DNA from: a virus
DNA: 52,219 nucleotides
Virus record (IMG/VR): IMGVR_UViG_3300048997_000467
Location: 1 to 52,219 of that record
Reading direction: 5' to 3' (one strand)
The notes under the pieces were generated by a model. That model had not been told where the DNA came from. It was given only the letters and a program-made list of their open reading frames with translations, and made no database searches. Both the position numbers and the translations under genes were made by a program. Numbering within the stretch: the first letter of the stretch is position 1; every line of letters starts with the position of its first letter. Of this stretch, positions 1 through 52,219 are shown piece by piece.

Positions 1-127
1 GGCCATCGTCAATGGCACCTCCGGCATCGCCGCCGCCGCTCCCGGCGTGGCCCTCACCCTGGCCAATGATCTCGGCATCGGCGCCGCCAAGAACGGCGTG
101 GCCACCGGCACCATCTACACCACCGGC
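1..127. repeat. Terminal overlap of a circular assembly, left copy
   Basis: These 127 bases are identical to the last 127 bases of the window (52093-52219). An exact repeat of this length at the two ends, lying inside one continuous open reading frame, is the usual k-mer overlap of a circular contig. It is not a biological terminal repeat. Removing one copy gives a 52,092-bp circle. Confidence 0.95.
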
Positions 128-205
128 GTGCGCATTTCCCACCAGGGCGAAGATCTCCGCATGATCAGCGGGCAGACCCTCCAGCGCCACGGCATCACCG
201 TCTAA
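1..205 (+). CDS. Phage tail protein (tube-like), 3' part across the circle junction
   Basis: This is the C-terminal 68 codons of the gene that starts at 51905 (reading frame begins at base 2, stop TAA at 203-205). Joined, the gene is 393 bp and encodes 130 aa. The sequence is rich in Gly, Ala, Thr and Ile with alternating hydrophobics, suggesting beta structure. It lies after the neck genes (50880-51730) and before the tail chaperone and tape measure genes, where the tail tube or another major tail protein is usually found. I recognise no family motif, so the tube assignment rests on position and size only. Confidence 0.5.
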   Translation, partial: AIVNGTSGIAAAAPGVALTLANDLGIGAAKNGVATGTIYTTGVRISHQGEDLRMISGQTLQRHGITV

Positions 206-250
206 GGCCGAGCCGCTCGTCGCCAGTCCCCGACAACCTTCCTCCTCACC

Positions 251-610
251 ATGGCCAACGAAATCAATCTCCAGGTCAATCTCAGCGCCAATAAGAACGG
301 CGCGCTCATCTCGCAGAACCTCCAGAAGCAGGCCGATATGGCCGGCGACGAGATGGTGCAGGTAGTGCAGATCATCGGCACCAGCGCCGAAGCGCTGAGC
401 GTGATCGACGTCACCACCATCGGCTACGTGCTGGTGAAGAATCTCGACACCACGAACTACGTGGAGCTGAGCACCGACAACGCGAACGCCAACAAGTTCG
501 CCAAGCTCCTCCCCGGCGATCTCACGCTCATCAAAGCGGCCAGCGCCACCATCTACGCCACGGCCAACACCGCGAGCTGCAAGATGCTCGTCATCGCCAT
601 CGAGCTGTAA
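251..610 (+). CDS. Small phage structural protein, function unknown
   Basis: A 119-aa protein with an ATG start 46 bp after the previous stop. It has Val/Ile/Thr-rich alternating segments that suggest a beta sandwich, with a Gln/Asn-rich N-terminus (NLQVNLSANKN). It lacks a signal peptide and membrane segments. Its place in the late block, between a probable tail tube gene and the tail chaperone region, points to a virion or tail-associated role. Its size and beta character resemble small decoration or tail-tip proteins, but no diagnostic motif is visible. Confidence 0.6.
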   Translation: MANEINLQVNLSANKNGALISQNLQKQADMAGDEMVQVVQIIGTSAEALSVIDVTTIGYVLVKNLDTTNYVELSTDNANANKFAKLLPGDLTLIKAASATIYATANTASCKMLVIAIEL

Positions 611-665
611 CCGGCTCACCCCCGCGGCAGCGCCGCTCCAGCTTCCACCAAACCCCACACGCCAC

Positions 666-1463
666 ATGTTCGAAAATCCCTACACCGCCACCGCGCGCCA
701 GCTCGAAAAGTTCAATTCGCTCCTTCCCGAAGGCGGCGAAATGCCCGCGCCCACCGCCCGCCTCGCCCACTACCCCGTGCGCGAGACCGGCCTCGCCGCC
801 TGCCTCTTCACGCTCGGCATCCCCTTTCGCGAGCCCGGCGTTTATACCGATGTCGTCACGCTGGACGATGGGCACCACGAACGGGGCCGCGGCAAACATT
901 GGTGGCTCTCCGATAAATCGAACGACCAGGCGCACGATACCGCGCAGCTCCTCGGCGCGTGGGCCAATCGCCTCCGCTTCGAGGCCGAGTTTCCCGAGCA
1001 TCCGTTCCTCCCCATGCGCGCCGGGCTGGATGCGCGCGATCAATGCCTCTACGCCATCGCCTCCTACCGGGCCGGCCAGGCGCGGCTCCCCATCGAATAC
1101 CGCGGCTCCGCGCCCACTCACATCACCGAATCGCTCCACGGCACCAGCCTGCTCCTCGCCTTCGGCCACCAGCCCCTCGCCTACACCGGGCGCGCCTTCA
1201 TCCTCACGGCCTATCCCTCGGCTCGAGCGGGCTCCTCGGCCCCCGTCGCCCTGCTCCATGCCGAAGAGCGCCTCAAACTCTCCGCCCTCTACAGCCAGAC
1301 GCCCGAAGGCTGGCTCGCCGCCGCCCTCTACAACAACGGCCAGCTCCTCAAATTCATCAAAGGCAGCCCCACCATCATCCGCACGCCGTTCGACAACCAG
1401 ACGCTCCTCCTCACCGCCGACGCCTCCGGCAAGCTCCGCGAAAAATTCATGCGCTTCCTCTAA
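666..1463 (+). CDS. Hypothetical tail-module protein, 265 aa
   Basis: The start is ATG at 666; a long opposite-strand reading frame over the same bases is a GC-rich shadow. The protein has mixed alpha/beta character, no membrane segment, and several conserved-looking aromatic stretches (HWWLSDKSNDQAHD, LYNNGQLLKFIKG). It lies in the late operon between a small structural gene and the tail chaperone, so it probably belongs to the tail. It could be a tail assembly or minor tail protein; I cannot assign a family. The short gap after it holds an ATCCAGCA-type tandem repeat. Confidence 0.6.
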   Translation: MFENPYTATARQLEKFNSLLPEGGEMPAPTARLAHYPVRETGLAACLFTLGIPFREPGVYTDVVTLDDGHHERGRGKHWWLSDKSNDQAHDTAQLLGAWANRLRFEAEFPEHPFLPMRAGLDARDQCLYAIASYRAGQARLPIEYRGSAPTHITESLHGTSLLLAFGHQPLAYTGRAFILTAYPSARAGSSAPVALLHAEERLKLSALYSQTPEGWLAAALYNNGQLLKFIKGSPTIIRTPFDNQTLLLTADASGKLREKFMRFL

Positions 1464-1488
1464 GCGCCGCCGCGCGCTTCCGCCTCTG

Positions 1489-1520
1489 CCATCCATCCAG
1501 CAATCCAGCAATCCACCACC
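1489..1520 (+). repeat. ATCCAGCA/ATCCATCC tandem repeat before a start codon
   Basis: A run of short units (ccatcc, atccagca, atccagca, atccacc) ends 11 bases before a GTG start at 1532. The same family recurs before the genes at 2757 and 20473 and inside the coding sequences at 17027-17044 and 18811-18843. Confidence 0.7.
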
Positions 1521-1531
1521 CCTCCTCCCCG

Positions 1532-1786
1532 GTGCCCGGCCCCATCTTCCTCACCTACAGCGCCGATGAGCCGGGCAGCTTCGTCTTCGCCGCCACCGAG
1601 CCGCGGCCCATCACCAACCTCCCGGCCGAGTGCCTCCGCTACCGCGTGCGCTTCCGCACCGGCGATCTCCCCCGCATCTACCTCCGTTTCCCCGATCGCG
1701 TGGAAGAATGGCTCGTCACCCACGGCCCCGCGCGCACCTGGCAGCTCGCCCTCCGCACCGGCCTGAACGGCGCGTACACCCCATGA
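1532..1786 (+). CDS. Hypothetical late protein, 84 aa
   Basis: The proposed start is GTG at 1532, the first start codon after the tandem repeat at 1489-1520. The frame stays open further upstream, but the sequence there is repeat-derived. The protein (PGPIFLTYSADEPGSF...) is likely a small beta-strand protein. Its stop overlaps the next ATG (CCATGA), which indicates translational coupling with the gene at 1783. It was probably cotranscribed with the tail genes; its function is unknown. Confidence 0.55.
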   Translation: MPGPIFLTYSADEPGSFVFAATEPRPITNLPAECLRYRVRFRTGDLPRIYLRFPDRVEEWLVTHGPARTWQLALRTGLNGAYTP

Positions 1787-1986
1787 CCATCTCCGTCACC
1801 CGCCAAGTGGTCCACGAGGGCCTCTCCATCGAAGACAGCGCCAGCGCCGAGCTGGATGACGAGCTGCTCCCGTTCGAGCTGGATGGCCACGGCCCCGCCG
1901 CGCAGATCGCCGAAACGCTCGCCACGCTCTGGGCCAGCCTCCCCCTCACCAAAAGCCCGCGCGGCACCCCTCCGCCCAAATCCTAA
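1783..1986 (+). CDS. Hypothetical late protein, 67 aa
   Basis: It starts at an ATG that overlaps the preceding stop (ATGA), the classic coupled arrangement. The protein is acidic in its first half (DDELLPFELDGHG). Its last codons run into an AAATCCT repeat that leads to the next gene's ATG at 2001. It lies just before the tail chaperone gene, so a tail-assembly role is plausible but not shown. Confidence 0.55.
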   Translation: MTISVTRQVVHEGLSIEDSASAELDDELLPFELDGHGPAAQIAETLATLWASLPLTKSPRGTPPPKS

Positions 1987-2000
1987 ATCCTAAATCCTAA
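1978..2000 (+). repeat. (AAATCCT)3 repeat running into the start codon at 2001
   Basis: Three perfect AAATCCT heptamers are followed by AA-ATG, so the start codon of the tail chaperone sits in phase with the repeat (AAATG replaces AAATC). Related runs lie at 6764-6797, 14397-14428, 14776-14810 and 50850-50879. Confidence 0.85.
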
Positions 2001-2486
2001 ATGAACGACTCCGACGACAGCATCGCCTCCCATCTTGCCGCCGAATCCCTCCGCGCCCCGCGCACCTTTCGCGGCCGCCCGCTGGCCCCGCTCACCTTCG
2101 GCCTGCGCGCCCTGCGCGCCAAGGTGTTCCTGCGCGACGATCCCGATCTCTTCCACGATGTGATCCTCATCCACCTCCTGGCCGAAGCCTATGCCGAGAC
2201 GGAGGCCGGCCAGCTCGAGCGGCGGCGCGCCCTCATCGCCGCCACCGATGACGTCCCCACCTTCCGCGGCCGGATGAGCCTGCTCATGGATGAGCTGGGC
2301 GAGGAAGGCGTGGCCGAAGCCACCCGCCTCACGGAAGAAATCCTCGGCCTCGTGAAAAACGCCGAGGTGGAGATCGCCGAAAAAAAAAGCGAGCAGCCTC
2401 CGGCCCTCGCGGCGCCGAGCCCGATCCCGATCTCCTCTTCCTCCTCGCCGTCGCCCGAGCCACCGGCCACCCCGTCGATTACGTGA
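2001..2486 (+). CDS. Tail assembly chaperone, G-type frame
   Basis: The 161-aa zero-frame product of a lambda G/T-like locus. The first ~125 residues are helical (RMSLLMDELGEEGVAEATRLTEEILGLV) and the end is a Ser/Pro-rich low-complexity tail, typical of the part read only when no frameshift occurs. It lies two genes upstream of the tape measure gene, the standard place for this chaperone, which coats the tape measure protein during tail assembly. The frame contains a nine-A run at 2380-2388, where ribosomes can slip into the longer GT form. Confidence 0.75.
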   Translation: MNDSDDSIASHLAAESLRAPRTFRGRPLAPLTFGLRALRAKVFLRDDPDLFHDVILIHLLAEAYAETEAGQLERRRALIAATDDVPTFRGRMSLLMDELGEEGVAEATRLTEEILGLVKNAEVEIAEKKSEQPPALAAPSPIPISSSSSPSPEPPATPSIT

Positions 2487-2635
2487 AATGGCGCATGCCC
2501 CTGGTGGAAGCCCACGGCTACCACCACGCGCATCTCTGGCTCGAAGGCCATCGCCTGCGCCATCGCCACTCCACGGCGCACGATCGCCTCGCCGCCGGCT
2601 TCGAGAAAGTGGCGGCGAAGTATCGGAAGAGGTGA
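2001..2635 (+). CDS. Tail assembly chaperone GT fusion by -1 ribosomal frameshift
   Basis: Slipping back one base in the A9 run at 2380-2388 (gccgaAAAAAAAAgc) takes translation into a frame open to the TGA at 2633-2635. It adds about 80 residues including PDPDLLFLLAVARATGHP and VDYVKWRMPLVEAHGYHH, a compact T-like domain with much better protein character than the zero-frame tail. The full product is 211 aa. Programmed -1 slippage at this position is conserved in long-tailed phages. The slippery A run, the coding potential beyond it and the position before the tape measure all agree. Slippage efficiency is unknown. Confidence 0.7.
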
Positions 2636-2736
2636 TGCCTTTTTGGATTGCTGGATGAATGGCCAAGCGGCCGAGGACCTCCGCTCCCCACGCCTGCGCC
2701 CATCAATCCATCAATCCACCCCTCCAGCCCGCCGCT

Positions 2737-2743
2737 TTGACAC
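2737..2743 (+). promoter_or_regulatory. TTGACAC late-gene box, 20 nt before ATG 2757
   Basis: TTTGACAC stands 20 nt (first T to A of ATG) before the start at 2757, in an otherwise C-rich leader. No -10-like hexamer follows at a normal spacing. The same box recurs before many late and satellite genes. Confidence 0.55.
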
Positions 2744-2756
2744 TCCCTCCCCACCC

Positions 2757-3512
2757 ATGCCCCACGGGATCCACATCACCAACGCCACCTCCGGGCGCTT
2801 GCGCGAGACCTTCCGGGAATACTGCGGGCGCAACCAGCGCGACAGCGAGGAGCTCGCCCTCGCCACCGCGCTGAAGCTGGCCGGCGGCGTGCGCGATCAC
2901 GGCTACGGCGCGGTCGATGGGCTCTACCAGGTCACCGCCGCCCTCGCCCCCAGCGAAGCGCAGATCGAGGCCGATGTGAAGCGCCAGGGCTGGAAGATTC
3001 CCGCGTATTTCAAGGATGGGCGCATGGGCCGCGGCGCTTCCAAGATGTGGCGCGCCTCCGCCTACCAGCATCGCACCGGCAAGAAACGCGGCCGCCCCAG
3101 CAAGGGCGATGTGGCCGCGCGCGAAGCCTACCTCGGCGGCAAACCCACCCTGGCCGAAATGCAGGCCTTCGTCATCCGCCGGCGCGTGGCCGCGCGCCTC
3201 TTCCTCGCCAGCGGCTGGCTCGGCGCCATTGCCGATCTCGGCGGGCTTCTCCCCAGCTCCGCCGCCCATCGTGGCGCGCTCCAGGGCCGCTCCGGCGTCT
3301 CCAAATACCGCGGCGGGGCCGATGTCTATCGCGCCCCCGGCCTCATCCGCATCGCCTTCTGGAACGTCACCCCCGGCATCGCCGCCATGGAAGCCAAGCG
3401 CGGCATCGTGGGCCCCGCCACCGCGAACGTGGAGCGCGACCTGCAAATCTATCTCGCCCGCAAAAAGGAAGAAGACCGCGCCTGGCTGAAAGAGCACGGC
3501 ATCGCCGCATGA
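2757..3512 (+). CDS. Tail protein upstream of the tape measure, paralog in satellite
   Basis: A 251-aa protein with the start set at ATG 2757, just after the TTGACAC box; codons upstream are repeat-derived. It is basic in the middle (KKRGRPSKGD) and contains the motif RLFLASGWLG near residue 150. The satellite protein at 41823-42557 shares this motif (RLFVASGWLGASSDLGG), the preceding AEMQAF/AQMQAY stretch and similar length, so they are homologs. Both lie immediately before their tape measure genes. It may be a tail completion or minor tail protein; I recognise no named family. Confidence 0.65.
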   Translation: MPHGIHITNATSGRLRETFREYCGRNQRDSEELALATALKLAGGVRDHGYGAVDGLYQVTAALAPSEAQIEADVKRQGWKIPAYFKDGRMGRGASKMWRASAYQHRTGKKRGRPSKGDVAAREAYLGGKPTLAEMQAFVIRRRVAARLFLASGWLGAIADLGGLLPSSAAHRGALQGRSGVSKYRGGADVYRAPGLIRIAFWNVTPGIAAMEAKRGIVGPATANVERDLQIYLARKKEEDRAWLKEHGIAA

Positions 3513-3522
3513 ACGCCCGTCC

Positions 3523-3545
3523 CTCAACGCTCAACCTTCAAACTG
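3523..3545 (+). repeat. TCAAC heptamer repeat before the tape measure start
   Basis: Units ctcaacg, ctcaacc, ttcaaac end a few bases before ATG 3550. This is the sense-strand version of the repeat found before the leftward genes at 15566, 15887, 17482 and 22625. Confidence 0.7.
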
Positions 3546-3549
3546 CCCC

Positions 3550-5706
3550 ATGAGTGAGCGCGTAGAAACCGTCTTTACCTGGGATACGCGCGGCGTGGAG
3601 CAAGGCGCCGCGCGGATCGATAAAGCCTTTGAGCGCGTCTCGCGCAGCCAGGCCACTTCCTCCCGCAGCACCGGGCGCGGGGGCGACGATACCGAGCGCC
3701 TCCAGCGCCGGGCCGAAACGCAGATCAACCGCCACCTGCGGCAGATCGAGCGCGAAGAAGCGGCCAGCCTCGCCCGCCGCGTGCAGGCCACCGAGAAGGC
3801 CTACGCCAGCATGGATAAAGCGGCGGAGTACCGCCGCGCCGCGCTCGTGAAAGAGCTGAAGGCGCGCCAGCTCCCCGCCGAAGGTTCACACGCCGGCGGC
3901 GGCCATGGCCCCGGCGGCGGCGGAGGTGGTGGCGGGCGCTATGTGGGCGACCTGCTGAACATGGCCTCGGGCACGAGCGGAAACGTCATGCGGGTAAACT
4001 TTCTCTCTCACCTCGGCCTCACGCCGTTGATTGGGGGTGGAATCGCCTCGCTGGCCGGCGGACTCGCGGCCACCATCGGCCATTATTCCCGAGAGGGGAA
4101 CGAACTGCGCGCCGGCAGCGAACGCCTGGACGAAAGCTTTTCTGAAAGCCGCCGCCGCGCCGTCTTCACCAATCGCAGCTCGGGCGTGGGCGAGATCAGC
4201 GAACGCATTGCCGATCTGCGCACCGCTGGCCGCTCTGAGCTCGACCAACAAGCCAAACTCACGCAGCAGCGGGGCGAGCGGGACCAACTGGAGGGCTTCC
4301 CGTTCCATCGCATCGACGAATGGATGGCGCGAAAGACGGGCCGGGCCAGCATTAGCGATCTCATTTCGGAATCCCGGCAGCGCGAAGGCGCGTCGAACAA
4401 CCAGATTGGGCTTCTCCAGGGCGAGCGCAGCGCGGCTTACCAGTACGATACCGCATCCACCCGCGAGCGGCTCGGCGGCAGCACCTTTGCCGCCAAGCGC
4501 ATGGAACTCCAGATGGGCGAAAAGCGCGCGCTCACCGAGGCCGGCAGCTTCGAGGTGAGCGGAAAAGATTTCGCGCAGATCAAAGAAAAGTTCGCCCTCG
4601 AGCAACGGGCCAATGATCTCGATGAAGAGGCCGCCAAGACCCGCCAGCGCTACGCCTTGGAGCTGGCCGAATTTCGCGGCAACAGCGAGCAGCGAACCCG
4701 CCATAGCAATGATGTGGAGCTCGCCCAGGCGAAGGACTTGCTGAAGGTCGCCGTCGCCCGCGGCAACGTGGAAGAGATTCGCGCCGCGGAAACCGAAGTC
4801 GCCTCCCGATCCACGGCCAAATTCGAGAACGAGCGCAATAAACGCGGTCTGCAGCTCGCGGCCGATTCCTCGCTCCGCCGCGGGGCCATCGGCTTGGGCA
4901 GCGCTCAGTTTCGCCTCGGGCAGGATCTCTTCAGCCAGAACGAGAACACCCGGTTCGGCGCGGGGCAGAACGTGGAGCGCGAACAGGCTTCCGCCGGCGT
5001 GGCCTCTGCACGCGAAGCGCTCCTGCTCGCCCAGCAAAAGCTGAAGAACGAGGGCGCCACCATCGAGCTCGTGAATGAGGAAAAGCTCGCCCGCCAAGGC
5101 GTAGCCGCCGCGCAGCTCACCCAGCTCGAGGTGGAAAAGAAGCTCTCCGCCGAAAGCATCCAGCGCACCCGGCAGCAGCGGGCCGAGGGCGATGCCGCCC
5201 GCAATCAAACCGCCGCCATGCGCCTGAGCAACAGCGGGCGGAGCGATCTCGCCGCCGTGCGCTCGGGCCGCGACCAAAGCGAAGCTGCCGCCCTCAGCTT
5301 CGAGCGGGCCGGGCGGCACGATCTCGCCACCGAGGCGCAGGAACAGCAGCACCAAAGCGAGGTGGGCGCGTACGATGCGAAGTACCTCCGGGCCGATGGC
5401 CGCCGAAAGCGCCGATCCGATGTGCAGCGGCACGATCGACACCTTCGCGTGATCGAAGGCCGGCGCAACCGTGCCAACGATCGGCTCGAAAAGAATGGCG
5501 GACTCATCGATGTGCGCCGCGACATCGGCGGGAAAGTCATCGGCGGCACCGACCCTCTCACCGGCGAGCGGATGAGCGCCGATCAGATCGCCAGCCGCAA
5601 AGAGCGCCCGGCGAAGACTGCCGCGAACGAGGCGCACAGCGAAGCGCTGCAGCTCGCGAAGATTTTGGAAGTGCTCGATTCCCGCCTTCCTCCAAAAGCC
5701 AAGTAA
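3550..5706 (+). CDS. Tail tape measure protein (helper)
   Basis: A 718-aa protein with long charged coiled-coil stretches, a Gly-rich linker near residues 115-130, and a hydrophobic segment near residues 155-180 (LTPLIGGGIASLAGGLAATIG), as in tape measure proteins that set tail length and later insert into the host membrane. The N-terminus has the motif WDTRGVEQGA, and GDLLNMASGTSGNV lies before the hydrophobic part. Both recur in the satellite protein at 42569-44869 (WDTSGVKAGA; GDLLNAATGSSGNV). Its position right after the chaperone region supports the assignment. At 0.15 nm per residue it would give a tail of roughly 100 nm. Confidence 0.85.
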   Translation: MSERVETVFTWDTRGVEQGAARIDKAFERVSRSQATSSRSTGRGGDDTERLQRRAETQINRHLRQIEREEAASLARRVQATEKAYASMDKAAEYRRAALVKELKARQLPAEGSHAGGGHGPGGGGGGGGRYVGDLLNMASGTSGNVMRVNFLSHLGLTPLIGGGIASLAGGLAATIGHYSREGNELRAGSERLDESFSESRRRAVFTNRSSGVGEISERIADLRTAGRSELDQQAKLTQQRGERDQLEGFPFHRIDEWMARKTGRASISDLISESRQREGASNNQIGLLQGERSAAYQYDTASTRERLGGSTFAAKRMELQMGEKRALTEAGSFEVSGKDFAQIKEKFALEQRANDLDEEAAKTRQRYALELAEFRGNSEQRTRHSNDVELAQAKDLLKVAVARGNVEEIRAAETEVASRSTAKFENERNKRGLQLAADSSLRRGAIGLGSAQFRLGQDLFSQNENTRFGAGQNVEREQASAGVASAREALLLAQQKLKNEGATIELVNEEKLARQGVAAAQLTQLEVEKKLSAESIQRTRQQRAEGDAARNQTAAMRLSNSGRSDLAAVRSGRDQSEAAALSFERAGRHDLATEAQEQQHQSEVGAYDAKYLRADGRRKRRSDVQRHDRHLRVIEGRRNRANDRLEKNGGLIDVRRDIGGKVIGGTDPLTGERMSADQIASRKERPAKTAANEAHSEALQLAKILEVLDSRLPPKAK

Positions 5707-5725
5707 TCAACACCCGTTTCCACTC

Positions 5726-6406
5726 ATGGCCGCCGGCGACCGCATCTTTACTCCCAACATCATTCCCGGGCACCTCATCCTGCAGCCTGGAGCGAAGTTC
5801 ATCTCCACGGAAACCGGGCTTGATAACGGCTACGTGAAATGGCTGACCCATCCGGACACTCCGGAAAGCCAGTGGCCGCAACGTGGGCAGAAGTCTCCCA
5901 ATTACCCGCGCATGTTCATCGTGGAGGTTGAGAGCGAGTACGACGAAAGCGGCCTGATCACGCTCGAAGCGACTTACCGGGGCACGAAGACCATTCAAGG
6001 CAGCGTCCTGAAGGAGCGCATTTTTCCAGATTGCGACATCGCCATGTACAGCTTCACGGGGCTGCAAATCACCGGCGTTCCTCCAGCCGGGCCGGATGAT
6101 CCAGACGAGCGCGTGAGGACGCAGGTGAATCTCGTCGCGCCGGTCCCAAAGCCGAAGGTTCGCCGGGAATACCTGACGACCGTGAAACCGTCGCTGGACG
6201 GTGTGAGCCAGGCGGCGACGGGTGATTTCTTTCCGGAGCTGCCCACCTTCTCGATCAGCTACGTTCCCTTTCCGGACGCCGCGCAAACGATCAATTACAA
6301 TACCGGGTGGCGACTCGATTCCCGGCAATGGGAGGACGTGGCCGACATTGGCAAGATTTGGCGGGTGGTGGAGCAATATAGCTATTACTGGAACCTCGCC
6401 GTATGA
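5726..6406 (+). CDS. Hypothetical tail protein, 226 aa
   Basis: It starts with ATG 20 bp after the tape measure stop and its own stop overlaps the next ATG (GTATGACG). The sequence is rich in aromatic and beta-type segments (YRGTKTIQGSVLKERIF, YNTGWRLDSRQWEDVADIGKIWRVVEQYSYYW). Codon use is slightly more AT-rich than its neighbours. Placed directly after the tape measure, it is likely a distal tail or tail-tip protein. The satellite has no counterpart: there the 86-aa gene follows its tape measure directly. Confidence 0.6.
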   Translation: MAAGDRIFTPNIIPGHLILQPGAKFISTETGLDNGYVKWLTHPDTPESQWPQRGQKSPNYPRMFIVEVESEYDESGLITLEATYRGTKTIQGSVLKERIFPDCDIAMYSFTGLQITGVPPAGPDDPDERVRTQVNLVAPVPKPKVRREYLTTVKPSLDGVSQAATGDFFPELPTFSISYVPFPDAAQTINYNTGWRLDSRQWEDVADIGKIWRVVEQYSYYWNLAV

Positions 6407-6663
6407 CGCTCGATCAGTTCAGGTCATCAATCCCGAAGGGCGCGTTTTGGATGACGGGCGACCTCCTGCGCGACTTCGTGGACGTGCTCATCGCTGATCG
6501 CGCCCGTCTCGCCGAAGGCTCGGGAAACGAACTGCCTTCGGAAAAGGGCCGCTTCTTCGACGTGAAGCCCGGCGCGAACCTCACGAGCTTCAACGGCTAC
6601 GCGGCCGTGAGCGGCCAGATCAAGTTCTTGAAACTCTACGGCGCAGTGACGGAGGCGGAGTGA
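6403..6663 (+). CDS. Small tail protein, 86 aa, paralog in satellite
   Basis: It starts at ATG 6403, overlapping the previous stop. Its sequence matches the satellite protein at 44866-45126 along the whole length: both are 86 aa, with shared stretches ADRARLAEGSGNE / EDRARLVEGTGDE and AVSGQIKFLKL / AVSGQIKLVEL. Both lie shortly after a tape measure gene, so a role at the tail tip or in tape measure processing is likely. No known domain is recognised. Confidence 0.7.
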   Translation: MTLDQFRSSIPKGAFWMTGDLLRDFVDVLIADRARLAEGSGNELPSEKGRFFDVKPGANLTSFNGYAAVSGQIKFLKLYGAVTEAE

Positions 6664-6805
6664 TGGCGGGACGGAGAGACGGAGGGAAGGAGGGAAGGAG
6701 AGACAGTGCGCGCGGGCCGCTGACTTCCCGCGGTCCCGGAAGCGCCCCGCGAGACGCCTGCGCAAATCCTAAATCCTAAATCCTAAATCTTAAATCTCCG
6801 CCTCC
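6664..6805 (+). repeat. Intergenic stretch with purine repeats and AAATCCT heptamers
   Basis: 6664-6710 is a purine-rich run (gggacggagagacggagggaagg...). 6764-6797 holds AAATCCT three times, then AAATCTT and AAATCTC, ending 8 bases before ATG 6806. No gene is seen in it. Confidence 0.75.
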
Positions 6806-7645
6806 ATGCCCGCCGCCCGCTCGAAGTTCAACTTCCTCATGTCGCCCTGGGACCTCGATCAGCCGCCCGGCGCCTCCGGCCCCTTCGGCGGCATCGTCAT
6901 CGATCCCGCGCTCACCGCCACCGATGAGCAGCTCGGCGCGGGCGCGGCCATCGAGGTCTCGCCCGAGTTTGCCTACGGCCTCTTTGCGCGCGTGAGCATC
7001 TGGCGTTTCTCGGCGCACCTCACGTTCTCCAATTTGCCCTTCGGCACCGCCGAGGGCGATGTGGCCATCCTCTGCCCCGCCATCATGTACAACGGCGTGG
7101 AAATGACCGGCGAAAAGCAGATCACGAAACACGGCGGCTGGTACGGCAAGCTGGAGGGGTTCGCCCCGTGGACTTTCACCACGCTCGATCCCGAGGGCGT
7201 GGAGGATCCCGTGATCGACATGATCGATCCCGGCCCCATGGAGCTGAGCATCTGGCCGGCCATCTCGCCCATCCGCGGCGGCGGCCCGCATGGCGGCGGC
7301 GTGCTCACCCTGCCCGCGCCCAATCTGCGCTTCTTCGAAGGCATCCCCGGCACGGAGAGCGGCATCGTCTTCGGGCAGACGAGCGGGGCCGATAGCTGCG
7401 CGGTCACCCCCGGCTCCAGCCTCATCACCCACGCCGGCAGCTTCGATGGCACGGGCGCCACCACCTTCACCTACCAGCTCGGCGCGCCCATCGCCATGGG
7501 CGGCGGCGGCGGCTCCAGCTTCGTGAGCGGCACGGCCACCCTGGAAGCCTACGCCTGGCACCCGTACCAGGCGGAGGATGACGACCTCGGCCCCATCTAC
7601 GACGCCACCACCGGCGAGTGGCTGCGCGAGCCGCCGGGCTTGTAG
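6806..7645 (+). CDS. Hypothetical tail/baseplate protein, 279 aa
   Basis: The start is ATG 6806 after the AAATCCT repeat. The protein is rich in Gly, Pro and beta-type sequence, contains a GGGGGSS linker near residue 232, and ends LREPPGL. It lies between the 86-aa tail protein and the baseplate-like protein. A structural tail-tip or baseplate role fits context and composition. It has neither a signal peptide nor a membrane segment, and I recognise no family. Confidence 0.6.
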   Translation: MPAARSKFNFLMSPWDLDQPPGASGPFGGIVIDPALTATDEQLGAGAAIEVSPEFAYGLFARVSIWRFSAHLTFSNLPFGTAEGDVAILCPAIMYNGVEMTGEKQITKHGGWYGKLEGFAPWTFTTLDPEGVEDPVIDMIDPGPMELSIWPAISPIRGGGPHGGGVLTLPAPNLRFFEGIPGTESGIVFGQTSGADSCAVTPGSSLITHAGSFDGTGATTFTYQLGAPIAMGGGGGSSFVSGTATLEAYAWHPYQAEDDDLGPIYDATTGEWLREPPGL

Positions 7646-7652
7646 CCGCTGC

Positions 7653-7659
7653 TTGACAC
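7653..7659 (+). promoter_or_regulatory. TTGACAC late-gene box, 26 nt before ATG 7679
   Basis: cTTGACACcccgcc lies 26 nt before the start codon at 7679 and continues into the same C-rich leader type seen before 34676. Confidence 0.5.
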
Positions 7660-7678
7660 CCCGCCCCGTGCCAACGCG

Positions 7679-8470
7679 ATGCGTCTCTTCTACAACCTCA
7701 CGAACAACGCGATCACGCTTTCGATCGATGACTCGAATTCGTTCGCGGGGCAGCTCCCGCTCAAGGGCGGGCAGAACGAGCCGGTGGAGCTGCAATTTCA
7801 TCGCGCCGGCGTGCCCGAGCGCCTGGCGGTGGATACCGCGCTGGATCTCGCCATCAAGCCGCCGGCCGAGTTTGAGGCGGAGCTCCTCACCGATATCACC
7901 GTCTTCACCCGCCCGGGGAGCGACGATGGCTTTTACACCGCCACCCTGCCCACCGATACCTCCGCCATCCGCACCTTGCTGGTGATCGATGGCAACCCGG
8001 CCAACGATCTCGCCTTCAAGGAAAGCTGCCTGGGCGAAGTGCAATACCGGCCGAGCGGCGCGGAGAAGCCCACCAAATCGCGCACCTTCTTCGTGCGGCT
8101 GGAGAACTGGGTGATCCAGGGCGACGAAGACCCCACCGAAATCGCCTACAGCTTCGATGACCGCATCACCGCGCTGGAAACGGCGCGCGTGGCGGATGAG
8201 GCGCGCATCGCCGCGCTGGAGGCCACGGTGGGGACGGTCAATTTCCTCCCCGCGGTGACCGGCTACACGGGCGGCACCAGCGCCGATCTCGATGGCGTGC
8301 CCACCGTGGGGGTGACCGTGGGCAAGCTCTACTACTTCGATCACGCCACCGATGGCCTGCGCTGGTACCGCCTTCTCGCCGGCACCACCGCCGAAGCCTC
8401 GCCCTCCGTCATCCGGCCGGATGATTACGACGGCTCCACCAACGCGAAATACTTCCAATCCCGCTCCTGA
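7679..8470 (+). CDS. Baseplate-like protein with coiled coil, 263 aa
   Basis: The N-terminal ~150 residues form a beta-rich domain (MRLFYNLTNNAITLSIDD...) resembling the N-terminal domain of phage baseplate upper proteins. A short heptad coiled coil follows (RITALETARVADEARIAALEATV, residues ~162-184), then a beta-rich C-terminal domain. This layout, attachment domain then trimerising coil then distal domain, is typical of adaptor or receptor-binding proteins. The stop overlaps the ATG of the fibre gene at 8470 (TGATG), so the two are likely made together. The satellite has no counterpart. Confidence 0.6.
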   Translation: MRLFYNLTNNAITLSIDDSNSFAGQLPLKGGQNEPVELQFHRAGVPERLAVDTALDLAIKPPAEFEAELLTDITVFTRPGSDDGFYTATLPTDTSAIRTLLVIDGNPANDLAFKESCLGEVQYRPSGAEKPTKSRTFFVRLENWVIQGDEDPTEIAYSFDDRITALETARVADEARIAALEATVGTVNFLPAVTGYTGGTSADLDGVPTVGVTVGKLYYFDHATDGLRWYRLLAGTTAEASPSVIRPDDYDGSTNAKYFQSRS

Positions 8471-10287
8471 TGCTCCCACGCCTTCTCCTCGCCTTCCTCG
8501 CGCTCGCCTCGGCCGCCTTTGGCCAGGTGCGCGGGATCACCGCCAACCCGGCCACCAGCGCGCTCCTCTGGCCGAGCGCCTCCTCGTTCCGCAGCCAAAA
8601 CGGCATCGCCCCCCTCGCCGGCGCGGCGCTCACCAGCGCCACCGTGAACGGCCTCACGATCACCAGCGGCTCGGGCGCCACGCTCACCATCGCCGATGAC
8701 AAGACCTTCGCGGTAAACAGCAATCTCACGCTCACGAGCGCGGATGGCGCCACGCTGAATATCGGGACCGGGGCCGTGCTCAGCGCGCTGGCCAACAATA
8801 CTTCGACCTCGGTGGTCCTTTCCAATGTGACGCTCCAGCTCGCGGGGCTCGGCGCTACGCCGCTGGATGCCGATCAGCTCTCCAGCGGCCTCATTCCCGC
8901 CGCGCGCTTCTCCTCGGCTGTCACGCCGGCCTGGAGCTCCACCATGGCCTACACGGCCGGGCAGAGCGTGGCCGGCAGCGATGGCAATGTGTACCGCGCC
9001 CTGGCGAGCACCACGAACAACGACCCCACCGGGGACGATGGCTCGCACTGGCAGGCCGCGCGCGTGCTCGCCGATGTGACGCTGAACGTCCCCAGCCGCT
9101 TCGCCACCTTCGCCACGGCGTGGGCGTTCCTCAAAGCGGCCGCGATCGCGCGCGATGCCACGGCCACCATTCAATTTGCCGATGGCACCTACACGATGGG
9201 CAGCACGCGCTTCTCGCTCAATCACCCCTTTGGCGGCCAGATTCGCCTCCTCGGCAATACCACCACGCTCGGCAACGTGGTGCTCGATTGGTCGGGCGCG
9301 AGCTTCGCGGCCAATGGCCTGAGCTATGCCGCCGACAACATCGGCGCGATGTACGTGAACCACGGCCACGTCTCGCCGCGGATCGATGGTTTCAAGGTGA
9401 TCGGCCCCGGCCGCACGAACGCCACCTGCGGCTACGGCTTCGAGGCGTTCGATAATGCCACGCTCAACTTCGGCCCGAAGATGTGGGTGACGGATTTCTA
9501 TTGCGCCGTGGCCACCTTCTTCTGCAGCGCCGCCTTCTGCGATTACATGCACGTGGCCAATGGGGCCGACGGCAACCTCTTCGTCTATGGCTCGAGCTCG
9601 ATCAGCTTCCAGGGCGGGCTCTCCGAAGGCGCGGGCAGCTACTACGCCATGTCGGGCGCGATCATGGAATTTTCCAGCTCGCTCTTCGCGCCGAACGCTA
9701 CCTTTCAGAATAACGCCGGCTCGCAGATCGCCCTCGATTACGGCTCCAGCGCGATGGTGGATGGCTCCACATTCGTGAGCGCTGGCGCCTTCGATTCCGC
9801 GCCCGCCATCAAATGCCTCGCCGGGTCGATGAGCGTTCAGCGCAATGGATGCACCTTCACCAATTGCTCCGGGCTGGATCACCAAATCTCGCAGGGCACC
9901 AGCGCGAGCACCGACTTTCCAGGGCAGCAAATCGCGTTCGGCCTGCAGACCGGTTTCGCGAGCTTCCTGCCGCAGTTCTGTTTCGCGGAAGATGCGGCGA
10001 CGGTGGGCATGAGCCTCACGCAGCAAAACGTGGCCACGGTCGCGTGGGGCTTCAATGGCACCACCACCCTGCTTTACGGCGGCGACTACACGGGCATCGA
10101 GTGGCGCACCGGCACCAGCGGCATCACGGGCGGCACGCTCATGGGGAGCATCAACGCCAAGGGCTTCACGCCGGTGAAGCTGGCCGCCGATCCCGGCAGC
10201 CCGAGCGAAGGCGCGCTTTACTACAACACCGCCACGCACCATTGGTTCGGCTACAACGGCACCGCCTTCGTGCAGCTCGATAACTGA
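8470..10287 (+). CDS. Tail fibre or spike, beta-helix, with N-terminal hydrophobic leader
   Basis: A 605-aa protein. Residues ~155-200 contain a carbohydrate-binding-like stretch (WSSTMAYTAGQSVAGSDGNVYRAL...HWQAARV). From ~210 to 470 there are short repetitive Gly/Asn/Ser-rich coils consistent with a right-handed beta-helix. The C-terminus (GSPSEGALYYNTATHHWFGYN) is of a type common in phage fibres. Unusually, the N-terminus MLPRLLLAFLALASAAFGQV looks like a Sec signal peptide with an AFG/Q cleavage site, which a virion fibre should not need. It may instead be a hydrophobic attachment segment, or the protein may act at the host surface. Receptor binding or polysaccharide binding is the likely job. 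Confidence 0.7.
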   Translation: MLPRLLLAFLALASAAFGQVRGITANPATSALLWPSASSFRSQNGIAPLAGAALTSATVNGLTITSGSGATLTIADDKTFAVNSNLTLTSADGATLNIGTGAVLSALANNTSTSVVLSNVTLQLAGLGATPLDADQLSSGLIPAARFSSAVTPAWSSTMAYTAGQSVAGSDGNVYRALASTTNNDPTGDDGSHWQAARVLADVTLNVPSRFATFATAWAFLKAAAIARDATATIQFADGTYTMGSTRFSLNHPFGGQIRLLGNTTTLGNVVLDWSGASFAANGLSYAADNIGAMYVNHGHVSPRIDGFKVIGPGRTNATCGYGFEAFDNATLNFGPKMWVTDFYCAVATFFCSAAFCDYMHVANGADGNLFVYGSSSISFQGGLSEGAGSYYAMSGAIMEFSSSLFAPNATFQNNAGSQIALDYGSSAMVDGSTFVSAGAFDSAPAIKCLAGSMSVQRNGCTFTNCSGLDHQISQGTSASTDFPGQQIAFGLQTGFASFLPQFCFAEDAATVGMSLTQQNVATVAWGFNGTTTLLYGGDYTGIEWRTGTSGITGGTLMGSINAKGFTPVKLAADPGSPSEGALYYNTATHHWFGYNGTAFVQLDN

Positions 10288-10303
10288 CGCGCCGGGCCGC
10301 GGC

Positions 10304-10414
10304 TCACCAGCCGCCATCCATGAACTCGCCCACGCGGAGCCAGAAATAGACGACGAACGCGGCCAGCAACAGGCCGCCGGGGATCAGCACGTAGAGAGGG
10401 AGCTCATTTAGCAT
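10304..10414 (-). CDS. Candidate small membrane protein, 36 aa
   Basis: A 37-codon frame opposite to the late genes encodes MLNELPLYVLIPGGLLLAA followed by a hydrophobic, then tryptophan-rich, end (one membrane helix, residues ~8-27). Third codon positions are GC-rich as in true genes here. It lies between the fibre gene and holin-like genes, a place where small lysis-related membrane proteins occur. Antisense orientation and small size keep confidence low. Confidence 0.35.
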   Translation of the reverse strand: MLNELPLYVLIPGGLLLAAFVVYFWLRVGEFMDGGW

Positions 10415-10540
10415 CGGGTCATTTTAGCATTGAGCATTTCCGAGCGGATGCCCAGCGCCGCCGGTGGGCCCAAATGCTCCATGATAAATGTTCCCTGTTC
10501 AATGCCCGCCCCTCCGCCGATTTGACACGGGCGAGCGTGC
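10415..10540 (+). other. Late intergenic leader before the holin-like gene
   Basis: 126 bases with less GC than their surroundings and no clear gene. A TTGACAC box lies at 10522-10528, 19 nt before the GTG start at 10541. Confidence 0.4.
10522..10528 (+). promoter_or_regulatory. TTGACAC late-gene box, 19 nt before GTG 10541
   Basis: atTTGACACgggcg precedes the GTG start by 19 nt, the same spacing as at 39345 and 46876 in the satellite. This supports GTG 10541 over the alternative GTG at 10537. Confidence 0.5.
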
Positions 10541-10783
10541 GTGATCCCCACGCTCGAACGCCACTCCATCATCACCGGCTCGGTGGGGACGATCTTCACC
10601 ATTTCGGCGAAGGCGATGGCCGACTGGATGGAGCAGCTCAACCCCTTCCTGCAAACGTGGTCGAACGCCATGGCGGCGATCGGCGGCACCATCACCGTCT
10701 TCCTTATGCTGCGCAAAGTGGTGCCGATCCTCGCCGGCTACGGCCGCGCGCTCCTTTCCCTCCTGAAACCCCGCCGCCCATGA
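10541..10783 (+). CDS. Holin-like membrane protein, 80 aa
   Basis: The GTG start at 10541 is placed 19 nt after a TTGACAC box. One clear membrane helix lies at residues ~43-66 (AMAAIGGTITVFLMLRKVVPIL), followed by a basic C-terminus (LLKPRRP); a weaker hydrophobic segment sits near residues 10-25. Its stop overlaps the next ATG. With the following 65-aa membrane protein and the endolysin 1.2 kb downstream it forms a plausible lysis module, in which a holin lets the endolysin reach the cell wall. No holin family is diagnosed. Confidence 0.5.
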   Translation: MIPTLERHSIITGSVGTIFTISAKAMADWMEQLNPFLQTWSNAMAAIGGTITVFLMLRKVVPILAGYGRALLSLLKPRRP

Positions 10784-10977
10784 AAACTTCCGCCTGGCTG
10801 AAAGGCCTCATCGCCGCCTTCGTCTCCAGCGCCGCCAACTCGATCACGAACATGATCGTGGCGCCGGATACCTTCAACCTGCACGAAGGCATGGGCCGGC
10901 TGGGCGCCACCACGCTCATCGCGGGCATCATCGGCGCCGCGCTCTACCTCAAGCAATCGCCGGTGCCGGCGGAGTAG
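10780..10977 (+). CDS. Small membrane protein, holin-like, 65 aa
   Basis: It starts at ATG 10780, overlapping the upstream stop (CATGAA). Two hydrophobic segments (residues ~8-27 and ~43-57) with a short polar loop and the tail LKQSPVPAE give a hairpin topology seen in small class II holins. Coupling to the preceding membrane protein suggests a holin/antiholin or two-component pore. Confidence 0.5.
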   Translation: MKTSAWLKGLIAAFVSSAANSITNMIVAPDTFNLHEGMGRLGATTLIAGIIGAALYLKQSPVPAE

Positions 10978-11411
10978 CGCCGAAGGCGCCTGAGTAGCGC
11001 TGCCTTCCAGGCGGCATCCAAAACCGCCCGCGCGCAGCGCCTCATTTCCTCCCCGCCCTCGCGCAGGGACAAAGCGCGGCCTGACAAATTGTGTCTATGC
11101 GAGCCGGGCGAATAGAGACGCTGCGCGTTTTGGTTTTCCGAAGCCGCATGGAAGGCAGCGCTCCTCAGCGCCACCGGCATCAACACACCGTTTCCGAACT
11201 ATTTTTCGCTTTCGCAAACTAACTCTTGATTCATGCACGTAAATCGAGTTTAGTTGCGATGTCAGGAAGAAAGCAAACCTCACTGGCCGGAGCAAAAAGA
11301 CCGCTGCTCCCGCCCGCCGGCCAGTGAAAACCAGAGGGCAAGGTGCTACTAACACCCGGAGCAGCGGCGAAACAAACAGTGCAAACGAATAATTACGACC
11401 GCCACCAAAAA
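10978..11411. other. 434-base intergenic region with inverted repeat
   Basis: No convincing gene. 10994-11019 (gtagcgctgccttccaggcg...) and 11143-11163 are inverted copies of one ~20-base sequence, so the region could fold into a long hairpin. A direct copy lies at 50240-50265. 11215-11270 is unusually AT-rich and may hold a promoter for 11412. An open frame from GTG 11343 extends the next gene upstream but has weak coding character. Confidence 0.55.
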
Positions 11412-11849
11412 GTGTCTCGCCTCCAGGCCCGCCAGAAGCTCTCCAATTGCGCGTTGCTGGTGGCCTACATCCACGGCCAGCCCGGCGGCTGGTACGGCAT
11501 CGCCAGCGGGCACGTCGATGGTTTCGCGAACGATTATGCCTACGTCCATTCCAATCCCGGCGACATCCAGGTTCACCCGATTCGCGCCTTTTTTATCGAG
11601 GGTACAGAGAACGCAGACGAGCTTGCCGAGCTGGACCAAATTTGCGCCGCGGTGGCGGAGTACCACGACAGCGACCGGCCCCTGATCGCCACCTTCACCG
11701 GCGAGGAGAAAGAAGCCGCTCTCGTCGCAGTCCGGCAGGCGCTGGCTCAAGAAAAGCCAGAGGACACAGAGGCGTGGCTGAGAGACCTCTGTGGCAGCTT
11801 TTCCGAGCTTTCGTTCTGCGACTGGGACGCGGTCGTTAAAGGCCTCTGA
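11412..11849 (+). CDS. Hypothetical protein, 145 aa
   Basis: I place the start at GTG 11412 (VSRLQARQKLSN); an upstream GTG at 11343 is possible but its codons look non-coding. The protein is acidic and soluble, with conserved-looking aromatic and His segments (YIHGQPGGWYGIASGHVDGF). It lies between membrane proteins and the endolysin, with an AT-rich leader that could be its own promoter, so it may be a moron or host-takeover gene. No family is recognised. Confidence 0.5.
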   Translation: MSRLQARQKLSNCALLVAYIHGQPGGWYGIASGHVDGFANDYAYVHSNPGDIQVHPIRAFFIEGTENADELAELDQICAAVAEYHDSDRPLIATFTGEEKEAALVAVRQALAQEKPEDTEAWLRDLCGSFSELSFCDWDAVVKGL

Positions 11850-11867
11850 AAAAGAGCTTCCGCTCAA

Positions 11868-12071
11868 ATGAAAAAGCCCAAGAAAGCCCAGCACGGCGGC
11901 AAGCGCGAAGGCTCCGGCCGCCCTCCCACCGTACCGGACGGCGTCCGCTCCAGCGTGACCCTCACCCGAGATTCCTGGGCGCGCCTCCGGGCCGAGGCCC
12001 GCCGGCATGCCAGCGGCCGCACCGTCAGCGCCGTCCTCGAAAGCTACGCTCAATCCCTGCCCGAAAGTTGA
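11868..12071 (+). CDS. Small basic DNA-binding-like protein, 67 aa
   Basis: ATG 11868 lies 18 bp after the previous stop. The N-terminus KKPKKAQHGGKREGSGRPP is a basic Gly/Arg/Pro tail common in phage and mobile-element proteins. The C-terminal half (VRSSVTLTRDSWARLRAEARRHASGRTVSAVLESY) has the strand-helix-helix pattern of a ribbon-helix-helix protein. It may regulate the lysis region. Confidence 0.5.
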   Translation: MKKPKKAQHGGKREGSGRPPTVPDGVRSSVTLTRDSWARLRAEARRHASGRTVSAVLESYAQSLPES

Positions 12072-12163
12072 GAGTGGAGGGGGAGGAAGCGGCTTCGCCG
12101 CGGCGGCTCGGAGTCCCCTCGACCATAAGCCAACCCTCGGCCGGTTGACTCGCCAGCCAGCGC

Positions 12164-12706
12164 ATGAGCGCTGCTTTCGACCGGGCCATCGGCTTCGTGC
12201 TCCCCCATGAGACGGAGTTTCGCCGCGGGCATTGGGGGGAGGATGCCTTTGTGCTCACCGAGCACGTGGCGGGCGATGGCGGCGGCGCCACGCGCTACGG
12301 GATCGATCAGCGCAGCCACCCGGGCGTGCCGGTGAACGCGCTCACCCGCGCGCAGGCGATCGAGCTTTACCGGCGGGAATGGAACGCCCACGCGCTGGAT
12401 CTCCTGCCGGAGCGCCTGGCCATCGCGGCTTTCGATGTGTGGGTGAACGGCGGGACCGCGAGCCTCTGGCTGCAGCGCGCCTTCAATCGCACCCATCGCT
12501 TCGATGCCGACTTGAAGGAAGACGGGCAGCTCGGCCCGGTGAGCCTGAAGGCGCTCCGCGGCGCGGATGAATACTCGATCCTGGAAGAATTCATCCGCCA
12601 GCGCGACGAGCGTTTCCGCCGCCTGGCCGAGAACCCGAGCCAGCGCAAATTCCTGGAAGGCTGGCTCACGCGCGACCGCGATCTGCGCTCCTACCTCCTG
12701 GCCTGA
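12164..12706 (+). CDS. Endolysin, GH108-like muramidase
   Basis: A 180-aa protein. The N-terminal ~90 residues match the pattern of phage glycosyl hydrolase family 108 lysozymes: FDRAIGFVLPHETEF, then GDGGGATRYGIDQ, then ALTRAQAIELYRREWN. The C-terminal part ends FLEGWLTRDRDLRSYLLA, as in the peptidoglycan-binding domain often joined to GH108. The usual EGG triplet is replaced by HETEF, with acidic residues nearby. No signal peptide is present, so export would rely on a holin. It is followed without a gap by a small membrane protein. Confidence 0.8.
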   Translation: MSAAFDRAIGFVLPHETEFRRGHWGEDAFVLTEHVAGDGGGATRYGIDQRSHPGVPVNALTRAQAIELYRREWNAHALDLLPERLAIAAFDVWVNGGTASLWLQRAFNRTHRFDADLKEDGQLGPVSLKALRGADEYSILEEFIRQRDERFRRLAENPSQRKFLEGWLTRDRDLRSYLLA

Positions 12707-12931
12707 ATGCGCGCCCTCGCCGCCCTCCTCACCCGCTGGCCGTGGACGCTGCACCTCGCGAGCCTGGAGCGCGCGCTGCGCGCCGAGCTGGATCTCCGCG
12801 CGCGCTGCGCGGCGATCGGCCGCCGCTCGCCCCACCAGATCCCACCGCCCACGGGCCGGCTGCTCTGGCTGGCCCTCGCGCTCCTCGCCGCGCACCCGCT
12901 CGGCCAGGCGATCGCGTGGGCGCTGCGGTGA
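12707..12931 (+). CDS. Small membrane protein next to the endolysin (spanin-like?), 74 aa
   Basis: It starts directly after the endolysin stop (TGAATG). Residues 1-45 are basic, and residues ~52-72 form one hydrophobic helix (LLWLALALLAAHPLGQAIAWAL) at the C-terminus. Its position fits a lysis accessory protein. A spanin would normally have an N-terminal anchor or lipobox, which is missing, so the role is open. It is the last gene of the rightward late block; convergent genes follow. Confidence 0.5.
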   Translation: MRALAALLTRWPWTLHLASLERALRAELDLRARCAAIGRRSPHQIPPPTGRLLWLALALLAAHPLGQAIAWALR

Positions 12932-12975
12932 GAGTTGATGGTTGAGAGGCCGGAGCGGCTTCGCGGCGAGGACGC

Positions 12976-13443
12976 CTAGCTCACGCCAGCGGCGCGCCGG
13001 AGACCGCCAGCGCCACTCGGCAGCCAGCCGGTAATTTCGGGCGGAAGGTGGAAAAGCTGGGCCACGCTCGCGGCAATGGGCTGGAGGCCGGGTCCTCCCT
13101 GGCGGGTGAAGTAATGCACCCACGCGAGCTCCTCGGCATAGGCCCATAGGGCGAATTCCTCGCGCCGCACTCGGGTGTCGCCCCGTGCGCGGCCGAGCCA
13201 TTGGCGATAGGCCGCCGGCTCCCACAGGATGCCGGCGACGAGGAAGCCGCGGAGCGTGAGGGCGGCGGCGAGCGCGTCCTGCTCCAGCCGCGCCTGATCG
13301 AAGGCGGCCGCATCCACCGGCCCCTCGGCCGGCAGCCACCAATCGTACGCCGAGCACAGCCGCACCAGCACGAGCGCCCCCGGCCGCGCGAGCCGCTCGC
13401 CCGCCAGCGCTTCGATGCGCACCCGCTCGAGCCCCGCACCCAC
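12976..13443 (-). CDS. Hypothetical protein, 155 aa, last gene of leftward operon
   Basis: The GTG start at 13443 lies 5 bases beyond the stop of the upstream gene. The frame continues open upstream, but those codons overlap the real neighbour genes and look like a shadow. The protein is rich in Trp, Leu and Ala (AYDWWLPAEGPV, ILWEPAAYRQWLG, FALWAYAEELAWVHYF), with a helical soluble character. It is the promoter-distal end of the operon that begins near 25.9 kb. No family is recognised. Confidence 0.55.
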   Translation of the reverse strand: MGAGLERVRIEALAGERLARPGALVLVRLCSAYDWWLPAEGPVDAAAFDQARLEQDALAAALTLRGFLVAGILWEPAAYRQWLGRARGDTRVRREEFALWAYAEELAWVHYFTRQGGPGLQPIAASVAQLFHLPPEITGWLPSGAGGLRRAAGVS

Positions 13444-13447
13444 GCCG

Positions 13448-13666
13448 CTACGCCTCCACCCGCCGGCCCATGAGAAACGCCGCCCCTTCGGCCGCCAGCG
13501 CCTCCACCGCCGCCAGCCGGGGCGAACTGGGCCACACCTGCACCACCTGGCCGGTGGAGACATCCACCTCCGCCACAAACCGGGGCTCCTGGGTGTGAAT
13601 GACGAAATCGCGCTCATCGCCATCGTCGGAAATGAGGAAACGGGGGAGTGTGGGCGGCTGCGGCAT
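13448..13666 (-). CDS. Hypothetical protein, 72 aa
   Basis: A small protein with a beta-type middle (RFVAEVDVSTGQVVQVWPSS). It lies 5 bases upstream of the next gene of the operon, so they are probably cotranslated. Function unknown. Confidence 0.5.
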   Translation of the reverse strand: MPQPPTLPRFLISDDGDERDFVIHTQEPRFVAEVDVSTGQVVQVWPSSPRLAAVEALAAEGAAFLMGRRVEA

Positions 13667-13684
13667 GGCAGGGGGCGAGTTTGC

Positions 13685-13915
13685 CTAGCTCTTCGGATTC
13701 CCAGGAGCAAAGCTGGATAAAATCGTCTTCGCCGAAACCGCATCGTCTCCGTACAAGCTGAGCTTCGTCCCACCGGAAAAGCCGATGGTGATGTGAGGCC
13801 CCGGTGAATAGGCAATGTCGTTCGGGTCTTCATCCTCGAGGACTTTGTCGCCCGTATCCACCCAGGCGATTTGATCGGGATCCGCCGCATGCGTGGGAGA
13901 GAGCTTGATGAACAT
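13685..13915 (-). CDS. Hypothetical protein, 76 aa
   Basis: ATG 13915 start. The acidic centre (DTGDKVLEDEDPNDIAYSPG) and the segment ITIGFSGGTKLSLYGDDAVSAKTIL suggest a small alpha/beta fold. Base composition is more AT-rich than its neighbours. It has no recognised domain. Confidence 0.5.
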   Translation of the reverse strand: MFIKLSPTHAADPDQIAWVDTGDKVLEDEDPNDIAYSPGPHITIGFSGGTKLSLYGDDAVSAKTILSSFAPGNPKS

Positions 13916-13948
13916 AGGAAACGAATGCTGCCGCCGAACTTTTCGCGG

Positions 13949-14152
13949 TCAATCCTGAACCCGCGGCGTTTTCGTGAGGCGGACGAAGATGAGATCGCCG
14001 CAGGGCTGGCCTTGGCGGTCAAGCGGCTGGAGGCGCTCCTTGGGCGAAGCCCACCAGCGGAGATCGTCAAACGGGATGAGGAGCCCATGGCCGCGAGGGT
14101 GTAGCGCTGCCGGCCGTCGGCGGTTGCCGCGATTGGAGAGTTTTTGTTTCAC
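13949..14152 (-). CDS. Hypothetical basic protein, 67 aa
   Basis: It starts at a GTG that overlaps the stop of the upstream gene (ctGTGAaac), a strong sign of coupling. The first 20 residues are very basic (KQKLSNRGNRRRP), followed by LLIPFDDLRWWASPKERLQPLD. Possibly a nucleic-acid-binding protein; no family is recognised. Confidence 0.5.
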   Translation of the reverse strand: MKQKLSNRGNRRRPAALHPRGHGLLIPFDDLRWWASPKERLQPLDRQGQPCGDLIFVRLTKTPRVQD

Positions 14153-14391
14153 AGAAAGGAGGGCTGTTCTTGGGCGCGGCCCTCTTTCTCCGCCACGGCA
14201 TCGATCGCCTGGCGGGCGGCTTCCAGGTACTCGCGCGAAGGGTCTTTCTTCACTTCCTGCTCCGGCCGGTAGGTCGCCCACACGAGCGCTTGCAGCGGCT
14301 TCGGCACCATCCGCCAATGGCGGGCGCACATGAGCAGCTTCGGCGGGACGTGCGACCCGCATCCTTTCGCGTGGCAGTGGTGTTCATTCAT
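14149..14391 (-). CDS. Small Cys/His phage protein, 80 aa
   Basis: The N-terminus MNEHHCHAKGCGSHVPPKLLMC has the spacing of a metal-binding Cys/His site (H-C-x-A-x-x-C ... C-x-x-H), followed by ARHWRMVPKPLQALVWATYRP. Phage proteins of this pattern are common in early regions of proteobacterial phages, although their function is not established. The start follows an AAATCCT repeat (14397-14428 on the opposite reading). The stop overlaps the next gene's GTG. Confidence 0.65.
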   Translation of the reverse strand: MNEHHCHAKGCGSHVPPKLLMCARHWRMVPKPLQALVWATYRPEQEVKKDPSREYLEAARQAIDAVAEKEGRAQEQPSFL

Positions 14392-14396
14392 GGGAA

Positions 14397-14428
14397 ATTA
14401 GGATTTAGGATTTAGGATTTAGGATTTC
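14397..14428 (-). repeat. AAATCCT heptamers before ATG 14391
   Basis: Read on the minus strand: three AAATCCT units and a degenerate AATTTCCC lead into the start codon at 14391. Confidence 0.75.
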
Positions 14429-14712
14429 GCAGGCTCGCGGCGGGGCTCCTCGGTGGTGGGGAAAGGCTCGGTTTCGCGGAAGCGGGCTTGCTGATCGGCG
14501 AGGAAGCCGGCGATGCAGTGGCGCTGCGGCGGGCTGAGATCGGCGATCATCTCGGCCGGGATGGCTTTGAGGAATTGGGCGCAGTTGTTCACGCCCTGGA
14601 GCACGTGGAACTTTGAATCTGCCTCCGCACACAGCGCGGCGGTGATTTCCTCGGCGGTGACCGACACCTCGACTTCCACTTCGCCGAGGCAAACTGACTT
14701 GGTGATTTTCAT
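14419..14712 (-). CDS. Hypothetical protein, 97 aa
   Basis: It begins MKITKSVCLGEVEVEVSVTAEEI and ends in a Pro/Glu-rich tail (FPTTEEPRREPAKS). The start and the ARFRETEPF stretch resemble those of the 99-aa protein at 22666-22965 (MKITVAVTVTAG; FSRTEPF), so the two may be distant relatives. Function unknown. Confidence 0.55.
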   Translation of the reverse strand: MKITKSVCLGEVEVEVSVTAEEITAALCAEADSKFHVLQGVNNCAQFLKAIPAEMIADLSPPQRHCIAGFLADQQARFRETEPFPTTEEPRREPAKS

Positions 14713-14775
14713 GGGTAGCTATCTTTCGCCTTCTCTAACTCGTGCCACGCCACGCGCCCCCGCGGACGCTTGCGC

Positions 14776-14810
14776 AAATCTTAAATCTTAAATGGTAAAT
14801 CATAAATGCC
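14776..14810 (+). repeat. AAATCTT-type heptamer run, opposite orientation to flanking genes
   Basis: AAATCTT, AAATCTT, AAATGGT, AAATCAT, AAATGCC on the + strand, between two leftward genes. Here the repeat reads against transcription, unlike most other copies. Confidence 0.7.
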
Positions 14811-14813
14811 CCC

Positions 14814-15566
14814 TCACGCGCTTCGCTCCCGCAGCCGCTCATAGACGCTGGTGATGTACGCGGCGGCGTTGTACTCGGCTCGCTGGGCCGCGGGTTTCAG
14901 GAGGAATTCCTGCAGGGCGGCGACGAGCGCGGGGCGGTCTTCGCGGGTGCGGCCTTCCCACAGGGCGCCGTTCTGGAGCATTTCGGGCGCGCCCACGGTG
15001 CGGTAGAGATCGGCCCACAGACCGCCGGGCACATCCTCCTCTCCCCGCGCGAAGCGCAGGGGCGGCGCAGCCGCTTCCCCCGAGTCTTCCTTCAGCGACC
15101 GCTGGCGAGTCTGCGCGCCGCGGCGCGCTGAGTCGTTAGCTCTGCTCTTTTCTTTTCTCTTCTCAGCCGGCTGCGCGCTCGCGGCCGCGGGGGGCACGAG
15201 CTGCGGCGGGAAGAGCAGCTCTCCCTGGGCGGGCGGGGGCTCGGCATCGCCAAAGCTCGTTTCGTTCTGCCCGTCGTCGTTCCGGTACTCGGGCGCGATC
15301 TCCAGCCACTCTTTCCGGTGCGTGGCCTTGCGCAGGAATACGCCAAGCGCTACGAGGTGATCTCGCGCGGCGGCTATATCCTTCAGGCCCACAAAGGCGC
15401 GTGCTGGGAAAACCACGCTCCGAAGGAGCGGAGCATCGTAAGGGAGACAATTGCGCGCATCGCGCGCGAGCTGGGCAAACATGAGCAGATCCCGCTGGAA
15501 GGAGCTGAGCTGGGAGACGATGGGTGAGAACAGGAGCCACAGCGGCACCTTGCGAAAGCCCATCAT
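14814..15566 (-). CDS. Replisome-organiser-like protein, 250 aa
   Basis: The N-terminal ~85 residues (LSSFQRDLLMFAQLARDARNCLPYDAPLLRSVVF...ARDHLVALGVFLRK) look like a winged-helix domain of the type at the start of phage replication initiators. A Pro/Ala/Lys-rich linker (residues ~110-170) and a helical C-terminal domain (LWADLYRTVG...YITSVYERLRE) follow. This layout resembles DnaD/DnaT-like replisome organisers that bind the phage origin and load host helicase. No other replication gene is visible, so the phage would depend on the host replisome. The assignment is by architecture only. Confidence 0.45.
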   Translation of the reverse strand: MMGFRKVPLWLLFSPIVSQLSSFQRDLLMFAQLARDARNCLPYDAPLLRSVVFPARAFVGLKDIAAARDHLVALGVFLRKATHRKEWLEIAPEYRNDDGQNETSFGDAEPPPAQGELLFPPQLVPPAAASAQPAEKRKEKSRANDSARRGAQTRQRSLKEDSGEAAAPPLRFARGEEDVPGGLWADLYRTVGAPEMLQNGALWEGRTREDRPALVAALQEFLLKPAAQRAEYNAAAYITSVYERLRERSA

Positions 15567-15571
15567 GCGGC

Positions 15572-15603
15572 GGTGGAGAGTTGATGGTTGATGGTTGAGG
15601 GAT
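15572..15603 (-). repeat. TCAACCA heptamer repeat before ATG 15566
   Basis: On the minus strand: cctcaac, catcaac, catcaac, then tctccaccgccgc before the ATG. Same class as 3523-3545. Confidence 0.75.
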
Positions 15604-15620
15604 GGCTTCGCCCGCAGGGC

Positions 15621-15887
15621 TTACGCCCGGTCGCTGAGCGAGGGGAGGTGCGCCCAGTGCGTGGGCGGGGCGGAGGTGGGATCGGCCTCATCGAAGGCCA
15701 TGCCGAGGGCATCGCGCCAGGTGGCGCCATCGAGAAAGCCGATGGTGCTCGGTTCGTCCCAATCGTCATTGAAGACGAGCACGGTGAGATCGGAATCGGG
15801 CAGCTCGGCTTCCACGGGGTTCACGCGGATGGGCAGCGGGAAGGAGGCGCAGGGAGCAGGCTTTGCGGGCGGGGCTTTGGTAGGCAT
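15621..15887 (-). CDS. DUF551-like small protein, 88 aa
   Basis: The pattern LTVLVFNDDWDEPSTIGFLDGATWRDA...THWAHLPSL matches the short phage domain in which a modified-looking strand pair is followed by a closing THW.PLP motif (DUF551 type). The N-terminus is Pro/Ala-rich. It is part of the leftward early operon. The function of the family is not known. Confidence 0.55.
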   Translation of the reverse strand: MPTKAPPAKPAPCASFPLPIRVNPVEAELPDSDLTVLVFNDDWDEPSTIGFLDGATWRDALGMAFDEADPTSAPPTHWAHLPSLSDRA

Positions 15888-15892
15888 TCGTT

Positions 15893-15925
15893 AGGCGGGT
15901 TGAGGGTTGAAAGTTGAGGGTTGAC
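15893..15925 (-). repeat. TCAAC heptamer repeat before ATG 15887
   Basis: On the minus strand: gtcaacc, ctcaact, ttcaacc, ctcaacc, ending a few bases before the start codon. Confidence 0.75.
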
Positions 15926-15938
15926 GCAGGGCCGAGGG

Positions 15939-16430
15939 TTACTTGCAGGCCTTTCGGGATTCGCCGCCGAAGACGTATTGTTTGAAGCCGAGCCACCGGC
16001 CATCGCGCACGAAGCCCCAAGGGCGGGATTTGCGCAGGACGATCACCAGCGTCCAGCAATTGCCGCATTGCGAGGCACGGACGCGGTGGAGGTGCTCGGC
16101 GGGGAAGCTGCGCACCCACGGCGCCTCGAAGAGGAGGGTGCGCGCGAGGGTGCCATCCGGCGCAAAGACATCCTCGAAATACCAGCCCCACAGGCCGATG
16201 CTGACGAAGCGGCGCGGGTGGTCGTGGGGATCGAGCGCCCAATCGTCGCCCAGGAAATGGTGAAGATAGAGGCCGCACCCGAAGGCTTCCAGAAACGTCC
16301 AGCGCTCCAGGTAAACGGGACAGGCGCCGTTGCCGCTCATCGACTCGTAAAAGAAGCAGCGGTAAAGCAGCCGCCACAGCCAGGAAGCTTCCGCGCCGGC
16401 GGGAGGGTGATTGGTATCGATGATCTTCAT
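15939..16430 (-). CDS. Cupin-like protein, 163 aa
   Basis: The start is ATG 16430 (MKIIDTNHPPAG), after a CACGAA-type repeat. Residues ~60-85 contain HHFLGDDWALDPHDHPRRFVS and residues ~100-140 contain WGWYFEDVF...FPAEHLHRVRA, the His-rich two-part signature of small metal-binding cupin folds. The role in phage is unknown; it could be a sugar or nucleotide-sugar enzyme or a structural cupin. It overlaps the start region of the next gene's end by 4 bases. Confidence 0.55.
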   Translation of the reverse strand: MKIIDTNHPPAGAEASWLWRLLYRCFFYESMSGNGACPVYLERWTFLEAFGCGLYLHHFLGDDWALDPHDHPRRFVSIGLWGWYFEDVFAPDGTLARTLLFEAPWVRSFPAEHLHRVRASQCGNCWTLVIVLRKSRPWGFVRDGRWLGFKQYVFGGESRKACK

Positions 16431-17482
16431 GGGATGCTCTCCGCTGGCGTGCCATTCGTGCTCGTTCGTGCTTTTCGTGATGGCCCGCAGGGCTCTGCCA
16501 GGCTGGGAAACTCGTTCCATTCGCGGCCATCGAGCAGGCGGCCGGCGGCTTTCTTACCGACACGCTCCATCCCTTCGGCGCGCCCCTCCCAATAGTCGCC
16601 CTGGCTGCCGGGCCGTCCGTTGGGAAGGAGGCAGAGCCCTACGCCATTGTTCGCGCCCGCGGTGGCCGGCTGCGGATACGGCCACCACTCGCCCCATTGC
16701 TTGAAGAAGAAGGGGACGCCGCTGGCCTGGCACTGCTCGCGCAGGGAGCGCGCCCACGCGGGGTGCATGGGCCGCGCCTCGGCCCCGCTCTCGCCGCCGC
16801 AGATCACCCAGTGGATTCCCATTTCCAGAGCGTTCCACTGCGCTCCCAACTCATCATCGTGGAGCGCGTCGAGTCGTACAGGCCCCAAGAGCGGCTCGCA
16901 GCTCAGGAAGCGGACCTTCGCGGGGATCTGCAGGAGCGTGGGAATTCGCTCATCAGCCCGCGTCTGATCCTCCACCGTGGTCCCTATCCAGACGTTTGTA
17001 GGCGGCGGTTCTAAGCCCTCGATCCAGCCGCCGATCCAGCAATCGAACGCCATATTATAGTTCTCGGTGGCGGCACTCGCGAGGGGCAATTGCTGGACCT
17101 GCTTCATCCGCTCCGCGAAATTCTCCGGCCGCTTCGTCAGCAACAACCAATCCAGATGCGGGGTGGCGTGGATCAGCTCGAGCAGATCGGCGAGCCACTC
17201 GATGGGCACTTCGTCATCCAGCCAATCGGCCAGGCTGGCGCAGAAGACGCGCGGGCGATCGGTTCTCGTCAGCGACAGCTTGTTCCACCGCCGCGGGAGC
17301 TTCCAGTTGGCCGCGCTGGTGCGCATGCGCGGGGCGCCGGGCCCCCAGTGATCCACCTTTTCCTGCAGGTGCCGGCGATCGCGCGTCTCCGCATAGCAAT
17401 GCGCGCAGCCGGGCGAGATTTTGGTGCAGCCGATCCACGGGTTGAACGTGTAATCGGTCCATTCGATGCGGGAGAGGGCCAT
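16427..17482 (-). CDS. Phage Gp37/Gp68-like protein (DUF5131), 351 aa, with repeat insertion
   Basis: The start MALSRIEWTDYTFNPWIGCT at 17482 is followed by KISPGCAHCYAE. The three-Cys motif and the WTDxTWNP-type start are diagnostic for the DUF5131 family, which has a radical-SAM-like fold. Further landmarks are LLLTKRPENF, VWIGTTVEDQ, RFLSCEPLLG, WVICGGESG and FFKQWG. Between TKRPENF and NVWIGTT, residues ~148-166 contain FDCWIGGWIEG, encoded by an ATCCAGC-type repeat (17027-17044) that sits where relatives are shorter. The biochemical role is not settled; a nucleic-acid or nucleotide modification is often guessed. Confidence 0.8.
   Translation of the reverse strand: MALSRIEWTDYTFNPWIGCTKISPGCAHCYAETRDRRHLQEKVDHWGPGAPRMRTSAANWKLPRRWNKLSLTRTDRPRVFCASLADWLDDEVPIEWLADLLELIHATPHLDWLLLTKRPENFAERMKQVQQLPLASAATENYNMAFDCWIGGWIEGLEPPPTNVWIGTTVEDQTRADERIPTLLQIPAKVRFLSCEPLLGPVRLDALHDDELGAQWNALEMGIHWVICGGESGAEARPMHPAWARSLREQCQASGVPFFFKQWGEWWPYPQPATAGANNGVGLCLLPNGRPGSQGDYWEGRAEGMERVGKKAAGRLLDGREWNEFPSLAEPCGPSRKARTSTNGTPAESIP
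17027..17044 (-). repeat. In-frame ATCCAGC repeat inside the DUF5131 gene
   Basis: gatccagccgccgatccagc encodes part of DCWIGGWIEG in frame. It is the same repeat type that otherwise stands before start codons, so it looks like an acquired, tolerated insertion. Confidence 0.6.
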
Positions 17483-17512
17483 TTGGGGAAGTTGAGAAGT
17501 TAGGAAGTTGAT
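17483..17512 (-). repeat. Degenerate TCAACTT repeat before ATG 17482
   Basis: On the minus strand: atcaact, tcctaact, tctcaact, tccccaa, then ATG. Confidence 0.6.
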
Positions 17513-17724
17513 ATTCGAGGCTTGGCGAGAAGGAGCCGGGGCGGAGGCGGGAGGCTCAATTGAGGGACCGGAGCTGGCTCGACAAAGAATTCGTCGTTTA
17601 AGCAGCGCGGACAGCACGCCGTTGTTCCGAGACCATCGGGAACTTGCCGAAGCTCTGCATAGAGCCCCTTCCATCGGCACTTGCGCACGTGGGTGCAGCG
17701 GTAAATATCGGTCTCGTCGTTCAT
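17500..17724 (-). CDS. Zinc-ribbon-like protein, 74 aa
   Basis: It begins MNDETDIYRCTHVRKCRWKG and continues ...TTACCPRCLNDEF, giving two Cys pairs (C-x5-C and C-x2-C) that could bind zinc. The C-terminal third is Pro/Leu-rich. The start at 17724 follows a CACGAA repeat. Small zinc-ribbon proteins of this sort are common in early phage operons; a DNA or RNA contact is likely but unproven. Confidence 0.6.
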   Translation of the reverse strand: MNDETDIYRCTHVRKCRWKGLYAELRQVPDGLGTTACCPRCLNDEFFVEPAPVPQLSLPPPPRLLLAKPRISTS

Positions 17725-17745
17725 TTGTGGGATTCGTGCTTTTCG
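17725..17745 (-). repeat. CACGAAAAGCACGAA repeat before ATG 17724
   Basis: On the minus strand ccacgaaaagcacgaatccc precedes the start. Relatives stand before ATG 16430 (16442-16473) and ATG 18935 (18936-18957). Confidence 0.65.
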
Positions 17746-17765
17746 TGGTCGCCGCGCAGCGGCTT

Positions 17766-18935
17766 TCAGAGGGCGAGGCCGGGGGTGATTTGGCAGCGGC
17801 GCTCGATGAGGCGCACGTAGGCCGGGTTCAGCTCGATGAGGAGGGCCGCGCGCCCCAGCTCGAGCGCCACGGCGCCGGTGGTGCCGCTGCCGGCAAAGGG
17901 ATCGAGGATGACCTCGCCCGGCCGCGAGCCGGCCAGGATGCACGGCTTGATGAGCGCCGGCGGGTAGGTGGCGAAGTGCGCCTCGGCAAAGCTGAAGGTG
18001 GGGACCGTCCACACGCTGCGCTTGTTGCGCATCGTCTCAACGACTTCGTAATATTCGCCGGAAGGAGTTCGCCCCTTGCGATGGATCGTGCCGTGGGCGC
18101 CCTCGCCCTTGCTCGTATCCCATCCCGCCGGCTTGCGATGTTTTCGCGCTGCTTTGGAGGCGCGGCCGAGTTGATGCAGCTCAGTCTTTCCCTCGCAAAA
18201 GGAGGATCCGGAATCGCCTCTCGTCATCGGCTCCCGCACCGCCGCGGCGTCGTAATAGTAGCGCTGGGATTTGGTGAGGAGGAAGAGGTACTCGTGCGCC
18301 TTGGTGGGGCGATCGGTGACGCTCTCGGGCATGGGGTTCGGCTTGTGCCAGATGATATCCGCCCGCAGGTACCAGCCCGCCGCCTGCAGGGCAAAGGCCA
18401 CCCGCCACGGGATGCCCACCAGGTCTTTCGGCTTGAGGCCTGGGGCGAGCGTGCTGCGCTTCCCGCCCACGGATTGCTTAAGTGTCTCGCGATATTTCGT
18501 TTCACCCTTCGCGCCGTTGAGGCCTGACGATTTACTCACCCCATCGCATCCCGCGGGCGCCGAGGCGTAGCTATCGCCCAGGTTCACCCAGCACGTGCCA
18601 TCGTGGCGCAGCACGCGGCGCACTTCCTCGTAGATGGCCACGAGCTTCGCCACGAATTCCTCCGGCGTGCGCTCCAGCCCGAGCTGGCCCGCCACCCCGT
18701 AATCGCGCAGGCCCCAGTAAGGCGGGCTGCTCACGCAGCACTGCACGCTCTCGCTGGGCAGGGCGCGCAGGTGCGTGAGCGCATCGCCGGTGAGGATGCG
18801 CAGAGGCGGGTGGATGGATGGACGATTGGATTGCTGGATTGCTGGCGGAGAAAGCCGCTTCGCGCGGGGGCGGCGAGGGGCACAAACGGGCGCGGCGGCC
18901 GGAGGCGGCGGCGTTTCGGTGGCGAGGGTTTCCAT
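17766..18935 (-). CDS. Orphan DNA methyltransferase (N4-cytosine or N6-adenine)
   Basis: A 389-aa protein with catalytic motif IV SPPYWGLRDYG at residues ~70-80 and the SAM-binding motif DPFAGSGTTG at ~345-354, followed by IELNPAYV. The order IV before I marks the beta class of amino methyltransferases. ADIIWHKPNPMPESVTDRPTKAHEYLFLLTKS is typical of this group. No restriction gene is adjacent, so it probably protects phage DNA from host enzymes or regulates transcription. Residues ~32-45 (AIQQSNRPSIHPP) are encoded by an ATCCAGCA/ATCCATCC repeat, so the native start could lie after it; ATG 18935 is kept because a CACGAA repeat stands right before it. Confidence 0.88.
   Translation of the reverse strand: METLATETPPPPAAAPVCAPRRPRAKRLSPPAIQQSNRPSIHPPLRILTGDALTHLRALPSESVQCCVSSPPYWGLRDYGVAGQLGLERTPEEFVAKLVAIYEEVRRVLRHDGTCWVNLGDSYASAPAGCDGVSKSSGLNGAKGETKYRETLKQSVGGKRSTLAPGLKPKDLVGIPWRVAFALQAAGWYLRADIIWHKPNPMPESVTDRPTKAHEYLFLLTKSQRYYYDAAAVREPMTRGDSGSSFCEGKTELHQLGRASKAARKHRKPAGWDTSKGEGAHGTIHRKGRTPSGEYYEVVETMRNKRSVWTVPTFSFAEAHFATYPPALIKPCILAGSRPGEVILDPFAGSGTTGAVALELGRAALLIELNPAYVRLIERRCQITPGLAL
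18811..18843 (-). repeat. ATCCAGCA/ATCCATCC repeat inside or before the methyltransferase
   Basis: gatggatgg, acgattgg, attgctgg, attgctgg on the + strand. If ATG 18935 is used, it encodes residues ~32-45 in frame. If translation starts further in, it is a leader repeat. Confidence 0.65.
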
Positions 18936-18982
18936 GCGTGGCGTTCGTGCTTTTGGTGGCGAGGGCCGCGGCGGCCGGGCGC

Positions 18983-19906
18983 TTATTCCTTGGGCGCGCC
19001 GGTGAGGGGGATGAGGCCAGTAGCTCCGGCGATGTCTTCGCGGATGAAGAGGAGGGCCTGGCGAAAGACATCGTGCGGGCGCTGGAGGTGGTAGGCGATG
19101 GTGAGGCGCTTGCTGGCTACGCTGAAGGCGAGCCGGGCTTTGAGGGTGAATTCTTCGCCGCCTTCAAAGACGGGGAGGCGCAGCTCGATCATGGGCGGGA
19201 GCTTCATTTTGCCCTCCATGGGGCGCCCCTGCTCGATCGTCTCCTGGTACACGAGCTGCACGGCGCCGCTGGTGCGATCGATCTTGCTGGAAAACTCCGC
19301 TTCGCTGTGGGCCTGGAAGTTCAGCGCGATCTCCATGAGGGTGGCGCTATCGGGCGAGACGATTTCGAGCGCGTTGGCCTCGATGAAGTCGGTGAATTCG
19401 CTTTGCTTGAGGGGCTGGCCATTCTGCCCGAGCCAGGTGGCCCACGGGAGGGAAGGCGGGCACGGATAGTGGGCGCGGTGCGCGCAGCGGGCAGGCAGAT
19501 TCGCCTCGCCCTGGCCGCCGGCGTGATAATCGAAAATAGCGGTGAAGCAGGCGCCCTGGAAGGAGCCGAGCACGGGCAGGGTGGCGAAGAGCACGGTGTG
19601 GAGCTGCTGATGCCGCTTCACGTAAAGCGCGAAGGATTCGGGATCGCGCAGGGTGACTTCCTGCCGGATGTGATCGGGCAAGGGCGCGAGATCCTCGTGC
19701 GGGAGGTAGGTGAGCGTTTCCGCGCCATCGGCGGCGTGGGTGAGGACGTAGGGCTGGCGCCCGGCGAGGTGCTGCGGGCCGGCGAGGAGGCGGCCGGCGG
19801 CGATGAGCTCGGTGACGCCTGTGCCGCTGGTGGTATTGAGGAGATCACGGCGTTCGTTCGATCCTTCGAGGTTGTTGCCGGCGCCTTCTTTCTTGGAGGT
19901 TCTCAT
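18983..19906 (-). CDS. DUF2303 (YfdQ) family protein, 307 aa
   Basis: The order of segments fits the YfdQ/DUF2303 phage family: a start ending in SGTGVTELIAAG, then LPHEDLAPLPDHIRQEVTLRDPESFALYVKR, then FTAIFDYH, then WATWLGQNGQPLKQSEFTDFIEAN, NFQAHSEAEFSSKIDRTSGAVQLVYQE and PVFEGGEEFTLKARLAF. The family is found in early regions of many temperate phages and its role is not established. The next gene upstream (19964-20473) encodes the protein that usually accompanies it. Confidence 0.8.
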   Translation of the reverse strand: MRTSKKEGAGNNLEGSNERRDLLNTTSGTGVTELIAAGRLLAGPQHLAGRQPYVLTHAADGAETLTYLPHEDLAPLPDHIRQEVTLRDPESFALYVKRHQQLHTVLFATLPVLGSFQGACFTAIFDYHAGGQGEANLPARCAHRAHYPCPPSLPWATWLGQNGQPLKQSEFTDFIEANALEIVSPDSATLMEIALNFQAHSEAEFSSKIDRTSGAVQLVYQETIEQGRPMEGKMKLPPMIELRLPVFEGGEEFTLKARLAFSVASKRLTIAYHLQRPHDVFRQALLFIREDIAGATGLIPLTGAPKE

Positions 19907-19963
19907 AGGTGTGTTGCGTGGTTTGTTTTCTGATGGGCTGACTGACTTGGGTTTGGGGACTGG

Positions 19964-20473
19964 CTACTTTTGGGAAAGGGCCTGGCGCTCTTCCCACAGC
20001 TCGCGCTGTTTGGGATCGTGCCGGGTGAGGGCGCCATCTTCGGTGGCGAAGAAGACGCCGGGCTCGGGATCGGGCTCGGGCTTGGTGATCTTCAGCGAAG
20101 GCTGGAGCACGAGCGCGGTGGAGCCTTTCATGGGCCCGATGCCGAGGGTGATGGTGACTTTGCCTTTGCCGCGGAGCTTATCCACGGCGCTGGTGACCAC
20201 CTTCATTTGCTCGCCCGCCTCGCGCAGCACCTGGCCGGCATCGAGGTGATTGAGCGCGTAGAGGAAGGGGTTGGCATCCAGCTCGCGCAGGCGGGCGGCG
20301 AGGGTTTCGCGCTCGGTGGTGAGGGCGGCGATGGCGCCGTGGGAACGCTCCAGGGCGGCGTGGGTCTCATTGAGCTGGGTGAGGAGATCGGGCGCGGGAT
20401 CGGGCAGGGCGGCGAGGGGCGCGGCGAGGCCGGTGCTGGCGGTGCTCTTGGGGGCTTCGGTGATGGTGGGCAT
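19964..20473 (-). CDS. Coiled-coil early protein paired with the DUF2303 protein, 169 aa
   Basis: The N-terminal half is a coiled coil (LLTQLNETHAALERSHGAIAALTTERETLAARLRELDANP). A short beta domain follows (KGKVTITLGIGPMKGSTALVLQPSLKITKPEPDPEPGVFFATEDGALTRHDPKQREL). The beta part has the pattern of a widespread small phage protein that lies beside DUF2303 genes, which agrees with its neighbour. It may act in DNA recombination or replication as a partner; that is inference. Confidence 0.6.
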   Translation of the reverse strand: MPTITEAPKSTASTGLAAPLAALPDPAPDLLTQLNETHAALERSHGAIAALTTERETLAARLRELDANPFLYALNHLDAGQVLREAGEQMKVVTSAVDKLRGKGKVTITLGIGPMKGSTALVLQPSLKITKPEPDPEPGVFFATEDGALTRHDPKQRELWEERQALSQK

Positions 20474-20488
20474 GGCGTGGCGTGGGTT

Positions 20489-20521
20489 TGGATTGGTGGA
20501 TTATTGGATGGGTGGATGGAT
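20489..20521 (-). repeat. ATCCA-type repeat before ATG 20473
   Basis: On the minus strand: atccatccacccatccaata, atccacca, atccaaacc, then ccacgccacgcc before the ATG. Confidence 0.7.
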
Positions 20522-20554
20522 GGGGCGGGCTCGGCTCTGACGACTGGCGATTGG

Positions 20555-20929
20555 CTACTCGGCGGCGCTGAGCGCTCCGCTCATCGGCAAGGCTCGCCGG
20601 GCGGGGCGGCGCTCTTCAAAGAGGCCGGTGAGGAGCTCGGCGAGGAGGCGATCGCCGCGCAGGTGCAGGGCGCGGCGGAGTTTGTGGATGGCTTTGCGCT
20701 CGATGACCCAGATGGCGCCTTCGGTGACGCCGGCCCACTCGGCGATCTCGGCCCGGGTGTACTGCACGCCCGGCAGGCGATGGCACGCGAAGATGGCGAG
20801 GCCGAGATCCACCCGCGCACTGCGGGCGGGCCCGTGCAGCCCCACGGTCTCGGCGCGCTGCTCGGCCCGGCGGGCTTTCTGCGCGGCGTAGGGCTGGGTG
20901 CTGGCGTAGTGCGGGCGCGGGGTGCTCAT
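20555..20929 (-). CDS. Sigma-factor-like HTH protein, 124 aa
   Basis: The start MSTPRPHYASTQPYAAQKARRAEQ at 20929 overlaps the stop of the upstream gene (ATGA). Residues ~68-98 (YTRAEIAEWAGVTEGAIWVIERKAIHKLRRAL) read as a sigma region 4-type helix-turn-helix: recognition of the -35 element followed by a basic helix. There is no region 2, so it is at most a partial sigma or an activator. It is a good candidate for the regulator that turns on late transcription, perhaps through the TTGACAC boxes. Confidence 0.55.
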   Translation of the reverse strand: MSTPRPHYASTQPYAAQKARRAEQRAETVGLHGPARSARVDLGLAIFACHRLPGVQYTRAEIAEWAGVTEGAIWVIERKAIHKLRRALHLRGDRLLAELLTGLFEERRPARRALPMSGALSAAE

Positions 20930-21255
20930 GCGGGGGAGAAGGCGCCCATGGGGCGGCCGGGGAGATTGAAGGCGCGGGCCATGGCGGTGGCCTGGGCTTC
21001 GGTGAGGCCGATGCAGAGCACGGCCTCGATGATGGTGATGCCCGGCTTGACGCGCGCGGTGCGGACGATGAACCAACCGCGCACCGGGAGCTCCACGGAT
21101 TTACCCTGGCGGGTGGGTATGAGAAGGCCGGAGCCGGCTTCCGCTTCGCGCGCCTCGTAGTGCCATTGGCGATCCTGCCGCAGATCGTGCAGCAAGGCGG
21201 CGGGGTGCTCGCGGTAATGCTGGGCGAGGGCCGCGGTGAAATTGCCGGCGCTCAC
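20926..21255 (-). CDS. Hypothetical protein, 109 aa
   Basis: It starts at a GTG overlapping the stop of a short upstream frame and its own stop overlaps the next ATG. The protein includes RQDRQWHYEAREAEAGSGLLIPTRQGKSVELPVRGWFIVRTARVKPG and a C-terminal helix pair (LTEAQATAMARAFNLP). The mixed alpha/beta character gives no recognised family. Tight coupling with the sigma-like gene suggests a joint role. Confidence 0.55.
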   Translation of the reverse strand: MSAGNFTAALAQHYREHPAALLHDLRQDRQWHYEAREAEAGSGLLIPTRQGKSVELPVRGWFIVRTARVKPGITIIEAVLCIGLTEAQATAMARAFNLPGRPMGAFSPA

Positions 21256-21317
21256 GAGGCGGCCTCGTTTGCGCGGGGGGCAAGGGTCTGATATTTGTCT
21301 AGCTGTTTGGTAGGCAT
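21252..21317 (-). CDS. Candidate leader peptide, 21 aa
   Basis: ATG 21317 opens a frame MPTKQLDKYQTLAPRANEAAS whose TGA overlaps the GTG of the next gene (GTGA). Such coupling is used repeatedly in this operon. It could be a small protein or a leader that sets translation of 20926-21255. The start MPTK is also shared with the gene at 15621-15887. Confidence 0.35.
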   Translation of the reverse strand: MPTKQLDKYQTLAPRANEAAS

Positions 21318-21390
21318 ACCACTCGGGTGTTTGGAAGATGGCCGGCTCGGCTGAGGTAAACTGGGCGCTCTCTTTCCCGCCCTTTCCGTG

Positions 21391-21427
21391 AGGCGGCGCC
21401 GGGGCTGATTTCCCGGCGCCGCCTGGC
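21391..21427. promoter_or_regulatory. Strong GC hairpin in the early operon leader
   Basis: ggcggcgccgggg / tcccggcgccgcc form a 12-bp stem with a short loop in a gene-free stretch (21318-21516). No T run follows on either strand, so it is not a standard intrinsic terminator. It may be an mRNA-processing or attenuation structure, or a host-type repeat. A TCAAC repeat run (21438-21480) lies just upstream in the transcript. Confidence 0.5.
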
Positions 21428-21516
21428 TATGTCGCGGATGGGTTGAGAGTGGAGAGTTGAGGGTTGAGGGTTGAGAGACTCGGATGGCGCGGCGCTGCCG
21501 CACTGGGGTTTGGGCG

Positions 21517-22029
21517 TTAGGCGTGGGGTTGGTTTGGAGAAGGAGAGACGGCGGGAGGCGGAGACGGGGGGAGGGCAGACTCGACCGCGGTGAGGATGGC
21601 CCGCAGGATGATGGGCGGGCGGTCTTCGTTCGCGCCCTGGGGATGGGTGGAGTGATACCAGGCGAGAGCGCGCATGATTTCCGTGCCTCCAAGACACGCG
21701 ATGCGCCAAGCGTCACCGCCCCGCGCCCATGCTGGGTAGGAGTGCTCCCACTGCGCCCGCGTCACCCCCGGAGCGGTCGCGAGAAACGCGCGGATTTGGC
21801 TGACGGTCTCATCCGACAAGCGCTTTTTTCCAGGCGCGAAGTAGTGCTTCGCGAGGATGGGATTTTCTCGCGGTGAAGCGGCGGTGACGCGCAAATGGAG
21901 AAAGCTCACGCTGGGCCAGCATTCCCGCAGATCGAGCAGGCGAGAGTAGGCGGCCGCCCCTCGGGTTTCGGCGAGCACCAAGCGATCAAAGTCCCGCTCT
22001 CCTTTCACTTCCACATTCCAGTATCTCAC
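21517..22029 (-). CDS. Hypothetical protein, 170 aa
   Basis: The start is GTG 22029 (VRYWNVEVKGERDFDRLV), overlapping the stop of the upstream gene (GTGA). The frame stays open further upstream, but that part is a shadow of the neighbour. It contains KKRLSDETVSQIRAFLATAPGVTRAQWEHSYPAWARGGDAWRIA, which could be a small HTH-type helical domain, and ends in a Pro/Ser-rich tail. No family is recognised. Confidence 0.5.
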   Translation of the reverse strand: MRYWNVEVKGERDFDRLVLAETRGAAAYSRLLDLRECWPSVSFLHLRVTAASPRENPILAKHYFAPGKKRLSDETVSQIRAFLATAPGVTRAQWEHSYPAWARGGDAWRIACLGGTEIMRALAWYHSTHPQGANEDRPPIILRAILTAVESALPPSPPPAVSPSPNQPHA

Positions 22030-22625
22030 GGCTGGAGCCTGCCTTTCAGGATGGCGCGCTCCAGGTCGGTGAGATCCCAGTGGGCGAGCACGGCGTAGAG
22101 CTGGCCGTGCAGGTGGCGCAGGAGGAGGGGATCGCGCGGGACGGCTTCCCACTCCGCCTCCCACAGGATGTGGTAATGGCTGAGCGCGGCTTTGGGCCGC
22201 AGGCGCGGGGGGATGGAGGGGAGCAGGGCGCGCACCTGCCACACTTGCCGGCCATCCGCTCCTTTCATGAGGGGATCGGCGCCGTAGGTGCCGCGGGGGA
22301 GGCGGATGTAGCTAAGCGTGGCGCGCTCCACGAGCGATTCCGTGAAGCTGAAGGTGGGCAGCCTGTAGTGATGCCGGAAGTAGCACCACTGCGCATCGGC
22401 GCGGCAGATGGCGAGGCGCGGGCGGCCGCGCTCATCGAGCCCCGTCTGCCGCATGACGTCCTCGAGATCGAGCAGCTTGCGGCCTTTGACGAGCTGGCGG
22501 TAGCCGCGAAGGATGGCCAGATCCTCGGCCCGGTGCTGCTCGCGCACGGCCTGGCGATATTCGCGGATGGCAGAGCGCGCGGCGGCTTCTTCCATGGAGA
22601 TCATGGGCAGGGTGGTGAGGCTCAT
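22026..22625 (-). CDS. Hypothetical early protein, 199 aa
   Basis: The helical N-terminus (AIREYRQAVREQHRAEDLAILRGYRQLVKGRKLLDLEDVMR) is followed by a segment with many aromatics and His (AQWCYFRHHYRLPTFSF) and then a conserved-looking HYHILWEAEWEAVPRDPLLLRHL. The start at 22625 follows a TCAAC repeat. It might act with the coupled 170-aa protein; function unknown. Confidence 0.55.
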   Translation of the reverse strand: MSLTTLPMISMEEAAARSAIREYRQAVREQHRAEDLAILRGYRQLVKGRKLLDLEDVMRQTGLDERGRPRLAICRADAQWCYFRHHYRLPTFSFTESLVERATLSYIRLPRGTYGADPLMKGADGRQVWQVRALLPSIPPRLRPKAALSHYHILWEAEWEAVPRDPLLLRHLHGQLYAVLAHWDLTDLERAILKGRLQP

Positions 22626-22663
22626 TGGCAGGAGGGTTGAGAGTTGAAAGTTGAGGGTTGAGT
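22626..22663 (-). repeat. TCAAC heptamer repeat before ATG 22625
   Basis: On the minus strand: actcaac, cctcaac, tttcaac, tctcaac, cctcctgcca, ATG. Confidence 0.75.
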
Positions 22664-22665
22664 CC

Positions 22666-22965
22666 TTAACGGAACGGAACGTATGAGCGTTCCTTCAGCT
22701 CCAGCTCGAAGGCGAAGGGCTCGGTGCGGGAGAATTGGCCATCGAAGCGCTGGATGAATTCCATGGCGGAAGCGGGCAGGGTGCCGCTCTCGGTGGAGTC
22801 GGCGCTGTAGATCGTGACTTCATCCACCCCCACGGAGAGGCTGAAGTCTTTGGCGCCGGGATAGGCGGCTCGGATGGCCAGGGCCAGCGGGCAACAGTTC
22901 GGCAAATACTGGCGCCCGGCCGCGATGTGCCCAGCGGTGACGGTGACGGCGACGGTGATCTTCAT
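22666..22965 (-). CDS. Hypothetical protein, 99 aa
   Basis: ATG 22965 overlaps the upstream stop (ATGA). It begins MKITVAVTVTAGHIAAGRQYLPNCCPLALAIRAAYPG and ends ELELKERSYVPFR, with beta-type middle segments. A predicted soluble alpha/beta domain of a type seen in early phage regions, distantly like the protein at 14419-14712. Role unknown. Confidence 0.55.
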   Translation of the reverse strand: MKITVAVTVTAGHIAAGRQYLPNCCPLALAIRAAYPGAKDFSLSVGVDEVTIYSADSTESGTLPASAMEFIQRFDGQFSRTEPFAFELELKERSYVPFR

Positions 22966-23255
22966 TGCGCCGCCTCGCTTTCCTTCCGCACGGTGACGCG
23001 GGAGAGGAGGACGCCGCCGAGGTGGCCTTCGATGACGACCACGGCGGTGTGGCCGTGGCAGAGGAAGGCGACGGTGCGCGTGTGGCTCTCGAGGATCGCC
23101 TCGCCGGGCATGGCGGGCCGGTAGGTGATGAGGGTGCCGGGCGGGAATTGCTCGTTCCAGAGCCGCACTTCGCTGGCGGCGAGGGCGCGCGAACGCTCGC
23201 TCAAATCGAAGCTCGGCCGGGCGAGGGGCGAAGGGCTGAGGGTCGGTGGGTTCAT
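22962..23255 (-). CDS. Hypothetical protein, 97 aa
   Basis: It starts at ATG 23255, overlapping the previous stop; its stop overlaps the next ATG. It includes WNEQFPPGTLITYRPAMPGEAILESHTRTVAFLCHGHTAVVVIEGHLGGV, a small beta-barrel-like stretch. Small phage proteins with this pattern are common; no role is known. Confidence 0.55.
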   Translation of the reverse strand: MNPPTLSPSPLARPSFDLSERSRALAASEVRLWNEQFPPGTLITYRPAMPGEAILESHTRTVAFLCHGHTAVVVIEGHLGGVLLSRVTVRKESEAAQ

Positions 23256-24001
23256 GCGGCGGCGCTCCTTTCGCCGGAAGGTTTGGCGAGGGATTCGCGG
23301 AACTTTTGTTCGCGCGCCTGGTACTCGCGCTGGCGCCGCTGGTAGGCGCGCTCGCGCACGGCGGTGATGAGGCTGCCGAGGGCGCGCTCTTCCAGCTTGC
23401 AGCGCTTCCAGGCGGCGCGCTGGGCGTCGTCCAGGTCGGCCCATTCCAGCTTGAGGAGGAGCTTGAAAACCTGCTCGTGAGCGCCGCTGGTGTGCCAGGT
23501 GTAGCCGAGATCGGCGGCGGCATCGCTGGAATGCTCGGCATCGTTCAGCGCCACGCGAAAGGCGCGGATGCGGGCGATGGTCTCATTCAGCTTGCGCAGG
23601 CGGCCGGGGAAGGCGGGCTTTTGCGGATGGCGCCGGTGCAGGCATTCGCCATGCACGCCGGCGAAGAGGGCATCGAGCTGATCGTAGGTGAAGCCATGGC
23701 GGCGGAGGGCGGCGTGAGCGTCTTTGAAGGGGTCTTCGTGGCCTTCAAAGGAAGCGGGCATGGTCCCCTCCAGCCAATCGGCCAGGCTGGTGGCGAGGGA
23801 GCGCAGGCCGAAGAGGTGGCAGGCGATCTCTTCATCGCTCGCTTGCTCGATGAGACGGTGCTCGGCATAGCCGTGCCCGCTGATCCGGCCGCGATTGCGG
23901 GCGATGGAATGGAGATCGTCCTCGAGGAAATCCGTGAACTGTTCAGCCATGCGCTCGAGGTGGCCGAGGGTGAATTTGGCGGGGGCGGGTGGAGGGTTCA
24001 T
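23252..24001 (-). CDS. Hypothetical helical protein, 249 aa
   Basis: ATG 24001 start (MNPPPAPAKFTLGHLERMAEQFTDFLEDDL). Largely helical, with HGYAEHRLIEQASDEEIACHLFGLRSLATSLADWLEG, a His-rich HGECLHRRHPQKP, and a basic C-terminus (RERAYQRRQREYQAREQKFRESLAKP). It is in the middle of four overlapping genes (22666-24282). The size and basic tail would suit a DNA-associated protein, but no known domain is visible. Confidence 0.55.
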   Translation of the reverse strand: MNPPPAPAKFTLGHLERMAEQFTDFLEDDLHSIARNRGRISGHGYAEHRLIEQASDEEIACHLFGLRSLATSLADWLEGTMPASFEGHEDPFKDAHAALRRHGFTYDQLDALFAGVHGECLHRRHPQKPAFPGRLRKLNETIARIRAFRVALNDAEHSSDAAADLGYTWHTSGAHEQVFKLLLKLEWADLDDAQRAAWKRCKLEERALGSLITAVRERAYQRRQREYQAREQKFRESLAKPSGERSAAA

Positions 24002-24282
24002 GCGGTTGCTCCCGTGCGGTGATCGCGCTGGGCGCGTTCGAGGGCGTTGAGCAATTCCACCCACAGCTCTTTCGCCTCATCCTCGGGAGCGATGTTTTCG
24101 ATGCCGGCTTTGACGAAGTTCATGGCATCGGTGATGCACTGAAGTTCTTTTGGCCGCTCCACGTGGGCTTCGATTTTGACGCCGGAGGTGGTGACGATGG
24201 TGAAGAGGCAGCGAGCCTCGCGGCTCAGCTTCCAATTCACTTCGACTTTGGCTTTGCGGGGAGGAGGGCTGGAAATGGGCAT
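23998..24282 (-). CDS. Hypothetical protein, 94 aa
   Basis: The start MPISSPPPRKAKVEVNWKLSREARCLFTIVTTSGVKIEAHVERPKELQCITDAM at 24282 suggests an N-terminal beta-hairpin and a helical C-terminus (EAKELWVELLNALERAQRD). Its stop overlaps the ATG at 24001. No family is recognised. Confidence 0.55.
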   Translation of the reverse strand: MPISSPPPRKAKVEVNWKLSREARCLFTIVTTSGVKIEAHVERPKELQCITDAMNFVKAGIENIAPEDEAKELWVELLNALERAQRDHRTGATA

Positions 24283-24316
24283 GGGTGTGTCTTTGATGGG
24301 GCGCGGGGGCGCGGGT

Positions 24317-24703
24317 TCAGGCGGCGGCTTGGGGTCGCTTCGGCGGCGGGGCCGAGGGGGCGGGGAGCACGTGGGGCTGGCCGGCGGTGGCGGCCTTGGC
24401 GCGGCCTTTGATGCGGCGCGCTTTGAGCGCCTCGAGCAACTGGCTGCGGAGGTAGCGCGGCTCGGTGGGGCCGAGGGCGGTGGAGCGATCGATGCCCCAC
24501 CCCACATGGTTTTCGGCGAGGGTGCGCGCGGCTTTGAAGCCGAGGAAGGCGGCGGCTTGCTCGGTATCCATCACTTCCGTCTTCGCCTCGGCCACGGCCT
24601 GGATGAGCGCGGCCCGATCCTCCGGCGCGCTGAAGACGGCGGCGAAGAACCGCTCGGCGCCCAGGGCCAGGCCCTCGATGATGTGCTGCTCGGTGATCTC
24701 CAT
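24317..24703 (-). CDS. HTH (MerR/excisionase-type) protein, 128 aa
   Basis: The start is MEITEQHIIEGLALGAERFFAAVFSA at 24703. Residues ~46-85 (MDTEQAAAFLGFKAARTLAENHVGWGIDR...EPRYLRSQLLEALKARRI) match the helix-turn-helix of excisionase and MerR-like proteins in which a strand-rich wing follows the recognition helix. A basic Pro-rich tail ends the protein. It could be the helper's excisionase/recombination directionality factor or an early regulator. Confidence 0.5.
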   Translation of the reverse strand: MEITEQHIIEGLALGAERFFAAVFSAPEDRAALIQAVAEAKTEVMDTEQAAAFLGFKAARTLAENHVGWGIDRSTALGPTEPRYLRSQLLEALKARRIKGRAKAATAGQPHVLPAPSAPPPKRPQAAA

Positions 24704-24705
24704 GG

Positions 24706-24999
24706 CTACCAAGCCCCCCTTTCGCGCTTCTCGAAATACCAGGCGACCAATAGCATGGAGCCCACGAAGCCGAGGAAGTAGCCTAGCAACCCCCCGATGA
24801 CCGAATGCCACTCGACCCGACTCTGAGCAGCTTCCTCGGCGCGATCATCGGCTCGCTGGCCGGCGTCTCGGGCGCGGTCCTCACCAGCGTGATCGTCAAG
24901 CGCAGCGAAGAGCGCCGGCATTACCGGGAGATCATCGACCGGACGAACGCGCCCGGCACACGAAAGCCATAGCAGCACCGCAGAGAAGAGAATGACCAT
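24706..24999 (-). CDS. Small membrane protein, 97 aa (start uncertain)
   Basis: A C-terminal membrane helix is clear (VIGGLLGYFLGFVGSMLLVAW, then EKRERGAW). With ATG 24999 there is also an N-terminal hydrophobic segment MVILFSAVLLWLSCAG. The middle has weaker codon bias than the end. A + strand frame (24805-24972) overlaps it, so only the C-terminal part is certain and the real start may be a non-standard codon closer to it. Confidence 0.45.
   Translation of the reverse strand: MVILFSAVLLWLSCAGRVRPVDDLPVMPALFAALDDHAGEDRARDAGQRADDRAEEAAQSRVEWHSVIGGLLGYFLGFVGSMLLVAWYFEKRERGAW
24805..24972 (+). CDS. Candidate 55-aa membrane protein opposite to the early operon
   Basis: ATG 24805 opens MPLDPTLSSFLGAIIGSLAGVS followed by a second half-helix and a charged tail (KRSEERRHYREIIDR). 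Third codon positions are very GC-rich, better than in the overlapping minus frame. The two cannot easily both be conserved genes. It might be a small anchor protein transcribed against the operon, or chance. Confidence 0.35.
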   Translation: MPLDPTLSSFLGAIIGSLAGVSGAVLTSVIVKRSEERRHYREIIDRTNAPGTRKP

Positions 25000-25018
25000 G
25001 GGCGCGGCGGGGTGCGGG

Positions 25019-25198
25019 TTACTGATTTTGGCGATCAACCCACCACTGGGCGGTAACAGCGCCCGTGATCCAACCGAGGCCACAGGAAATGAGCAGGGTG
25101 GAAATCCGCGCCAAGACACCGGTGTCGTGGGCGGGGTAAAGCACGAAGCCGATGGTGATCGCGTAGATCGCTAGGACGTGGCTGAATTTTACGCTCAT
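25019..25198 (-). CDS. Two-helix membrane protein, 59 aa
   Basis: MSVKFSHVLAIYAITIGFVLYP forms one membrane segment and ISTLLISCGLGWITGAVTAQWW a second. It is the first of three small membrane proteins in a row, possibly for superinfection exclusion or other envelope effects early after infection or in the lysogen. Confidence 0.5.
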   Translation of the reverse strand: MSVKFSHVLAIYAITIGFVLYPAHDTGVLARISTLLISCGLGWITGAVTAQWWVDRQNQ

Positions 25199-25199
25199 A

Positions 25200-25233
25200 C
25201 GGGTTAGCGGCGCGGGAAGCGGCGGGAGCCGCG
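25200..25233 (+). repeat. 34-bp direct repeat, copy 1
   Basis: The stretch starting cgggttagcggcgcgggaag is repeated at 25482-25515. Each copy covers the stop and the common C-terminus GSRRFPRR of a small membrane protein gene. Confidence 0.8.
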
Positions 25234-25473
25234 GAGATCGTACGGACGCACGCGGGAGAGGCAGAAGAACGCGCCGATCAGGAGGGCCAGACAGAAGGCC
25301 GCGAGGAGGAAGATGCAGCGGGGCGCGCCGGCGGGGAGCATGGGGAGAATGGCCGCCGTGAAGCTGGACAGCCCGGCAAAGGCCGCGATGGCGACGAGGA
25401 TGGAAGGGCGCAGGAGCAAGAAGCCAATGGTGCTCGCGTGCATCGCTAAGAGGTGGCGGAAGTTCAGGCGCAT
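25204..25473 (-). CDS. Small membrane protein, 89 aa
   Basis: Three hydrophobic stretches (residues ~6-22, ~25-45, ~54-72) and the C-terminus SRVRPYDLRGSRRFPRR. The last ~34 bp of the gene are repeated at the end of the next gene (25482-25515), so the two genes share their tail by duplication. Confidence 0.5.
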   Translation of the reverse strand: MRLNFRHLLAMHASTIGFLLLRPSILVAIAAFAGLSSFTAAILPMLPAGAPRCIFLLAAFCLALLIGAFFCLSRVRPYDLRGSRRFPRR

Positions 25474-25481
25474 GGTGATGC

Positions 25482-25515
25482 GGGTTAGCGGCGCGGGAAG
25501 CGGCGGGAGCCGCGC
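25482..25515 (+). repeat. 34-bp direct repeat, copy 2
   Basis: Second copy of the sequence at 25200-25233; the copies are 282 bp apart. Confidence 0.8.
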
Positions 25516-25682
25516 TCATCGGAAGGGCGAATGCGCGAGAGGAAGGCGAGGCCCACGAGGAGGCAGGCGAGCCACAGGCTGATGACGATCAAGACCCATC
25601 CGCCCACGCTGGCCGGGAGCCCTTTGAGAATGAACGCATCGGCGATGGCCAGCGCGGTGAGGGAAAAGAGAAAGGCGCGCAT
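25485..25682 (-). CDS. Small membrane protein, 65 aa
   Basis: Two hydrophobic segments (LFSLTALAIADAFIL; GGWVLIVISLWLACLLVGLAFLS) and the C-terminus RIRPSDERGSRRFPRR, a near match to the preceding protein's RVRPYDLRGSRRFPRR. The shared tail comes from the 34-bp direct repeat. Confidence 0.5.
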   Translation of the reverse strand: MRAFLFSLTALAIADAFILKGLPASVGGWVLIVISLWLACLLVGLAFLSRIRPSDERGSRRFPRR

Positions 25683-25697
25683 GGTGAGCGGGAGGGC

Positions 25698-25907
25698 TCA
25701 GGCGGCTTTCGCCGTGCGGCGTGCGCGGGGCGACTTGAACCCGAGAGCCTCGAGCAGGAGCGGCAGGCCCATCTCGGTGGCTTTGCGGATGGTATCGGCA
25801 TCGGAGAGGCGGGTTTTCTCCGCGGCCTCCTTGATGTGCTCGACCACTTCCGGGTGGAACCGGACCGGGATGGCCGGCCCGAGAAGCTGACTGGTTTTCT
25901 TCGGCAT
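25698..25907 (-). CDS. Ribbon-helix-helix regulator, leftward arm of the switch
   Basis: A 69-aa protein. GPAIPVRFHPEVVEHIKEAAEKTRLSDADTIRKATEMGLPLLLEALG has the strand (residues ~12-17), helix, turn, helix order of Arc/Mnt-type RHH repressors. It is a paralog of the divergent 91-aa protein at 25987-26262: IPVRFHPEVVEHIKEAAE against IPVRFTKQLLAQIKEAAE. It is the first gene of the early leftward operon. By analogy with lambda it could be a Cro- or repressor-like part of the lysis/lysogeny decision. Confidence 0.7.
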   Translation of the reverse strand: MPKKTSQLLGPAIPVRFHPEVVEHIKEAAEKTRLSDADTIRKATEMGLPLLLEALGFKSPRARRTAKAA

Positions 25908-25986
25908 GAGAGTTGTATACCGATAATAGACAACCCATGCAACAATTTTGTTGTATATTTTTGAGATTCACTCAATCTCCCCTCCC
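25908..25986. promoter_or_regulatory. AT-rich divergent switch region
   Basis: 79 bases between two divergent regulator genes, markedly AT-rich for this genome. It contains repeated (t)tgttgtata / gttgtatac words near 25914-25921 and 25949-25956, and an acaacccatgc...gcaacaat inverted arrangement near 25930-25950. Candidate promoter words occur in both directions (ttgttgtatattt rightward; ttgtctattat leftward). I read it as the early switch with RHH operators; exact start sites are not determined. Confidence 0.65.
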
Positions 25987-26262
25987 ATGGCCCGACCGAC
26001 CGGCAATCCCACGAAGCCGATTCCAGTGAGATTCACGAAGCAGCTCCTCGCCCAAATCAAGGAGGCGGCGGAGCTGATGCCAGGCTATTCGGCTGTGGAC
26101 ATCATCCGGCTGTGTACGGAGATCGGCCTTGTCCGGCTCCGCAGAATCAATTATCGCGTGGCCGAGGTGCTCGATGCGGGTACGGGCCGCTACGGAATGG
26201 AGGACTCCCTACGGGTGGCGGAGGATGAACCGAAGTCCGCTCGTGGCGGGAAAAAGGAGTAG
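25987..26262 (+). CDS. Ribbon-helix-helix regulator, rightward arm of the switch
   Basis: A 91-aa protein beginning MARPTGNPTKPIPVRFTKQLLAQIKEAAELMPGYSAVDIIRLCTEIGLVRLRR. The RHH fold covers residues ~11-52. The C-terminal ~40 residues (VLDAGTGRYGMEDSLRVAEDEPKSARGGKKE) are an extra acidic/basic tail not present in the leftward paralog. It lies first in the rightward set that ends in the integrase, so it is the better candidate for the lysogenic repressor. Confidence 0.7.
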   Translation: MARPTGNPTKPIPVRFTKQLLAQIKEAAELMPGYSAVDIIRLCTEIGLVRLRRINYRVAEVLDAGTGRYGMEDSLRVAEDEPKSARGGKKE

Positions 26263-26330
26263 AGGGAACCTATGCAAACGTCATCGACATTGCCCCTTAT
26301 CTTCGCTAAAAGCCCCTGTAAAGTTTCACG

Positions 26331-26810
26331 ATGAAAATACAGAATTGGTTGCCTTTATTCTTTGTGTTGGCGCTCGTCTCATCGGCCCGCGCCAGGATCG
26401 GTGAGAATCAAGATCAGGCAGCCGTGAGGTATGGCTCCATTCAGAAGGTAACAAAAGGACCCCATGGCTTCGATTCGTTTTGGTACCAGATCAAGGACAT
26501 CGAAGTTAGGATCAACTTTCTCAACGGCCGGGCGGCCTCGATCACGTTCAGTGGTGGCATGTCGCTGGGAATGCTTTCGGAAATGATGAAAGCCAATTCC
26601 GATGGCCAAGCTTGGACAATCGACGCGAAAGGATCAGCTTTCGAATCCAGGCCAGACGAGTTTGGAATTTCGTCCCCGGTGAACATCTACCGCCGAGCGG
26701 ATGGGATGGCTACGGCAAGGCATTTCCATTGCTATGACGGCTCAGATATTTTGAGGATTGAGACCGTTGAATTTGAACGCGAGTGCCTCAAGCCTGCCAC
26801 TGGTTTCTGA
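26331..26810 (+). CDS. Secreted protein, ARIGE...RYG family, lysogenic conversion candidate
   Basis: A 159-aa protein with a signal peptide (MKIQNWLPLFFVLALVSSARA) followed by RIGENQDQAAVRYGSIQKV. A protein of the same plan is on the satellite (45153-45638: ALARIGETAAELDARYGKPV), though the later parts differ. Its codon use is more AT-rich than the phage average, as expected for a moron. It lies between the regulator and integrase genes, where lysogen-expressed cargo is common. The mature part has a small beta-type domain and a C-terminal Cys pair region. Superinfection exclusion at the envelope is a reasonable guess, untested. Confidence 0.6.
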   Translation: MKIQNWLPLFFVLALVSSARARIGENQDQAAVRYGSIQKVTKGPHGFDSFWYQIKDIEVRINFLNGRAASITFSGGMSLGMLSEMMKANSDGQAWTIDAKGSAFESRPDEFGISSPVNIYRRADGMATARHFHCYDGSDILRIETVEFERECLKPATGF

Positions 26811-27569
26811 ATGGCGAAATATTTTGTATGCGTGCGTGAGGGGGAATCGGTGGGGCCTCATGAGCTGGATGACTTGCGGGCGTGGCTCGCGTGCGGGGTG
26901 ATGAAGACGGATTGGTTCGCGTGCGCGGTCGGATCGCAGGAATGGCTGAGGATGTGCGATTTCCCGATGTTGATGAAGACGAGTACCCGCAGTTCCCAGA
27001 TTGCTTCGGGTTTCCTCCGTCCTTACTACGGCTCGTGGCTCTCCGATCCGCCTACTGAGGCTCAACTGGAGAGGCTACATTACTTCGACATTCCCTTCAG
27101 TGAGAATGGACTCAGCAAGGCTAAGGCGGCAGCGCTCATCGACGCATTCGCTCTGGTCGATCCAGACCGCCTCAAACAATACAATTCACGGCCTCACAGT
27201 GAAGCACAGGCGGCCCGTATTTTCGAGCTGGGAGGCAATCCTCGTGGGCTGACGTACGAAGAGGCACGATATGAAATCCGTTCATTGCAATGGGAGCGCG
27301 ACCAGGAGAAGGAGCGAAACCGAAAGCGGAAAAGGGCCGGCGGTCCAGACGACATTTTGGACATGATGATGCTCAATGACCGGCTTTTACATCCCGATAC
27401 CCTCGAAGTGTGCTGCCTCGGCAACGTGAGCATTGCCAACCTTAGAATTCTCACGGTGGCGCTGAATCAGCACGTCCCAAATTGGCGTTCAATCGGGAAA
27501 AGGCAACTGGGCGAGATTCTGAACCGCCACGTTTCAACGCAGAACATCCCGGAGCGAATGTACGCATGA
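26811..27569 (+). CDS. GYF_2 (DUF4339) domain protein, 252 aa
   Basis: It starts one base after the previous stop (TGAATGG). Residues ~1-45 (YFVCVREGESVGPHELDDLRAWLACGVMKTDWFACAVGSQEWLRM) match the GYF_2 domain, a small protein-interaction fold. Residues ~70-130 are a helical domain (PPTEAQLERLHYFDIPF...YNSRPHSEAQAARIFELGG) that recalls short SAP-like or HTH repeats, followed by a very basic stretch (KERNRKRKRAGG). The stop overlaps the integrase ATG (GCATGAG). The low GC and place suggest a lysogeny-expressed accessory gene. Function unknown. Confidence 0.6.
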   Translation: MAKYFVCVREGESVGPHELDDLRAWLACGVMKTDWFACAVGSQEWLRMCDFPMLMKTSTRSSQIASGFLRPYYGSWLSDPPTEAQLERLHYFDIPFSENGLSKAKAAALIDAFALVDPDRLKQYNSRPHSEAQAARIFELGGNPRGLTYEEARYEIRSLQWERDQEKERNRKRKRAGGPDDILDMMMLNDRLLHPDTLEVCCLGNVSIANLRILTVALNQHVPNWRSIGKRQLGEILNRHVSTQNIPERMYA

Positions 27570-28858
27570 GCGAGCGCATCCCGAAGGAGCTGAAGTTTGG
27601 CACGCTGGCGTTCAAGGTGCTGCACCTGGGCGATGGGCGGCTGGCGTTTTGCTACCAGGGCGCGGCGGGAAAGCGGGTGATGGTGCCACGCGTTTCGCTG
27701 GAGAAGCTGCGCCTGGCGGCGGAGGAGGTGGCGCGGAAGATTTTGAATGCGGAGACGGCGGCGCAGGATCTGACGGCGGATGACCGGCGCATGGCGGCGA
27801 GTGCGCTGGCGGCGCTGCGACCCACGGGGCTGCACCTGGATACGGTGGCACGCGAGGTGGCGGAGGCGTGGGCGCTGACCAAAGGGGTCTCGATCGCGGA
27901 GCTGGGCCGCTTTTATGCGAGCCGAAACCCGAGAGGGGCGACGATGCCGGCGGCGCGCGAGCTGGTGGCGCAACTACTGGTGACGCTGGAGCGGGATGTG
28001 CGGCCGCGTTCCGACAAATACCGGAAGGGGCTGAAGAATGATCTCCAGGCGTTTGTGGCGGTGCATCCGCGGCTGGAGCCGGTGACGCAACAGGCGGTGA
28101 GGGCGTATTTGCGGGAGCTGAAGACGCGGGCGGGGAAGGGCGGGGAGGTGCGGCCGGTGGGGCCGCGGCGCCGCGATAATGTGAGGGACGGAATCGTGCG
28201 GCTGTTCAATTTCGCGAAGGCGGAGGGGTATCTGCCCGAAGACAAGCAGACGGAGGCGGAGAAGGTGGAGAAGCTGAAGCCGGAGAAGGATGTGACGACA
28301 TGGAGCCCGGCGGAGATCCAGGTGATGCTGGAGGCGGTCTCGTGGCGCTGGCTGCCGTGGCTGGTGCTGGGGGCGTTTGCGGGGCTGCGAACTTCGGAGA
28401 TTTTCCGGCTGACGTGGGGGGCGATCAAGTGGGAGCGCAAGGTGATCGCGGTGCAGCGGAAGGTGGCGCGGAAGGTGAGGACGAGCCGGCTGGTGCCGAT
28501 GGCGGACAACCTGATCGCGTTTCTGGCGCCGTTCAAAGACAAGGTGGGGCCGGTTTTTCCGCATGAGAGCTGGCGGACGATCGAGGATTCGCACGGGGCC
28601 GAGATCGAATCGATCGTGAAGAAAACGGGGCTGAAGTGGAAGCAGAACGCCTTGCGCCATTCGTTTGGCAGCCATCGCTTGGCGGTGACGAGCAATTACG
28701 ACCAGGTGGCGATTGAAATGGGCAATTCGCCGGCCAAGGTGCGCGAGGACTACAACGATCCGAAGGACGAGGCGGAGGGGAAGGCGTACTTCGGGATTTT
28801 CCCGTCTGACTGGAAGTTCGGGAACGTGATGCCGCTGGAGTTTGAGGCGAACGGGTAA
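27566..28858 (+). CDS. int: Tyrosine integrase of the helper phage
   Basis: A 430-aa protein. The core-binding domain lies at ~150-240 and the catalytic domain at ~255-410. Box I is GAFAGLRTSEIFRLTW (Arg ~275), the second Arg is in NALRHSFGSHRL (~363), and the nucleophile Tyr is in KVREDYND (~396). The usual LGH(S/T) before the Tyr is EMGNSP here. The start is set at ATG 27566, overlapping the previous stop. It is followed directly by a tRNA 3' end, the expected attP. The residues ~1-60 before the core-binding domain may be an arm-binding domain. Confidence 0.88.
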   Translation: MSERIPKELKFGTLAFKVLHLGDGRLAFCYQGAAGKRVMVPRVSLEKLRLAAEEVARKILNAETAAQDLTADDRRMAASALAALRPTGLHLDTVAREVAEAWALTKGVSIAELGRFYASRNPRGATMPAARELVAQLLVTLERDVRPRSDKYRKGLKNDLQAFVAVHPRLEPVTQQAVRAYLRELKTRAGKGGEVRPVGPRRRDNVRDGIVRLFNFAKAEGYLPEDKQTEAEKVEKLKPEKDVTTWSPAEIQVMLEAVSWRWLPWLVLGAFAGLRTSEIFRLTWGAIKWERKVIAVQRKVARKVRTSRLVPMADNLIAFLAPFKDKVGPVFPHESWRTIEDSHGAEIESIVKKTGLKWKQNALRHSFGSHRLAVTSNYDQVAIEMGNSPAKVREDYNDPKDEAEGKAYFGIFPSDWKFGNVMPLEFEANG

Positions 28859-28888
28859 AAACTGCTACGAAAGCGCTACTATTGGGAG

Positions 28889-28939
28889 GAAGCGCCCAAC
28901 ACACAGGGCTCAGTGCGGGTTCGAGTCCCGCCGCCGGCA
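28889..28939 (+). other. Probable attP: 3' part of a class II tRNA gene
   Basis: gcggg-ttcgagt-cccgc is a perfect T arm, followed by 3' acceptor cgccggc and discriminator a. Before it lies an extra arm (gccc...gggc), so the tRNA has a long variable loop, as in tRNA-Leu or Ser. No 5' half or anticodon arm is seen, and no CCA is encoded. A tRNA 3' end directly downstream of a tyrosine integrase is the standard attP design, which rebuilds the host tRNA after integration. Confidence 0.7.
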
Positions 28940-29110
28940 TAGATCACGCATCCCTTAAAAGCTAACATTCACACTGGTGTCTCTGAATCTTCGGGAATAG
29001 GCCACCGTCAGCATCTTCAATGTAGCGGTTTGAGTGAGCGAAAGTTGCTACTTTCCGCTACCCCCTTCCCTTGTGTCTTGGGCATGGATGCCGCCGAAGT
29101 GCCCCGACCC
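28940..29110. other. Intergenic region between attP and cos
   Basis: 171 bases with lower GC than the rest and no convincing gene. It holds aaagcta and agttgctac words that may be integrase arm sites; a shadow ORF on the other strand is not credible. Confidence 0.4.
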
Positions 29111-29187
29111 AGCCCACCCCTCACGGGTCCTTCCTGAAGGAAAATCGCCCAGGGGGTTCCGAACCCCCATTTTTTGCGTAGATGCAG
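29111..29187 (+). other. Probable cos site of the helper
   Basis: CACGGGTCCTTCC at 29122 onward matches the lambda cosQ region (CGGGTCCTTTCCGG). GGGGGTTCCGAACCCCC at 29152-29168 is a perfect 7-bp dyad, as expected for a staggered cosN cut. The whole 63-base block 29125-29187 aligns without gaps to 39183-39245 on the satellite (about 47 identities by eye), and each block stands just upstream of a small terminase gene. The dyad followed by T6 could also act as an intrinsic terminator. An inverted repeat gcagg...cctgc at 29184-29200 may belong to cosB. Confidence 0.65.
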
Positions 29188-29239
29188 GGGGGTTACCTGC
29201 TCCACAGCAAGACGCTTCGGTGACACCGCGCGCCATCGC

Positions 29240-29641
29240 GTGCTGAAATCCATCAACGAGCTCGCCGACCTCACCGGCAAGGACCGCCGCACCATCACCG
29301 CGCGCCTCGCCGATCTCCCCTTCGAGCCCGGCCCCAAAGGCGCCCACCTCTTCGAGTCCGCCCTCGCCCTAGCCGCCATCTACGGCGCGGATTCCTCCGG
29401 CAAATCGCTCGACCAGGCGCGCACCGAACAAGCCCTCGAGCAAGCCGCCCTCACCCGCGTCCGCCGCGAAGAAGCCCAGCGCACCCGCATCCCCATCGAG
29501 ATCCCCATCGGCGAAAACGACCGCCTCACCCAGGCCGTCGCCGCCATCCTCAAAGCCGCCCGCGGCAAACCCCTCACCCTCGAGCTCATCAACTCCCTCC
29601 TCGCCAAATTCCGCGACCTCCCCGCCAAGCTCAAATGGTAG
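29240..29641 (+). CDS. Terminase small subunit (helper)
   Basis: A 133-aa Nu1-like protein. The N-terminal HTH is LKSINELADLTGKDRRTITARLADLPF. A helical middle follows, and the C-terminal part RTRIPIEIPIGENDRLTQAVAAILKAARGK...LLAKFRDLPAKLKW is the segment expected to bind the large subunit. GTG 29240 lies 20 nt after GTGACAC, a variant of the TTGACAC box, and gives exactly the length of the satellite protein at 39364-39765. The two share IPI(E/D)IPI, KAARGK and an identical C-terminus FRDLPAKLKW, with near-identical DNA over the last ~32 bases. Confidence 0.85.
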   Translation: MLKSINELADLTGKDRRTITARLADLPFEPGPKGAHLFESALALAAIYGADSSGKSLDQARTEQALEQAALTRVRREEAQRTRIPIEIPIGENDRLTQAVAAILKAARGKPLTLELINSLLAKFRDLPAKLKW

Positions 29642-31656
29642 CCCCGCCCCCACGCGCGGCCCTCGAAGACCCCCTCTCCCTCGCCGCCTATCGCCTCGCC
29701 CTCGCCGCCACCCTCCAGCGCAACTTCGCCCCCTGGACCATCCGCGACCCCTTCGCCTGGGCCGAGCAAATCCGCCGCCTGCCCGATGATCACGGCGCCA
29801 CCCGCCCCTTCTCCTTCGAGTACGCGCCCTACCAGCGCGAAATGTACGCCGCCCTCTTCGAGCCGCGAAATCAGGAAGTCGTCTTCCAGCTCTTCTCCCG
29901 CGGCGGCAAAAGCGAAGTCGTGCTCAACGCCCTCGGCTACCTCATCCACGAACGCCCCTGCCGCATCGGCGTCATGTGGCCCGTCGAAGGCGACGGCAAG
30001 CTCTGGTCAAAGGACGACTTCATGGGCGCCCTCATCGGCCCCACCCCCGAGCTCCTCGAGCTGATCCCGAATGAATCCGGCCGCCGCCGCCGAAACTCCA
30101 CCCTCCTCCACAAGCAATTCCCCGGCGGCTCCATCCAGATCCTCGGCGCGAACGCCCCCGGCCGCGTCCGCCGCGTCAAAGCCCGCTTCCTCTACGCGGA
30201 TGAAATCGACGCCATCGAGACCACCTCCGCCGGCGAAGGCGATATCCTCGCCATCTTCAAAAAGCGCGCCAGCGAGTTTGCCGATCGCATCGAAGTCTAT
30301 TGCTCCTACCCCAAGATCAAACGCCAGTCCCGCATCGAAGCCAAGCGCCTCGAAAGCGACGATCGCCATTGGTTCGTCACCTGCCCCCTCTGCGGCGGCG
30401 AGCCCTTCGTCCTCCACCGCCCCAGCCAGCTCCGGTTCGATCCCGAGCGCCCCCACGAAGCCCGCCTGGAGTGCCCCCGCTGCCGCGGCCTCCTCACCGA
30501 TTCCCAGCGCCACCACATGGCCCGCGCCGGCTTCTGGCGCGCCACCCGCCCCTTCACCGGAAAGGCCGGCTTCCACGCCGGCTCCCTCCTCTGGCCCCAC
30601 AACTTCGAAGACCCCGCCTACCTCCAAAAGTACCCCGGCGGCTACCTCCACGAGCTCGCCCAGCAAGTCATCGATGCCGAGCGCGCCGATAACCCCGAGC
30701 ACGCCCGCATGGTCCTGGTCAATACCTGCGATGCCGAGACCTACGAGCGCGATCTCGATAAAAAACCCGAGCACACCGCCCTCTACAACCGCCGCGAAAA
30801 GTACGATCCCCGCGAAGTCCTCCCCGAAGGCGTCCTCCTCCTCACCCTCGGCGGCGACATTCAAAAAGACCGCGGCGAATTCTTCATCCTCGGCTGGGGC
30901 GAAAAATCACAGTCCTGGGGCATCGATCACTGGAAAGTCACCGGCTCACCCCTCGACCCCGCCTTTTGGGAGCAAATCGATAAACGCCTCGAGCAAGCCG
31001 CCTGGAAGCACCCCAGCGGCCACTACCTCCGGATCGCCGCCGGCCTCATCGATTGCAACTACAAGCCGGATGAAACCAAAGCCTTCACCCGCCGCCTCGC
31101 CCGGCGCCAGATCTTCGCCTCCCGCGGCTCCACCCAGTTGAACAAACCCATCACCGGCCGCCCCAAACGCGAAGGCAAGCCCCCGGTGAAGGTGTACGAG
31201 CTCGGCACCCACAAAGCCAAAGACATCCTCTACCAGCGGCTCGATTTGCCTCATCCCACCGCCACCGGCTACAAACACTACCCCGCCATCGGCCTCTTCG
31301 ATGAAGCCTACTTCAAACAGCTCACCATCGAAAACAGCGAAATGCGCCGGGCCAACGATGGCGAATTCTACCGCTTCTTCTTCAAAGAAGAAGGCGACCG
31401 CAACGAAGCCATCGATGGCGAAGTGTACGCCCTCGCCGCCGAGCGCCTCGCCCGCAACGGCAAACGAGAAAGCGACTTCTACGCCAAGCTCAAAGCCAAC
31501 CTCACCCAGCCCGCCTCCGGCAAACCTCACCCCTCCTCTCAGCCCGCCTCCGAATCCCCCGCGCCCACGCCCGGGCAACCTCACCCCCCGCGCCGCTTCG
31601 TGCAGACCACCCAGCGCCCCGGCCGAGGCGGCTTCGTCGGCGGCTGGAAAAAGTGA
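29635..31656 (+). CDS. Terminase large subunit, GpA family
   Basis: A 673-aa protein with Walker A-like SRGGKSEV at ~88-95, Walker B FLYADEID at ~184-191, a zinc-ribbon insertion CPLCGGEPF...LECPRCRG at ~247-285, and the nuclease motif LTLGGDIQKDR near ~403. These are marks of the lambda gpA group of packaging ATPase/nucleases, which make cos ends. ATG 29635 overlaps the TerS end. It is the only large terminase in the window, so the satellite must use it. A Pro/Ser-rich tail (residues ~620-660) precedes GGWKK. Confidence 0.92.
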   Translation: MVAPPPRAALEDPLSLAAYRLALAATLQRNFAPWTIRDPFAWAEQIRRLPDDHGATRPFSFEYAPYQREMYAALFEPRNQEVVFQLFSRGGKSEVVLNALGYLIHERPCRIGVMWPVEGDGKLWSKDDFMGALIGPTPELLELIPNESGRRRRNSTLLHKQFPGGSIQILGANAPGRVRRVKARFLYADEIDAIETTSAGEGDILAIFKKRASEFADRIEVYCSYPKIKRQSRIEAKRLESDDRHWFVTCPLCGGEPFVLHRPSQLRFDPERPHEARLECPRCRGLLTDSQRHHMARAGFWRATRPFTGKAGFHAGSLLWPHNFEDPAYLQKYPGGYLHELAQQVIDAERADNPEHARMVLVNTCDAETYERDLDKKPEHTALYNRREKYDPREVLPEGVLLLTLGGDIQKDRGEFFILGWGEKSQSWGIDHWKVTGSPLDPAFWEQIDKRLEQAAWKHPSGHYLRIAAGLIDCNYKPDETKAFTRRLARRQIFASRGSTQLNKPITGRPKREGKPPVKVYELGTHKAKDILYQRLDLPHPTATGYKHYPAIGLFDEAYFKQLTIENSEMRRANDGEFYRFFFKEEGDRNEAIDGEVYALAAERLARNGKRESDFYAKLKANLTQPASGKPHPSSQPASESPAPTPGQPHPPRRFVQTTQRPGRGGFVGGWKK

Positions 31657-31845
31657 GCCAAACCGAGCCCCGTAGCGCTCTTTGACAGGCCAGCCCCCGC
31701 GGTCACCGAACCCCTGAGCAGGCCCGGGACGATCTCCACCGGGGCACCCGCCCCGCGCGCAGCGCCCCGGCCTCCTCGCGGGCCTTCGGGAAAGTTAGCG
31801 ATGCGAAAGCCGACTTGCTCAGTATGCTAAAGTCCCGCGCACCCC
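31657..31845 (+). other. Intergenic region with promoter-like and cos-like fragments
   Basis: 189 bases. It contains TTGACAG at 31682, ACCGAACCCC near 31704, and CTCGCGGGCCTTCGGG near 31775, each a piece similar to the cos block but in a different order. A tTGCTCAGTATGCTaaag word at ~31815 may be a promoter for the GTG start at 31846. No gene is seen. Confidence 0.4.
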
Positions 31846-32112
31846 GTGGAAAACCTCCTCTCGCGGAAAGACATTCTGCGCATCTTCGGCTGGAACCGCT
31901 CCACCCTCTGGCGGCGCGAACGCGAGGGGCTCCCCATCATCGCCGGCCGCATCGGCGAAAACAAGCTGGCGTGGTGGCTCGAGCAGCGCGATGCCGCCAA
32001 GCGCCTCGGCATCCCCGTCCGCACCTTCCTCCATCACCCGCGCGAGATCCGCGAAACCCTCCTCGCCGCCGCCCTCCAGGTCCAGCAAGCCGAGCAGGCC
32101 CGTGCCACATAA
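31846..32112 (+). CDS. HTH DNA-binding protein (excisionase/AlpA-like), 88 aa
   Basis: The GTG start is at 31846. Residues ~4-45 (LLSRKDILRIFGWNRSTLWRREREGLPIIAGRIGENKLAWWLEQRDAAKRLG) have the helix-turn-helix plus wing of AlpA/MerR-type excisionases. It lies after the large terminase, not next to the integrase, so regulation of the cargo block downstream is more likely than excision. A triple TGCCACAT repeat stands at its 3' end. Confidence 0.6.
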   Translation: MENLLSRKDILRIFGWNRSTLWRREREGLPIIAGRIGENKLAWWLEQRDAAKRLGIPVRTFLHHPREIRETLLAAALQVQQAEQARAT

Positions 32113-32131
32113 TGCCACATCTTGCCACACA
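32101..32131 (+). promoter_or_regulatory. Three direct TGCCACA(T/C) repeats at 10-bp spacing
   Basis: TGCCACATAA, TGCCACATCT, TGCCACACAC are consecutive 10-bp units, one helical turn apart, between the HTH gene and the next start (32182). They look like an operator or iteron, perhaps bound by the HTH protein at 31846. Confidence 0.6.
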
Positions 32132-32181
32132 CCAGTTTCCGCGAACCGTGATTGACTAGGCACCGCTTCCCGCCCCTGCCT

Positions 32182-33249
32182 ATGCGTAAAAACTCCATCG
32201 GTGTCATCATGGCCGGCGCCTCCGCCCTCGCCGCTTCCAACATCACCGGCTTCTCCGTCCCCGAAGATCACGGCACACATCCTCGGCGCCGCAAAGAGTA
32301 CGGCCGCGTCATCCACAGCGGCGGCCAAATGCGCCGCGCTCCCGGCCAAGGCCACAGCCCGGCCGAGCGCGAAGCCCGCCGCCGCGCGCAGAATGCCGAG
32401 TACCGCGATCGCAAAGCCTGGCGCGCCTGGCTCGCCACCCTCACCGCCGAAGAGCTCGCCTTTGCCCGCAAGCACAAGCTCACCCGCCCCATCGCCGAAG
32501 ATCGCCCCGCCTTCGGCTCCGCCCAAAGCGAAGACGCGCTCGATCACGCCGAAGCCGAGCCCATCCCCGAAGCCCTCATCCTCGGCCACCGCCAGGGCCA
32601 CGGCACCGCCCGCCCCATCGTCTCCGAAAAAAGCCCCATCCTCGATGAGCTGGAACCCCAAACCCTCTCCGTCGATCTCGAAAACCTCAGCGCCCACCAG
32701 ATCCGCCAGGCCTCCGAAACCTTCGAGCAAGCCCTCCGCTGGGCCCTCGCCCCAGCCACCCCCTCCAAATCGGCGGCAGCCACCGATTTGAGCAACCCTC
32801 CACCCGCCGCGCATCCCCTCGTCGCCCTCGGCGAGCGCAGCGCCACCCTCATCGTCACCATGCGGCTGGATCTCGCCGGCTCCCTGCAGCTCGAGCCCGC
32901 CCTCGCCAAATCCCTCCTCCAAAGCTTCGGCCTCGGCTGCCTGCGCGAGACCGTCCAGCGCCTCCAGGCCACCGGCGCCATCTACGCCCGCCTCCTGGAA
33001 TGGATGCGCCGCACCAGCACGCTCGATGGCCTCGGCGAACGCCTCCAGCTCGTCGCCTACCAGCTCCGGCCCGATCTCATCGATGCCGCCACCCTCGCCC
33101 AGCTCGGCGAAGCCACCGGCAAAACCCGCCAGGCCCTCAATAAACCCGCCAACTGCCTGCGCGATACCTTCGATGGCCTCAAAGCCCTCATCATGCGGGC
33201 CGATGTCACCCGCCTCCTCTGCCGCCAAGCCCAGCTCAGCGCCGCCTGA
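32182..33249 (+). CDS. Hypothetical regulator-like protein, 355 aa, with palindrome insertion
   Basis: I use ATG 32182 (MRKNSIGVIMAGASALAASNITG); a TTG at 32152 is possible. The N-terminus has a hydrophobic stretch, then a basic helical region (EREARRRAQNAEYRDRKAWRAWLATL). The C-terminal ~60 residues (LIDAATLAQLGEATGKTRQALNKPANCLRDTFDG) contain a helix-turn-helix. Residues ~196-203 KSAAATDL are encoded by a 23-base palindromic repeat (32767-32789), also found at 33679 and 41020. This is cargo between terminase and the head genes; function unknown. Confidence 0.55.
   Translation: MRKNSIGVIMAGASALAASNITGFSVPEDHGTHPRRRKEYGRVIHSGGQMRRAPGQGHSPAEREARRRAQNAEYRDRKAWRAWLATLTAEELAFARKHKLTRPIAEDRPAFGSAQSEDALDHAEAEPIPEALILGHRQGHGTARPIVSEKSPILDELEPQTLSVDLENLSAHQIRQASETFEQALRWALAPATPSKSAAATDLSNPPPAAHPLVALGERSATLIVTMRLDLAGSLQLEPALAKSLLQSFGLGCLRETVQRLQATGAIYARLLEWMRRTSTLDGLGERLQLVAYQLRPDLIDAATLAQLGEATGKTRQALNKPANCLRDTFDGLKALIMRADVTRLLCRQAQLSAA
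32767..32789. repeat. 23-bp palindromic element, copy 1 (in frame)
   Basis: Begins AAATCGG and ends CCGATTT around a GGCAGCC-type centre. Here it encodes KSAAATDL within the 355-aa protein. An identical copy lies at 33679-33701 and a one-base variant at 41020-41042. Confidence 0.85.
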
Positions 33250-33253
33250 AAAA

Positions 33254-33412
33254 ATGAACTCACTCGCCACCCTCTTCGCCAATGCCACCAGCCTGGCCAG
33301 CGTCATCGCCGCCGGCATCCTCGCCTCCCATGATAAGGCGAGTTGGCCATGGTTTCTCCTCGTGGCCATGCTCACCACCGCCACCGTGAGCTACAAATCT
33401 TTCGAGCGATGA
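33254..33412 (+). CDS. Small membrane protein, 52 aa
   Basis: ATG 33254 lies 4 bp after the previous stop and its own stop overlaps the next ATG (CGATGAG). Two hydrophobic segments (LFANATSLASVIAAGILAS; WFLLVAMLTTATVSY) make a small two-helix membrane protein. It might be an envelope-active cargo protein. Confidence 0.5.
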   Translation: MNSLATLFANATSLASVIAAGILASHDKASWPWFLLVAMLTTATVSYKSFER

Positions 33413-33966
33413 GCGACCTCACCCCCGCCCTCCCCACCCGCGAGCAGCTCCTCAGCGAAGCGCTCACCCACTGGCAGCTCAAAGTCGCCGCCGAAGAAGC
33501 CCTCCTCCAGAGCCGCGAAATCCTCCTCATCGAATCCTTCCACCTCGGCGGCAAACTCTGCGCCCTGAAGGAAGACATCGGCCACGGCGGGTGGCTCCAC
33601 TGGCTCGGCAGCCATCTGCCCGGCATCAAACCCCGCGTCGTCACCAACTGCATGGCCCTCTTTCGGGCCAACGATCCCAAATCGGCGGCAGCCACCGATT
33701 TGACGGCCGAGAGCATCCGCCAATTCCTCTGGTACTACATCCCCGCCAAAGAACGCCCCCAGCTCGAAGGCAATAAAAAGATCGGCCCCGCCTTCACCCC
33801 CCTCACCTTCGTGAACAACTTCACCGCCTGGGATCGCCGCGTGCAAATCGGCCTCGCCACCGTGCCCGATCAAGAAACGCTCCAGCGCGAGCTCGCCCCC
33901 GTCGTCAAGCGCATGGGCGCCCTCCTCGGCCGCGATTTCATCCTCGAGCAAATCACCGCCGCATGA
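33409..33966 (+). CDS. DUF3102-like protein, 185 aa, with palindrome insertion
   Basis: The start MSDLTPALPTREQLLSEALTHWQLKVAAEE is at 33409. The segment HLGGKLCALKEDIGHGGWLHWLGSHLPGIKPRVVTNCMALFRAN follows the plan of DUF3102 phage/plasmid proteins (a G.W..WL core after a helical start). KSAAATDL at ~91-98 comes from an in-frame 23-bp palindrome (33679-33701). The C-terminus WDRRVQIGLATVPDQETLQRELAPVV is helical. Its stop overlaps the next ATG. Confidence 0.55.
   Translation: MSDLTPALPTREQLLSEALTHWQLKVAAEEALLQSREILLIESFHLGGKLCALKEDIGHGGWLHWLGSHLPGIKPRVVTNCMALFRANDPKSAAATDLTAESIRQFLWYYIPAKERPQLEGNKKIGPAFTPLTFVNNFTAWDRRVQIGLATVPDQETLQRELAPVVKRMGALLGRDFILEQITAA
33679..33701. repeat. 23-bp palindromic element, copy 2 (in frame)
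   Basis: Identical to copy 1 and read in the same frame, again giving KSAAATDL, inside an unrelated protein. Confidence 0.85.
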
Positions 33967-34220
33967 AACGCGCCGCACCCTCCGCGCCCAAGCACGCCCG
34001 CCCGCTCCGCGGCCTGCTCCGCACCGAGATCCCGCTGCTCCCCCAGCTCTCGCCCCCGCTCCATCCCTTGCGCGTGCAGCTCGCCGCCCACAAAGCCCGC
34101 AACCGCCAGCTCCTCGCCCTCCTCCTCGAAGCCGTCGAAATCGCCGATCGCGCCCTCGAAGAACGCGACCGCCTCAAAGACTTCATCCGCCGCGCCGCCC
34201 GCCTCCGCCCGGCGAAGTAG
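33963..34220 (+). CDS. Small basic protein, 85 aa
   Basis: ATG 33963 overlaps the previous stop. A Lys/Arg/Pro-rich N-terminus (KRAAPSAPKHARPLRGLLRTEIPLLPQL) is followed by a helix (NRQLLALLLEAVEIADRALEERDRLKDFIRRAARLR). It could bind nucleic acid; no family is recognised. Confidence 0.5.
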   Translation: MKRAAPSAPKHARPLRGLLRTEIPLLPQLSPPLHPLRVQLAAHKARNRQLLALLLEAVEIADRALEERDRLKDFIRRAARLRPAK

Positions 34221-34556
34221 TCACCCCCGTTTGCGTATCACCGCTCGCGTTTTTCCATCCACAACGCGATTTGCCTTTGATCCTTTAGCCGCAACCGCTG
34301 GCGGAACGCGTTCGATCGTCAGGAAGACGACATCTCCTGGCCGGATTTTGAGCCCGGTGCAAGGAAGGTTGGACATCAACTCTCCGGTTTCGACCTCTAC
34401 CACATCCATCGTCTCCCGATCGGGTGGGCGGGCAATTTCTCCGCCGCGCACGTAGCCATAGGTGGGCCAAAAGAGCCATTGAACGGCCTTATTCTGCACC
34501 TTGGCGATGACGGTCACCGCGCCGGGAGCGCTTTTGGGAGAGGGAACACGCGGCAT
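34221..34556 (-). CDS. Antisense moron, 111 aa
   Basis: The only leftward gene in the helper head region. ATG 34556 starts MPRVPSPKSAPGAVTVIAKVQNKAVQWLFWPTYGYVRGGEIARPPDRETMDVVEVETG...LKIRPGDVVFLTIERVPP. A beta-rich small domain, perhaps a barrel. The AT-richer codon use and opposite orientation mark it as an independently expressed moron. It has no recognised family. Confidence 0.5.
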   Translation of the reverse strand: MPRVPSPKSAPGAVTVIAKVQNKAVQWLFWPTYGYVRGGEIARPPDRETMDVVEVETGELMSNLPCTGLKIRPGDVVFLTIERVPPAVAAKGSKANRVVDGKTRAVIRKRG

Positions 34557-34600
34557 GAGGGGCAGATCATGGTGGCGATTGAAGGGAAAGAACAAGCCGG

Positions 34601-34632
34601 CATCCCTCAACTATCAACCCTCACCTATCAAC
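34601..34632 (+). repeat. TCAAC heptamer repeat before the gpW-like gene
   Basis: cctcaac, tatcaac, cctcacc, tatcaac. Followed by a C-rich leader, the TTGACAC box and ATG 34676. Both leader signals occur together here. Confidence 0.7.
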
Positions 34633-34653
34633 GCGCACGCCCGCGCGCTCCCT

Positions 34654-34660
34654 TTGACAC
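34654..34660 (+). promoter_or_regulatory. TTGACAC late-gene box, 22 nt before ATG 34676
   Basis: ctTTGACACcccgcc stands 22 nt before the start. The wording matches the box at 7653. Confidence 0.55.
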
Positions 34661-34675
34661 CCCGCCCGCGAGCGC

Positions 34676-35230
34676 ATGCCAGCGCTCCCCACCAGCATCC
34701 CCGAAACCCTCACCCTGGGCGAAACGTGGGGCTGGACGCTCTCCCTGCCCGATTATCCTGCGAGCACGTGGACGCTGAAATACGCCCTCCAGCGCGGCGC
34801 CGAACGCCTCGCCCTCACCGCCACCGCCGCGGGCGATGACTTCGCCCTCGCCATCCCGGCCGCCACCACCGCCGCCTACACCACCCCCGGCGTCTATCTG
34901 TGGACGAGCTACGTGGAGCAAGGCAGCGAGCGCCACATCGTGGCCCGCGGCACCGTCACCCTTCTCCCCAGCCCCCTCGCCGCCCTCGGCACCAGCCACG
35001 CCTCCCGCACCCTCGCCCTCCTCGAAGCGGCCATCGAGAACCGCGTCCCCAACGGCCTCGAAACCACGAACATCGACGGCCAGGAGCTCCAGCGCATCCC
35101 GCTCAAAGACCTGATCGATCTGCAAAAGGTCTATCAGGCCAAGGTGGAGGCCGAGCAAAACCGCGCCTCCATCGCCGCCGGCCTCGGCAATCGCCGCACC
35201 ATCTACACCCGGTTCACCCCGGTCCGCTAA
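34676..35230 (+). CDS. gpW-like head-tail joining protein with extra N-terminal domain
   Basis: A 184-aa protein. Residues ~1-110 are a beta-rich domain (LPTSIPETLTLGETWGWTLSLPDYP...TTPGVYLWTSYVEQGSERHIVARGTVTLLP). The C-terminal ~70 residues (RIPLKDLIDLQKVYQAKVEAEQNRASIAAG...TIYTRFTPVR) follow the pattern of gpW proteins, which sit between large terminase and portal in lambda. gpW itself is about 68 aa, so this looks like a fusion. The role would be the joining of filled heads to tails; the N-terminal domain is unknown. Confidence 0.6.
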   Translation: MPALPTSIPETLTLGETWGWTLSLPDYPASTWTLKYALQRGAERLALTATAAGDDFALAIPAATTAAYTTPGVYLWTSYVEQGSERHIVARGTVTLLPSPLAALGTSHASRTLALLEAAIENRVPNGLETTNIDGQELQRIPLKDLIDLQKVYQAKVEAEQNRASIAAGLGNRRTIYTRFTPVR

Positions 35231-35237
35231 AGCGCCC

Positions 35238-37448
35238 ATGAAAATCGTTCGCGCCGTCGCTCCGGATTCCCGCGTCTTCCGCCCCATCGGCGGCGGCCGC
35301 GTCCACATCACCGGGCAAGCTCAGGCCGTCAAAGCCCTCGCCACGCAGATCGTCCCCAGCGCCCCGCCGGCCATCAAGAGCACCAGCGCCTACTCCGCGA
35401 GCCTCGTCTCCCGGCTCACCGAAGACTGGCCCATCGCCATCCTCAGCGCCGATGCCGCCACCCGCTGGAGCCTCCGCCAGCTCCGCGCCCGCGCCCGCGA
35501 TCTGGAGCGGAACGGCGGCATCCACAATGCGTACCTGGATTGCCTGGAAGTCGATATCATCGGCTCCAAAGGCATCGGCGTTCATTTGAAGATTCAGGAT
35601 GAAGGCGGCGATCGCGTCATCCCGCCGGCCGAGCACGCCTTTTACAAGGCGCTGAACGAAGGCGTGGCCACTTACCGCGGCCTCGCCGCCAAGCGCCGCC
35701 TCGCCTTCCGCCAGGAAGCCCACCACTGCGCCATGAAGGCCGCCGTGGTCCGCACCGCTCACCAGCTCGCGCCCGAGGAGACGGCCATCCCCGGCGGCGG
35801 GCTGGATCGCTACGCCTGCTACCTCGTGGAAAGCGAATTCAAGGAATTCGGCAAGCAAGGCCATTGCGACGTCACCGGCAAACACTCCCTGCAGGATCTC
35901 TGCCGGCTCGCCCTGCGCACCGCCGCGCGCGATGGCGATGCCGTCATCCTCGCCTATCTCGGCTACCCAAATCGCTGGGGCGTAGCCTTCCAGCTCATCG
36001 AAGGCGATTACGTGGATGACTACTACAACGTGGAGCGCCTGCCCAATGGCCACCGCATCCAGATGGGCGTGGAGCTCAATGCCTTCGGCCGCAAAGTCGC
36101 CCTCTGGGTCTTCGCCCGCCACCCCGGCGATTACGGCACCGATGGCGTCACGCAGACGGGCACGCGCCGGCGCATCCCCATCCTCGGCGAGCCGCCCGAT
36201 CCCTACTACAGCCCGGATGGGCCCGAGGCCGTGCAGGCCATCCACCTCACCCGCTCCAAACGCGCCGAGGAGACGCGCGCCGTCCCGTGGATCACGCCCG
36301 CCCTGCAGCTCATCCACCATATCGAGAGCTACAAGGAAGCCGAGATCACCGCCGCCCGCGAGGAAGCCTGCAAACACGTCTTTTACGAGCGCGATATGTT
36401 CGCCAGCGATGGCACCGCCCTGGAGTGGGAAGAGCGCGATGGCAAGCTCACCGATGAAATGCAGCCCGGCGGCGCCACCGCGCTCCCGCCCGGCTACAAG
36501 GTGAACTTCGTCGATCCGAAGCACCCTAATCAGCACTTCCCCGACTTTCTTAAATCGATGAAGCGGGAAGTCGCGATGGCGGTGAACTACTGCTACAACA
36601 TCCTCTTCGGCGACCTGGAGAGCGTGAACTTTTCCAGCATACGCGCCGGCCTGCAAAACCAGCGCGAAGGCTCCAAGATGGGCCAGGCGTGGTTTGGCTC
36701 CAATGCCTTCACCCCCATCTTCGAGACGTTCCTGAAGATGGCGCTCCTCACCGGTGCGCTCCCCTTCCGCACCACCGATTTCCCGCGCCTGAACCGGCTC
36801 GAGCTGAAGTTCCGCCGCTGGCCGTGGGTGGATCCCAAGAGCGATGCCGAGACGGCCCAGCTCCTCATCCAGATGAAGCTCACCACGCGCGGCCGCGTGA
36901 TCGCCGATATGTCCAGCGACGACTTCGAGGACATCATCGACGAGCTCGACGATGAAGCGGCCTACATCGCCACCAAAAAGAACCTCCCGCCCGAGCTCCT
37001 CCCCCCGCAGCCGAATGGCGCTCCGGGCCAGCCTGCGCCCGCTCCCGAGAAGACGCCCGCCGCCGCCAAGAAGCCCGCCATCAAATCCGCCTTTCTCGGC
37101 GAAACGCCCTTTGCCGAGCTGCCCGAGCACGCGCAGCGCACCATCGCCGAATTCGTCCCCTCGCCCGCGCCCGAGGCCAAAGTCATCCGCTACCAGATGA
37201 CGGTGCCCGAGCTGCTCGCCAAGGCCGATCCGCACAATCTCCAGACCGCCCGCCGGCGCGTGGCCAAGCGCACCATCGCCTCCTCCGCCGCCGAAGTGCT
37301 GGAGCGCAAAGACAAGGCCATCCTGCTCCTCAACGACAAGCTCATCGACGGCCATCATCACCTGGCCAAAGCGGAGAAAGGCAAGATCACCAGCTCCCTC
37401 CCGGTGCTCGATCTCACCCCCCTGCGTTACCAGCCAGCCGCCTCCTAG
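35238..37448 (+). CDS. Portal protein, lambda family, with ParB-like C-terminal extension
   Basis: A 736-aa protein. Residues ~40-560 match lambda-type portals: RARARDLERNGGIHNAYLDCLEVDIIGSKGI near the start, and LFGDLESVNFSSIRAGLQNQREG near ~455-478. It forms the packaging ring at one capsid vertex. After a Pro/Ala linker (~590-615) an additional ~120 residues (RYQMTVPELLAKADPHNLQTARRRVAKRTI...LLNDKLIDGHHHLAKAEKGKITSSLPVLDLTPLRYQ) have the LND..IDGHH..A pattern of ParB-type domains. This fusion is unusual. The satellite has no portal, so it must borrow this one. Confidence 0.85.
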   Translation: MKIVRAVAPDSRVFRPIGGGRVHITGQAQAVKALATQIVPSAPPAIKSTSAYSASLVSRLTEDWPIAILSADAATRWSLRQLRARARDLERNGGIHNAYLDCLEVDIIGSKGIGVHLKIQDEGGDRVIPPAEHAFYKALNEGVATYRGLAAKRRLAFRQEAHHCAMKAAVVRTAHQLAPEETAIPGGGLDRYACYLVESEFKEFGKQGHCDVTGKHSLQDLCRLALRTAARDGDAVILAYLGYPNRWGVAFQLIEGDYVDDYYNVERLPNGHRIQMGVELNAFGRKVALWVFARHPGDYGTDGVTQTGTRRRIPILGEPPDPYYSPDGPEAVQAIHLTRSKRAEETRAVPWITPALQLIHHIESYKEAEITAAREEACKHVFYERDMFASDGTALEWEERDGKLTDEMQPGGATALPPGYKVNFVDPKHPNQHFPDFLKSMKREVAMAVNYCYNILFGDLESVNFSSIRAGLQNQREGSKMGQAWFGSNAFTPIFETFLKMALLTGALPFRTTDFPRLNRLELKFRRWPWVDPKSDAETAQLLIQMKLTTRGRVIADMSSDDFEDIIDELDDEAAYIATKKNLPPELLPPQPNGAPGQPAPAPEKTPAAAKKPAIKSAFLGETPFAELPEHAQRTIAEFVPSPAPEAKVIRYQMTVPELLAKADPHNLQTARRRVAKRTIASSAAEVLERKDKAILLLNDKLIDGHHHLAKAEKGKITSSLPVLDLTPLRYQPAAS

Positions 37449-37458
37449 CGCGCCTGCT

Positions 37459-37465
37459 TTGACAC
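37459..37465 (+). promoter_or_regulatory. TTGACAC late-gene box, 23 nt before ATG 37482
   Basis: ctTTGACACcgcccggg precedes the protease-capsid gene by 23 nt. A second TTGACAC (38077-38083) lies inside the gene, before an internal ATG at 38145. Confidence 0.55.
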
Positions 37466-38822
37466 CGCCCGGGCCAGCGCTATGGCCCTCGAACTTTCCC
37501 CCGTCCAATCCACCCTCACCTTCGAGGGGCCCGAGGCCATCAAGAGCATCGCCACGCAGGATGGCCACGTGACCGTGGGCGCCTACGCCATCCGCTTCTC
37601 CGGCCCCGGCGATCCGGATACCTCGGGCGAATACTTCACTCCGCGCACCAACTTCGGCCCGAAGAATGGCGATGGCGTGGCCACCCTCTTCCACCACGGC
37701 CTGCCCATCAAAGGCCTGGAGCGCCTGCAGGAGATCGAATTCGGCCCCGCCACCACCCGGCGCGATGAGACGGGCATCTTCGCCGAAACCACGCTCGATC
37801 TCTCCGATCCCGATCAAGCCCGCCTCGCCCACTGGTGCGCCAAGGGCGCGCTGAAATGGTCCAGCGGCAGCGCCTCCCACCTCGTGCGCAAAGGCGCGGA
37901 TGGCTGCGAAATCACCCGCTGGCACCCCATCGAATTCTCCTTCACGCCGGCGCCGGTGGATGAGCGCCTCCCCGCCATTCGCCCGCTGAAGTCCCTCCCC
38001 GAAATCGCCGCGCCCATCGCCGCCGCGCTCGCCGAGGCCTTTGCCGCGCCCGCCCCCACGCCCGCCGCGCCGCCCGTTGACACGCCGAAAGAGGCCACGC
38101 CCACCGCGCCCACCAAGTCCGCACCCACCCCTTCAATCACCGTCATGGAAAAGACCCCCGAACAGCTCGAAGCCGAACAGAACGCCCGCACCGAAACCGC
38201 CGTGAAGGCGCGCGAGCTGGCCATCGAGGAAATCACCGCCCTGGGTGAGCAATACCACTGCATGGATGCGGCTCGCAGCTTCATCCGCGATCGCAAGTCC
38301 GCCGGCGACTTCCAGAAACACATCCTCACCGATGTGCTGAAGGCCAAGCCGGTCAAATTCAATGCCGGCCTCATCGGCATGGATCAAAAGGAGCTTGGCC
38401 GCTATTCCTTCCTGAAGGCGGTGCGCGAATTCAGCGACGGCTTCAAGCTCACCGGCCTCGAAAAAGAGGTCCATGATGCGGCGGTCAAAGCCACCGGCCG
38501 CAAGCTGGATGGGCGCACCTTCGTGGTGGCGCAGGACATCTTCCAGAGCGCCCTCAAAGCGCAGAACGTCACCACGGCGACCGCCGGCGGCTTCATGGTG
38601 CAGAACGATTACCTGCCGCCCATCGAGCTGCTCCGCAACCGCACCGCCGTCATGAAAGCCGGCGCCACCATGCTCGGCGGCCTCGTGGGCGACGTCATCA
38701 TCCCCGTGCAGACGGGCGCTTCCGTCTCCTACTGGGTGGCGGAGACGGGCGCGCTCACCGATAGCGAGCTCACCTTCGGCCAGAAGAAGCTCACCCCGCA
38801 CCGGCTCGGCGTCACCATCCCC

Positions 38823-38835
38823 TATTCCACTCAGT
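38823..38835 (+). other. Left attachment core (attL) of the satellite
   Basis: tattccactcagt. It matches 48885-48897 (tattccacgcagt) in 12 of 13 bases. Both copies are in the same codon phase of the capsid gene and encode YSTQ. The mismatch is at a synonymous third position (ACT/ACG, Thr), so either exchange point restores the protein. Confidence 0.8.
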
Positions 38836-38860
38836 GGCGTAAGGAGAGGAGCCCAGAGCG

Positions 38861-38878
38861 TTGCCACACCGTTGGCAA
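38861..38878. promoter_or_regulatory. Left-end arm-type inverted repeat
   Basis: TTGCCA-cacccgt-like spacer-TGGCAA, about 26 bp inside the left core. The same hexamers recur in reversed order at the right end (48737-48751: TGGCAA-ccg-TTGCCA). Likely integrase or excisionase arm sites. Confidence 0.55.
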
Positions 38879-38885
38879 AATGGGA

Positions 38886-38914
38886 GGGGCCGCGCGAAAA
38901 GCGCGGCCCCTTAA
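38886..38914 (-). terminator. Hairpin terminator of the leftward satellite gene
   Basis: GGGGCCGCGC / GCGCGGCCCC form a perfect 10-bp stem with a five-base loop, directly after the TAA of the minus-strand gene at 38911. The downstream T run is weak (tcccattttg). Confidence 0.65.
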
Positions 38915-39111
38915 CCCTTGCGGAGCTTCCGCAGGGAGTGGGCGAGGGTAACGACCGCAACGGCTAGAGTCACCAGCCGCACGGCCAGCGTGAGCACCGC
39001 ATCGGCGGCATTCAGCGAGGCCAGGACATCGGCCCCCAACAGGCCAAGGACTGAGGCCACGCCGGCCCCTATGGGGTGGCGATCAAAGAGCGGGGAGAAT
39101 GGCAGGAACAT
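38911..39111 (-). CDS. Satellite membrane protein, 66 aa
   Basis: ATG 39111 lies 21 nt after a TTGACAC box on the minus strand, which fixes the start. MFLPFSPLFDRHPIGAGVASVLGLLGADV is followed by a second hydrophobic segment (VLTLAVRLVTLAVAVVTLAHSL) and a basic end (RKLRKG). Two membrane helices and ~66 aa resemble small holin-type or superinfection-type proteins. It is the only gene between the left end and the cos-like site and ends in a hairpin terminator, so it is its own unit. Confidence 0.55.
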   Translation of the reverse strand: MFLPFSPLFDRHPIGAGVASVLGLLGADVLASLNAADAVLTLAVRLVTLAVAVVTLAHSLRKLRKG

Positions 39112-39125
39112 CGGCCCGCCCGAAC

Positions 39126-39132
39126 GTGTCAA
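39126..39132 (-). promoter_or_regulatory. TTGACAC box on the minus strand, 21 nt before ATG 39111
   Basis: ccTTTGACACgttcggg on the minus strand. It shows that the box follows the start codon's orientation and not the general late direction. Confidence 0.55.
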
Positions 39133-39168
39133 AGGAGGGTGCCCGGTCCCCTCCGCACCCTCCCACCC

Positions 39169-39245
39169 CCCCGCCCCCTCGCGGGTCCTTCCGGGCGGAA
39201 ACGGGGCCAGCGGGTACCGAACCCCCCGTTTTACGTTAGATACAG
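39169..39245 (+). other. Probable cos site of the satellite
   Basis: CGCGGGTCCTTCCGGGCGG at 39181 matches lambda cosQ (CGGGTCCTTTCCGG) even better than the helper copy. The block 39183-39245 aligns without gaps to 29125-29187, sharing GGGTCCTTCC, GGT(A/T)CCGAACCCCC, TTTT and TAGAT.CAG. The small terminase start is 181 bp downstream of GGGTCC, close to the lambda layout. Between them, 39260-39345 has no similarity to the helper and holds CGATTT words at 39271 and 39306 that may be satellite-specific cosB sites. Confidence 0.65.
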
Positions 39246-39363
39246 CCCCCGCCCGTTCTCCTCACCAGCACGATTTCAAATCGCGAAACACAGCATTAAC
39301 ACAGGCGATTTCTGAACGCGATCCGCTTTCCACCTAGGGAGAAATTGACACCCTCGCGCCCGG
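39246..39363 (+). promoter_or_regulatory. Satellite-specific leader, candidate cosB
   Basis: AT-richer than its surroundings. CGATTTC at 39271 and 39306 and a GATTTcAAATC dyad at 39272-39282 are candidate binding sites for the satellite small terminase, whose HTH differs from the helper's. TTGACAC at 39345-39351 ends it. Confidence 0.4.
39345..39351 (+). promoter_or_regulatory. TTGACAC box, 19 nt before satellite terS ATG 39364
   Basis: aaaTTGACACcctcgcg. The helper terS has the variant GTGACAC at 20 nt. Confidence 0.55.
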
Positions 39364-39765
39364 ATGCTCGTTTCCATCGCCAAACTCGCTTCTATCACAG
39401 GGAAGGACCGAAAGACGATCATCCCCCGAATCGCCCACCTCCCCAGCAAGGCCGGCGAAAAGGGAGCGAAACTCTACGAGAGCCCGGCTGCATTGGCCGC
39501 GATCTACACGCGCGACAGCGCCAGCGGAAACCTCGACGAAGCGCGCCGCCGCCAAGCCGACAGCGCGGCGCACCTGAACGAACTACGGGGGGAGGAGATT
39601 TCAAAGACGCGCATCCCCATCGACATTCCCATCCGCGAAAACGACCAAATCACGCAAAGCATCGCCGCAACGCTGAAGGCCGCCCGCGGCAAGACGCTTT
39701 CCCTCGAACTCATCAACGAGCTTTTGGGGAAGTTTCGCGACCTCCCCGCCAAGCTCAAATGGTAA
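39364..39765 (+). CDS. Satellite terminase small subunit
   Basis: A 133-aa protein, the same length as the helper TerS. HTH: VSIAKLASITGKDRKTIIPRIAHLP. The middle (residues ~50-80) is divergent from the helper, but RIPIDIPIRENDQITQSIAATLKAARGK and FRDLPAKLKW match closely, and the last ~32 bases of DNA differ at about one position. In Nu1 the C-terminal part binds the large subunit and the N-terminal part binds cosB. A conserved docking end with a changed DNA-binding part is what a satellite needs to direct the helper's TerL to its own DNA. Confidence 0.85.
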   Translation: MLVSIAKLASITGKDRKTIIPRIAHLPSKAGEKGAKLYESPAALAAIYTRDSASGNLDEARRRQADSAAHLNELRGEEISKTRIPIDIPIRENDQITQSIAATLKAARGKTLSLELINELLGKFRDLPAKLKW

Positions 39766-39790
39766 CCGGCGGGCGTGGTTTCCCGGCCCG

Positions 39791-39797
39791 TTGACAC
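39791..39797 (+). promoter_or_regulatory. TTGACAC box, 41 nt before ATG 39832
   Basis: cgTTGACACggcggcg. The spacing is longer than usual; no start codon in frame lies closer. Confidence 0.4.
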
Positions 39798-39831
39798 GGC
39801 GGCGCGGAAGCGCACCAAAACCGCCCTTCCC

Positions 39832-40011
39832 ATGCCCCGTAAAACCGTTGTCGAACCCCTCACGAATCCCCCGGCCTACACCTACCGGGCACGCGTGGTT
39901 TCCCCGGTGACGATCTACGGCGAGGCCCGCGAAGTCGGCAGTATCTTGGAGGTGGACAAAGACACCTTCGACAACCTGGAGAAGAAGGGCCGCTTGGAAC
40001 CCGTTGCCTAA
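39832..40011 (+). CDS. Small satellite head protein, 59 aa, paralog of 49944-50132
   Basis: YTYRARVVSPVTIYGEAREVGSILEVDKDTFDNLEKKGRLEPV aligns with the helper protein MLAKVIAKTTIDNLPVAIGDVVEVDEITFRNLAAKGRLEEA: the same beta-type stretch followed by the closing K.GRLE motif. In the helper it stands after the capsid gene; here it stands before it. Probably a small head or completion protein. It lies 32 bp before the capsid start. Confidence 0.65.
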   Translation: MPRKTVVEPLTNPPAYTYRARVVSPVTIYGEAREVGSILEVDKDTFDNLEKKGRLEPVA

Positions 40012-40043
40012 TTCCTTTCACGCCTGAAATCCGCCCCCCTCCC

Positions 40044-41021
40044 ATGCCCACCGCTCCCTATTCTCTCGCCAATGCCTTCAAAGGCATCCTCGAAGGCAAC
40101 CTCACCGGCTTCGAGTTGGAAACCCATCAAGAGTTGGTGAAGCTCATGCCGAGCAAGCCCGCCGGCTTCCTCATCCCCCTGCGTGCCACGCTCAAGGCTC
40201 AGAACGTCACCAGCGCCCCGGCTGGCGGGTTTACCGTAGGAAGCGCCGTGCCCATGGCCGCGGATGCTCTGCGGCCCGCCTCGCTCGCCATGCGGCTCGG
40301 CGCGGAAATGATCTCCCTGCGTCCCAATGCCATCGTTCCGAGCATTGACGTAGGCGCGCAAGGCTACTGGCTCGCCGAGGGTGAGCTTTGCCCGGAGAGC
40401 ACCGCCAGCCTGAAGGCGCTCAAACTCACCCCCAAGCGGTGCGCCGCATGGATGAAGGTTACCAACCAACTTCTGGCCCAAGCGCCGATTGCCGAATCCA
40501 TGCTCACCCGCGATCTGCGCGGAGCCATCGGCCAGGCTCTCGACCTCGGCATTTTTTCCGGCGTGGGCGGCCACGAGCCTACCGGGCTGCTCAACAGCGG
40601 CGCGGTGCAATCCTACACTTTCGGCGGCGCTCCCACCCGCGCCAAACTCGCCGCGATGGAACGGAAGCTCGGCGACGAAAACGCCGACGATTCCAGCGCC
40701 CAATGGGTCACCAGCCCTGCGGTGCGCGAGAAATGGCGCAACACGGTGAACAACGACACCGCCGGCAGCGGCTTCCTGTGGGACGATGACAACCGCGCTA
40801 TCGGCAAGCCCGCATGGGCGACCAATAGCGTTCCAGGCGATTTCGTCATCCTGGGGGACTTCTCCGACCTGCTCATTGTGAATTGGGGCGTCATCGAAAT
40901 TTCGGACCCCTTCGGCGCGAAGAGGACCGCTCAAACCGAGCTGCTCATCGAAATCCACGCCGACGCCGGCCCCGTGCGCGGCAAAAGCTTCACCGTCTCC
41001 ACCGACACCGCCAACCAGTAA
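40044..41021 (+). CDS. Satellite major capsid protein (HK97 fold, no protease)
   Basis: A 325-aa protein. The capsid domain aligns with the helper's: TLKAQNVTSAPAGGFTV against ALKAQNVTTATAGGFMV, YWLAEGELCPESTASLKALKLTPKR against YWVAETGALTDSELTFGQKKLTPHR, then the ending FTVSTDTANQ against FNVSTDSAAQ. It has a short N-arm of ~50 residues and no prohead protease or long scaffold, so it would need the helper protease or go without. At the place matching the attachment core it reads VTNQLLAQ with unrelated codons, which would protect it from its own integrase. It could form a smaller or satellite-specific capsid. Confidence 0.85.
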   Translation: MPTAPYSLANAFKGILEGNLTGFELETHQELVKLMPSKPAGFLIPLRATLKAQNVTSAPAGGFTVGSAVPMAADALRPASLAMRLGAEMISLRPNAIVPSIDVGAQGYWLAEGELCPESTASLKALKLTPKRCAAWMKVTNQLLAQAPIAESMLTRDLRGAIGQALDLGIFSGVGGHEPTGLLNSGAVQSYTFGGAPTRAKLAAMERKLGDENADDSSAQWVTSPAVREKWRNTVNNDTAGSGFLWDDDNRAIGKPAWATNSVPGDFVILGDFSDLLIVNWGVIEISDPFGAKRTAQTELLIEIHADAGPVRGKSFTVSTDTANQ

Positions 41022-41042
41022 ATCGGCGGCTGCCACCGATTT
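41020..41042. repeat. 23-bp palindromic element, copy 3 (satellite)
   Basis: Begins AAATCGG and ends CCGATTT, one base different from the two helper copies. It starts on the last bases of the capsid stop codon and lies in the gap before 41065. Confidence 0.8.
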
Positions 41043-41064
41043 CAAAACCACCCCACTCCCCACC

Positions 41065-41691
41065 ATGAAGCCCGGAACCTTTGTCCGCCCCGTCGCCCCC
41101 GAAAACCGGGAGGCTTTTGAAGACCAGCGCGCCGCCGCCAACGCCCGCGTGCAACACGAATTGCTCCGCCTGCGAGCGGGAGAACGGCCCGTGCCCCCGT
41201 GGGAAAATCAAGACGCCTACGCCTACGACAAAACGATCGCCGAGACTCACCTGAAATACGTGCAGGCTTGGCGGCCCGATCCGAAGCGCCGCGTTCTCAC
41301 CCACTGGAAGAAGCTGATGATTCAGCAGCGGGGCGGCATCGTTTCGATTTCCTACGAGGCAGACGGAAAGCTCTCGGATGCCAGTCTCTTTGCGGCGGAA
41401 AAAGGACCGTTCAAAATCCGCTGGCTGCACGGGTCCAAGGCCGGGCAAGTGGAAGACGTTCCGCCCGAATCTTACCTTGCCTTCAGAAAAGGCCCTGGGC
41501 AGACCACCGTTGCCGAGCCCGTCCCCGATGACGAGCCCCTTTGCCCGCCGGCGCAGCCCGCGAACATGCCGAGCTGCTTTCTCAAGGCGCAACGCCTGGT
41601 GGCGAAGAAGCTCAAAAAGGCCCCGGAAGACATCACCTACGCCGAGGCCCTCGATTTTTTCCACAAGCGGCTCGCCGCTGAAACTTTTTAA
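41065..41691 (+). CDS. Satellite-specific protein, 208 aa
   Basis: ATG 41065 start. An N-terminal helical region (NREAFEDQRAAANARVQHELLRLRAGE) is followed by a small beta-domain (RGGIVSISYEADGKLSDASLFAAEKGPFKIRWLHGSKAGQVEDVPPESY) and a helical end (FLKAQRLVAKKLKKAPEDITYAEALDFFHKRLAAETF). It is placed between capsid and tail genes, where neck genes would be. It has no visible paralog in the helper, so it may adapt the satellite head to the helper's neck. That is inference. Confidence 0.55.
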   Translation: MKPGTFVRPVAPENREAFEDQRAAANARVQHELLRLRAGERPVPPWENQDAYAYDKTIAETHLKYVQAWRPDPKRRVLTHWKKLMIQQRGGIVSISYEADGKLSDASLFAAEKGPFKIRWLHGSKAGQVEDVPPESYLAFRKGPGQTTVAEPVPDDEPLCPPAQPANMPSCFLKAQRLVAKKLKKAPEDITYAEALDFFHKRLAAETF

Positions 41692-41822
41692 CAACTTCGG
41701 GGGATTGTCTGCCCTCGGGGCTTGAATGAGAGGTGGAACAGGGTTCTTGACTGCCCGTTCCGCTGCGGTTGAGGCCGGGGGCTTGGTGGCCCCCGGCCTT
41801 CACGCTTTTTCCAACTTTTTTT
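41692..41822 (+). other. Intergenic region with hairpin before the satellite tail genes
   Basis: ccgctgcggttgaggccggggg...ccccggcc forms a stem near 41770-41797, followed by a T-rich stretch ttttttccaacttttttta. It may be an intrinsic terminator after 41691 that also precedes the start at 41823. Confidence 0.55.
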
Positions 41823-42557
41823 ATGCCCGGAATCACGATCAAACCCGGCTCCAGCAAGCCGTGGATGGCCAACTTCAAGCAATACGCGAAGTGGTACACG
41901 GAAGCGCACCCCGACGCGAACGCCGCCGAGCTGTTCGTGGATCAATGCCGCAAGACCGCCGTGGAGCTTTACCAGCAAACCGTGGCCGTCTCCCCCACGA
42001 AGGCCGAAATTGTGGCCGATGTGAAATCGCGCGGCTGGCACATCCCCGCCTTCTTCGGCAAGGTGGAGCGCGACGATAAAGGCCACATCGAGCACGGCGA
42101 GCGCATCGGGCGCGGCTTGGCCAAATGGTGGGCCGCCGCCGCCGAGAAACGCCGCGACAAGCGCCGCAAAGGCCGCCCCACCACCGCCGCGCAGAAAGCG
42201 CGCGATGAACGCCTCTCCCGCCGCCCCACCCTCGCGCAGATGCAGGCTTACGCCATCGCCGTCCGAAACAAGGCCAGGCTCTTTGTCGCCTCCGGCTGGC
42301 TCGGCGCTTCCTCCGATCTCGGCGGCTCCCTGAGCCTCTCTTCCGGCAATATCGACCACGAGCGCGGCGGAGCGGTCATTTCCCGCCAGCCCGGCAAAAC
42401 CATTGTCACCCTTTGGAACAAAACCCCCGGCGTCGAAAAGCTCAACGCCCGCTCCCACTTCGTCCGCGTAGCCCTCATCGTGCGCGCGGCTGACATGGCG
42501 GTTTACGTGCGCCGCAAGGCCGCCGAAGCCGCGCAACGCTTCCTCCGCAAAAAGTAA
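41823..42557 (+). CDS. Satellite tail protein upstream of its tape measure, 244 aa
   Basis: ATG 41823 (MPGITIKPGSSKPWMANFKQYAKWY). An upstream in-frame start at 41769 lies in the hairpin region and is rejected. It is homologous to the helper 2757-3512 product: KARLFVASGWLGASSDLGG against ARLFLASGWLGAIADLGG; AEIVADVKSRGWHIPAFF against AQIEADVKRQGWKIPAYF; a basic middle (KRRDKRRKGRP) in both. Tail completion or minor tail role, as in the helper. Confidence 0.7.
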   Translation: MPGITIKPGSSKPWMANFKQYAKWYTEAHPDANAAELFVDQCRKTAVELYQQTVAVSPTKAEIVADVKSRGWHIPAFFGKVERDDKGHIEHGERIGRGLAKWWAAAAEKRRDKRRKGRPTTAAQKARDERLSRRPTLAQMQAYAIAVRNKARLFVASGWLGASSDLGGSLSLSSGNIDHERGGAVISRQPGKTIVTLWNKTPGVEKLNARSHFVRVALIVRAADMAVYVRRKAAEAAQRFLRKK

Positions 42558-42568
42558 CCCGCCCCTCT

Positions 42569-44869
42569 ATGGACATTGAAGAAATACGCACGGATGTAAT
42601 CTGGGATACCTCCGGCGTGAAAGCCGGAGCCGACGACATTGAAAAAATCGTCGCCCGGCAACAAAGGATCGAGGCCGCGGCCCTCTCCGCCACCGAGGCC
42701 CGCCAGAAAGCCCACCAAGCCCGCATGGCGGGTCTTCGCTCTGCCCACGACGGGCGCGCCGGCAATTCCCGCATGACGGGCGATCTGCTCAATGCCGCCA
42801 CCGGTAGCAGCGGAAACGTCAACCGCGTGAACATGCTGCAGCACCTGGGCTTTAGCGCCGCCACCGGCGGCGCGGTTGCGGCTGGCATCGGCGCGGCCAC
42901 CGGCATCTTGAACCGCTACCGCGAAGAAGCCAAAGAGCTTCAGCGCACGAGCGATCGCCTGGACGAATCTTTCGCCAGCACGCGCGGCCGCGCGGCTTAC
43001 ATGAACGCCGGATCTGGCCGGGGCAGCTTGAGCGGCAGCATCGAAGATCTCCGCAAGGCCGGGCTCGCCGAGGCCGATCACCAAGGCGGGCTCATCCAGA
43101 CCCGCAAAGATCGAGACTACTTCTTTGGCGCGGGCGGCCCGGGTCCGGCGCGATTGGATGAAGGCTTGCACCACCTCAGCATCCCCGGCCTTCGGAGCTT
43201 AGGTGAATTGAACCTCACCGGCGGCGACAGCATCAACGAGCAGCTCGCAAAATCCCGCCAGCGCGAAGGCACCGCCAACAGCCTTCGCCAAAAGCTGGAA
43301 AACGACCGGAGCGAAGGGATTCGCAAGGATACCGCCTTTTCCCGCGAGCGCACGCGCGGCAGCTCCTTCCAAGCCGAGCGCCTGGAATTGCAGATGTCCG
43401 AAAAGCGCGAAATCGCCGAGGCCGGCGCGGAGCAAATTTCCCGGAAGGACCTCGCCAACATCCGCGCCCGTTTCGATATTGAGCGCCGCGAAATCGACGT
43501 GCGCGAACGCACCAGCAAGCTCGAGCTGAATACGCGCCAGGAAATCGCCGACTTCCGGGGCGGCCCGATGGACCGCGAGCAATTCGCCGCCAATCGGGAA
43601 TTGGACCTCGCCCGGAAAAGCCTGGAACTCGCCAAGAGCCGCACCAAAGAGGAGCAGGCACAGGCCCGCGTGCGCGTGGCCGCCGCCGAGCAGGCCGTCA
43701 CTCTCACGAACTTGGAAGCCGCTGCCCGGCGCGATATGTGGAAGGGCGAAGTGGAGGCCAACAACGTGCGCCAGCAAGGGCTGGGCTTCCGCGCCGGGCT
43801 GGCGAAAGACCGTTTCGGCCCCGAGGAAAACAAAAAATTCGCCGCCGGGCAGGCCGTGCAACGCCGGGAGGCCGAAGACAACCTGGTAGTCGCGCAAGGC
43901 GCGCTCGATCGTGTCAATAACAAGGCCACCCGCGAGTTTAGCAAAAACGGCGCAGTCACCCCCGAGACGAAGCACGAACAGACCCTTTTCATGCAGGCGC
44001 GGGACGCCGCGCAGACGGAGAAGCAGGAAAAGGAAACCCAGCTCGCCGAAGAGGAGAAAGCCCGCAATATCCAAATCGAACGAGCCAGGAACGCGGGCGG
44101 AAATGAAACCGCCGCCATGCGCCTCGACAACAAAGGCCGGGGGGACCTCGCCGAGCGCCGCCGCGATGAAGACCAAACCAAGGCGCAGGCCGAAGAGCTC
44201 CGCCGCCAAGGCCGCCCCGAGCTCGCCGCCGAGCTGGAGAAACAGCACGCGCTGCGCGAGCAATCCCGGCACGATCAAATTTTCCTTCTCCCGAATGGCC
44301 GCCGGCGGCCCCGAGCGGACATCATGCACGATCTGCGCTCACGCCGCCGCACCGAGCGGCGCTTTGACGCCGCCCACGCACGCGCCGCCGGCTCCGGCGA
44401 TCCTCGCGGCGCCGGCCTTCACAGCGGCGATCCGACCAGCCGGCACAACGGCAACGGCTTGGACATTCCGCCCGGAAACGTCGGGCAAGACCCGAAAGGG
44501 CCAGGATTGCACCCTCAGCACCTTACCGGCACCGGGCCTAGGGCCGTGCAATCCAATGTTTTCAAAAGGCCGTGGTACAACCCCACCGGCCGCGACGAAG
44601 ATCAAGACTTCAACCTCTGGGACGATCTCCAGAAAAAGCGCGATCTCCGATGGGGAAAGGAAAAGGGGAGTGGCGTCTCCAGCTCCTCCAGCTTGTATCA
44701 GCGTCCCGACCCCGATCAGATTGCCTCTCGAAAGACTTCTGATAGCGGAAAGGGCGGCCCGGCAGAGCAGCTCAAAGTTTTGCAAGAGATGAAGAACGAG
44801 CTGAAGGCCGTTATCATGGAGCAAACGAAGGTTCTTCGCGGTGGGCTTCCCAACGGAACTACGCCGTGA
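42569..44869 (+). CDS. Satellite tail tape measure protein
   Basis: A 766-aa protein, 48 residues longer than the helper's. N-terminal WDTSGVKAGADDIEKI, then GDLLNAATGSSGNVNRVNMLQHLG, the hydrophobic patch TGGAVAAGIGAATGI at ~95-110, and long coiled coils up to ~590. The helper has the same order. DQIASRK recurs near both C-termini. A Gly/His-rich stretch near 605-650 is unique. Since tape measure length sets tail length, this protein could produce tails about 7 nm longer, or give chaperone and tip specificity. Confidence 0.8.
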   Translation: MDIEEIRTDVIWDTSGVKAGADDIEKIVARQQRIEAAALSATEARQKAHQARMAGLRSAHDGRAGNSRMTGDLLNAATGSSGNVNRVNMLQHLGFSAATGGAVAAGIGAATGILNRYREEAKELQRTSDRLDESFASTRGRAAYMNAGSGRGSLSGSIEDLRKAGLAEADHQGGLIQTRKDRDYFFGAGGPGPARLDEGLHHLSIPGLRSLGELNLTGGDSINEQLAKSRQREGTANSLRQKLENDRSEGIRKDTAFSRERTRGSSFQAERLELQMSEKREIAEAGAEQISRKDLANIRARFDIERREIDVRERTSKLELNTRQEIADFRGGPMDREQFAANRELDLARKSLELAKSRTKEEQAQARVRVAAAEQAVTLTNLEAAARRDMWKGEVEANNVRQQGLGFRAGLAKDRFGPEENKKFAAGQAVQRREAEDNLVVAQGALDRVNNKATREFSKNGAVTPETKHEQTLFMQARDAAQTEKQEKETQLAEEEKARNIQIERARNAGGNETAAMRLDNKGRGDLAERRRDEDQTKAQAEELRRQGRPELAAELEKQHALREQSRHDQIFLLPNGRRRPRADIMHDLRSRRRTERRFDAAHARAAGSGDPRGAGLHSGDPTSRHNGNGLDIPPGNVGQDPKGPGLHPQHLTGTGPRAVQSNVFKRPWYNPTGRDEDQDFNLWDDLQKKRDLRWGKEKGSGVSSSSSLYQRPDPDQIASRKTSDSGKGGPAEQLKVLQEMKNELKAVIMEQTKVLRGGLPNGTTP

Positions 44870-45126
44870 AACTAGAGCAGCTCCTTTCAGGATTGGGGGA
44901 CGGCCCGATTTGGGTCACGGGCGCATGGCTCAAGCAACTTGTGGCCGCCATCATCGAAGACCGCGCGCGGCTCGTGGAAGGGACCGGCGACGAAATACCC
45001 ACCCCCTGGGGCCGTTTCTTGAACGTGCGCGGCAGCGGGAAAACCGCCACCTTCAACGCCTACTTCGCCGTTTCCGGCCAAATCAAATTGGTGGAGCTTA
45101 CCGGGCGCGTCATAGAGGACTCGTGA
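44866..45126 (+). CDS. Satellite small tail protein, 86 aa
   Basis: It starts with GTG or ATG-like overlap at 44866 right at the tape measure stop (ccGTGAAACTAG). Same length and clear similarity to the helper 6403-6663 product (EDRARLVEGTGDEIPTPWGRFLNVRGSGKTATFNAYFAVSGQIKLVEL). The helper's intervening 226-aa gene is absent here. Confidence 0.7.
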   Translation: MKLEQLLSGLGDGPIWVTGAWLKQLVAAIIEDRARLVEGTGDEIPTPWGRFLNVRGSGKTATFNAYFAVSGQIKLVELTGRVIEDS

Positions 45127-45152
45127 GCGAAGACCACACCGCCGGGCCGCGC

Positions 45153-45638
45153 TCAAAACCCCTTTAGCTCGTCCCTGCGCGGCTTATCGCGCTCGTCCTG
45201 CAAAGCCTTGTCTATCGCGAAAAAGCTTTCATCGGCCTTTGGAAATCCGCGCCGGTAGATTTCCAACGCCCCAAGTTGCGTCATGTGGTAGGCGCCCAAG
45301 TCTTCCAGCACCCAAGTTCTCCCTTGGCGATCAATTGAGGAGAGCTTCCACACTCGCCCCCCGGCGTTCGCCGCCATCAGGGCATCTACTTCCACCGGCG
45401 TAAGCGGGGAGACGCTCGTGTGAGAGTAATTTTCCCGGTGGCACTTCCCCTGCCACATATACGCCTCAACGCTGATTCCGGCGCTTTCGTACGACCTTTT
45501 TTCAAACTCCGCCGCCGGGAACGAACCTGAGAAGGTGCGAACCGGCTTGCCGTAGCGGGCATCCAGCTCCGCCGCCGTCTCGCCGATCCGCGCGAGCGCC
45601 AGGCCCGGCACCGCGAGCAAGAGGCAAAGCAGTTTCAC
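45153..45638 (-). CDS. Satellite secreted protein, ARIGE...RYG family
   Basis: A 161-aa protein with a signal peptide (MKLLCLLLAVPGLALA) and mature start RIGETAAELDARYGKPVRTFSG. Later parts include CHRENYSHTSVSPLTPVEVDALMAANAGGRVWKL. It is of the same plan as the helper protein at 26331-26810 (signal peptide, RIGE, RYG, then a ...LMxAN stretch at a similar place: MMKANSDGQAWTI). It is transcribed against the satellite tail genes, with its own upstream region, so it is probably expressed in the integrated state. Cell-envelope exclusion is a plausible role. Confidence 0.65.
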   Translation of the reverse strand: MKLLCLLLAVPGLALARIGETAAELDARYGKPVRTFSGSFPAAEFEKRSYESAGISVEAYMWQGKCHRENYSHTSVSPLTPVEVDALMAANAGGRVWKLSSIDRQGRTWVLEDLGAYHMTQLGALEIYRRGFPKADESFFAIDKALQDERDKPRRDELKGF

Positions 45639-45852
45639 GGGCGCAAATTTCAGGCTCGCCGCCGCTCCCCGGCAAGCGTAATTTCGCCCCGCACTGGACT
45701 AACGGTGCAACGCAATTCTCATCCTTTCGGCGTAATGAACCGAGGGGGCGAAAAAATGAAAACAGAGAAACAAGTCCGTCCCCTGGATAGCGCCATGGTC
45801 ATTCTTGGCGCGACAAGGTTAGTCCCTTCCGGGGGGCGGACTTTTTGTTTCC
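45639..45852. promoter_or_regulatory. Satellite divergent control region
   Basis: About 210 bases between divergent genes. A stem agtcc...ggact followed by TTTTT at 45821-45847 looks like an intrinsic terminator or attenuator for the rightward transcript. An open frame from ATG 45756 crosses it and overlaps the next gene, and I do not trust it. The upstream part (45690-45760) is AT-rich enough to hold promoters both ways. Confidence 0.5.
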
Positions 45853-45945
45853 ATGAGAAGTCAGAACCCGCCGCGCCTCGCGCGGCTTTCCGTGGCGGCG
45901 CGGGCCGTCACCCCCGAAATCATCGTCGGAAAGGGGGCGTGCTAA
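45853..45945 (+). CDS. Candidate 30-aa protein before the satellite regulator gene
   Basis: ATG 45853 opens MRSQNPPRLARLSVAARAVT and ends TGCTAA one base before ATG 45947. High third-position GC and tight spacing suggest a translated leader coupled to the next gene. It lies right after the terminator-like stem, so it could report attenuation. Confidence 0.3.
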   Translation: MRSQNPPRLARLSVAARAVTPEIIVGKGAC

Positions 45946-45946
45946 A

Positions 45947-46801
45947 ATGCGCCTCCCAGATGATCACATCGCCTTTGAAGGGCGCGTCATCCCCGCCGAA
46001 AAGGTAGAGGAAACCGGCGACGAAAACCAAACCACCGCGCTCTACCGCGACAAGGCGGGGAAGTGGTACGCGGTCTTTCACAATTCCAAGCGGTCTTGGG
46101 AGCAGGCGCTCCGCATGTATTTCGAGGAAACGGGGGAAAGGAGCGTCCCCTTTCCCAACCGCGCCGCGCAAGACAGGATCGACGAACTCTCGGAAATCTC
46201 CATTCGCACCGTGCGCCTTTCCGAGCGCGGAGCCCTCGCATGGTATCACCGGGAATTTGTGAATGACGGCCCGCTCAATAAGCTCATGCGGGAGGCCATC
46301 GCCGCTTTCGTTCCCAAAGCGGAACGGCAAGGCAAGGTGCAGCTCACGGCATGGGTAAAGCGCGCCGTGGCCGCGCAATTCCAACGGTGCGCCCACGCCG
46401 CCGGCATCACCGAACAGGAGCTACTCGCCAGCTTCATCGAAGACGGGCTGCAACGCGCCCGCACGCCCCGCAAAGGCTCGCCGATCCCGACCGCGCGCAA
46501 GGCCACCCGTGAGGAGCTAAAGGAGCTGGCGCGGGCTTACCGTGCGGGCGAACCGCTCTCTGACGAGCAATGGAGCTGGATCGCCGAACTCATCGGCAAT
46601 CCGCCCGCCGCCCGCGCGAAGAGCACCGCCCCGGCCGGTGCCCACGTGCAACTCGAATTGGCAACCTCGCTCGTGGCCGTGGTCGCCCGTTTCGAGTCCA
46701 CCCTCGCCGCCGATACGTTGGCCGAAGCGCAGCGGACCGTCTCCCGGCTCCATCAATCGCTCCACGCCGAAGAAACCTTTCGGCGCGCCGCCCACGCCTA
46801 G
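45947..46801 (+). CDS. Satellite-specific protein, 284 aa, possible regulator
   Basis: It starts at ATG 45947. The N-terminal ~50 residues are beta-rich (AFEGRVIPAEKVEETGDENQTTALYRDKAGKWYAVFH). The middle is helical with a possible HTH/RHH-like segment (KVQLTAWVKRAVAAQFQRCAHAAGITEQELLASFIEDGL). The C-terminus is a helical coil (HVQLELATSLVAVVARFESTLAADTLAEAQRTVSRLHQSL). It has no counterpart in the helper. Its position next to the excisionase gene suggests a role in induction or repression of the satellite. Confidence 0.55.
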   Translation: MRLPDDHIAFEGRVIPAEKVEETGDENQTTALYRDKAGKWYAVFHNSKRSWEQALRMYFEETGERSVPFPNRAAQDRIDELSEISIRTVRLSERGALAWYHREFVNDGPLNKLMREAIAAFVPKAERQGKVQLTAWVKRAVAAQFQRCAHAAGITEQELLASFIEDGLQRARTPRKGSPIPTARKATREELKELARAYRAGEPLSDEQWSWIAELIGNPPAARAKSTAPAGAHVQLELATSLVAVVARFESTLAADTLAEAQRTVSRLHQSLHAEETFRRAAHA

Positions 46802-46875
46802 CCCCAACCCGCCCGGCGGGAGCCAAACCCTCCCGCCGGGCACTTCCTCTTTCCCACATGAATCTATCCCATTCG

Positions 46876-46882
46876 TTGACAC
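46876..46882 (+). promoter_or_regulatory. TTGACAC box, 19 nt before ATG 46895
   Basis: tcgTTGACACgcctttcgg. It supports ATG 46895 over the internal ATG at 46922 as the start of the excisionase-like gene. Confidence 0.5.
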
Positions 46883-46894
46883 GCCTTTCGGTGC

Positions 46895-47089
46895 ATGGCC
46901 GCACCAGAACCCCAAAAACTCATGAACATCGAACAACTCGCCGACAGACTTTCCCTGTCCGTCGCGGGCGTTCGAAAGATGATCAAACGCCGGGTCATCC
47001 CCGTTATCAAACTCGGTTACAAGTGCATGCGCTTTCGCTGGGCGGATGTGGATGCAGCCCTGTCCCGAGTCACCGTTCGCGCCGTCTAA
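46895..47089 (+). CDS. Satellite excisionase-like protein
   Basis: A 64-aa protein: MNIEQLADRLSLSVAGVRKMIKRRVIPVIKLGYKCMRFRWADVDAAL is a winged HTH of the excisionase (AlpA/helix_turn_helix_17) type covering nearly the entire protein. It lies 18 bp before the integrase, the classic xis-int pair. Since the helper's capsid gene depends on excision, its control by helper infection or induction is the key regulatory step. Confidence 0.75.
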   Translation: MAAPEPQKLMNIEQLADRLSLSVAGVRKMIKRRVIPVIKLGYKCMRFRWADVDAALSRVTVRAV

Positions 47090-47107
47090 ACTGGGAGGGT
47101 TTTCGCC

Positions 47108-48727
47108 ATGAGTAAGCCAGCCTACGGGGTACGAGATTACAACCATTCGAGCCGTCCAAGCCTTCGGGCCGTAGTGAATTGGAAGGACAGCGAGGGCAAA
47201 AGGCAGCGCAAATTCTTTCCGAGCAAAGGCGAAGCGAAGGAGTGGGCTCGCCAGCGGGAACTAGAGCTGCTCAACGGCGGCAGGGAAGTCCTGAATTTCC
47301 CCTCGTGGCTGCGGGTCATGGCCGAACAGTGCCAAGCGCGCCTTACCCCTCACGGAAAGGATTTGCGGGCCGCCACAGACCATTTTATCGCCGCGTTGGA
47401 GCGCTCCAAGGCCAGCGTGCCCCTTTCCCATGCGATCGCCGAGTTTCTCGCCCGCAAAGCGCAACGGAAGGTACCCCTCTCGAAAACGTATGTCTGGAAG
47501 CTCCGCACCTACTTGCGGCGCTTCCTTGCCGGCCGGGAAGAAAAATTGGTGGAAGCCATCACCCATGAGGAATGCCAAGCCTTCGTCGATTCTCTGCCGT
47601 TCGCTCCGAAGACGGTGAACAATGCTTTGAGCATCCTTTTCGAGTTTTTCGGATGGTGCATGGGCCGGGGCCGGAAATGGACGCCGGATAACCCCATGGA
47701 GGGAATCGAGTACCACAAGATCAAGGAGCAGGCCGCGGGCATCCTTTCGCCCGAAGAGCTGAGGAAGCTTTTGGAGGCCGCGGATGCGGAAATGCTGTGT
47801 TACGTCGCCATCGGCGCGTTTGCCGGGCTGCGCGCCGCAGAGCTGCGACGGCTCGACTGGAAAGAAATCAATCTCGAAGACGGCTTCATCGAAGTCCTTG
47901 CCTCGAAGTCGAAAACGGCCACGCGGCGCGTCATCAAGATTCAACCGGCCCTCCGCACCTGGATTGAGCCTTTTGCCAAACCGAGCGGGCGCGTGTGCCT
48001 CAATAATTCGCCCGCTTTGCTCATCGAGCTTTGGAAGAAGGCCGGCCTCACGGAATGGCCGAACAACGCGCTGCGCCACTCGTTCGCCAGCTATCACTTG
48101 GAAATGTTCAAGGATGCGGCGGCGCTCGCCTTGGAAATGGGGCACACCACCACAAACCTGATCTTCCAATTCTACCGCCAGCTCGTGCGGCAAAGCGTGG
48201 CCTTGCAATACTGGAACGTACTGCCGGGCACCGGCACCGATCTCCCGGCCATGGCTGCCCGCAATAGCCTGCGAAAATGCACCCTCGCCAAAACCAAGGC
48301 CATTCTCGGAAACCCGAAGTTCAAGCCCAACTGGTACCGCCGGCTTTACGGCTACCAGAAGACCACCCGCGAGTATCTCGCGCTGTTTGGGGGGTGCGTG
48401 GCGTCCATTGAAAACTGGATGCGGAGAGGCATGCCGCTTGACGATCCCGAAGCAATGGAACGCCTCCGCCACGGCGAGTACACTTTCAACGTGCGGCAGC
48501 ACCGCGAGATGTACGGTGCCACCTCTCGCGAAGTGAAAACTTGGCGGCGCGCCGGCTGGCCCTTGGACGATCCGGAGCGGGTGAGAAACTACTTGGAATA
48601 CGTTGCGGAGACGAAGCGAATCAGTGGGCTTGTTCCGGCAAAAGCAACCAGCTCGGAAGCAACGGCACGGGTGATTCAGATGCCCGACCAGCGCGCCGCG
48701 CGCTTCCGCTCAAGTCAGGCCGTCTAA
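47108..48727 (+). CDS. int: Satellite tyrosine integrase with tandem HTH-like C-terminal extension
   Basis: A 539-aa protein. GGGAGG before ATG 47108 is a good ribosome site. Catalytic residues: Arg 242 in GAFAGLRAAELRRLDW, Arg 323 in NALRHSFASYHLE, His 346 in MGHTTTN and Tyr 356 in FQFYRQ. After the catalytic domain ~180 residues remain, far beyond normal. They contain two similar units, REYLALFGGCVASIENWMRRGMPLDDPEAM (~418-447) and HREMYGATSREVKTWRRAGWPLDDP (~462-487), that look like helix-turn-helix modules. It should recombine the 13-bp core within the helper capsid gene. Confidence 0.88.
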   Translation: MSKPAYGVRDYNHSSRPSLRAVVNWKDSEGKRQRKFFPSKGEAKEWARQRELELLNGGREVLNFPSWLRVMAEQCQARLTPHGKDLRAATDHFIAALERSKASVPLSHAIAEFLARKAQRKVPLSKTYVWKLRTYLRRFLAGREEKLVEAITHEECQAFVDSLPFAPKTVNNALSILFEFFGWCMGRGRKWTPDNPMEGIEYHKIKEQAAGILSPEELRKLLEAADAEMLCYVAIGAFAGLRAAELRRLDWKEINLEDGFIEVLASKSKTATRRVIKIQPALRTWIEPFAKPSGRVCLNNSPALLIELWKKAGLTEWPNNALRHSFASYHLEMFKDAAALALEMGHTTTNLIFQFYRQLVRQSVALQYWNVLPGTGTDLPAMAARNSLRKCTLAKTKAILGNPKFKPNWYRRLYGYQKTTREYLALFGGCVASIENWMRRGMPLDDPEAMERLRHGEYTFNVRQHREMYGATSREVKTWRRAGWPLDDPERVRNYLEYVAETKRISGLVPAKATSSEATARVIQMPDQRAARFRSSQAV

Positions 48728-48884
48728 AGCCGGAAATGGCAACCGTTGCCAACTTCTGTTGAAAAACAGCTCACAATAGAGCTTTCAGGGGCAGATTGGG
48801 GCATTTGGCCAATCGACCGGGAAGCGGCATGAACAAAGGATTCCAGAGTAAACGGAGCCAAGGGAAGATTAGGCGAGATTAGAG
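48728..48884 (+). other. Satellite right-end region
   Basis: 157 bases after the integrase without a gene. TGGCAA-ccg-TTGCCA lies at 48737-48751, matching the left-end hexamers. cagctcacaatagagct and gggaagattaggcgagattag (direct aga/g-ttag units next to the core) are further candidate arm sites. Confidence 0.5.
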
Positions 48885-48897
48885 TATTCCACGCAGT
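48885..48897 (+). other. Right attachment core (attR) of the satellite
   Basis: tattccacgcagt, 12 of 13 identical to 38823-38835 and in the same capsid codon phase. Confidence 0.8.
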
Positions 48898-49472
48898 TCA
48901 TCGCGCAGAGCTCGATGGATGCTGAGTCCTTCATCCGCAACGATGCGAACCGCGTTCTCCTCATCGAGAAAGACCGCGCGGCCCTCCTCGGCAGCGGCGC
49001 CAATGGCCAGCCCCTCGGCCTGGCGAACACCTCCGGCATCAACGCCACCGTCACCTACGGCGGCGCGGCCGAGTGGACCGATGTGGTGGAGCACGAAACC
49101 GGCATCGCCGACGACAACGCGGATATCGACGCCATGGCGTTCATTCTCGGTGTCACCACGGTCGGCAAGTGGAAGACGAAGCTGAAGGATTCCGTGGCCG
49201 GCGCGAATTACCTCATCAACGGCGCGGGCGACAGCATGGAAGCGAACGGCTACCCGGTCCTTCGCACCAAGCAGGTCGGCAGCGCCGCGCAGTCCTTCTT
49301 CGGTTGCTGGAGCCAGCTCATCATGGGCTCCTGGAGCGGCCTCGAGGTGATCGTCGATCCCTTCACGCTCAAAAAGAGCGGCCAGGTGGAAATCACCTTC
49401 AACGAGCTGTGCGACATCCTCGTCCGCCAGCCGCTCGCCTTCAACGTCTCCACCGACAGCGCCGCCCAGTAA
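48885..49472 (+). pseudogene. Major capsid protein (helper), 3' part, split from 37482-38835
   Basis: The frame YSTQFIAQSSMDAESFIRNDANRVLLIEKDRAALLGSGANGQPLGLAN continues the HK97-fold capsid domain exactly where the left part stops, through FNELCDILVRQPLAFNVSTDSAAQ. In the integrated state an isolated product could only start at ATG 48915 (185 aa) and would not assemble. Joining the codons at the att core gives 195 residues after the left 447. Confidence 0.88.
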
Positions 49473-49514
49473 GCGGCGAACGAGCGACCAACCAGCCACC
49501 CACTCCTCTTCCTC

Positions 49515-49898
49515 ATGGATCCGAAAAACCAGCTCACCTTCGCGCAGATGGAAACCTGCGCGGTCCGCACCTCCACGCTCACCGGCACCGCCTTCTCGCT
49601 GAAGGATTACGTGGGCCAGGTGGTCATCGTCCTCCACTCCGCGCTGGGCACCGGCAATGCCGACAACACGCTCGCCGGCAAGATCCAGTCTTCCGCCACC
49701 AGCGGCGGCTCCTATGCCGATGTGACGGGCGCCACCTTCACCACCGTCACCAATGCGGCCGGCGGCAGCTACCAGGCCATCAGCGTGGATACCCGCGCCT
49801 GCAGCGCGTACCTGAAATTCATCGGCACCCTCGCCGGCACCACGCCCAGCTTCGTCTTCGGCGTCTCCATCATCGGCGAGAAGCAAGTGCAGCCGTAA
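49515..49898 (+). CDS. Head decoration-like protein, 127 aa
   Basis: ATG 49515. The pattern AGKIQSSATSGGSYADVTGATFTTVTNAAGGSYQAISVDTRACSAYLKFIGTLAGTTPSFVFGVSIIGEK is a beta-sandwich type common in small proteins encoded right after phage capsid genes, often on the capsid surface. It lies 42 bp after the capsid gene. The satellite lacks it. Confidence 0.6.
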   Translation: MDPKNQLTFAQMETCAVRTSTLTGTAFSLKDYVGQVVIVLHSALGTGNADNTLAGKIQSSATSGGSYADVTGATFTTVTNAAGGSYQAISVDTRACSAYLKFIGTLAGTTPSFVFGVSIIGEKQVQP

Positions 49899-49943
49899 CC
49901 CGCCGCCGTGCCCCTCGCGCCCTCGCTCAAACCCCGCCGCCTC

Positions 49944-50132
49944 ATGCTCGCCAAAGTCATCGCCAAAACCACCATCGACAACCTGCCCGTCGCCATTGGC
50001 GACGTGGTGGAAGTCGATGAGATCACCTTCCGCAACCTCGCCGCCAAAGGCCGTCTCGAGGAAGCGAAAGCCCCCGCTGCGAAAAGGAGCGCCAAGGCCA
50101 AAGGCGAGGCCGATCCCGCCGGCGATCAGTAA
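49944..50132 (+). CDS. Small head protein, 62 aa, paralog of satellite 39832-40011
   Basis: ATG 49944; a GTG at 49908 is an alternative. KVIAKTTIDNLPVAIGDVVEVDEITFRNLAAKGRLEEAKAP is a short beta-type domain with a Lys-rich tail. Aligns with the satellite protein of 59 aa. It may be a head completion or connector accessory. Confidence 0.6.
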   Translation: MLAKVIAKTTIDNLPVAIGDVVEVDEITFRNLAAKGRLEEAKAPAAKRSAKAKGEADPAGDQ

Positions 50133-50294
50133 GGCCGCCGGCCCGCATCAAAGCTTTCTCCGCCCGCGCCCACGGGGCTTTTCAACCTCCTACTCTTCCC
50201 ACGAGAGCCCAGGGGCGCGGCGGAGAGCCCTTTCCGTAGGTAGCGCTGCCTTCCAGGCGGCTTCCACACCACCAAACGCGCAGCGCAAACTTTC
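50133..50294 (+). repeat. Intergenic region with GTAGCGCTGCC repeat
   Basis: 50240-50265 repeats the sequence at 10994-11019 with one or two differences. No gene is seen. It separates head genes from the next operon segment. Confidence 0.6.
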
Positions 50295-50771
50295 ATGGCC
50301 GCCAAAGACCCCACTCCCTCCCCGCTCGTGGCCGAGGGCCGCGCCCTCCTCGCACAGCTCGAGGCGAAGAACGCCGAGCGCGCCGCGGCCGTGAAGCCGA
50401 TCGATGACGCGCTGAAGACGCTGAACGAGCAGCTCGCCAAGGTAAACGAGCAGCTCCTCACCCTCGGCGCCGGCCCGTACGCCGATCCCGCCGGCGAGCA
50501 GCCCCCCTGCCGCGTCCTCGCCGGCCGCGCGGGCGCCATCTCGCCCGATACCTACGAGCTCCCGCCCGATGGCGAGGCCGAAGCGCGCCGCCTCGCCGGC
50601 GAGCACTTCAAAAAGCTCTTCATCCCCGAGACCACCTACACGCCCAAGAACGGCCTGGAAAATCTCGTGGAGCTCCTGCTCACGCCGGCCAAGGCGCGCG
50701 ATCTCCTGGCCTTCTGCATCATCCCCGGCAAGCTCAAAGGCCACGCCCGCCCGAGCGTAAGCTGGGCCTGA
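50295..50771 (+). CDS. Hypothetical head/neck protein, 158 aa
   Basis: A coiled-coil N-terminus (AEGRALLAQLEAKNAERAAAVKPIDDALKTLNEQLAKVNEQLLTLG) and a C-terminal segment (YTPKNGLENLVELLLTPAKARDLLAFCIIPGK). It lies between the head proteins and the neck genes, so a scaffold-like or connector role fits. No family is recognised. Confidence 0.55.
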   Translation: MAAKDPTPSPLVAEGRALLAQLEAKNAERAAAVKPIDDALKTLNEQLAKVNEQLLTLGAGPYADPAGEQPPCRVLAGRAGAISPDTYELPPDGEAEARRLAGEHFKKLFIPETTYTPKNGLENLVELLLTPAKARDLLAFCIIPGKLKGHARPSVSWA

Positions 50772-50849
50772 AACGCTGGAAATGAGCGGGAAATGAACCG
50801 CTCCACTTAGGCTCCACTTAGCTCCCTTTCCCCGTCCGCAGGCAGGATC

Positions 50850-50879
50850 AAATCTTAAATGATAAATCCTAAATCATAA
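50850..50879 (+). repeat. AAATNNT heptamers running into ATG 50880
   Basis: AAATCTT, AAATGAT, AAATCCT, AAATCAT, AA-ATG. The start codon is again in phase with the repeat. Confidence 0.8.
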
Positions 50880-51200
50880 ATGAATCTCCGCGCTGAAATG
50901 GCCCAGGACATCGCCGCGGCGATCTCCCTCTACGGCGAGACGTTCGAGTGGAGCGGGGCCGATTACCCGTGCGTGCGGCGCGATGAACCCAGCTCGCTGG
51001 ATCTGGAAAGCGACGGCGGCGGCTACGTGAAGCGCCTGCGCTACTACCTCACCGTCGCCAAAAGCGCCTTCACCGAAAGCGTCTTCCCGCAGAATGGCGA
51101 CCTGGTGAACGGCGACACCGCGCAGATCAAACACATCGACGGCGGCGACGATGAGTCCGCGCTTCAGCTCATCCTCACCATCGGCTCGGTGGATGAGTAG
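50880..51200 (+). CDS. Head-tail joining-like protein, 106 aa
   Basis: MNLRAEMAQDIAAAISLYGETFEWSGADYPCVRRDEPSSLDLESDGGGYVKRLRYYLTVAKSAFTESVFPQNGDLVNGDTAQIKHIDGG is a small beta-barrel-type sequence of the size and location of lambda gpFII-like attachment proteins, after the capsid and before the tail terminator. It has no clear motif, so the call rests on size, predicted fold and gene order. Confidence 0.5.
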   Translation: MNLRAEMAQDIAAAISLYGETFEWSGADYPCVRRDEPSSLDLESDGGGYVKRLRYYLTVAKSAFTESVFPQNGDLVNGDTAQIKHIDGGDDESALQLILTIGSVDE

Positions 51201-51235
51201 CGCTGACAAACCCTCACCCATCAGCTTCCCTCCCC

Positions 51236-51730
51236 ATGGCCGACGAACTCGCTCTCCGCCTCATGAAGTCCCTGCAGGACTTCCTCGGAACCCCCATCGT
51301 GGGCGATGCCGATCGCGAAGCCGCGCGCGCCTCCCTCGCCGCGCTCGCCTTCAAAAAGCGCGATGAAGATGCCCAGCTCACGCCGGAGAGCGAGGCCGAG
51401 AAAGCCCCCCGCTTCATCGCCACCGCGCGCGATCAAGGCCGGCACATCCAGTACGCGCCCATCCGCATCCTCTCGCTGGAGCTCACCATCCGCGTGAACG
51501 CCAAAGTGGCCAAGGGCAAGGTGGATCAAATCGCCCCGCTCTACGGCGCGCTGGAAACCCTCTTCCAGCTCACGAACCTGAAAGAAGCGCTCCACAGCGA
51601 AGCGCGCGGCATCGCCATCATGCGCGCCACCGTCCCCCAGGGCATCACCCACCGCGCCGAGGGCGATCTGCGCCTCCACACGCTCACCATCGATGTGCGC
51701 GCGGTCGCGTTCGAGCTGGTCGAGAACTGA
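51236..51730 (+). CDS. Tail terminator-like protein, 164 aa
   Basis: MADELALRLMKSLQDFLG... then ILSLELTIRVNAKVAKGKVDQIAPLYGALETLFQLTNLKEAL and TLTIDVRAVAFELVEN. An alpha/beta sequence that fits the tail terminator/completion group (gpU/gpZ-like) encoded between neck and tail tube genes. No motif is diagnostic. Confidence 0.5.
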   Translation: MADELALRLMKSLQDFLGTPIVGDADREAARASLAALAFKKRDEDAQLTPESEAEKAPRFIATARDQGRHIQYAPIRILSLELTIRVNAKVAKGKVDQIAPLYGALETLFQLTNLKEALHSEARGIAIMRATVPQGITHRAEGDLRLHTLTIDVRAVAFELVEN

Positions 51731-51904
51731 GGGCGCGCGGAAGCGCGGTGGATTGGTGGATTGATGGATTGATGGCCCCGGAAGCGCGGCCGCGGAGCGC
51801 GCCGGCGGCTCTGCCAGCCATCCAATAATCCAGCAATCCAACAATCCGGCGCCCCGCCGCCCCCCGTTGACACCGCCGAAGCGCGTGACTCCCACCCACG
51901 CACC
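51731..51904 (+). repeat. Leader with ATCCA/ATTGG repeats in both directions
   Basis: 51751-51773 (ggattggtggattgatgg...) and 51817-51848 (atccaataatccagcaatcc...) are inverted relatives that could pair as a long stem. The TTGACAC box at 51867 and ATG 51905 follow. Confidence 0.7.
51867..51873 (+). promoter_or_regulatory. TTGACAC box, 38 nt before ATG 51905
   Basis: cgTTGACACcgccgaag. The closer GTG at 51885 is out of frame with the tail gene. Confidence 0.45.
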
Positions 51905-52219
51905 ATGGCCGCCGGCGACCCCAATCTTGTAAACCTCGCGAACTGCTTCTTTCTCCTCAACGCGGAGACGGGCGGCATCATCCAGACCTCCGAGCGCTCG
52001 GTGAATTCCAAGCTGAAGGAAATCTTCTTCGCCTCGCTCGGCTACGTGGCCGGCTACGTGTTCTACGATTTCGTGGCTTCGCAGGATTTCACGGCCATCG
52101 TCAATGGCACCTCCGGCATCGCCGCCGCCGCTCCCGGCGTGGCCCTCACCCTGGCCAATGATCTCGGCATCGGCGCCGCCAAGAACGGCGTGGCCACCGG
52201 CACCATCTACACCACCGGC
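51905..52219 (+). CDS. Phage tail protein (tube-like), 5' part
   Basis: MAAGDPNLVNLANCFFLLNAETGGIIQTSERSVNSKLKEIFFASLGYVAGYVFYDFVASQDFTAIVNG... continues at base 2 of the window and ends at 205 (130 aa in all). The last 127 bases repeat the window start. Position after the neck genes suggests a tail tube or major tail protein. The satellite has no copy, so it would use this one. Confidence 0.55.
   Translation, partial: MAAGDPNLVNLANCFFLLNAETGGIIQTSERSVNSKLKEIFFASLGYVAGYVFYDFVASQDFTAIVNGTSGIAAAAPGVALTLANDLGIGAAKNGVATGTIYTTG
52093..52219. repeat. Terminal overlap of a circular assembly, right copy
   Basis: Identical to 1-127; see the left copy. Confidence 0.95.

Follow-up and report, generated by a model that had tools for sequence, protein, structure and literature searches.

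Gene content of the locus

The analysed stretch, in the following called the window, is the complete virus record IMGVR_UViG_3300048997_000467 of 52,219 nt. Its two ends share 127 identical bases, which gives a closed circle of 52,092 bp. An overlap of 127 bases is common among assemblers, and the end repeat is most likely the assembly overlap of a circular molecule rather than a biological repeat. The record is the complete circle of a temperate cos phage (in the following the helper) that carries an insert of 10,062 bp in its protease-capsid gene. All features of the locus are listed in Table 1.

Table 1. Features of the helper and of the insert in its capsid gene; positions refer to the window
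Feature	Position	Strand	Basis
Tyrosine integrase of the helper	27482..28858	+	PF00589 3.1e-10
Helper TerS and lambda-gpA-type TerL, packaging genes that a satellite would share	29240..31656	+	Profile searches
Helper protease-capsid gene, N-terminal part	37482..38951	+	phrog_617, weak phrog_4523, PF05065 residues 369-451; joined frame
Left core TATTCCACTCAGT	38823..38835	+	Core comparison
Insert (putative integrated satellite), 10,062 bp	38836..48897	+	In-phase join, cores, capsids of relatives
Small hydrophobic membrane ORF	38911..39111	-	ORF list
cos-like site	39173..39240	+	Three-way alignment with helper and L002, pattern scan
TerS (small terminase subunit)	39364..39765	+	phrog_141 1.8e-6; 62% to helper TerS 29240-29641
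DUF7210-like small protein, 78 aa	39775..40011	+	Profile; paralog of helper 49908-50132, 46% over 37 aa
Major capsid protein of the insert, 325 aa, HK97-type, without protease domain	40044..41021	+	PF05065 7.8e-27, phrog_617 1.3e-39
208-aa protein without profile match	41065..41691	+	Profile searches
Tail-region protein	41823..42557	+	Paralog of helper 2757-3512 (39%); 43-47% to same gene in relatives
Tape-measure-like protein, 766 aa	42569..44869	+	Paralog of helper 3550-5706 (38%)
Small tail-region protein	44866..45126	+	Paralog of helper 6427-6663 (49%)
Predicted secreted protein	45153..45638	-	Distant paralog of helper 26331-26810 (27%)
284-aa protein, weak ribbon-helix-helix signal	45947..46801	+	PF20605 0.0022, under cut-off
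Excisionase-like HTH_17 protein	46895..47089	+	PF12728 5.9e-7, over cut-off; phrog_66, phrog_1840
Tyrosine integrase with C-terminal extension	47108..48727	+	PF00589 8.7e-12, phrog_1 3.9e-35
Right core TATTCCACGCAGT	48885..48897	+	Core comparison
Helper capsid gene, C-terminal part	48898..49472	+	PF05065 1.3e-14

Profile searches further assigned a portal, a GH108 endolysin and a tail-fibre-like gene to the helper. Its TerL is ~50-55% identical to that of a small set of IMG/VR phages, reaches at most about 33% identity among the best matches listed in phage records, and aligns to prophage relatives in the genome collection at 25-33% only. The attP of the helper was read from the sequence at ~28900-28941, adjoining the helper integrase, and resembles a tRNA 3' end; ARAGORN found no whole tRNA, and a search of Rfam gave no match. 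In addition, an N6/N4 DNA methyltransferase (PF01555) is encoded at 17766-18935 on the minus strand of the helper.

At the left end of the insert, the hydrophobic ORF is possibly a holin or exclusion gene, and its stop codon is directly followed by a strong hairpin (38885-38911, fold z -5.5) which is a possible terminator. The cos-like site parallels that of the helper at 29115-29185, and cos-like DNA is common to the insert, the helper and the related phage L002. The label of the tape-measure-like protein is based on position, composition and the length spread in relatives (498-814 aa); it had no profile match and no match among phage records. Structure models of the 208-aa protein and of a 244-aa protein of the insert were of low confidence (pLDDT 44-47). 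The 284-aa protein is a possible regulator. The genes of the secreted-protein family, on the plus strand in the helper and on the minus strand in the insert, each lie near their own integrase module, and both are possible superinfection-exclusion genes. Within the C-terminal ~150 aa of the integrase of the insert two similar W..G.PLDDPE segments resemble helix-turn-helix repeats.

The initial annotation, made from the letters alone, had placed a tyrosine integrase, an excisionase-like gene, a small terminase and an HK97-type capsid protein in the insert, and the profile searches agree. The cos-like site which it had named is borne out by the sequence common with the helper and L002. Its three tail paralogs were recovered, and the 78-aa ORF and the secreted protein were added as further pairs. 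It had also listed large terminase, portal, protease and lysis genes as missing, and indeed profile searches of the proteins of the insert recognised none as TerL, portal, protease or endolysin; a replication gene was not recognised either. The end overlap of the record and the helper integrase with its attP had escaped it.

The insertion site in the capsid gene

The helper capsid frame had been described as broken and resumed in the same phase 10,062 bp further on, and this holds. Codons 1-451 reach position 38835 and are followed by 38 read-through codons within the insert, and the frame of 37482-38835 picks up in phase at 48898-49472. The joined frame encodes 642 aa without a stop and aligns through the join with the unbroken capsid proteins of the relatives L002, L005 and L006. 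The length of the insert is an exact multiple of three (3 x 3354).

The near-identical cores reported at both breaks were likewise found: 12 of the 13 positions match, and shuffling the 100-bp flanks 200 times never produced such a match. Elsewhere in the window the core sequence does not occur, even with up to two mismatches allowed. Since the cores match and the join is in phase, exact removal of the insert would restore the helper capsid gene. As the frame reads, full-length helper capsid protein cannot be made while the insert is integrated; the truncated product retains the protease-like N-terminal region, while of the capsid domain roughly the first third is left.

Relatives of the insert and its genes

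Six genes of the insert are paralogs of structural or packaging genes of the helper, with identities of 31-62%. They are not equally close to the helper. TerS is 62% identical to the helper protein and 45% and 41% to those of L002 and L005, respectively, whereas the tail-region protein at 41823-42557 shows 43-47% identity to other phages and 39% to the helper copy. Given this unequal closeness, helper genes are unlikely to have been duplicated recently. A pN/pS estimate on the paralog pairs was set aside, as GC bias and saturation distort the values.

Among the surveyed relatives, many of which are fragments, no second TerS or capsid gene was found. Together with the unbroken capsid genes of L002, L005 and L006 this indicates that the insert is sporadic. 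Single-protein searches of IMG/VR with the capsid protein and the integrase of the insert returned no relatives, and a TerS alignment gave no match in the genome collection. Patterns for the restored helper site and for the circle junction of the element found neither in IMG/VR, where such scans may omit near-identical records. One occurrence of this capsid-embedded element was found and no second example. Four relatives (L045, L050, L053 and L074) carry 4-5 kb extra between the portal and capsid genes, compared with a gap of 33 bp in the window.

Nature of the insert

The insert is very probably a phage satellite that is embedded in the protease-capsid gene of its helper. The in-phase join with its matching cores, its own cos and TerS, the integrase with the excisionase-like gene, the lack of TerL and portal, the sporadic occurrence and a capsid gene of its own that lacks the core were counted for this reading, and a working precedent is provided by 11capE, the excision of which restores the helper capsid gene (PMC10111431). 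The single occurrence, the missing restored site and circle in IMG/VR and the lack of a recognised replication gene were counted against it. The initial annotation had proposed a satellite in the helper capsid gene that must be excised before the helper can propagate, and this stands as the best reading; it had, however, missed a close precedent, the helper-embedded PICIs (HE-PICIs; PMC10111431).

Alternatively, a related phage could have integrated into the capsid gene as a second prophage that is now decayed or defective, has lost its other genes and is without satellite function. Several genes of the insert are of the same kind as those of the helper, and the closer similarity of 41823-42557 to other phages than to the helper would suit such an origin. 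However, every frame is intact despite identities of 31-62% to the helper copies, and cos, TerS and the integration module are present while TerL, portal and lysis genes are missing. As size and content are also like those of known satellites, we consider a decayed prophage improbable.

A stable insertion with a regulatory role to the benefit of the phage, which leaves at lytic induction only, in the manner of developmentally excised elements, and has no transfer of its own, is very unlikely: a switch would have no use for a cos site, a TerS and a capsid gene, and the insert is absent from relatives, even though it lies in frame within a single essential late gene and regulated gene integrity is discussed in PMC10111431. 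A chimeric assembly from two genomes, conceivable for a metagenome-type virus sequence, is hardly credible, as matching 13-bp cores, a length divisible by three and an integrase module next to the break are unexpected from a misjoin and the molecule closes into a circle.

Comparison with helper-embedded PICIs and other satellites

A satellite within the capsid gene of its helper is a known concept, published in 2023 for satellites of E. coli. HE-PICIs (Tommasini, Mageeney, Williams, 2023) comprise 11capE and 491 others at 14 sites in prophage late genes, and were found via one integrase clade of PICIs (PMC10111431). In E. coli NRG857c, 11capE resides within gene E, the capsid gene of its helper, brings a second capsid gene with it, excises on induction and thereby restores the helper gene (PMC10111431). 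Its locus contains the split capsid gene, an integrase, an AlpA-type gene, a primase and the second capsid gene. In the searched literature, with subscription journals largely outside, helper-embedding was met in PMC10111431 and in brief citations only.

The satellite resembles 11capE in its size of about 10-11 kb, in its position within the major capsid gene of the helper, in the short core (10 bp in 11capE, 12/13 here) and in an own capsid gene which lacks this core. In both, an integrase and an excisionase-type gene point in the direction of the late gene, and both have cos-like DNA in common with a cos-type temperate helper. In difference to 11capE, the satellite carries TerS, and its integrase gene lies 3' rather than 5' in the element. 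The interrupted capsid protein and that of the satellite both belong to PF05065 and not to PF03864, and the helper is an uncultured phage.

The integrases were compared further. That of the satellite is 23% identical to that of 11capE over 181 aa (E 0.003), while its nearest matches are integrases of Akkermansia phages (28-32%), a likeness that may weakly point to a host among the Verrucomicrobiota. The W..G.PLDDPE extension is missing from the Akkermansia phage integrases. In the integrase tree, a 100/99 branch unites 11capE, two integrases closely related to it, mEp237 and P4, and the satellite integrase stands outside. With one HE-PICI sequence in the tree, forcing the satellite integrase together with 11capE and its two nearest integrases was rejected (AU p 6.6e-47), and forcing it into the wider group including P4 and mEp237 was rejected marginally (p 0.049). 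An earlier, smaller tree had been undecided on the HE-PICI placement (p 0.065), and the addition of more PICI-type sequences settled the question. Moreover, profile searches detected Arm-DNA-bind_3 in the integrases of 11capE and P4 and not in that of the satellite; this architecture is an observed trait of these two and not a published definition. AlpA (PF05930) had no match in the whole record, which contains a different HTH_17 protein, and none of the satellite proteins had a primase profile match or similarity to the 11capE primase.

Membership in the HE-PICIs was rejected, as the integrase lies outside the clade and is without Arm-DNA-bind_3, AlpA and primase are lacking and the gene order differs. 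The placement of the integrase, the lack of AlpA and primase, the presence of TerS and the differing gene order suggest that helper-embedding probably arose separately here, with a different integrase, in a non-PICI satellite of an uncultured phage lineage. A further-reaching proposal, in which satellites other than PICIs and P4 evolved capsid-gene embedding independently and the present one combines its own capsid and tape-measure proteins with portal, terminase and the other tail parts of the helper in mixed particles, the two genomes being sorted by capsid type, is rather doubtful. If the unrelated integrase and the unrelated capsid target hold, hiding in a late gene of the helper would be a repeated strategy, and helper-embedded satellites outside the PICIs would escape searches keyed to PICI genes.

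Like cf-PICIs, the satellite has its own TerS and capsid gene. However, cf-PICIs also encode portal, protease, connectors and TerL (PMC10690885). None of these four was recognised in the satellite by profile searches, so that membership in the chromosomal cf-PICIs was rejected, and in difference to them tail-region genes are present. With P4-like satellites and gram-negative PICIs it has in common the size, the presumed cos packaging by the helper and an excisionase-type regulator. The chromosomal site, AlpA, primase and, in P4, Sid/Psu/delta of these families were not found here; as both AlpA and the primase/replication zone are missing, membership in the gram-negative PICIs was rejected as well.

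Proposed mode of life

We propose that the satellite integrase put a circle of 10,062 bp into the 13-bp core within codons 448-452 of the helper protease-capsid gene. Upon induction, late transcription of the helper would enter the co-oriented satellite genes from the left and reach the excisionase-like gene and integrase last, an order by which excision would be coupled to late expression. Once excised, the satellite would be released as a circle, and the helper capsid gene would be whole again. The satellite adds 24% to the length of the helper genome, which exceeds the usual capacity of lambda-like heads, and packaging should therefore need excision. For lambda heads a tolerance of about 10% is given (PMC10111431).

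The missing genes imply that the satellite would depend on its helper for particle formation, presumably borrowing TerL, portal and lysis functions. Its cos and TerS may steer the TerL and portal of the helper to package satellite DNA. The cos-like sites at 29125 and 39183 are 10,058 bp apart, 4 bp short of the satellite length; cuts at both sites of the composite would give 10,058 and 42,034 bp, near the sizes of satellite and helper, with the wrong genes on each.

Particles may consist of the satellite capsid protein, that of the helper or both. Four copies of the satellite (40,248 bp) are near the size of the helper (42,030 bp), and heads of helper size might therefore take up concatemers; the alternative is small heads made of its own capsid protein. 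The satellite capsid gene does not contain the core (best match 8/13) and should thus not be targeted by its own satellite, as reported for 11capE. A PICI capsid gene proved dispensable in work cited by PMC10111431. Here, a satellite capsid gene beside the split capsid gene of the helper makes capsid replacement directly testable.

More speculatively, the tape-measure-like and tail genes might adjust the tails of satellite particles. This locus may not be the sole case of a tape-measure gene on a PICI-type element, as vB_KppS-Ant (LR881103.1; 16.5 kb) encodes an annotated tail tape measure protein along with a primase, a terminase and an integrase with 51% identity to that of 11capE.

Follow-up and report, generated by a model that had tools for sequence, protein, structure and literature searches.

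How does a capsid protein that has neither the protease nor the scaffold domain of its relatives become a virus shell, when its gene belongs to an element lodged inside the capsid gene of another virus? The question is raised by the window analysed here, a stretch of 52,219 nucleotides that makes up a single circular virus contig, with bases 1-127 duplicated exactly at 52093-52219. It holds the gene set of a helper phage, including a large terminase subunit (TerL) of the GpA type (29635-31656, +; Pfam GpA_ATPase 2e-53), a portal of the lambda family (35238-37448, +; Pfam Phage_portal_2 1e-75) and a tyrosine integrase of its own. The inserted element has no copy of the TerL or portal gene. In the explanation that we consider fairly probable, it is a helper-embedded satellite that takes TerL, portal and protease from the helper, and its capsid protein is most likely cut in trans.

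The element within the helper capsid gene

The integrated element comprises 10,062 bp (38823-48884, +), counted from the attL core up to just before the attR core. The cores are TATTCCACTCAGT at attL (38823-38835, +) and TATTCCACGCAGT at attR (48885-48897, +). They are identical at 12 of 13 bp, a match reached in none of 40 shuffles of both flanks, and the element ends have TATTCCAC(T/G)CAGT in common. Joined at the core, the flanks form a single uninterrupted capsid ORF of 642 aa, which places the insertion at helper capsid codon 448 and confirms the initial annotation in its claim that the helper makes one protease-scaffold-capsid polyprotein. The 5' fragment (37482-38951, +) is still an intact ORF of 489 aa that runs from the protease (about residues 1-192) through the scaffold or delta region, the cut site and the start of the capsid fold to about 38 foreign residues. 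The protease part thus lies whole upstream of the insertion, as had been stated, and the 3' fragment (48885-49472, +) is in frame with the 5' fragment once the two are joined. Insertion by the satellite integrase at this codon would stop the production of helper shells until excision.

The motif CCGTTGSCAA occurs just twice in the window, beside the element ends, as CCGTTGGCAA on the left (38869-38878, +) and CCGTTGCCAA on the right (48743-48752, +). This placement is as expected of integrase arm sites, and we annotate both as putative arm sites. The satellite tyrosine integrase of 539 aa (47108-48727, +; Pfam Phage_integrase 8.7e-12; PHROG 1 3.9e-35) is closest to the helper integrase (27% identity, E 2e-21) and also matches the integrase of a Verrucomicrobiota chromosomal island, L056 (E 2e-15). 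It has a C-terminal extension of about 170 residues (48200-48727) that is absent from the helper integrase and holds two similar helix-turn-helix-like stretches. A protein of 55 aa encoded at 46922-47089 (+) resembles helix-turn-helix excisionases in sequence and position and has no profile match. The satellite capsid, the integrase and the 3' half of the helper capsid were each searched as single sequences against viral contigs and returned zero relatives; neither a second satellite copy nor an empty helper was found there. With a single contig known, the junctions could in principle be an assembly chimera. We rate this as barely conceivable, given the exact att core, the in-frame restoration of the capsid gene, the arm repeats beside both cores, the integrase adjoining attR and the co-orthologous genes described below.

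The satellite carries a capsid gene of its own, which encodes VTNQ (GTTACCAACCAAC) at the position matching the core and agrees with it at 6 of 13 bases, as originally described. The accompanying proposal that the gene is masked from its own integrase is right in that the core is absent, but this is unremarkable because every divergent homologue lacks it: 15 other family members match at 4-8 of 13 bases. Since these match the core no better and no sign of selection is seen, masking as an adaptation was rejected. For 11capE, an embedded satellite of Escherichia coli, divergence of the att site is said to prevent self-integration, so the same point has already been published (PMC10111431).

Capsid proteins and the maturation protease

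The satellite major capsid protein has 325 aa and an HK97 fold, without protease or scaffold domain (40044-41021, +). Its ORF has no in-frame ATG, GTG or TTG farther upstream of 40044, and its coordinates, its length and the lack of a protease are as first annotated. The protein matches Pfam Phage_capsid PF05065 (7.8e-27, 94.8 bits; cutoff 24.2) and TIGR01554 (71.3; cutoff 27.5) and is assigned to PHROG 617. Its AF2 model (pLDDT 74) has as top PDB match 8gta (E 6e-17, prob 1.00), the capsid structure of Dinoroseobacter phage vB_DshS-R4C (PMC10276861); the capsid of EcCI2 (9gyi) and encapsulins also occur among the fold matches. It aligns to helper residues 308-642 with 31% identity (E 8e-34) and is shorter than all complete capsid ORFs of the family from the fetched viral loci, which measure 401-861 aa.

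The satellite protein had been described as capsid only with a short N-arm. In that form the description is not supported: the protease and scaffold domains are absent, but the N-terminus retains a pro-segment of about 60 residues with a predicted cut site. R4C, a member of the same capsid family, makes a polyprotein of 629 aa, and the virion chain in 8gta comprises 268 residues from G362, after TATA. This chain starts at a GG that aligns with satellite G61. The alignment thereby predicts a cut at A60|G61 of the satellite, delimiting a pro-segment of 60 residues (40044-40223, +), and at A368|G369 of the helper (38583-38588, +). The satellite pro-segment has the family-conserved motifs YS..A and LTG.E.E. 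Identity between the two capsids, measured in a 16-residue window, peaks at satellite residues 50-65 (40191-40238, +), where 13 of 16 residues are identical compared with 30% overall. The conserved block LKAQNVT.A.AGGF spans the predicted cut site, and residues 45-69 are disordered in the AF2 model. Because the R4C cut site aligns at A60|G61, the satellite capsid is not a bare mature shell protein; pro-segment and predicted cut site are kept.

A sister of this capsid is encoded on L038 (QHOR01000337.1), a 5 kb contig of the Verrucomicrobia MAG AV48. In the capsid tree the satellite groups with L038 (support 97/98) and the helper with L015 (100/99), the nearest helper relative found, which is 64% identical over the capsid 3' half and has an intact capsid gene of 683 aa. 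Capture of the satellite capsid gene from the present helper is unsupported, since the tree pairs the two proteins separately. The L038 capsid likewise has no scaffold domain and carries the same cut-site block, LKAQNVTTANAGGF, with the aligned site at A75|G76. A separate protease gene directly follows it, and the product is 49% identical to the helper protease. The reduced-capsid lineage thus appears in one case beside a protease of its own and in another, the present one, without any but within a helper that encodes a homologue of that enzyme, and this is our main argument for maturation in trans.

Who would supply the protease? A protease-profile search of the element ORFs and the helper 5' ORF gave the helper 5' ORF as sole match. 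The N-terminal region of the helper protein has no match in Pfam or PHROGs (none to PF04586 at E<=1). Its relatives (L064-L078) are mostly the N-terminal parts of ORFs of 700-900 aa with a capsid domain behind; four of those scanned (L064, L065, L067 and L068) match Peptidase_S78 weakly, L065 above the Pfam cutoff. H72, S127-S128-G129 and E151 are invariant. Homology to accepted members together with the conserved His and Ser would make the helper N-terminus a member of Peptidase S78. Among Foldseek matches T4 gp21 and the HCMV protease rank high and are not significant (E > 0.3; model pLDDT 67). The helper capsid gene is itself mosaic: its shell part follows L015 at the 64% identity given above, and its protease domain (37482-38144) comes from another lineage, being 19% identical to that of L015 and 45-49% identical to that of L038.

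The satellite shell protein would accordingly have shed the fused protease and almost the entire scaffold domain and kept the pro-segment and the cut site, which the helper protease most likely cuts in trans at A60|G61. We take this as the best reading because the cut-site block is the best conserved part and because the L038 protease is 49% identical to that of the helper. The earlier suggestion that an integrated helper could supply protease to satellite capsids is therefore possible, and action in trans is how we would interpret the conserved block and the separate protease gene of L038. A kept cut site in a protease-less capsid also offers a sharp test of whether satellite shells depend on the helper protease.

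Cleavage is unnecessary for many HK97-fold capsids, and the block might be conserved for assembly instead; both points count against cleavage in trans. So do the absent Pfam and PHROG matches of the helper protease and its non-significant fold matches, and the failure to find another satellite copy or an empty helper weighs against the explanation as a whole. The satellite capsid could then stay unprocessed and assemble without protease and scaffold as encapsulins do, or with a 208-aa protein as scaffold, the block serving assembly. The gene for this protein is unique to the element and lies directly after the capsid gene (41065-41691, +), next to a capsid that has lost its scaffold domain. 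It has no match in Pfam, PHROGs, NCBIfam or phages and could be a scaffold. Encapsulins are, as mentioned, among the fold matches. We nevertheless hold an unprocessed capsid to be rather unlikely, as pro-segment and cut-site block are retained and conserved and the sister system L038 has kept a dedicated protease. A further point against processing by the helper comes from GN-PICIs, a related kind of satellite, in which a capsid gene is dispensable (PMC10111431).

The position of the insertion invites another thought. It spares the protease, the scaffold region and the cut site but takes away the greater part of the shell domain, so the composite could work without excision, the 489-aa remnant acting as a protease-scaffold in the manner of lambda gpC/Nu3, with the shell protein of the satellite standing in for the lost helper domain. 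The circular contig on record comprises the entire composite, and a backup role of the embedded capsid gene has been proposed for HE-PICIs, the helper-embedded satellites of enterobacteria (PMC10111431). Such a shell would, however, need to hold a 52-kb genome, and the foreign residues and partial capsid fold of the remnant may cause it to misfold; we judge a composite of this kind improbable. On a related reading the insertion splits the labour of the polyprotein, the remnant being a working protease-scaffold and the satellite contributing a shell protein that has no scaffold domain and shares the cut site. This is a speculative idea that we doubt. If true, satellite shells could assemble and mature at a time when the making of helper shells is blocked, and excision would not be needed first.

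Packaging and the remaining genes

Satellite and helper each encode a small terminase subunit (TerS). The satellite protein has 133 aa (39364-39765, +; PHROG 141, 1.8e-6) and is 62% identical to that of the helper (29174-29641, +; co-orthologous part from 29240), with conservation greatest in the C-terminal 53 residues (77%). Small terminases contact the large subunit through their C-terminal part, and this pattern would fit a need to engage helper TerL. Just upstream of each TerS gene lies a similar, cos-like stretch, at 39162-39245 (+) in the satellite and 29104-29187 (+) in the helper. The two are 74% identical over 84 nt (E 3e-8) and both contain CGGGTCCTTCC and CCGAACCCCC blocks; their local alignment score of 61 compares with a maximum of 32 over 289 comparisons made with other segments of the window. 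We infer that this DNA is a shared cos site, so that the satellite, with its own packaging site and TerS, would redirect helper TerL. This bears on the idea that the satellite capsid acts chiefly as a poison, joining helper shells and thereby spoiling them or reducing their size. The two capsid proteins are homologous and would be co-produced, but co-assembly is doubtful at 31% identity, and the possession of a separate TerS and cos-like site suggests self-packaging; we consider poisoning very improbable.

The cos-like motifs at 29124 and 39182 are spaced 10,058 bp apart, 4 bp off the element length of 10,062 bp. Cuts at both would divide the composite into pieces of 10,058 and 42,034 bp, very nearly the genome sizes of satellite and helper. 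A rule by which cos spacing equals element length fails in 11capE (15,139 versus 11,077 bp), and the agreement seen here is possibly a coincidence.

No TerL, portal or protease gene was found among the element ORFs scanned, which, together with a presumed dependence on the helper, classes the element as a satellite. Since it lacks these three, it would take them from the helper. Six of its genes are co-orthologues of helper genes, namely those for TerS, capsid, three proteins of 262, 766 and 86 aa, and the integrase, and the late genes among them keep the helper order. This co-orthology of the late set, like the TerS, the cos-like site and the tape-measure-like gene, goes beyond what the initial annotation mentioned. 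The 262-aa protein (41769-42557, +) is 41% identical to the product of helper 2643-3512, just before the helper tape-measure-like gene. The 766-aa protein (42569-44869, +; 38% to helper 3550-5706) is a putative tape-measure protein. Alignment searches of genome contigs, phages and 388 Verrucomicrobiota genomes gave no relatives and there was no profile match, so this label is based on the position and length of the gene and on its co-orthology. The 86-aa protein (44866-45126, +) is 45% identical to the product of helper 6403-6663. Further right follows a putative regulatory protein of 284 aa (45947-46801, +), a relative of which is encoded on the L038 contig. The satellite would thus supply its own tape-measure-like set besides its own shell protein, which probably forms a smaller head. 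By published allometry a T=3 shell corresponds to about 11.8 kb (8.1-17.1 kb; PMC7762592), so that a genome of 10 kb would suit T=3, or a larger shell if several copies were packed. That TerS, capsid, the probable tape measure and their neighbours are doubled suggests that the satellite re-specifies the packed DNA, the shell and perhaps the tail length, and that it would leave TerL, portal and protease to the helper.

Several other features of the window were recorded. A 161-aa protein with a signal-peptide-like start is encoded at 45153-45638 (-) in the element, and the helper encodes a weakly similar protein (26322-26807, +; E 0.002); the gene is possibly cargo in both. The helper also encodes an N6/N4 DNA methyltransferase (17766-18935, -; Pfam 2e-45). 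Short iterated intergenic repeats of CCTAAAT and TGGATTGC types are dispersed across the helper on both strands, one group at 1975-2012, 6768-6805, 14398-14427 and 50854-50891, a second at 18811-18853, 20473-20523 and 51741-51775. A near-palindrome of 23 bp, AAATCGGCGGCWGCCACCGATTT, has two copies within helper genes of the terminase-portal interval (32767-32789 and 33679-33701) and a third that spans the stop codon of the satellite capsid gene (41020-41042). No copies would be expected by chance, and none was found in viral contigs or in 388 Verrucomicrobiota genomes.

Comparison with known systems

Tommasini et al. reported in 2023 (PMC10111431) on satellites that sit within late genes of prophages, usually the capsid gene E. 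They come from enterobacteria and have integrases of one clade, and capsid genes are the commonest late gene among them (PMC10111431). The element that typifies them, 11capE, comes from E. coli NRG857c and was fetched for comparison as locus L063. It measures 11 kb and, like the present element, lies co-oriented in a helper capsid gene, carries a divergent capsid gene of its own, shares a cos region with its helper and has no protease of its own annotated. The differences are considerable. By a pairwise test rather than a clade tree, the present integrase falls outside the HE-PICI clade (22.7% over 181 aa, E 0.002 to 11capE). HE-PICI zones are ordered integration, Bro, replication (primase) and late, with the 11capE integrase at the left end, whereas here the late genes come first, the integrase is last at the right end and no primase was found among the element ORFs scanned. 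The present element has TerS and tape-measure-like genes, in contrast to 11capE, and the capsid families are without detectable similarity. The 11capE helper has its protease as a separate S49 gene, whereas the present helper capsid is a protease fusion.

Similarly, capsid-forming PICIs (cf-PICIs) have an HK97-fold capsid protein of their own and need a helper for at least part of the particle. Their genes include those for a protease, a portal, connectors and the two subunits of the terminase (PMC10690885); the present element has no protease, portal or TerL and does have a tape-measure-like gene. R4C differs in being a phage with a fused protease and not a satellite. Closest in capsid design is L038, which shares the scaffold-less sister capsid, the cut-site block and the relative of the 284-aa protein, and differs in having a separate protease gene and in lying, as far as its 5-kb contig extends, outside any helper gene. 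Three islands in Verrucomicrobiota chromosomes may also represent satellite families, perhaps unreported, as judged from gene content with terminase families covered in part, and their occurrence speaks for the satellite reading of the present element. L056 (4878-12107) has an integrase, a primase, a TerS-like and a capsid gene; L058 (4074-16292) an integrase, a short capsid protein, a tape-measure-like and a tail-tip gene; and L061 (690-7854) an integrase and a capsid gene. Neither TerL nor portal was detected in any of them.

By the features compared, the element would work like an HE-PICI and yet is neither an HE-PICI nor a cf-PICI. Another integrase, another capsid family and an opposite gene order suggest that embedding in a helper capsid gene evolved more than once, and a reduced capsid that probably depends on the helper protease sets this element apart from the known helper-embedded satellites of enterobacteria.
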